From: a virus
Direction: 5' to 3' (one strand)
Length of the DNA: 25,345 nt
Virus record (IMG/VR): IMGVR_UViG_3300023179_000472
Coordinates: 1 to 25,345 of that record
Shown here: positions 1 through 25,345 of the stretch, in pieces
Numbering within the stretch: the first letter of the stretch is position 1
Layout of the letters: each line of letters starts with the position of its first letter
Notes under the pieces: generated by a model
What the model was told of the DNA's origin: nothing
Databases searched by the model: none
What the model saw: the letters and a program-made list of their open reading frames with translations, nothing else
Translations under genes and position numbers: made by a program

Positions 1-400
1 CGTCTTGTTCGTTTTCACGATCAATTACTTTAACAATATAAAATTTGCGTGCTTTATATTGTTTAGCAAGTTCTTTGTCAGATTCTTTTCCTGTTGACAT
101 AAGTTCTTCGTATACCTCATTTAAAGGAGAACGCTCATTGTCATTTTTAGCCGGATCATAAAACTTTTGCCATTTTCCGTCTACTTGGATTTCGTGAAAC
201 CAAACCTCTTTGAAAGGTGAGGAACCGTCTGTAGTAGGAAGAATACGAACTCGTTTTTGTCCTTGTTTTTCATTGTCTTTTAGAAGTGCCGCAAAGTATT
301 TTTTCATTCGGTCTTCAGAGGACATTTTTGTTGTAGTGTTTGAACTACTTTGTGATTTTTCGTACTGTGCTAGTACTGCGTCTAATGAATTTGTCGCCAT
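1..400 (-). CDS. gp32-like single-stranded DNA-binding protein, N-terminal part (runs off the left edge)
   Basis: About 133 residues are visible, starting MATNSLDAVLAQYEKS and continuing past base 1. After a Ser/Thr-rich N-terminus comes a segment like the OB-fold core of T4 gp32: RVRILPTTDGSSPF, then HEIQVDGKWQKFYDP, then KARKFYIVKVIDREN, in the same order as T4 RFLPSKNDEQAPF, GFKKNGKWY and SYWANILVVKDP. Such proteins coat single-stranded DNA during phage replication and recombination and recruit partners through an acidic tail, which lies outside the window. The T4 zinc-ligand segment CPVC corresponds here to SPLN, and no cysteine is present in the visible part, so this appears to be a zinc-less variant. 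The ATG at 400 is the only sensible start: the reading frame is intact from there and no ribosome site is evident. A possible sigma70-like promoter lies 36-64 bases upstream. Family assignment is by eye. Confidence 0.75.
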   Translation of the reverse strand, partial: MATNSLDAVLAQYEKSQSSSNTTTKMSSEDRMKKYFAALLKDNEKQGQKRVRILPTTDGSSPFKEVWFHEIQVDGKWQKFYDPAKNDNERSPLNEVYEELMSTGKESDKELAKQYKARKFYIVKVIDRENEQD

Positions 401-435
401 AGTTAAAATAAAAATTAAAGGTTTATGTGTATAAA

Positions 436-464
436 AATGTAAGAGTATAAATGTGTTTTGTCAA
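436..464 (-). promoter_or_regulatory. possible sigma70-like promoter of the gp32-like gene
   Basis: Read leftwards, TTGACA (464-459) is followed after exactly 17 bases by TACATT (441-436), 35 bases before the ATG at 400. The -35 box is perfect and the -10 box matches TATAAT at 4 of 6 positions. A CATTTATA (453-446), one base off the late-type motif seen elsewhere in the window, sits within the spacer. The remaining bases between 401 and 519 show nothing else recognisable. Confidence 0.4.
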
Positions 465-519
465 TCAGAACAAATTAAAAATATTAAATTTTAAACTATT
501 TTAAATATTTTGGGTTATT

Positions 520-1203
520 TTAATTTTCATGTTCATCTTCATAATCGTAAAATGAATCTTCGATTTCGCCAGGTGTATAATCTTTTATTTCATCTGAAGT
601 TAAAATATATTCATTTTTTCCTGATTTTTCCATTTCTTCTTTTTTGTCAACAAAAAAATCTGATAGTTTTTGTTTAAATGGTCCAGAGTCTAAACTTCTT
701 AATTCTAATTTTTCCTCTGGAGTTTTAGGCCTAATTTTGTCTATTTTGGATTCTAAATTATTGATTGTTTTAACTAAATTATCCATTTCGCCAACTTTTT
801 TTTCTAAGTCACCAAGTTGCTTGAATAAATTATCAAAATATTCTTTTTGTTTTTCTTCAATATTTTTTTGTGAGTTAACTAAATCGGTTATATCTAAATC
901 TTCAGATTCTTCGTTTTCAGTTCCAACTTCTTCAACATCAGGATCGTTTTCGATGTCTACTTTTGTTGGTTCGTTTGTTTGCGTAGTTCCTGTTGTTTGA
1001 TCATTTGGGGCACCTGGTGTTGGTGGAGTGGTAGGATTTGGTGATAAACCTCCTGCATCACCTCCTATGTCTGTTAAAGGGGCGGCACCACCTCCTCCTC
1101 CCATTTCATCAACAGGAGGTTCTCCAGCCGTTTGTTCAATAATATACTTGTTTATATAATTATATCTTTTAAGTTCTTCAATAATTTTTTTATCTATATT
1201 CAT
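520..1203 (-). CDS. unrecognised acidic, coiled-coil protein, possible virion protein
   Basis: A 227-aa protein I do not recognise. Four regions are visible: a short basic/hydrophobic N-terminus (MNIDKKIIEELKRYNYINKY); a low-complexity Gly/Pro/Thr-rich stretch at about residues 34-80 that begins MGGGGGAAP; a very acidic stretch at about 80-108 (PDVEEVGTENEESEDLD); and a heptad-like, probably coiled-coil segment at about 112-160 (QLGDLEKKVGEMDNLVKTIN). The end is acidic (YDYEDEHEN). There is no signal peptide or membrane segment. Its ATG follows the TAA of the 75-aa gene directly (TAAATG), so the two are likely translated together. As the last gene of the leftward tail run it is probably a minor virion or assembly protein, but that rests on position only. 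Confidence 0.8.
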   Translation of the reverse strand: MNIDKKIIEELKRYNYINKYIIEQTAGEPPVDEMGGGGGAAPLTDIGGDAGGLSPNPTTPPTPGAPNDQTTGTTQTNEPTKVDIENDPDVEEVGTENEESEDLDITDLVNSQKNIEEKQKEYFDNLFKQLGDLEKKVGEMDNLVKTINNLESKIDKIRPKTPEEKLELRSLDSGPFKQKLSDFFVDKKEEMEKSGKNEYILTSDEIKDYTPGEIEDSFYDYEDEHEN

Positions 1204-1431
1204 TTATCCATTTAATAATTGTTTTATACCTGTTTTGGTTTCTACTTGAACTTTTTTGTTTTGTTTAACTGTGTTGTCAACTCTTTCAATTAGCCCATCT
1301 TTTATTCTAAGTGTGTAACATTCTCCAGTTTCCATGTCGCAAACTTGTTTGGTTCCGTCTCCATTATCTTTTTCAGAAATTTTGGTATTTTTTCCAAGAT
1401 AATTGTCTAAGATTAATTTTGTATTTGTCAT
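1204..1431 (-). CDS. unrecognised 75-aa protein
   Basis: A small hydrophilic protein starting MTNTKLILDNYLGKNTKI. It contains one pair of cysteines in VCDMETGECYTLRI (about residues 31-44) and ends with a Lys/Val-rich tail. The pattern of short beta-like segments (CYTLRIKDGLIERVD) could form a small beta fold, and the two cysteines could pair or bind metal, but nothing identifies a family. It has its own late-type motif (1449-1442) only 10 bases before the ATG, and its stop codon abuts the next ATG. It lies between the giant hub-like gene and the acidic coiled-coil gene, so a role in the virion is possible but unproven. Confidence 0.75.
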   Translation of the reverse strand: MTNTKLILDNYLGKNTKISEKDNGDGTKQVCDMETGECYTLRIKDGLIERVDNTVKQNKKVQVETKTGIKQLLNG

Positions 1432-1441
1432 ATTTTTTTAT

Positions 1442-1449
1442 TATAAATA
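1442..1449 (-). promoter_or_regulatory. late-type promoter motif TATTTATA (75-aa gene)
   Basis: Coding-direction TATTTATA followed by an A-rich run, 10 bases upstream of the ATG at 1431, in the short spacer after the giant gene. One of a repeated set of identical motifs upstream of spaced genes in this window. If it acts as a -10 element the leader would be only a few bases long. Confidence 0.5.
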
Positions 1450-1477
1450 TATCATTAATTGATAACTTTTACAATTA

Positions 1478-4400
1478 TTACAATAAATTGAATGCTTTTT
1501 GTATTTTGGTTTTTATTTTGTCTTGGTCAACCGATAACATTGTATCCCACACATTACTTGGTAAAACACTTGGCCAATATTGTGTATATATTTTTGCAAA
1601 TTCTTCCTTTTTATCAAAATCATTCATATTTGGTAAATTCACATCGTTTTTGACTACTGTTTCAAAGTAATTTACTAAAACTTCGATTGGCGTTTGAATA
1701 TCTTTGAAATTTGCATAGGGTATAAATTTTTCGTTTGTATTAACTCTACCGCAAAAATATCCTATTGATCCTGATTTTATAATGGATGCGGATGACCCTC
1801 CCCACAAAACTGTTAAATCTATATCCCCTAAATTATTACCTTCTAATTCAAAATTTTGATTTGTATCATTCCCATTTGTCAAATAAGCAATTGTAAATAC
1901 CAATTCTTTTAAGATTGTTTTTTGTTGTTGTGATAATCCTGCAATATTATTAATACTAGATTCAATAGAATTTTTTATATTATTAGAAGGTTCATTGTTT
2001 TGAGTACTTGCGCTATATGGTAAAGATGTAAAAGAAGAAGTTCTTAATGTTCCACAAGAATCTTGTGTATCAAGTAAAATTCTTCCATCAAGTGATGAAA
2101 GTTTATTAGTTTGTTGTGAACTTAAATTTGTTGTGACTCCTTGTGAAACATTATTTTTTGCACTTGTTAATAAAGGTGTAACAAAATTTTGTTTTATACT
2201 TTGTAAATAATTTTCTTGAGGTGCGTATTCTGAAATTCTTTGTCTATAACCAACAAAATCTGTTGTAAATGACCCTGGAGCAATAGAATGATTTACCGAC
2301 CTTATAACATATGGTCCATAAAACATTGGAACATTTTTCAAATTAAACCACATAAGGGGTTGAATGAGAGCACATCCCATCATACTAACATTAGCAGAAT
2401 AAACTCTATACTTATACAAATTATACATTGAATATGATTGAGCAAAAGAGTTTTGACCACCAGCTTGTTGTGCTGTGGCATAATTTAGTTCTATTTCTTC
2501 TGCGGTTTTTTGTCCATTCTCCATATTAATGTCTATGTTTTTAAACACCCCTTGATTAAATCTTCCCATATCAACATTAAATGCAACAACTTTATTAGAA
2601 TATGCCCAATCTAATTTTGCGGTCTGATCTTCCAATAATGGCATGTCTGATTGTCTTGATAATTGAAATACGTCGTTTTTGAAATCATTTCCTGGTATAT
2701 CCAAATTTAAACTATCTCCTCCTTTCAAAATATTTAACCACTTACTTTTAGATTTTCTATAATCAACATTCAAATATGTTCCAAATAAATCATTTGCGAT
2801 TTGAGTTGATCCTTGGTTTTTAGAATTTGGTCTAACATTAATATCATTCACATCATAATAGTTAACATATCCAGGATGTTGATAATGATTAAAACCAGAG
2901 TCATTTATTAACTCTTTTAATAATTGTCCTATTGAATATTCTGAATTTTTAACAAGTAATCCATTAATTTTTTCTTGCCAATTCACAACATCACAGTAAA
3001 TTTGATCTCCCACGTTTCTTGAAGCCCTATCTACAAAATAAAAATCTTCAAACAATGTAGTTAATTTATATTCATTACCTGCAATATATTTATCATTTAA
3101 AGCTTTAAATTTTTCATAAATTTCAATTCTACTCGTTTTTCCTGAAATATTTGCTTTTTTTGATGTTTTAGTGGTTGTAACATTTGGTAATTGTTTTACT
3201 AAATTTGGCATTAAATCATTTACCATATCATTTCTAAAGATATTAGTAGTTTCAATGTAATTTTGTATTTGTTGGTAAAATTCTAAAGGTGTAAGTGATT
3301 GTTTTAACAGTTTAGCACTTGCATACATTTTTATTAGATAAGAATAGTATTCTATATTTTTTTGAGTGAATTCTATATTTAAATCAACAAAAAAATCTGT
3401 TATATATGAACCACCGTCTTTGTAAATTAATTCCGGTATTGTTGAAAATCCTACATACACTTCTAAAGATTTCCATTCATCAGGATAATAAAACACAGAT
3501 TGTGCTAATGTTGTTGTGTTAAATTGTGTAGGTAAAGCAACAGGTGTATTTACCTTATATGGTTTCGGAATATATTTTCCTACTAAAGGAATTCTTGTTA
3601 GAGAATAAAATTTTTGTTTATTATAATTTGATGAATTTCCAATATTTAAAAGAATGTCGTAAGTCATAAAATTTTCAATTCCTTTAATAAAACTTTCAAG
3701 ATGTGAAACTCTAATATTTTCTACAAATTTGTCTGGTGTAACTTTAACTTTATTATTTGGTTTTATTTTCATTAATTCCCTCATTAATGTTTGAAAATTT
3801 TTGTTTCTTTGTGTGGTTACAGTGTCTACAGTTTGATACCCTTGTGGTGTTTTTAAAATATTTTCATAATCATATCTAGATTTCGAAAAATTTAAAAAAT
3901 GTTGTTCAAAAATATCTAATATATCTTTTTCAAAAACAGAAAACATTTCATCTATGAACGAATATTCTGCTTTATCTTTAAATAACAATTGTATTGGTTT
4001 TGTAACTTCTGATTGAATTCTAAAATTTTCTTGTGTTTTCCTATCCGTGATAATTTGTTTAAGATATTGATCTGGTCTATTTAATGCAACTTTTGAATTA
4101 TCAAAATACCCATAATTTGGTGCCGGCCAGAACATTCGAACAGATCCATTAAAAATAGCAGGGTTATTTTTTACTTCTATTTTTAATTTCCATCCATTTT
4201 GGTTTGTTTCGTCAAAACATTCATATTTTGTTTGATTATATTTTGACCCAAAAGATGGTATTATTATATATTCATTATCTAAAATATCCTTAACCACACA
4301 AGACCATGTTTTAATTATTATAGATCTATTTGGATCCGCCGGATCTATACCATATGAAAAATTTGTTGACGATTCGGGATAATAACTGATAATTAAATTT

Positions 4401-7400
4401 TCACTATCAATGTCTTTTTGTATTTCTGAAGATGTATATGCGGAAAATAAATTTAAACCGTTATAGAAATAATTAAAATCATTTATTACTCTTGGGTAAA
4501 ACCCTAAATTCATCTGGGTTGATGTTAACAATCCTGTTGTAACATCTTCTTGAAGTACTATATCATAAAGTTGGTTGTCTGTTTTTAATGAATATGTTTT
4601 ATTTGGGTTGTTTGTTATAGGGTCATAATTTGATGTTTGATCAAAATCTTTCCAAACTGCTGCCATAAAATCATTTCCAGTTTCTACCCAATTTTTATAT
4701 CTATGCCAAATAGAACCGTATTTTAAAACCCAAGCAAATGGTAATTTATGTATTGCACTTTGTTTTTTGAATGTTGATAATATATAGCTTAGCTCATCTG
4801 TTTCTGTATCTCCTGATATGTATTTTTCTTTTAAAGTTGATAAAGGTAAACTATTTAAAAATAAATAAGCCGCTTCTCGATATGGATATTTATCAAAATT
4901 TTTATAATTTTCAACCCCTTTTAAAATTGAATTTATAAAATAAGGCGTATTTAACATCGATGTTGTGCCAGATTCAACTAAAAATCCATTGTAATTTTTA
5001 TAATTTAAATTACCTTCCGTAGGAAATTGATCTAAAGGATTTAAACTTCGTTTATTAAAGAAAGATTCTAATTCTGTTTTAGTTGTATAATTTAGAGAAG
5101 TGTCACCTGAATTTATTAATTTACCATTTTTAAATGAAAAATTAGTAAAAGGTCTTACATCAGAAGAAGAATTTTCAAAATTTGCAACTTGCGCTATAGT
5201 TTGATTAAACTTAATTACTTTTGATGTATTAAAAAAATTTATTGGGTCTGAAGTTAAATTAACGGCATTTGCAACATTATTCAACAACCATTCATTTTTT
5301 ATGTATGGATATACATCTGTTTGATCATATACTATCGTTTCACCTAAAGAATTATTTAAATAATTTTCTAAATTTTTTATACTTTGTGTAATTTTTTGTG
5401 ATGGTGGTTCAAAAGATGATATGTAAAATGGATTGTTTGTTACACTTTCTAAATATGGGTTATTATAAATACCTCTTGAATAATTTTCCCAACTTTCTCC
5501 TGTACCTTCATTTGATATGTGTCTTAAAATCAATTCAAAGTTTGCTGCATTAAAAGTATAATTTTTTAAAGTTTGTATCAAAAATGGGTTTGAATTTTGT
5601 AAAGATTGTAATATATTGTGTAATTCTGCTTCCATCAAAGTTTTGAAAACATTATATTTTGTTGAGTTTCCTCTGCCTAATTTACTGTAAAAAGCATAAG
5701 TTGTTATTCTTTCGTAAATTTCATAAATAAATTTTACTTCTTGTTTATTACTATATATTTCTTGAGTGAAGGGATATTCAACCGCATCATAAGTTATATA
5801 TGAAGTAAATGATGTATTAGTGTTAGTCGCTTGAATAGAAGTTGGGTTGATTCTTTGTGTCAATCCTATCAAATATTCTTCAACAAATTCTACTTCAGGC
5901 CATACACTATAATCATTCGATCCAGTATTTGGAAAATCTCCTGGGTATACAATATCATAAATTGTTTTACCTGAAAAAGTTTTTTCTTGTATAAGTTGTG
6001 GCCAAGGATAAACTGGTTGATTTTTTTTTGGTATGATTGGCTTATCAACAGAAACACTATTAGATTGATTTTGTAAAATTGCCATTTTTTTTATTGTATT
6101 ATCTTTTTGATACCAAGCAGATACATGGACATCATCAAGCAATCTTAAAAAGGCTTCAAAATTTGCAATAATAATTCCAATCATGTTTCTTATTGTTGGT
6201 TTATAACCAAGTTTTTCTGTTAAATTTTTTGCAAAAAATTCCGTTAAATTATTTTCTAAATCTTGTTTTGATTTTTTTATTTGTTTTTCTATTTCTCCAT
6301 ATTTTTCAAAAAATGTTTGATTTGTTATACCTTCTAGTATAAAATAATACCAATCTTTTGTTGTTGTACTAATTTCATTATCTAACTTAGTTTTAAAGTC
6401 GTCAATATCTGTTTGTGTTGGTTGAGAAGTTAGTGCTGATCTAGCAACTAAAGTTTTTTTATAGTCAATTGGGTATGAGTTACTAATAGTTTCAATCTTG
6501 TTATATAAAAAATTTTGATATTCTATATCAACAGGAATGTTAATATTAAAAGTTTTATTATCAATTTTGTAACTTCCATTTTTTCCAAATGAAACGTTTT
6601 TTTCTAATTTATCTTTATATTTTTTATTAATGTTTTCTAATAAACTTTTTGCGGTGGCCTTTTTTGGGGGGTCGTCATTTATTTCTTTTTTTAATGGGAA
6701 TATAGTTATAGTTTCATTTGAATCTTTAATTATTATTGGATTTGTTAAGTCTATATTTGTTTTCCACCAAGAATCTTGATTTGTATATATTTCTTTTAAG
6801 TAATCTGAAAGGTCATTTATATAAACTTCACAATCTGTTAGTACGTTTAATGATTGTGTTTTGTAATTATTTTGTATGTTTTTTATAAAAGTTGTTAGAT
6901 TTTCCTTAAATTGTATCAAAGTAAACTCTGGTAAATTTTTATCAATAAGATTTTTACTTTTATATTCATTATATACTTCTCTAATTTTTTCGTAACCTTT
7001 AGTTACGACATTTTGAGTAACTGAATTTTGGTTTGCATTTATTTGTAAATTGTTATTTGTTTGGTTTTGATTAGTCACTGTACTTATTTGTGTTTCATAC
7101 ATGTTTGGTAAAGCAACTAAATCAGACAATGAAACTTCATTGTAAATAGTAAATTGATAAGGTTCAAAATCTAAAGTAACATCAAAAGATCCACTGTCAG
7201 AATCGTATCTACTTTTAAATTTTTTTAATTGTAAGTTATACTTAACAGCCTTTCCATAAAAACCCTTAATTGTTAGAAAAAAAGGTGGATATGGGTATTG
7301 AAAAAATACTGAATATGGTGAATTGTCTCCCATTTCAAAAAGAGCCCTGCCTCTGACATCCAATAATTTAATTGTAACAGTAGGAAAAAATTTGGTTGTG

Positions 7401-7858
7401 TCTTGAATGTTTATTGATTTTATACCTAATAATCCTGTCTGAGTTGTTTGATTTTTACCTTCAGACATAAAAGTTTGATTTAAATAAAATTCGTCTGAAT
7501 TATTTGGTCTTTTAATTTGTGTTTGAACAGCTTGATTAATTCCTTGTCCTTCTAACACGCCTCTTCCAGTAATTTCATCAGTATATTTGTTAGTTAAAGT
7601 TTTTTGAAGTCCAGGGTTTAAAAAATTAATTGTTGCAACTGATATAGTTTGTTGTTCATTATTAGTTGGGCTTATACCAAGAGCAAGTCTTGTTCTTGGC
7701 ATAACTTTACACTCTAAATTAGCATACATTACAAAATTTTCTTGTTTTACATGCCTTTCTTTTACATTACCATCATTATCAATAATTTTATTTGGGTCTA
7801 TTAATAATACATTTTGATAATCAAAATCAACTGAAATATTTTCATTATTAACCACCAT
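1478..7858 (-). CDS. giant (2126-aa) baseplate hub-like structural protein
   Basis: Very long structural protein without transmembrane segments, rich in Asn, Thr, Tyr and Phe like many virion proteins. Near the N-terminus (about residues 155-240) there is a beta-rich segment with FPTVTIKLLDVRGRALFEMG and PYPPFFLTIKGFYGKAVKY. A second recognisable segment at about 1840-1870 (NVPMFYGPYVIRSVNHSI, then FTTDFVGYRQRI) resembles the way baseplate-hub domains of contractile tails end. The last ~130 residues (from about 1995) form a separate domain: FELEGNNLGDID, then a Cys-containing strand and FIPYANFKDIQTPIEVLV, weakly reminiscent of glucosaminidase/lysozyme-like domains. No separate gp5- or gp27-like gene is present in the window, so this protein may combine hub functions. 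It starts at 7858, overlapping the gp53-like gene by 11 bases, which suggests coupled translation. Function is inferred from position and texture; the lysozyme idea is weak. Confidence 0.65.
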   Translation of the reverse strand: MVVNNENISVDFDYQNVLLIDPNKIIDNDGNVKERHVKQENFVMYANLECKVMPRTRLALGISPTNNEQQTISVATINFLNPGLQKTLTNKYTDEITGRGVLEGQGINQAVQTQIKRPNNSDEFYLNQTFMSEGKNQTTQTGLLGIKSINIQDTTKFFPTVTIKLLDVRGRALFEMGDNSPYSVFFQYPYPPFFLTIKGFYGKAVKYNLQLKKFKSRYDSDSGSFDVTLDFEPYQFTIYNEVSLSDLVALPNMYETQISTVTNQNQTNNNLQINANQNSVTQNVVTKGYEKIREVYNEYKSKNLIDKNLPEFTLIQFKENLTTFIKNIQNNYKTQSLNVLTDCEVYINDLSDYLKEIYTNQDSWWKTNIDLTNPIIIKDSNETITIFPLKKEINDDPPKKATAKSLLENINKKYKDKLEKNVSFGKNGSYKIDNKTFNINIPVDIEYQNFLYNKIETISNSYPIDYKKTLVARSALTSQPTQTDIDDFKTKLDNEISTTTKDWYYFILEGITNQTFFEKYGEIEKQIKKSKQDLENNLTEFFAKNLTEKLGYKPTIRNMIGIIIANFEAFLRLLDDVHVSAWYQKDNTIKKMAILQNQSNSVSVDKPIIPKKNQPVYPWPQLIQEKTFSGKTIYDIVYPGDFPNTGSNDYSVWPEVEFVEEYLIGLTQRINPTSIQATNTNTSFTSYITYDAVEYPFTQEIYSNKQEVKFIYEIYERITTYAFYSKLGRGNSTKYNVFKTLMEAELHNILQSLQNSNPFLIQTLKNYTFNAANFELILRHISNEGTGESWENYSRGIYNNPYLESVTNNPFYISSFEPPSQKITQSIKNLENYLNNSLGETIVYDQTDVYPYIKNEWLLNNVANAVNLTSDPINFFNTSKVIKFNQTIAQVANFENSSSDVRPFTNFSFKNGKLINSGDTSLNYTTKTELESFFNKRSLNPLDQFPTEGNLNYKNYNGFLVESGTTSMLNTPYFINSILKGVENYKNFDKYPYREAAYLFLNSLPLSTLKEKYISGDTETDELSYILSTFKKQSAIHKLPFAWVLKYGSIWHRYKNWVETGNDFMAAVWKDFDQTSNYDPITNNPNKTYSLKTDNQLYDIVLQEDVTTGLLTSTQMNLGFYPRVINDFNYFYNGLNLFSAYTSSEIQKDIDSENLIISYYPESSTNFSYGIDPADPNRSIIIKTWSCVVKDILDNEYIIIPSFGSKYNQTKYECFDETNQNGWKLKIEVKNNPAIFNGSVRMFWPAPNYGYFDNSKVALNRPDQYLKQIITDRKTQENFRIQSEVTKPIQLLFKDKAEYSFIDEMFSVFEKDILDIFEQHFLNFSKSRYDYENILKTPQGYQTVDTVTTQRNKNFQTLMRELMKIKPNNKVKVTPDKFVENIRVSHLESFIKGIENFMTYDILLNIGNSSNYNKQKFYSLTRIPLVGKYIPKPYKVNTPVALPTQFNTTTLAQSVFYYPDEWKSLEVYVGFSTIPELIYKDGGSYITDFFVDLNIEFTQKNIEYYSYLIKMYASAKLLKQSLTPLEFYQQIQNYIETTNIFRNDMVNDLMPNLVKQLPNVTTTKTSKKANISGKTSRIEIYEKFKALNDKYIAGNEYKLTTLFEDFYFVDRASRNVGDQIYCDVVNWQEKINGLLVKNSEYSIGQLLKELINDSGFNHYQHPGYVNYYDVNDINVRPNSKNQGSTQIANDLFGTYLNVDYRKSKSKWLNILKGGDSLNLDIPGNDFKNDVFQLSRQSDMPLLEDQTAKLDWAYSNKVVAFNVDMGRFNQGVFKNIDINMENGQKTAEEIELNYATAQQAGGQNSFAQSYSMYNLYKYRVYSANVSMMGCALIQPLMWFNLKNVPMFYGPYVIRSVNHSIAPGSFTTDFVGYRQRISEYAPQENYLQSIKQNFVTPLLTSAKNNVSQGVTTNLSSQQTNKLSSLDGRILLDTQDSCGTLRTSSFTSLPYSASTQNNEPSNNIKNSIESSINNIAGLSQQQKTILKELVFTIAYLTNGNDTNQNFELEGNNLGDIDLTVLWGGSSASIIKSGSIGYFCGRVNTNEKFIPYANFKDIQTPIEVLVNYFETVVKNDVNLPNMNDFDKKEEFAKIYTQYWPSVLPSNVWDTMLSVDQDKIKTKIQKAFNLL

Positions 7859-8171
7859 AATAAAAATAATAATTTTCTATAGCATTTTTATAGTCCTGTA
7901 AAGACGTTATTAGTGGAAAAGGAATTTTTAAAATTGACCCATCTGGTATATTCCATTCTTGACCTCCATATTTTGGGTTTCCTGCTAAAATTAACCAACC
8001 AAAATATGGACTATTATAATATTTTTGAGATATTTTATCTAGTCTAGATTGAGATAGTTTATAAATATAATTTTTATCGCTTGGTTTTGGGTCTAATTTT
8101 ACAAATGGTACGGTAATTGGTTGTCCATTTTCTAAAAATTGACTATACCTATTATAATATTGTAATTGCAT
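7848..8171 (-). CDS. gp53/LysM-like baseplate wedge protein
   Basis: A 107-aa protein. Residues ~40-90 hold the hallmark: SRLDKISQKYYNSPYFGWLI, then LAGNPKYGGQEWNIPDGSIL and KIPFPLI. This is the LysM-like arrangement seen in T4 gp53 (ELANAIYGNPQLYWVLLMCND) and in short LysM baseplate proteins of contractile injection systems. There it binds neighbouring baseplate subunits rather than necessarily peptidoglycan. The protein is shorter than T4 gp53 (about 196 aa), so it is essentially the LysM-like core with short extensions. The gene sits between the two giant baseplate genes: its ATG is one base after the stop codon of the 1591-aa gene, and its end overlaps the start of the 2126-aa gene by 11 bases. 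That is a tightly coupled three-gene baseplate unit. Confidence 0.7.
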   Translation of the reverse strand: MQLQYYNRYSQFLENGQPITVPFVKLDPKPSDKNYIYKLSQSRLDKISQKYYNSPYFGWLILAGNPKYGGQEWNIPDGSILKIPFPLITSLQDYKNAIENYYFYYGG

Positions 8172-8172
8172 A

Positions 8173-11100
8173 TTAATTTAATTTATTTTTTCCGTTAAAT
8201 GTTTTTTTATTCAAGTTTGAGTTATATGGACTATATATTTCTTTTATTCGTTTTTCTTTAGTAACATAAGAAATATCTGGAAACCCTGTAGCTGTTTTAT
8301 ATAAAAGTTTTCTATCTGTTTCTTCGAGTTTGAAAGTTTTTAGTTTGTCTAAATCGGTCGAATTTTTTATATTGTATAATTTGTTTTTTTGGTTCTGGTA
8401 GGTTTGTTCCATATTGTTTTTTAACTTTTTTAATATATTTTTAAAATCTGGTTCAAGCCCAGCTTGTTTCACTTCTTGTGTTATTATATATGATTCAAAT
8501 AATGAAAATTTATCTGGATTAGTAAATGTTTGTGAACATAATGTATAGAATCTCTTATAGCCATCAGTTTCTCCATTAAAAAAGTCCTTAGAACAACATA
8601 CTTCTTCGTCATAAAGCTTATCTGTTTCAGTTTTAGCTAACACTTTGTAGTCTTTGTATATTTTATCTAAATCGTTACAAGCTTTTGCAATTAATCCATA
8701 ATCAGATAACATTTTATCAAAAACTCCTTTTGGGTCCGACAAATCATAAAACACTACTTCTCCTTTATTTGATATTTTTCCATCTTGTCCTTTTATTACT
8801 GTTTGTTGAACATTTTCCATTGTAACAATATTAAGTTTATTAAATAGAGTAACCAAATTTTGTTGTACTTTCACTATTTCATTTATGGGATTTGTTGTAT
8901 CTACAACTATTTCTTTACTAACACTTTCAACATATTTTTTCAAATCTCTTTTTAAATTTCTCATAATTGGTTCTGTTATACCTGGTATACCTTTTATATC
9001 TACCATTAATGGATCATTCAAATTTTCAATATCATCTTTAATTTTAGATGAAAGTTTGTTTAATTTTTTTTCTTGGTTATCGGGTTTTCCAAAAATTAAT
9101 GTATTTTGTGGTGTTTTACTATATATCATAGTATCTCCACTTGTAAAATGTCTTTCATCTGTTAATAGAGTATACATACTATAATTAGTTAAGCTATTTA
9201 TAGATTCTATTTGATTATAACTTATATTAATATATTCTTTTGTTTGTGTTGCTAATTCATTATAAACTTTAGAATAGTCAATGTCTCCAGATTCAGTATT
9301 ACCACTTACTACTGTTGTAAGAATACTTCCTATTGTTTCTCCCCCTTTTAATGATTTTTGTTCTTCAACTGTTTGATTTGCAATTGCTTTATCTACCAAC
9401 TCTACTAAAGCATAGTTTAATTCTGTTTCTTCTGCTCTTTCATCATAAACTTCTGTGTTAGCATAAAAATTGAAAGATAAAGCATTTTGTAATGATTCAA
9501 TTGGTCTACCTAAACCTTGTCCTCCAATAAATTTTATATCAATACTTATTTTTGCAATCATAGGTTGTAATCCAATACCTTCAGGATTAATATCAAAGTT
9601 GGGTGTTTCATAATCAATTGATAATGTACCTGGTATTACTTTTGTATGATAAAAATCACCAACTCGTATTACTAAAACAGGTGGAGCTCCAAATGACGTA
9701 TTTATTGCGTCATTATATTTTGGTCTTCCATCTGAACCAATTACAGGTATTGTTTGACCAGGTCTAACACATTGATTCAAAAATGTTAATCTGGCATTTA
9801 GTCCTTCAGGTGTTGTTGAATGAAAAACTGGATTAAAATATTTTAATTTATTTTTTAACCCTTTGAATACTAAAGGATCTGAGTCTTTTAACATTTCAAA
9901 GTAATCTTGTTCGTTTAAAAGTGTTCTAACTATTTTTTTTCCTATTTGTTGTTTGAGTTTATCTATTACATCAGTATTTGGTTGTGGTTTTACAGACTGA
10001 GGGTTAGGTTGATCTGGTTTACTTTGATTTAAATTATTTTTTTTGGTTGGGTCTTCATTTTGTTGCTTTTTTTGTATAACAATTTCACTTACTACCGCCA
10101 CATTAGTTGCTAAACTTGGAAATGAATATATAATATTCCCTTCATTAGATGAATTTATAATTTGCGGATTAGTTGAAAAACTTTCTCCTGGCATTGGTGG
10201 AATTACTGTAAATAGATAATTTGTTACGTTTGATAAAGAACCGTCTGATGTGATTGTAATATCTCCATTGTCAATTTCATTTTTTAAATTTTCTTCTAAC
10301 CATGATTTTGAGCTGTTTGCAAAAGCTTCGTTTTTTCCAGATATTTTTAATGATATTGTGTTAGAATTAGAAATAATAGATTTTATTTTTTCAACAAAAG
10401 ATTGTAATTGGGTATAATTGGACTCAAAAATATTTTTAAAAGATACTGCGCTTTCTTTTTGGTATTTTTTTCCGTTAACCTCAACTTCTAAAGGCGCATT
10501 AGTTTGAATATTTAACTGATAATTTTGATAATTATTAATGGACTCCTTAAAAGTATTTGTATTTGGAAAAAAATAAAATCCCAATTTACCTCTATTTTCT
10601 GCTACAAAATTTGAATTTGAAACATCGTTATTAGCAACAGTATTTGCGTTTTCTGGGCTTGTGTTTTCTTTGGGAATCGATCCTTGTATTTGTTGTAATT
10701 CTTCTTCCGTTAATCTATTATCGTTTAATAAATTTTGGTATGATTCTAACTCTCTTAAAGGTAATGTATTGAATTTTGCTGCTAACTCATACAAATCATA
10801 TTTAGTCGCGCCCGCAATAAAAGAATTTATTATAGATTGAACTTTTTCATCACCTAATTTTTCTAATTGTTTATTAACTAATAAATTCAAAATTGAAGGG
10901 TGGTCCACAACTATTTTAAAAGATAAAGTTCCTGTTCTTGTTGTATTTTTATAAGTGTATACTGGTTCAGGTCTTCCTAAAAAAGAAACTTCATCAAAAT
11001 TAGCGGTTGATCCGTCTTTGAATGTTACATCGTAAGGAGGAAACCACATTATTCTACCTCCGTTAGGTCCTCTTTCAGAAATTGGTAAATCTTCATAGGT

Positions 11101-12948
11101 AAATCCGGGTCTGTCTGAAGTTCTCCATGCTAAATTTTCTATAGAAATCATGTATTTTTTTGCGTTTTTTATTCCTACACTTGTTGATCCCAAACCTTTG
11201 TAGGGTGCAAAATTTAAATTATACGATCTATCCATAACGGAATTATTAAATTTTCTTCCACTTGTAGTTATTCCGTCTTTTTTTTGTAAATCGTTGAATG
11301 TATAGTATGGAGTATCTTTTGTAAAAATTCTTTCGTATTGTATTCCAGCCTCTTCTCCTGTTGAATTGTCTATGTATTTTAAAATTTTTGATCCTTTGGT
11401 AATCTCCTTATATCCATCATGAAAAACTTTAGAAATTTGGTTAATAGCGTTTCCTGCGTGTTTTAATCTTCTTATTCCTGTTAAATTGTCTGCAGAGTTT
11501 ACTAATCGTTGTGTTTCGTCTAAGATAGACCCTTGTTTAAAATTGAATTTATCTGATGTATTTTCAAAAAGAGTACTTGCAATTTGATTAACATCGTTAT
11601 CTAATTCAACCGCATCTCCGCCTTGTTTAATTTTAAATCCTATATTATTATAGAATCTTGGAGATACCCATACAAAACCAGCATCAGGTTTTGAACAATC
11701 ATCATAAGCAAGACCGCCTAAACCAAACTTCCAATTTAGTGACCTGTCTCCTTCATAAATAGTACTTAACTCATCTGAGCCAAAAACAATTGCGTCTATT
11801 CTATGTCCATAAGCATCTATTGGTATTGCATTTAAAGGAGACCCAATAAATGAAGGATTATTAAAATCTGAACCAACGTAAAAACCTCCTTCTATTGCCG
11901 CACCAAAATTTCGTAATATACTATTAACTCCATTTATTACCACGTTACCTCCTGTAGGTAAAACATAAGATGGTTTAAAAATATTTTTATTTAATAAACT
12001 AAATAATGTTGATATTTGTCCTCCACCAGTTTGTTCTAGCAATTTTTTTGATGGTTGTGTATATCTATTAAATCCACCCAATAAATTTAAAGACCCGCCC
12101 GCAACATTTTGAGCAATGTTTAATACTTGTCCTGATGTTGTAGGACTTCTGTCATCATTATCGTCTATAAAAATTCCTCCTTCGATTGGTGATGTTGGAG
12201 AATAATTACCTTGTATTTTATCTAAATAAGATGTTGGATTTTGTGAAAGTGTAATTCTAAAATCAACACTTCCTCCTAATCCATTACCAACTAAAGCAGA
12301 CGGTGACGTTTGATTTGTATTTGTTTCTCTATATAATTGTCTCAAATCTATAGAAGCTATTGTTGCATTTACATTTGATCTTAAAGAACTTTGTCCTAAT
12401 TTTACAATATAAGAGTCGTTTGACAATGATCCATCACTTCCTGTTGGGTTATCGTTTAATAGTAAGTTATATGTGTTATATGACGATGCATTAAATGAAG
12501 GCGGATCCCAATAATTTTGATGGATTTGCCCAATTAATTGAATGTCTGTTAAAATTATTAAGTCATTAAATCCTCCTGTAGGTCCATAATTATTTTTTAA
12601 AAAAGCATTTGTTCTATTTGGCTCTGATGGTATGAATAATTCTGTAGTTGGTGGATTATATTCTCCTTGATTTGATGAACTAATTACAAGGGGTCCATTA
12701 TAAGAAATTTGATTTACAAATCCTCCATTTGGACCATATGTATTTAACGGGTATAAACTATTTGCAACATTTGTTGATCCAATATTTGGTGAGTTGGTAT
12801 CACTATAATCGGAAAGTAAAATTTCATAATTTGTAGGACCTTGTGGTGAAGAATAAAATCCTGCAACACTATATTTTGGTAAAGTTCTTGTGACTAAAGC
12901 ATTTCTAAAATTTGCACTATTTTGAAAACTTAATAAACTTTCTGCCAT
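8173..12948 (-). CDS. giant (1591-aa) baseplate/tail structural protein
   Basis: A long virion-type protein whose exact family I do not recognise. Residues 1-260 are Asn/Ser/Gly/Pro-rich and contain two similar motifs about 50-65 residues apart (TYGPNGGFV and NYGPTGGFND). Around 598-690 a conserved-looking segment reads MISIENLAWRTSDRPGFTYE, GPNGGRIMWFPPYDVTF and TLSFKIVVDHPSILNLLV, typical of baseplate beta domains. Around 775-900 a segment with QSFVEKIKSIISNSNTISLK and nearby helices resembles a degenerate OmpA-type peptidoglycan-binding fold (weak). A Lys/Gln/Pro-rich linker (about 956-993) separates it from a final part with PPVLVIRVGDFYHTKVIPG (about 1085-1105) and a helical C-terminus with a CC pair (EVCCSKDF). 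Its position between the tape measure and the gp53-like gene supports a baseplate role. Confidence 0.65.
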   Translation of the reverse strand: MAESLLSFQNSANFRNALVTRTLPKYSVAGFYSSPQGPTNYEILLSDYSDTNSPNIGSTNVANSLYPLNTYGPNGGFVNQISYNGPLVISSSNQGEYNPPTTELFIPSEPNRTNAFLKNNYGPTGGFNDLIILTDIQLIGQIHQNYWDPPSFNASSYNTYNLLLNDNPTGSDGSLSNDSYIVKLGQSSLRSNVNATIASIDLRQLYRETNTNQTSPSALVGNGLGGSVDFRITLSQNPTSYLDKIQGNYSPTSPIEGGIFIDDNDDRSPTTSGQVLNIAQNVAGGSLNLLGGFNRYTQPSKKLLEQTGGGQISTLFSLLNKNIFKPSYVLPTGGNVVINGVNSILRNFGAAIEGGFYVGSDFNNPSFIGSPLNAIPIDAYGHRIDAIVFGSDELSTIYEGDRSLNWKFGLGGLAYDDCSKPDAGFVWVSPRFYNNIGFKIKQGGDAVELDNDVNQIASTLFENTSDKFNFKQGSILDETQRLVNSADNLTGIRRLKHAGNAINQISKVFHDGYKEITKGSKILKYIDNSTGEEAGIQYERIFTKDTPYYTFNDLQKKDGITTSGRKFNNSVMDRSYNLNFAPYKGLGSTSVGIKNAKKYMISIENLAWRTSDRPGFTYEDLPISERGPNGGRIMWFPPYDVTFKDGSTANFDEVSFLGRPEPVYTYKNTTRTGTLSFKIVVDHPSILNLLVNKQLEKLGDEKVQSIINSFIAGATKYDLYELAAKFNTLPLRELESYQNLLNDNRLTEEELQQIQGSIPKENTSPENANTVANNDVSNSNFVAENRGKLGFYFFPNTNTFKESINNYQNYQLNIQTNAPLEVEVNGKKYQKESAVSFKNIFESNYTQLQSFVEKIKSIISNSNTISLKISGKNEAFANSSKSWLEENLKNEIDNGDITITSDGSLSNVTNYLFTVIPPMPGESFSTNPQIINSSNEGNIIYSFPSLATNVAVVSEIVIQKKQQNEDPTKKNNLNQSKPDQPNPQSVKPQPNTDVIDKLKQQIGKKIVRTLLNEQDYFEMLKDSDPLVFKGLKNKLKYFNPVFHSTTPEGLNARLTFLNQCVRPGQTIPVIGSDGRPKYNDAINTSFGAPPVLVIRVGDFYHTKVIPGTLSIDYETPNFDINPEGIGLQPMIAKISIDIKFIGGQGLGRPIESLQNALSFNFYANTEVYDERAEETELNYALVELVDKAIANQTVEEQKSLKGGETIGSILTTVVSGNTESGDIDYSKVYNELATQTKEYINISYNQIESINSLTNYSMYTLLTDERHFTSGDTMIYSKTPQNTLIFGKPDNQEKKLNKLSSKIKDDIENLNDPLMVDIKGIPGITEPIMRNLKRDLKKYVESVSKEIVVDTTNPINEIVKVQQNLVTLFNKLNIVTMENVQQTVIKGQDGKISNKGEVVFYDLSDPKGVFDKMLSDYGLIAKACNDLDKIYKDYKVLAKTETDKLYDEEVCCSKDFFNGETDGYKRFYTLCSQTFTNPDKFSLFESYIITQEVKQAGLEPDFKNILKKLKNNMEQTYQNQKNKLYNIKNSTDLDKLKTFKLEETDRKLLYKTATGFPDISYVTKEKRIKEIYSPYNSNLNKKTFNGKNKLN

Positions 12949-12963
12949 TTATAATTTTTTTTC

Positions 12964-12971
12964 TATAAATA
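12964..12971 (-). promoter_or_regulatory. late-type promoter motif TATTTATA (1591-aa baseplate gene)
   Basis: Coding-direction TATTTATA followed by GAAAAAAAA, 15 bases upstream of the ATG at 12948, in the 39-base gap after the tape-measure gene. Same motif and same orientation relative to the gene as the other members of the set. Confidence 0.5.
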
Positions 12972-12987
12972 GAATAATTATTATTTT

Positions 12988-14943
12988 TTATTTAAAAACA
13001 AATCCTTTAATTGATTCTAATGATGTTTTTATTTGATCTGTAACTTCTTTTGTTTTTAACATATTGTTTAAAGTTTCTTCTATTTTTGACTTATCAATAT
13101 TTTGAGCTCCTTCTAATTTTAAATTCACATTTAAGTTAATATTTAATGGCTCAAAAGATGCTTCTATTTTTTTTGTTTCTTCTTTTGATGTTTTTTCATT
13201 TATTTTTGAAGCCAAATCTGTTATATAAGTTTTTTGAATTTGTGGTGTTTGTACTTCATTTATGGTTGGTGTTTTAGGTGATATATATTCCATTGCCTCT
13301 TCTTTTGTTTTAGGTCCTAAAGTTGTGGCCATTACAGTATCTTTTTTGTTAAATTTTTTTATTCCATCTTCGTCCAAATAAAACCTGTCTCCACCACCAG
13401 GTAAAGATATCATGTCATGAATCCCAAGAACAGTTTTGAGACTGTTTATAAGCGTATTTCTATCAAAAATGTTTTTGAATTGTTCATCTGCAGTCTCTGT
13501 AATCTTTGATTTTAATTGTTTTGTAACTTCTATCATCTCAGTCATAGCACTACTGATTGCTTTTATAGCATTATCTGTTACGACTTTAGTTTCTTTTGTT
13601 ATAGTATTAACATGTTCCATAATCTTATCAGAATTTTTAGAAAGGGTTTTTAAAGCTTCATTTGATACTTTTTTTGTTGTATCTACAATTCCTTCAGCAA
13701 TTTTTTCTCCTGATAAAGAGCCTGCAATGGCGTTAGGTAAAACATGTTCTAACGATTCTAAAGTATTTTTGTATTGTTCTCCAATTCCTTGTTGTATAAA
13801 TGCCAAATCTTTTAATGTAACTTGTCCTGTTTTATCATCGGTAGTCTGTTCTTCAATTGCTTTTGTTTGTTTTTTTAAATAAACTTCTAAATCTATTTTT
13901 TCTCTTGATGTAAGGTCTTTTACCGCTTTTGTTATTTCGTCTCCAGTTGTACTTAAAAATTTTACTTCCATTTCACCACTTTTACCTTTTTGTAAAATAT
14001 TTTCTAACCTTTCCATTTCTTTTGGGTCGGTAAATTTAATTCCTGCTTCATTAATTGCTTTTTGCTTATCTTCAATTTGGTTATATGAAATTGCCATGTT
14101 TTGAAGATCTTTTTCTTGCATACTTGTAAAACTTGAAATTTGTTTTATATATTGTCTTCCAATTGCGTTTATACTGCCTGTTTCATCCACCATTTTTGAT
14201 AATGATTTTGCCAACTCTTCTTGTAATTTCATTGGGTCGTTTAGAGCCAAATATCTAACTTGATTTACATCTTTTAAAGCTGATGAAGTTTGTATTCCTA
14301 AATTTGAAATGTTTTGCACAAAGTCTTGTGCGGCTTCTGGGTCATAAAGTTTTTCTGCAAAATCTAAACCTGTTTTCATGTCTACTCTTAGTTTTGCCGA
14401 TTGAGCCGCCATGGCGGCTAAACCATTAACTCCGTTTTGAAAGTTAAATTTACTTAAAGCGTCCATGTTAGTAACGACTGCGGTTGTAACGGCTTTTGCA
14501 TTAACACCTATCATTTGCATGTTTTGTACAATACCCGCCATGTCATCACTGACTTGGTAAACTGATTTTCCAACATTCGCATAAGCTTCAAAAAGTTCTT
14601 TTGCACTTTTTCCTGTAACTTGTGTAGTAGCGTATAGGTCATCTGTATATTCAGAGTTAAGTGCTATTGTTCTTCCAAAAGTTTCTGCTAATGATGTCTG
14701 TTGTGTTACAATTTGATCAACATTACCACCTAATCTAGTTACTTCAGATAAATTATCTGTTAATGTTTTTTTAAAAAGAAGTGCTTGATCTCGTCCTATT
14801 CCTATTGAACTGGCAACTTTACCAAACTGACCATCAATTTCTATGACAGTTTTTCTAATTTCTGTTAGGTTTTTTTGTAAAGCATCCTTTACATCACCGA
14901 ATATAGCATAACTTGACTCTATAAAAGTATTTCCAGTTGACAT
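12988..14943 (-). CDS. probable tail tape measure protein
   Basis: A 651-aa, largely helical protein with few aromatic residues and long Ala/Lys/Glu/Thr-rich segments, starting MSTGNTFIESSYAIFGDVKD. It has long heptad-like stretches (for example around 440-490, with KETKVVTDNAIKAISSAMTE). Its N-terminal half has the look of the tape measure core: repeated helices of the type DMAGIVQNMQMIGVNAKAVT and NGLAAMAAQSAKLRVDMKTG. Tape measure proteins set tail length and are packed inside the tube. T4 gp29, of 590 aa, fixes a tail of about 100 nm, so 651 aa predicts a similar or slightly longer tail. The gene follows the gp26-like gene and its out-of-frame extension, where tape measures normally follow tail-assembly chaperones. 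A late-type motif precedes it. A structural role seems sure; the tape-measure call rests on composition and position. Confidence 0.7.
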   Translation of the reverse strand: MSTGNTFIESSYAIFGDVKDALQKNLTEIRKTVIEIDGQFGKVASSIGIGRDQALLFKKTLTDNLSEVTRLGGNVDQIVTQQTSLAETFGRTIALNSEYTDDLYATTQVTGKSAKELFEAYANVGKSVYQVSDDMAGIVQNMQMIGVNAKAVTTAVVTNMDALSKFNFQNGVNGLAAMAAQSAKLRVDMKTGLDFAEKLYDPEAAQDFVQNISNLGIQTSSALKDVNQVRYLALNDPMKLQEELAKSLSKMVDETGSINAIGRQYIKQISSFTSMQEKDLQNMAISYNQIEDKQKAINEAGIKFTDPKEMERLENILQKGKSGEMEVKFLSTTGDEITKAVKDLTSREKIDLEVYLKKQTKAIEEQTTDDKTGQVTLKDLAFIQQGIGEQYKNTLESLEHVLPNAIAGSLSGEKIAEGIVDTTKKVSNEALKTLSKNSDKIMEHVNTITKETKVVTDNAIKAISSAMTEMIEVTKQLKSKITETADEQFKNIFDRNTLINSLKTVLGIHDMISLPGGGDRFYLDEDGIKKFNKKDTVMATTLGPKTKEEAMEYISPKTPTINEVQTPQIQKTYITDLASKINEKTSKEETKKIEASFEPLNINLNVNLKLEGAQNIDKSKIEETLNNMLKTKEVTDQIKTSLESIKGFVFK

Positions 14944-14957
14944 TCTTTTTTTTTATT

Positions 14958-14965
14958 TATAAATA
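14958..14965 (-). promoter_or_regulatory. late-type promoter motif TATTTATA (tape-measure gene)
   Basis: Coding-direction TATTTATA, extended to TATTTATAAATA, 14 bases before the ATG at 14943. It begins directly after the TGA that ends the out-of-frame extension of the gp26-like gene. Confidence 0.5.
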
Positions 14966-15121
14966 TCAATTCCAACCATTTTTTTGTTCGGTTAGTTTTT
15001 CAATGATATAGAGTCGTTTATATGTTGGTATTGTATAAAAATCTTGATATGACATTCCAATACTCTTAGATAAGAATATATATTGTTCTATTAAATTTTT
15101 TTGGTAGTTAGAAGAAAGGCC
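14966..15121 (-). CDS. out-of-frame extension of the gp26-like gene (gp51/chaperone-like), likely made by ribosomal frameshifting
   Basis: Downstream of the gp26-like stop codon, a reading frame shifted +1 (equivalently -2) encodes 51 further codons ending in TGA at 14966. The peptide looks like a real protein: SSNYQKNLIEQYIFLSKSIG, then MSYQDFYTIPTYKRLYIIEK. That fits short phage tail-assembly chaperone extensions, where a Y-x-x-[FIV] helix is followed by a MP-x-x-x-R-type helix. The only ATG in this frame lies in the middle of the peptide, so an independent start would lose half of it. The frame overlaps the end of the gp26-like gene, which carries six T followed by C (GAG TTT TTT CGG, 15131-15120). 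A tRNA-Phe on TTT could move one base forward onto TTC. Joined there, the fused product would be about 298 aa. The coordinates given assume this shift site; initiation at an upstream TTG is the alternative. Confidence 0.55.
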   Translation of the reverse strand, partial: GLSSNYQKNLIEQYIFLSKSIGMSYQDFYTIPTYKRLYIIEKLTEQKNGWN

Positions 15122-15863
15122 GAAAAAACTCAACCCCAAACGATATCTTTGTCGAAACGTTTTCTCCAGACGGGGCTTTTGTATTAATTGATAGGTCTAA
15201 ACCTGGTTCATTGTCATCTAAAAATTTTTTAATATATTTTGAATCTGCAAATGGCATAGTTTTAATAAATTCTATTATACTAACTTTGTCACTTTGTCCA
15301 TCTAATTCAATTATTTGTTTTGTGAAATTCCATAAAGTTTGAGGTGGAACCATACCAACAGGATATGAATCAATCTGTCTTTGTATTTCTTCTTTTTCTC
15401 CAAAATTTAATGGTTTTATTTTTATTGTTTTTCCTGTTTTAGGTAGTTTTGTAATAAAATGTCCATTTTCATCTGCAAAATGTTCAGTTTTTTTAAAAGT
15501 CAAACTATCAATAACAAAGGTATGTGAAAATTGTTTATTTGTTATTGGGTCTGTAAGAGAAACAGTATAATCAGGACCAAATGAAGAGTTTCTTAAAAAT
15601 ATTAAAATTGTTTGTATATCTCCTTCCAACATTTCATTAACATCTAAATCTGGTTCGTATATTTTAGTTCTTAACAGTTGTGATAGAAAATTTTTATTGT
15701 TTACAGCGCTTATAAGTATATCCTCGTCTGTGGCGGTTAAATACCCAACTTTTATTGAAGATTTTTTATTTTTATAAAAAACTCCTTTTGTTGGTAGTTT
15801 TATAACATCGTGAGGTAAATTAAAATTAGATTGACCGTAATCTATAGCCGACATATTTTCCAT
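15108..15863 (-). CDS. T4 gp26-like baseplate hub / tail-assembly protein
   Basis: A 251-aa protein with the layout of the T4 gp26 baseplate family. It has an N-terminal LPTKGVFYKNK (around residues 24-34), then VGYLTATDEDILIS, a helical middle with LRTKIYEPDLDVNEMLEGD and an LRNSSFG segment, a TIKIKPLNFGEKEEIQ strand, and a characteristic end FGVEFFRPFF. Proteins of this family act in baseplate-hub and tail assembly; by position next to the tape measure they match tail-assembly chaperones of other phages. The four-cysteine or CP-C element found in many relatives between the two halves is not present (DPITNKQF instead). Two in-frame ATG codons (residues 1 and 4) are possible starts. The 5' leader holds a 15-base near-perfect palindrome. 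The 3' end overlaps an out-of-frame extension that suggests a second, longer product. Confidence 0.75.
   Translation of the reverse strand: MENMSAIDYGQSNFNLPHDVIKLPTKGVFYKNKKSSIKVGYLTATDEDILISAVNNKNFLSQLLRTKIYEPDLDVNEMLEGDIQTILIFLRNSSFGPDYTVSLTDPITNKQFSHTFVIDSLTFKKTEHFADENGHFITKLPKTGKTIKIKPLNFGEKEEIQRQIDSYPVGMVPPQTLWNFTKQIIELDGQSDKVSIIEFIKTMPFADSKYIKKFLDDNEPGLDLSINTKAPSGENVSTKISFGVEFFRPFF
15123..15128 (-). promoter_or_regulatory. candidate ribosomal frameshift site (T6 followed by C)
   Basis: The gp26-like zero frame reads GAG TTT TTT CGG CCT TTC TTC TAA. A +1 move of the P-site tRNA from TTT to TTC, or a -2 slip on the T run, enters the open frame that ends at 14966. The site lies 5 codons before the zero-frame stop. 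I saw no strong stem-loop just downstream. Confidence 0.4.
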
Positions 15864-15870
15864 AGTATTG

Positions 15871-15885
15871 TTTGTTTAAAACAAA
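15871..15885. promoter_or_regulatory. 15-base palindrome in the leader of the gp26-like gene
   Basis: TTTGTTT-A-AAACAAA, a perfect 7-base inverted repeat around one central base, 8-22 bases upstream of the ATG at 15863. It could be a protein-binding site or a small leader hairpin. In so AT-rich a sequence it may also be chance. Confidence 0.25.
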
Positions 15886-15904
15886 ATAACAAATTTTTTT
15901 CAAT

Positions 15905-15912
15905 AGTAAATA
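15905..15912 (-). promoter_or_regulatory. degenerate late-type motif TATTTACT (gp26-like gene)
   Basis: Coding-direction TATTTACT matches TATTTATA at 6 of 8 positions. It lies just after the stop of the tail tube gene and 41 bases before the ATG at 15863. It is the weakest member of the set. Confidence 0.3.
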
Positions 15913-15914
15913 TG

Positions 15915-16403
15915 TTAGTATACCAATATTGCTCTATCAATTACTAAACTAAAAGAAATTTCAGCTAAACCATCAGTATCGTAACCAACACCACCAAAAT
16001 CGGCTCCCGTTGGAAAAGCGTTTACCAAAATCCATTTTTCTATGACTACTCCGGTTGGGTCCAACATTTCTAGATCAACGTTTCTTTTATAACCCGCAGC
16101 ATAACCCATCCTACCAGTTACTGATTCTGCTATTGTTCTAATCCATTCCATCATAGCTTGAGCAGCAGAAGGTCCGATTGGGTCTAATAATTTTACTGAA
16201 ATAGAATTCCACTTAAATGAACCAGCAACATAAGTTTCAGTATTTAAAAATTTAATAGGATTTGATGTAATATCTATTTTGGGTCTAGATGCTGTTTGTA
16301 CATACCACTCATTAATTCCTAATGATGATGGAAACCTTAAAATAAACCTGTTTTTCTTTTTAGGTTCATAGGGAATAGGCATTTTCATTAATAAATCGGC
16401 CAT
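15915..16403 (-). CDS. tail tube protein, T4 gp19-like
   Basis: 162 aa, almost the length of T4 gp19 (163 aa), which stacks as hexameric rings to form the inner tube of the contractile tail. The sequence has the expected pattern. A short N-terminus (MADLLMKMPIPYEPKKKNRF) leads into the first strand (ILRFPSSLGINEWYVQTASR), which carries the conserved W-x-V-x-x-A-x-R-P feature. Then come WNSISVKLLDPIGPSAAQAM, a helix MMEWIRTIAESVTGRMGYAA, and the C-terminal strands DLEMLDPTGVVIEKWILVNA and GLAEISFSLVIDRAILVY. It sits downstream of the sheath, separated only by the HAD-type gene. It has its own late-type motif 29 bases before the ATG and a long A-rich leader, as expected for a very highly expressed virion protein. 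Confidence 0.9.
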   Translation of the reverse strand: MADLLMKMPIPYEPKKKNRFILRFPSSLGINEWYVQTASRPKIDITSNPIKFLNTETYVAGSFKWNSISVKLLDPIGPSAAQAMMEWIRTIAESVTGRMGYAAGYKRNVDLEMLDPTGVVIEKWILVNAFPTGADFGGVGYDTDGLAEISFSLVIDRAILVY

Positions 16404-16432
16404 AATTTTGTTTTTTTTCTTTTTATTTTTAT

Positions 16433-16440
16433 TATAAATA
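16433..16440 (-). promoter_or_regulatory. late-type promoter motif TATTTATA (tail tube gene)
   Basis: Coding-direction ATATTTATAATAAAAATAAA. The 8-base core lies 29 bases before the ATG at 16403, in the spacer between the HAD-type and tube genes. Confidence 0.55.
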
Positions 16441-16491
16441 TTATGATAATTTTTTTTTTCTATTTACTTTTGTTTTTTATAAAATAATATA

Positions 16492-17367
16492 TTACTTATA
16501 ATAATTATAAATTAACTTTTTTTTTCTAATATGCTCATTTATTTCTTTTTCAATATCATTTTTCGTTAAAAAAACTCTTAATTTATCCAAACCATGTTCT
16601 TTTTTAAATTTATTTGCACTTAAAATGTTTTTTTCATCATCATCCAAAAAATGTAACTCAGGTAAAATAAATAAATCTCCATTTTCTACAGATCCTTTAT
16701 TTTTAATTGAATTTTGTAACATTATTTTTTTTTGTAATTTTAAAGATAGATTAGTAACATACTCGTAGAATTTTTGATTTGCATAATTTTTTTTTATTTC
16801 CGGTGAAATAGCATCATCCGACCCATAACTTACAGGTACAAAAAAACATCTATTCAAATAATCTCTAATTAATTCAGCATTATTCATTTGATTTAATTTT
16901 TTTAAATTCCTGAATTTTCTCAATGAGATTAATAATTCTTGTTTACTTATTCCCCCTCTTTCCATTTCTATTAATTTAGACACTGCTTTTTTTAATGTAT
17001 TTGGGGAATGTCCTCGTGCTGTAATAATCGCAAAAATAATACCATTGTTTATAGAGTATCTTAATTTTTCCCATCCGCTATTAACTAATTGTGCCGTTTC
17101 TATATCAATCAAAAATTGAAGGCTTCCTTCTTCTTTAAATTCCGATAAACAGTTTGGTGCAAATCCTACAATTTTGTGATTTTTATAATAAAAAGATTCA
17201 ACCCCTACTTTAGAACGATATTTAGCAAACTCGTGAGTATCCATACCAACTTGATTACCATCATCATCAATTAAATATATTTTGGTTGGCATTTTCATAA
17301 TGTTATCATCCCAATCTAAAGAATAATAAACAGTTGGAATACTATATTCCGTTATGTTTTTGTCCAT
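16492..17367 (-). CDS. HAD-superfamily phosphatase-like protein
   Basis: A 291-aa protein with recognisable HAD hydrolase motifs. Motif I is YYSLDWDDNI (D18 the likely nucleophile, D20 the second acid). Motif II is IIFAIITARG (T116). Motif IV is LHFLDDDEKN (D242-D244), followed by a helix. A lysine for motif III is plausible in the helix near residue 199 (NQKFYEYV) but is not certain. Between motifs I and II is a ~90-residue insert that may be a cap, with an extra IDDDG strand. HAD phosphatases remove phosphate from small molecules, nucleic acid ends or proteins; the substrate cannot be read here. There is no signal peptide. The gene lies between sheath and tube, an odd place for an enzyme. 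It has its own upstream late-type motif and is preceded by a terminator hairpin, so it is transcriptionally separated from the sheath gene. Confidence 0.7.
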   Translation of the reverse strand: MDKNITEYSIPTVYYSLDWDDNIMKMPTKIYLIDDDGNQVGMDTHEFAKYRSKVGVESFYYKNHKIVGFAPNCLSEFKEEGSLQFLIDIETAQLVNSGWEKLRYSINNGIIFAIITARGHSPNTLKKAVSKLIEMERGGISKQELLISLRKFRNLKKLNQMNNAELIRDYLNRCFFVPVSYGSDDAISPEIKKNYANQKFYEYVTNLSLKLQKKIMLQNSIKNKGSVENGDLFILPELHFLDDDEKNILSANKFKKEHGLDKLRVFLTKNDIEKEINEHIRKKKLIYNYYK

Positions 17368-17385
17368 ATTTTTATTAAACTTAAA

Positions 17386-17393
17386 TATAAATA
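17386..17393 (-). promoter_or_regulatory. late-type promoter motif TATTTATA (HAD-type gene)
   Basis: Coding-direction GAATATTTATATTTAAG. The core lies 18 bases before the ATG at 17367, immediately downstream of the terminator hairpin that ends the sheath transcript. Confidence 0.5.
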
Positions 17394-17403
17394 TTCATTA
17401 AAC

Positions 17404-17436
17404 AAAAAAAGGGGTCAATTATTAACCCCTTTTTTT
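17404..17436 (-). terminator. intrinsic terminator after the sheath gene
   Basis: Seven A, then GGGGT, a short AT loop that can itself pair (AAT-T-ATT), ACCCC, then seven T. It begins just after the sheath stop codon. The symmetric A and T runs make it usable in both directions. It is the only clear GC-stemmed hairpin in the window's spacers. Confidence 0.85.
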
Positions 17437-17444
17437 AATTTATA

Positions 17445-20400
17445 TTAAATATTTTCAAAAGAAGCTCCCGTTGGAGTTATGTAAAAAGTAATATCAATAA
17501 ATTCGAGTGATCTAGTTGGTTTTATATAAATTTTACCTGTCAATTGATTTCTATCTAAATCTTCAGGATCTGAAGAAACAGTAACTCTAAAATCATATAA
17601 ACCTCTGTCCCTTCTGATACCATCTAAAATTGGATTTACAGAATTTAAAAAATCTTGTCTAACTTTATCGTCATTTTGGTCAAACAACAATCTAACTGAA
17701 ACTGCAGATATTAATTTTCTTGCTTGTAATAGTAATCGTCTAACATTAATTCTATCTAAAGCAGATTGTCTAACTTGTAAAGTTTTATTACCCCAAATAA
17801 CAGTACCAATATCCGAAAAAGTTGCAATAGGATTAATTCTACCAATATATAATACATCTCTGTCTTCTTGTGTTAATTTTTTTCTTGCTTTTATTGAGTT
17901 TACAATACCTCTTGTGTAACCAGCCGCAGCAAACCAAGGAAACGCGATATTATCAGTTAATGCTAAATTTCTTGTAACTTCAGCGGTAGGTGGTATGTAA
18001 ATTTGTGTATTATTTACTGTATCTCTAGTTAAAACCCAAGGATAATAAGTTGCTGTGTAATTTGAATCTAATCCTGCTTCTCCTAGATTGTCTATTGCCT
18101 CTTGTGGATAAATTAAACCATCCACACCAGTTACCGTTGGTAAAAACATATTATAATCTGGAGTCGTAACAATATATAAAGAATCTGCTCTTTGTTCTTC
18201 AATCATTGATATTGCAGACTCAACAAGATTACTATTATTAACATAATCAATACCAGGTGTTACAAATAAATTAATGTTAACTGCTTCAGGGTTTGCAAAA
18301 GTGCTGATCCCAAGAAGGTATGCGTAATAATCTGTATTAGCATAATTTTCAGTACCTGAACCTACAGTTATTTGTTTAAATGCTCCCCAACCTGTTGCAT
18401 TTGGATATCTATTTGTAGGACAAGAACCTTTTAAATATCCTCTTCTACCTAACTGAAACTCGTCTTTGTTTGACCTAAATTCTCTATAAATATCCCATCC
18501 ATCAAATCCTCCTTGTACAAGTAATGTGAATTTTCTAGAAATTAACCTATAGTAAGGATTAGTATCTAAATCTGGTTCTGAACTAAATGATCCTGAACCA
18601 CAAATAAATCTTGATTGTCCACTTGATGAGAATACATCAGGTAATGTAATACCGCTAGCATTTTTATCCATGTGGAAACCTGCAGTTCTGTAGTTCCAAT
18701 CAGAAGATTCAATAGCGAAACAAGAATTTATAGGATTCCTTTTACCAAAATATTTAAAAAAGTTAGGATCATATCCATAATCGGCACTTGTTGAAAATCC
18801 TAAATAAGTTTTTCTTACATTATCTCCACTAGATAAAATAGCATCATCTTTTCCTGAAGGTAAACCAAAGGGGGGGTCAAAAACTAATTCTCCTGGAAAA
18901 TCATACTTAGCTTTTATAATAGGAAAAGGAGATTTAGCACCTGCATATTCTCTAAAATTATACCCATCAAAACCACAAGGTAATGAATCAATTGGTGCGT
19001 CCTCATTCATCTCTAGCATTATACGCTTAGACTTTAATTCAAACTCACCATCCAACGTACCAATTTTTTTAGCGATAAAGTTATTTTCATTTGGATTCAT
19101 TGAACAATTAGTGAATTTTTCTAACACAACGGGATTAGCATCAGTATCGTAGTAATCACGGACTAAAACATCAAAATTTAAATTATTGAAAGATATATTA
19201 GTTATAGAAATTTTTACTTCAAAATTAGCATTATCACCATCAGAAATTGTGTAGAACTTAAACAAGTTGTAAACTTTGTTTCCTCTAACTTCTGAAACAA
19301 CCCAAGGGGAAGAAGGTGATTGATATTTTTCAAGATACCAAGAAATAGAAGTTGGGTCTGCGCTTTGAGAATCAGGTAACTCAATAAAATTACATTTTAA
19401 ACCTCTTATATAACCTTTGTTATAGGAATAAGTAAGAAGTGTTTGAAAAGTTTCTTCAACAAATAAAGGAACAATATTTCTAGGTTTTTGAAAATTAGAA
19501 ACACCAAAAACTTTTGTCAAATAAGAAGTTTCACTGATACTAAAAGAAGCTTCAAAAGAAAAATTTGTTCCTAATCTGTCTTTAGCATTTATAACAAATG
19601 TAGAAAAAGGATTTTTAGTAACTCCACTGTATTCACCAGTACAATTCATTGTTACATCAGTAACACCTGTAATTTGGAAAGTTGGGTTTTCGTCAGTAGA
19701 ATAAGTTGATATACCCCTTGACCTTAAAGTTGCAACAACTAAGTCATCATATAAAGTATATGAATTTCCTGTATAATAATAAACCATACCAACAACACTA
19801 CCTGAATAACAATCAGTTATTGTTGTTGTAGTGGTTGTTGTTGGTACTATTGGTGTTGGTGTTGCACAAGGGTTTGTTGTTGTGGTTGTTGTTGTAGGTA
19901 TTATTGTTGTTGTTGTAGTTACTGGATTTATATGTGTAATACCTGTTACTACTGTCCAATAAGAAAATCCAGAATATAAACCATTATTGATGTTAGAAAA
20001 GAGAGCATAATACCAAGCATCGTTAAATGGTGATGAATAGTTTGTTAAATTACTAGAAACTGAAGGAACATTAAACACATTCGTTTGTGCTGTGTATCCT
20101 GTTAACAAATCATAATCCTCACCATCTATGGTTCCAAAATAATTAATTGCGGTTGCTTGAGATAAAGGGTCTAATATTCTTCCATAAACAAATGATTTAT
20201 GGTCTTCATCAAGAGTATTAGAACTTCCATTGAAATTTTCATAAGGAACGGTCAATATTGATTCTATTTCAGGAGGAAAACTATCTAAAAATAAAATAGA
20301 ATTTTGAGAGTTAGTGCAACCTGTAAAATCTACAGTGAATCCTGATGTTAAAATATTATTACAATCTGGTTTACAATTAATAATTGTTGGTTCTTCACAA

Positions 20401-20771
20401 TAAAAATTAACAGTTTTAGGATCTACATTTGCACTTGTTACAATTGACCATGATGGACCAGCATCATAACCAGATAATCCTAAGATTCTTGTTACAAATA
20501 ATTGATTTGATTGTTGTAAATATGACTTAGCAATATAAGCCGCTTCATACTTTGGAATTTGGGTATTTACAAACTTTTCAGGTAAAGTAGGCCCAAAAAT
20601 TGATTCAAATTCATTATAATTTTTTATAAAAATTGGTTCAAATGCAGGACCACTTATTGTTTCTCCTACAATACCCAATGTAGTAACCCCAACAGTTTGA
20701 GCGACAAAACTCAAATCCACTTCAGATGTGTAAACGCCAGGTGATACAAAAACTTTACTATTAGTTGCCAT
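17445..20771 (-). CDS. contractile tail sheath protein with large central insertion
   Basis: The protein is 1108 aa; T4 gp18 has 659. The N-terminus is typical of sheath proteins: KVFVSPGVYTSEVDLSFVAQ, then GIVGETISGPAFEPIFIKNY and AYIAKSYLQQSNQLFVTRIL. The C-terminal ~220 residues are also typical: AFPWFAAAGYTRGIVNSIKA, a VLYIGRINPIATFSDIGTVI segment, RINVRRLLLQARKLISAVSV and an end with LTGKIYIKPTRSLEFIDITF. Between them lie several hundred extra residues, including Cys-containing segments and a Thr-only low-complexity region (about residues 283-318). Sheath subunits surround the tube and contract to drive it through the host envelope; the insert probably faces outward. I chose the ATG at 20771 rather than one at 20828, because MATNSKVFVSPGVYT is the family's normal start and the longer version would translate the promoter motif. 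Confidence 0.9.
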   Translation of the reverse strand: MATNSKVFVSPGVYTSEVDLSFVAQTVGVTTLGIVGETISGPAFEPIFIKNYNEFESIFGPTLPEKFVNTQIPKYEAAYIAKSYLQQSNQLFVTRILGLSGYDAGPSWSIVTSANVDPKTVNFYCEEPTIINCKPDCNNILTSGFTVDFTGCTNSQNSILFLDSFPPEIESILTVPYENFNGSSNTLDEDHKSFVYGRILDPLSQATAINYFGTIDGEDYDLLTGYTAQTNVFNVPSVSSNLTNYSSPFNDAWYYALFSNINNGLYSGFSYWTVVTGITHINPVTTTTTIIPTTTTTTTNPCATPTPIVPTTTTTTTITDCYSGSVVGMVYYYTGNSYTLYDDLVVATLRSRGISTYSTDENPTFQITGVTDVTMNCTGEYSGVTKNPFSTFVINAKDRLGTNFSFEASFSISETSYLTKVFGVSNFQKPRNIVPLFVEETFQTLLTYSYNKGYIRGLKCNFIELPDSQSADPTSISWYLEKYQSPSSPWVVSEVRGNKVYNLFKFYTISDGDNANFEVKISITNISFNNLNFDVLVRDYYDTDANPVVLEKFTNCSMNPNENNFIAKKIGTLDGEFELKSKRIMLEMNEDAPIDSLPCGFDGYNFREYAGAKSPFPIIKAKYDFPGELVFDPPFGLPSGKDDAILSSGDNVRKTYLGFSTSADYGYDPNFFKYFGKRNPINSCFAIESSDWNYRTAGFHMDKNASGITLPDVFSSSGQSRFICGSGSFSSEPDLDTNPYYRLISRKFTLLVQGGFDGWDIYREFRSNKDEFQLGRRGYLKGSCPTNRYPNATGWGAFKQITVGSGTENYANTDYYAYLLGISTFANPEAVNINLFVTPGIDYVNNSNLVESAISMIEEQRADSLYIVTTPDYNMFLPTVTGVDGLIYPQEAIDNLGEAGLDSNYTATYYPWVLTRDTVNNTQIYIPPTAEVTRNLALTDNIAFPWFAAAGYTRGIVNSIKARKKLTQEDRDVLYIGRINPIATFSDIGTVIWGNKTLQVRQSALDRINVRRLLLQARKLISAVSVRLLFDQNDDKVRQDFLNSVNPILDGIRRDRGLYDFRVTVSSDPEDLDRNQLTGKIYIKPTRSLEFIDITFYITPTGASFENI
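19818..19921 (-). repeat. Thr-codon low-complexity repeat inside the sheath gene
   Basis: Runs of ACA/ACT codons give three blocks of 5 to 7 threonines separated by IIP, NPCATPTPIV and similar Pro-rich spacers. Triplet runs of this kind change length easily by slippage. The protein stretch would be an extended, mucin-like linker. It is flanked by cysteines. Confidence 0.85.
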
Positions 20772-20804
20772 ATAAATTATATTTTTTAAAAAATTTATTT
20801 TTAC

Positions 20805-20812
20805 TATAAATA
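20805..20812 (-). promoter_or_regulatory. late-type promoter motif TATTTATA (sheath gene)
   Basis: Coding-direction AAAGTATTTATAGTAAAAA, 33 bases before the sheath ATG at 20771. It forms a divergent pair with the plus-strand copy at 20849-20856. Confidence 0.55.
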
Positions 20813-20848
20813 CTTTAAAAAACTTCAAAAACTTTACATTATAAAAAG

Positions 20849-20856
20849 TATTTATA
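20849..20856 (+). promoter_or_regulatory. late-type promoter motif TATTTATA (plus-strand RHH gene)
   Basis: AAAGTATTTATATTTTGG on the plus strand, 37 bases before the ATG at 20894. It repeats the six bases AAAGTA and the core of the divergent sheath copy. This is the orientation test for the motif: the one small plus-strand gene also has it in coding direction. Confidence 0.5.
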
Positions 20857-20893
20857 TTTTGGTAAGATTTTTTTCTGCCTTTTTTCTAAAAAT

Positions 20894-21058
20894 ATGTCAA
20901 AGGATATAAAAAAAATAAAAAATTTAAAAATAGACATTAATGTTCATGATGTCCTAAAAAAATATTGTGACAAAAGAGGAATTAAAATGTACAAATTTCT
21001 TGAAAACTTAATTTTAGAAAAATGTAAAGAAAAAAAAGATATATATGGAGAAAATTAA
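20894..21058 (+). CDS. small ribbon-helix-helix-like DNA-binding protein
   Basis: A 54-aa basic protein, MSKDIKKIKNLKIDINVHDV followed by LKKYCDKRGIKMYKFLENLI and a charged tail. The order (a short beta-strand with alternating residues, LKIDINV; helix one, HDVLKKYCDKRG; a turn at GIKMY; helix two, KFLENLILEKC) fits the Arc/CopG-type ribbon-helix-helix fold. Proteins of this fold bind DNA as dimers through the paired strands. It lies on the opposite strand between the gp15-like and sheath genes. Its TAA shares the palindromic TTAA with the stop codon of the convergent gp15-like gene (4-base overlap). It has its own late-type motif upstream. A regulator of the divergent sheath promoter or of the phage programme is plausible. 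The fold call is by eye. Confidence 0.6.
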   Translation: MSKDIKKIKNLKIDINVHDVLKKYCDKRGIKMYKFLENLILEKCKEKKDIYGEN

Positions 21059-22086
21059 ATTAATTTTTGTTGTATCAATATTTGGGAAGCTTCTTGATCA
21101 TTTATTTTAACAACTTCAAAACGTAATAAATCTCCAGAATTTACTTGAATTTTTGTAAGGTCAGTTCCGTAAAAATTGTTATTTATATACACCTCGAATT
21201 CCTTGACATTTTGAGTATTTGAAATATTCATATCGGTAGTGTAATCTGATTTTAGTTCGACGGAGTTAATTCCAAGTACAAAAGTAATACTTAAATCTGA
21301 AGGTAAATTTTCATTTTTCTTTTTCTTTTTACTTTTTACTTTATCATTGAATTCATATACTTGAAATGTTCTTACTATTGCTGGAGACACTTCATACTCA
21401 TCTTCATCTAATAAAAATCCTTGTAAAGTCATTGTATACTTTTGAATGTACATTTTTCTTTTTTCTAAATCCATAATTGATTCATCGCTAATAGTGTCTA
21501 ATACTATTGGTATATAATGACCATTAATTAATTGATATGCTTGTTTTGAAGAAAACTTTTCTATTATTTTTTTATTAAATTGATTTAATTCTCTCATTCT
21601 GTTACAAACTATAATAACGTTATATGTTATCAATATTGGAACAGGTTGAGGAATTTTGTAAACGTCCATACCATGTCTTTGTCCATCCCAGGTTGGTACT
21701 TGAGCATAATGATATAATTTTCTATTTGGTATATTATACTTGATTGATGGGTCGCCAAATTTAACTTCAGGAGTTCTTACAGTTACAATAAATGGAGGTT
21801 CTAAATTTTTATCTAAATTTTGAAAATCCCATGTTTCTACAAATTGAGACCAATTTTGAGTAGTTATTAAAATATCTACTATTGGGATTTTTACACCAGA
21901 TACACTAATAGATAATTCATTTTTTACAAATTCTAAAAATCCACTATCTAAATCAGCATGTAATAAACTTTTTGGAAGAAAAGTTCCTTTTTCTGATAAC
22001 AAATTTGCCAACTCTTCTCTTCTTTGGAAAGGAGATACAGGTTGTTTCAAAGGAATATTTTTTTTTATTTTATTTGGTAATGCCAT
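21055..22086 (-). CDS. gp15-like tail terminator / tail completion protein
   Basis: 343 aa. The middle part (about residues 110-245) resembles the tail-completion protein T4 gp15. A Pro-rich strand, KIPQPVPILITYNVIIVCNR, parallels gp15 PSPIKMIYELSIFTR. It is followed by a helix (MRELNQFNKKIIEKFSSKQ), a strand IPIVLDTISDESIMDLEKRK, and MYIQKYTMTLQGFLLDEDEY, like gp15 RRRIEWSLTFEVNGWMYP. Such proteins form the ring that ends the tube and sheath and joins tail to head. The C-terminal ~90 residues after a run of lysines (KSKKKKKNEN) look like a small added beta domain (SDLSITFVLGINSVELKSDY). Its ATG overlaps the stop of the preceding gene by one base (TAATG), so translation is probably coupled. 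It lies directly upstream of the sheath gene, as expected, apart from the inserted RHH gene. Confidence 0.6.
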   Translation of the reverse strand: MALPNKIKKNIPLKQPVSPFQRREELANLLSEKGTFLPKSLLHADLDSGFLEFVKNELSISVSGVKIPIVDILITTQNWSQFVETWDFQNLDKNLEPPFIVTVRTPEVKFGDPSIKYNIPNRKLYHYAQVPTWDGQRHGMDVYKIPQPVPILITYNVIIVCNRMRELNQFNKKIIEKFSSKQAYQLINGHYIPIVLDTISDESIMDLEKRKMYIQKYTMTLQGFLLDEDEYEVSPAIVRTFQVYEFNDKVKSKKKKKNENLPSDLSITFVLGINSVELKSDYTTDMNISNTQNVKEFEVYINNNFYGTDLTKIQVNSGDLLRFEVVKINDQEASQILIQQKLI

Positions 22087-22598
22087 TATAATGCTTTAAA
22101 TTCATTAGGGCCAACAGGAGCCGCAATTATTGTTCTATAAAAAGGTTTATACCCTTTATAAGTATGTTTTATATCTGAGTTTACCCTACCATCATTTACA
22201 ACAGTGTAATATCTAACAAAGTTTTCATTATCATAATAACCAACGTAATCACCATAATTTATTTCAATATCAAGGTCTTTTAAAGTTTTAAGATAAACAG
22301 AGATTGTTATGTTTCCTGGTTCGACTTGGTCAACCTTAGTACTTCCTAACAAAGAATTTGTTGGAGCAGCAATTCCAACGTAAGCATTAAATTCAATCGG
22401 AGGTAAAAAAATTATTCCGTCCTGAACAGTTTCACCATAAACGTCATCTGTTTTAATTTTATTTCTATCAATTCTATATAGAACACAAGTGTAGTTCATG
22501 TCACCAAGTAACCACTCTTGACCCATAGAAATCTCTAAATTAAAATCTTTTTCGCTAAAAAACTTTCCTAATCTATTTATTGGAATTCTTTTATCCAT
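22086..22598 (-). CDS. probable neck / head-to-tail joining protein
   Basis: A 170-aa, beta-rich, Tyr-rich soluble protein starting MDKRIPINRLGKFFSEKDFN. Segments include LEISMGQEWLLGDMNYTCVL, DGIIFLPPIEFNAYVGIAAP and a C-terminal KGYKPFYRTIIAAPVGPNEF. I cannot match it to T4 gp13 or gp14 by motif. Its place just upstream of, and translationally coupled to, the gp15-like gene is where neck or head-completion proteins sit in T4-like phages (13-14-15). Its start has the best ribosome-site-like sequence in the window (AAAAGGAAATG) and a late-type motif variant TATTTATC 11 bases upstream. The role is inferred from position. Confidence 0.5.
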   Translation of the reverse strand: MDKRIPINRLGKFFSEKDFNLEISMGQEWLLGDMNYTCVLYRIDRNKIKTDDVYGETVQDGIIFLPPIEFNAYVGIAAPTNSLLGSTKVDQVEPGNITISVYLKTLKDLDIEINYGDYVGYYDNENFVRYYTVVNDGRVNSDIKHTYKGYKPFYRTIIAAPVGPNEFKAL

Positions 22599-22609
22599 TT
22601 CCTTTTATT

Positions 22610-22617
22610 GATAAATA
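22610..22617 (-). promoter_or_regulatory. late-type motif variant TATTTATC (neck-like gene)
   Basis: Coding-direction TAATATTTATCAATAAAAGG, 11 bases before the ATG at 22598. Seven of eight bases match TATTTATA. It lies in the divergent spacer shared with the helicase. Confidence 0.45.
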
Positions 22618-22640
22618 TTAAAAATTTCTTATTTTTTACT

Positions 22641-22663
22641 CAAAAAGTTTTGTTTGCACAAAA
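22641..22663. promoter_or_regulatory. overlapping inverted repeats upstream of the helicase start
   Basis: CAAAA-AG-TTTTG (22641-22652) overlaps TTTTGT-TTGC-ACAAAA (22648-22663). Both are perfect short palindromes in the space between the leftward neck-like gene and the chosen helicase start at 22665. They may be an operator for the rightward gene or chance in AT-rich DNA. Confidence 0.25.
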
Positions 22664-22664
22664 T

Positions 22665-25345
22665 TTGATAGAACACAAATCTTTAGAAATTCTTGAACTT
22701 TATTCAGGATCGAATAACTATATATTATATTTAAAAAACAAAAAAGAATCTTTTTCGAAATTTTTCCCAACAAGGACACAAGCAGAATACATTGTTAATC
22801 ATTTTAACACCATTCCAAAAGTTGCAAGAAAATGGGTTGAGTTAGATACTTATTTTGCCAAGAAATTTGCAGAAGAAAAATATTTTATAGAAACCCCCAA
22901 AGAAATTTATATAGAAAAATTATTAGTCGAAAAAGAAAAATCTTACCATGTTTGGGCTAAATTTTTTGAAAAAGATAATCTATCAGAGTTTTGGATTCCA
23001 AAATCAGCAATTATAAAAACACATAATGTAAAAAGTGTTTCTGTCGATTATTCAAAATATTCACATAGACCTCCTTTAGATCACCAAAAAGTGGCAATTG
23101 AAAAACTTGCAGGGTCTAAAAGATTTATTTTGGCAGACGACATGGGTCTTGGTAAGTTTTTACCTGTTAATACACCTGTTTATACACCTACAGGCACTAA
23201 AAAAATTGGTAATATAAAAATTGGTGATAAGGTTATTGGTAGCGATGGCAAAGCTCATAATGTAATTGGTGTATTCCCACAAGGCATAAAGGAAACCTAT
23301 AAAATTACATTCAACGATGGATTTTCAATTTTATCCGGAGACGAACATTTATGGTCTGTTTCATCCCCAAATTATAGCAACAATCGAAAAAACGAAAGAC
23401 AAAAAAAATCATTAGTTTTATCAACAAAACAAATGTATGAGGGAGGTAAAATTAAAGTTAAAGGTATTAACTCTAACAAAAATAAAAAATATGAAATTGA
23501 AACCTACTATAAATTGCCAAACGGAAATAATAAATGGCAAATCCCAATCGTGAAACCAATACAATTTGAACGAAATGATAATCTTCCGATTGACCCTTAT
23601 TTGTTAGGACTTGGGTTGGGTGATGGTTCATTTAATAAAAAAAACATTAGATTTTCAGTCCATAAAGATGATTATGATGATTTATTTGCCTTATTAAATT
23701 TAAAAGAAAATAAACCACAAGATAATAAAAGGATTGGAACTATTAATGTGGGGGTATCTTTATATGAGTTAGGTATTGAACACACTAGGTCAATTAATAA
23801 ATTTATTCCAGAAATATACAAATATTCATCGATTGAAAATAGATTAGCAATTCTACAAGGATTAATGGATACTGACGGGCATTGTATGTTTAACGGAAAT
23901 AAAACTTTTTTAGGAACCGAATTTAGCACTATTTCAAAACAACTTTGTGATGATGTTGTTGAATTGGTACAAACATTAGGGGGTGTAGCAAGAGTCAAAA
24001 CTCGCATACCAACTTATACATATAAGGATGAAAAAAAGAAAGGTAAGTTATCATATAGAGTTAATATTAAATTACCGAATGGTATGAATCCGTTTAGATT
24101 AAAACGAAAAGCTAACAAATATATTGAACCAAAAAAATACCCAACAGGTAGATATATTAAAAATATTGAAAAAGTTGGTTTTGAAGAAAGTGTTTGTATA
24201 TCGGTTGACGCACCTGATAAATTATATGTAACGGAACACTGTATAGTAACACATAATACTACATCAACAATTATTGCTGCGTTAGAAACAAACGCAAAAA
24301 AAATATTAATTGTTTGTCCCGCATCTTTAAAAATAAATTGGCAAAGAGAAATCGAAAATTATTCTAATAGACCTGTTTTTATTGCAGAAGGAAAAAAATT
24401 TTCAACCGACCATGATTTTGTAATAATAAATTATGACATTTTAAAAAACTTTCATGATACAAAAGAAAAAGAAAATTCTTTATTAGAAAAATCTAATTTT
24501 GATTTAGTAATACTTGATGAAGCCCACATGATATCAAATGGTCAGGCTCAAAGAACAAAAATTATAAATAGTTTTGTAAAAAAAATAGATAAAGTTTGGT
24601 TGTTAACAGGAACACCAATGACATCTCGACCTATGAATTATTATAATCTATTAAACATAATAGAAAGTCCTGTTGCTCAAAATTGGAAGGCGTATGCAAT
24701 ACGTTATTGTCAGGGATTTCAGTTTACTGCAGGAAAAAGAAAAGTATGGAATGTATCGGGAGCGTCTAATTTAGAAGAATTAAGAGATAGAACTTCAAAA
24801 CAAATATTAAGAAGACTCAAAGAAGATGTCTTAGATCTACCTGATAAAATTATAACACCAGTTTATTTAAGATTAAAATCAAAAGAATACGAAGAACTTA
24901 TGGGTGATTATTATGATTGGTATGATAAAAACCCTGAAGAGTCATCATCACTTACGGTTCAGTTTTCAAAGTTAATGAAAGTTAGAAAAGTAATTGCTAA
25001 TGAAAAAACAAAACAAACTATTGAGTTTGCTGAAAACATAATAGATCAAGGAAAAAAAGTTATTATATTTACAAACTTCACAGACACACTTCAGACAATA
25101 AACCATCATTTTGGAAAACAATCAGTTTATCTTGATGGAAGTTGTTCTAATTCAGTTCGTCAACAAGCCGTCGACTTATTTCAAAATGATGAAAAAATTA
25201 AAGTCTTTGTTGGAAATTTAAAAGCGGCTGGAGTTGGTTTAACTCTAACAAGAGCAGAAGCGGTTATTATGAACGACTTATCTTTTGTTCCCGCAGAACA
25301 TGCGCAAGCCGAGGACAGAGCATATCGTTATGGTCAAAAATCAAA
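22665..25345 (+). CDS. SNF2/SMARCAL1-like helicase, intein-containing, runs off the right edge
   Basis: A superfamily 2 DNA translocase of the SNF2 type. Motif I is ADDMGLGK, continued after the intein by TTSTIIAALE. Motif Ia is KILIVCPASLKINWQREI, motif II VILDEAHMIS (DEAH, 24516-24527), motif III VWLLTGTPMTSRP, and motifs V/VI FVGNLKAAGVGLTLTRAEAV and QAEDRAYRYGQKS, ending at the window edge. About 164 residues precede the intein and include an N-terminal LEILELYSGSNNYILYLKNK and a region with FWIPKSAII before the helicase core. Such proteins remodel forked or single-strand-coated DNA in phage replication or repair. No ATG occurs in frame before the Walker A methionine, though the frame is open from 22572. 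I chose TTG 22665 because the recognisable N-terminus begins there; TTG 22608 and 22650 are alternatives. Activity requires removal of the intein, which separates Lys and Thr of the ATP-binding loop. Confidence 0.85.
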   Translation, partial: MIEHKSLEILELYSGSNNYILYLKNKKESFSKFFPTRTQAEYIVNHFNTIPKVARKWVELDTYFAKKFAEEKYFIETPKEIYIEKLLVEKEKSYHVWAKFFEKDNLSEFWIPKSAIIKTHNVKSVSVDYSKYSHRPPLDHQKVAIEKLAGSKRFILADDMGLGKFLPVNTPVYTPTGTKKIGNIKIGDKVIGSDGKAHNVIGVFPQGIKETYKITFNDGFSILSGDEHLWSVSSPNYSNNRKNERQKKSLVLSTKQMYEGGKIKVKGINSNKNKKYEIETYYKLPNGNNKWQIPIVKPIQFERNDNLPIDPYLLGLGLGDGSFNKKNIRFSVHKDDYDDLFALLNLKENKPQDNKRIGTINVGVSLYELGIEHTRSINKFIPEIYKYSSIENRLAILQGLMDTDGHCMFNGNKTFLGTEFSTISKQLCDDVVELVQTLGGVARVKTRIPTYTYKDEKKKGKLSYRVNIKLPNGMNPFRLKRKANKYIEPKKYPTGRYIKNIEKVGFEESVCISVDAPDKLYVTEHCIVTHNTTSTIIAALETNAKKILIVCPASLKINWQREIENYSNRPVFIAEGKKFSTDHDFVIINYDILKNFHDTKEKENSLLEKSNFDLVILDEAHMISNGQAQRTKIINSFVKKIDKVWLLTGTPMTSRPMNYYNLLNIIESPVAQNWKAYAIRYCQGFQFTAGKRKVWNVSGASNLEELRDRTSKQILRRLKEDVLDLPDKIITPVYLRLKSKEYEELMGDYYDWYDKNPEESSSLTVQFSKLMKVRKVIANEKTKQTIEFAENIIDQGKKVIIFTNFTDTLQTINHHFGKQSVYLDGSCSNSVRQQAVDLFQNDEKIKVFVGNLKAAGVGLTLTRAEAVIMNDLSFVPAEHAQAEDRAYRYGQKS
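23157..24257 (+). mobile_element. class 3-type LAGLIDADG intein in the helicase Walker A motif
   Basis: A 367-residue in-frame insertion between GLGK and TTST. The N-terminal splicing block is FLPVNTPVYTPTGTKKIG then KIGDKVIGSDG. Residue 1 is Phe, not Cys or Ser. Block B reads LSGDEHLWSV, with Trp66. The end reads SVCISVDAPDKLYVTE and CIVTHN followed by Thr, giving Cys347, Thr365, His366, Asn367 and +1 Thr. Trp, Cys and Thr at these places form the WCT triplet of class 3 inteins, in which the block F cysteine replaces the missing first nucleophile. Between them are the two LAGLIDADG motifs of a homing endonuclease: LLGLGLGDGS (about residues 149-158, Asp156) and LQGLMDTDG (233-241, Asp240). 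Both acidic residues are present, so the nuclease may be active. Homing would target intein-less copies of this highly conserved site. Confidence 0.9.

Follow-up and report, generated by a model that had tools for sequence, protein, structure and literature searches.

The lambda gpG/gpGT proteins and the P2-type chaperones, reportedly described by Xu, Hendrix and Duda in 2004, share with the locus considered here an overlapping frame just upstream of the tape-measure gene and a long form inferred to be made at low frequency, but they shift by -1 at another type of slippery site, are smaller proteins, and have no detectable sequence similarity to it. Frameshifting of the G/GT kind ahead of the tape-measure gene is widespread, and shifts of -1, -2, and +1 have all been reported (PMC5009743). 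For T4-like phages, the tail-assembly-chaperone genes were identified in 2022 by Vladimirov, Gautam and Davidson (Virology 566:9-15), as related by two citing papers (PMC10885494, PMC12846349), according to which some of these phages use a polyT -1 signal and others carry separate short and long genes. T4 gp26/gp51 agree with our locus in belonging to PF12322, in lying between tail tube and tape measure, in sharing their N-terminal part, and in carrying a helical C-terminal tail on the long form; T4 uses two separate genes, whereas one overlap with a putative shift is found here. The other T4-like groups examined shift by -1, mostly at T_TTT_TTC, in contrast to the +1 shift at UUU_C proposed here, with the zero frame offset relative to the T run.

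Forward shifts at comparable sites are known from more distant systems. UUU_CGC +1 frameshifting was proposed in HF1-group haloviruses (PMC7230728); the tail chaperones of these viruses and of HSTV-2 differ by their archaeal hosts and by an upstream hairpin not being reported (PMC7230728, PMC5009743). At UUU_CGU, the +1 shift is proven in influenza A PA-X (PMC3498833), the UCC_UUU_CGU site of which has the same UUU_CGN in P- and A-site, but concerns a eukaryotic ribosome, an unrelated gene, and another E-site codon. Bacterial prfB (RF2), shifting at CUUUGA, and synthetic upstream hairpins resemble our locus in a duplex just behind the ribosome that stimulates +1 (PMC6321510); in contrast to prfB, our locus combines an mRNA hairpin with a sense codon. 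In designed constructs translated in vitro by 70S ribosomes, upstream hairpins adjoining the shift site stimulated +1 and attenuated -1 frameshifting (PMC6321510). Here, we analyzed the window, i.e., the whole stretch of 25,345 nucleotides of viral DNA from IMG/VR record IMGVR_UViG_3300023179_000472, together with its relatives (the window clade). On the evidence of sequence comparison, a +1 slip at UUU_CGN, probably aided by an upstream hairpin, very probably joins a gp26-like protein to an extension in the overlapping frame, giving short and long tail-assembly chaperones.

The gp26-like gene and the overlapping +1 frame

By synteny, two overlapping frames lie between the tail tube and the presumed tape-measure gene, the gene order being sheath, tube, gp26-like gene, tail extension, and next gene:

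15915..16403, minus strand: tail tube gene, upstream of the gp26-like gene (phrog_4542 tail tube, 3.8e-19)
15863..15108, minus strand: gp26-like gene, putative short tail-assembly chaperone (TAC-N), 251 aa (PF12322 T4_baseplate, phrog_150)
15121..14966, minus strand: +1-frame extension (TAC-C), 51 codons (15121-14969) and stop, with a conserved motif, third-position bias, and three predicted helices
12988..14943, minus strand: presumed tape-measure gene, 651 aa, ATG at 14943, assigned by position only

In profile searches, the gp26-like protein matched PF12322 T4_baseplate with 34.6 bits, above the gathering cut-off of 24.5, and the phrog_150 baseplate hub (1.5e-13). PF12322 includes T4 gp26 (8.8e-64) as well as T4 gp51 (3.9e-52), the latter with an extra C-terminal tail whose end is similar to the +1-frame tails of the window clade. 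Since direct comparison of the window-clade profile with the single T4 gp26 and gp51 sequences gave no signal, the link to this pair rests on PF12322. The Cys-pair zinc motif of many PF12322 members, which the model does not demand, is absent from the window and from relative L001 (APSGE), while several others show CPxCGE.

Read on the minus strand, the 3' end of the gp26-like gene is GAG TTT TTT CGG CCT TTC TTC TAA. The +1 frame (equal to the -2 frame) stays open from 15196 to its stop at 14968-14966, and the extension counted from GGC at 15121 comprises 51 residues (GLSSNYQKNLIEQYIFLSKSIGMSYQDFYTIPTYKRLYIIEKLTEQKNGWN), as had been stated in the preliminary description of a 51-residue tail overlapping the gp26-like 3' end at TTT TTT C. 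Among relatives, its consensus reads LSSxYRxxLxDEYYxxxKFLxxSYsDFxxMPTYxRKYLxDKIIE. An open run of 35 codons arises in shuffled sequence of the same composition ~4% of the time. Compared alone with family models, the tail gave chance-level matches only, save phrog_634 for the version of cyanophage S-B68. The fusion of 298 residues was modeled by AlphaFold2 with a mean pLDDT of 71, the extension being predicted as three helices (251-268, 272-277, and 280-294). Matches of the predicted fusion among viral structures were gp26-type baseplate hub proteins, that of Bacillus phage SP-15 among them; among solved structures, the top row was the HK97 tail-assembly chaperone 2ob9 (Z 5.3, Foldseek E 0.28, rmsd 4.1 A over 95 residues), a likeness of the model that is only suggestive.

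That the tape-measure gene directly follows the tail, as claimed at the outset, agrees with the next ATG at 14943; its identity as tape measure derives from position and synteny only. The equivalent gene carries the annotation tape measure in Flavobacterium phage immuto and Listeria phage LIS04, and a family search of Pfam and PHROGs with the window protein gave no match.

Further genes of the window were recorded in passing. The tail sheath protein (17445-20828, minus strand, ~1100 aa) contains a large insert with threonine runs (TTTTTTIIPTTTTTTTNPC...), its match to sheath domains being confined to the C-terminal part. After the tape measure, two very large proteins are encoded on the minus strand (1478-7858 and 8173-12948; 2126 and 1591 aa), which have no match in Pfam or PHROGs and are presumably baseplate or hub components. 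The protein at 2-400 (minus strand) weakly matches the T4 gp32 single-strand DNA-binding protein (PF08804, 28.1 bits vs. 26.8). A SNF2-type helicase is encoded at 22608-25343 on the plus strand, its Walker A motif split by an intein that carries a LAGLIDADG endonuclease (PF14528, PF05203, PF00176). Inteins usually start with Cys; this one apparently starts with Phe (GLGK-FLPVNTPVYTPTG), ends VTHN-T, and could belong to class 3 or be inactive.

Conservation of the shift site in the window clade and the T4-like family

Relatives were collected with one close relative first (54% identity), followed by 80 with the two-sequence alignment and 80 with L076, resulting in 97 distinct IMG/VR relatives after removal of duplicates; a search for relatives in bacterial genome contigs found none. 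The site in question is composed as follows:

15128..15122, minus strand: shift site TTT_TTT_C, with E-site TTT 15128-15126, P-site TTT 15125-15123, A-site CGG 15122-15120, and first +1 codon GGC 15121-15119

Aligning the relatives for the T run and the open second frame, as the preliminary description had suggested, revealed the conservation of both. The pattern NNN-TT[T/C]-TTT-CG[GCT] is kept in all 97 relatives, with a P-site TTT and an A-site CGG, CGC, or CGT in every one, and an E-site TTT in 93 and TTC in 4; the site fits the UUU_C +1 class (P-site UUU, then C, A-site CGN) 97 times out of 97. Likewise, the +1 frame continues uninterrupted beyond the gp26 stop in 97/97 relatives (to the contig end where truncated). 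This includes all 70 non-redundant relatives (<90% identity), in which the other two frames have ~3 stops each. Differences in the tail amount to 12205/8441/21024 for positions 1/2/3 of the +1-frame codons, and by this pattern the +1-frame tail is under purifying selection.

Codon choice was evaluated for 35 representatives (<80% identity), with the expectation taken from codon use of the same genes. The P-site Phe is TTT in 35/35 (27.6 expected), the next Phe after the site is TTC in 35/35 (7.4 expected), the A-site Arg is CGN in 35/35 (4.5 expected), and the Pro codon after the site is CCT in 34/35 (13.8 expected). CGN accounts for 12.6% of the Arg codons in the gp26-like genes of the relatives. 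For the same amino acid Phe, codon choice is non-random in opposite directions on either side of the shift. The TTC and CCT choices serve the +1 frame and precede the gp26 stop; therefore, +1 reading starts upstream of this stop. Comparison of the relatives thus demonstrates the open frame, the conservation of the site, and coding selection, and gives good support to the original claim that a frameshift into the +1 frame joins the gp26-like protein to a chaperone extension. Neither of the two observations named beforehand as speaking against it was made, since a conserved ATG for the tail was not found among the relatives and the overlap of gp26 and tail is never lost. The accompanying statement that the tail has no usable start of its own needs one refinement: the window has TTG codons in the +1 frame just upstream of the site, at 15139 and 15133, and does not strictly prove the statement by itself, but in five relatives (L028, L065, L127, L130, L131) this frame lacks any ATG, GTG, or TTG as far as 75 nt into the tail.

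The +1 arrangement is also present in immuto, SP-15, LIS04, Microcystis phage Mel-JY01, Streptococcus phage GXN1, Rhodothermus phage RM378, and the uncultured LR756508. Judged by their sequences, these and the immuto-type relatives are independent lineages with the same +1 arrangement. The immuto-type clade (L182-L261) is a second very large uncultured group with at least 600 matches, ~76 distinct IMG/VR relatives being among the matches listed; its sites are mostly TTT_TTT_TGG or TTT_CTT_TGG, of which CTT_TGG resembles the RF2 CUU_U slip. Most other T4-like groups examined, cyanophages among them, obtain an equivalent tail by -1. In P-HM2, S-B68, Cr30, Aeh1, OLIVR6, PhiW-14, and Vibrio D482, the -1 continuation lies at GAT_TTT_TTC with the canonical T_TTT_TTC heptamer, and in May, D524, and Paride the continuation is likewise in the -1 frame. 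In T4, the fused form is encoded as gene 51, separate from gene 26. Consequently, one family (PF12322) holds all three arrangements.

The probable upstream RNA hairpin

Two segments upstream of the site are constrained in the 35 representatives (<80% identity) and would form the arms of an RNA stem:

15176..15171, minus strand: 5' arm, GCCCCG, with a C-ending Ala/Thr/Ser codon in 34/35 (2.9 expected)
15138..15133, minus strand: 3' arm, TGGGGT, ending 7 nt before the P-site codon, with Gly as GGG in 34/35 (3.3 expected)

Within the loop, the Gly codon is GGA in 34/35 (10.0 expected). The stem GCCCC(N)/(N)GGGGU has a 32-nt loop and the same spacing in all 97 relatives, and 95.6% of its cells pair, compared with 24-63% in slid controls. 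Compared with dinucleotide shuffles, a clearly better fold is seen only for the segment from -60 to -6 (mean z -1.97; neighboring segments -0.85 to +0.48), and the stem is part of the minimum free energy structure in 43/45 representatives. As the fold of the window sequence alone is unremarkable (z -0.24), the case for the hairpin rests on conservation. Its 3' arm ends near the E-site codon, where a Shine-Dalgarno duplex would lie. At the level of sequence comparison, the relatives demonstrate an RNA-level constraint upstream of the site, at codons not dictated by the protein. In the immuto clade, inspection showed no conservation of the GGGG arm, the Gly codon there being variable.

The stem shows little base-pair covariation. 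GCACC/GGTGT in the L076 clade, altered on both sides, was considered as a compensatory change, which is possible but ambiguous, as these are common codons there and a nearby Gly also changes to the common GGT; one member of this clade with GGC breaks the stem pair. The association of the outer pair (G-C vs. T) was not significant after clustering (p = 0.11). Two other candidate elements were rejected: a stimulatory RNA structure on the 3' side of the site (mean z near -0.7 in the segments there, no consensus fold), and a pseudoknot of loop GGAGAA with TTCTTC after the site, which pairs in 96% of cells but shows no covariation and is broken by TAT variants.

The loop itself hosts a conserved TCAGGAGA at 15170-15162 on the minus strand (TCTGGAGA in the window), which is Shine-Dalgarno-like with Gly fixed as GGA. 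In LR756508 (L005 3669-3729), a strong hairpin of 7 bp, CGCATCC/GGATGCG, lies 3 nt ahead of the TTT_CTA shift site, and Mel-JY01 has GCCAA/TTGGC at a similar position; these are possible independent upstream hairpins.

Rather than being a hairpin arm, the conserved GGGG could bind 16S rRNA in the way of an internal Shine-Dalgarno sequence: GGGGU is able to pair with the anti-Shine-Dalgarno sequence, and the RF2 +1 site relies on such a sequence (PMC8710568). We regard this as unlikely, given that the spacing of ~8 nt exceeds the 3 nt in RF2 and that GCCCC, lying 32 nt further upstream, has a C-wobble constraint of equal strength (34/35 vs. 2.9 expected), which would be left unexplained.

Probable direction and mechanism of the shift

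The preliminary description had left the direction at +1 or -2. In a -2 event as in phage Mu, where such frameshifting of the tail chaperones is known (PMC5009743), tRNA-Phe would slip back two bases on the T6 run and one extra Phe would be inserted; TTT_TTT indeed gives perfect -2 re-pairing in 93/97 relatives and in Mel-JY01, RM378, and LIS04. The tRNA-Phe anticodon GAA makes the change from UUU to UUC a perfect +1 re-pairing, while TTC_TTT_C in 4 window-clade relatives, GXN1, and L265 allows +1 and has a central mismatch for -2. Similarly, TTT_CTA of LR756508 permits +1 with a mismatch or no match for -2, and a pyrimidine follows UUU in nearly all lineages, as required for +1. Because the TTC-TTT-C variants re-pair only in +1, this direction is favored and a -2 shift appears quite improbable; at TTT_TTT_A of LIS04, +1 re-pairing is imperfect, -2 is possible, and the direction is ambiguous.

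The tail could also be translated as a small protein of its own, either from an independent start or by ribosomes that re-initiate past the gp26 stop, seeing that most relatives have TTG and half have ATG in the +1 frame ahead of the site and that in cyanophage S-B68 and in Cr30 the corresponding sequence is annotated as a gene with its own ATG. However, these starts are by-products of zero-frame codons and absent in the five relatives named above, +1 coding selection (Phe TTC, Pro CCT) begins before the gp26 stop, where re-initiation would not translate, and T4 gp51 is evidence that the fused form functions, leaving very little room for a separate protein. Mixed mRNAs from RNA-polymerase slippage are the least probable explanation, with next to no weight in our view: most relatives have the six-T run, but a run of this length is a weak slippage site, and it is interrupted to TTCTTT in 4 relatives and GXN1 and to TTTCTA in LR756508.

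Taking the hairpin-aided +1 slip as the preferred reading, we infer the following course for the slippage itself, the function of both products, and the role of the hairpin. The gp26-like gene would yield the short chaperone TAC-N of 251 aa. A fraction of ribosomes would slip +1 at GAG_TTT_TTT_CGG, where tRNA-Phe occupies the P-site at UUU and the A-site presents an Arg CGN codon that is presumably slow to be read; this tRNA would re-pair with UUC, and reading would go on with GGC CTT TCT..., giving the 298-residue long form (TAC-NC) with its 51-residue helical C-terminal extension. Refolding of the GCCCC/GGGGU hairpin behind the ribosome, at a distance of ~7 nt from the P-site, would probably promote the +1 slip, as the internal Shine-Dalgarno duplex does in RF2. 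By analogy, both forms in all likelihood act like lambda gpG/gpGT; they would coat the tape-measure protein, with the extension recruiting tail-tube subunits.

A +1 or -2 event on such a gene pair had initially been considered unusual and suited to unify the T4-like genes with the G/GT scheme. The forward direction is unusual; the unification had already been made by the 2022 work, as far as the citing papers convey it (PMC10885494, PMC12846349). Compared through these papers, the new elements here are a +1 direction of the shift for the gp26/gp51 family and the conserved GCCCC/GGGGU hairpin, the short/long tail-assembly-chaperone scheme already recognized for T4-like phages being, by its sequence features, run forward. 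We propose tentatively, at somewhat less than even confidence, a hairpin-stimulated +1 programmed frameshift in a bacterial virus that is reversed in direction relative to the -1 sister lineages at a homologous T run while keeping the two-product scheme. The +1 shift itself would add a large uncultured T4-like clade and several isolated phages, shifting forward, to the frameshifted tail chaperones. One gene pair shows three solutions for the same two proteins (+1, -1, and two genes), which makes the evolution of recoding directly testable, and the upstream hairpin, whose synonymous sites are under strong constraint, is a concrete natural candidate for the stimulator studied in designed constructs (PMC6321510). 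The predicted long chaperone is missed by the annotations of these phages, e.g., immuto and SP-15, in which the tail is given only as a short hypothetical-protein fragment.
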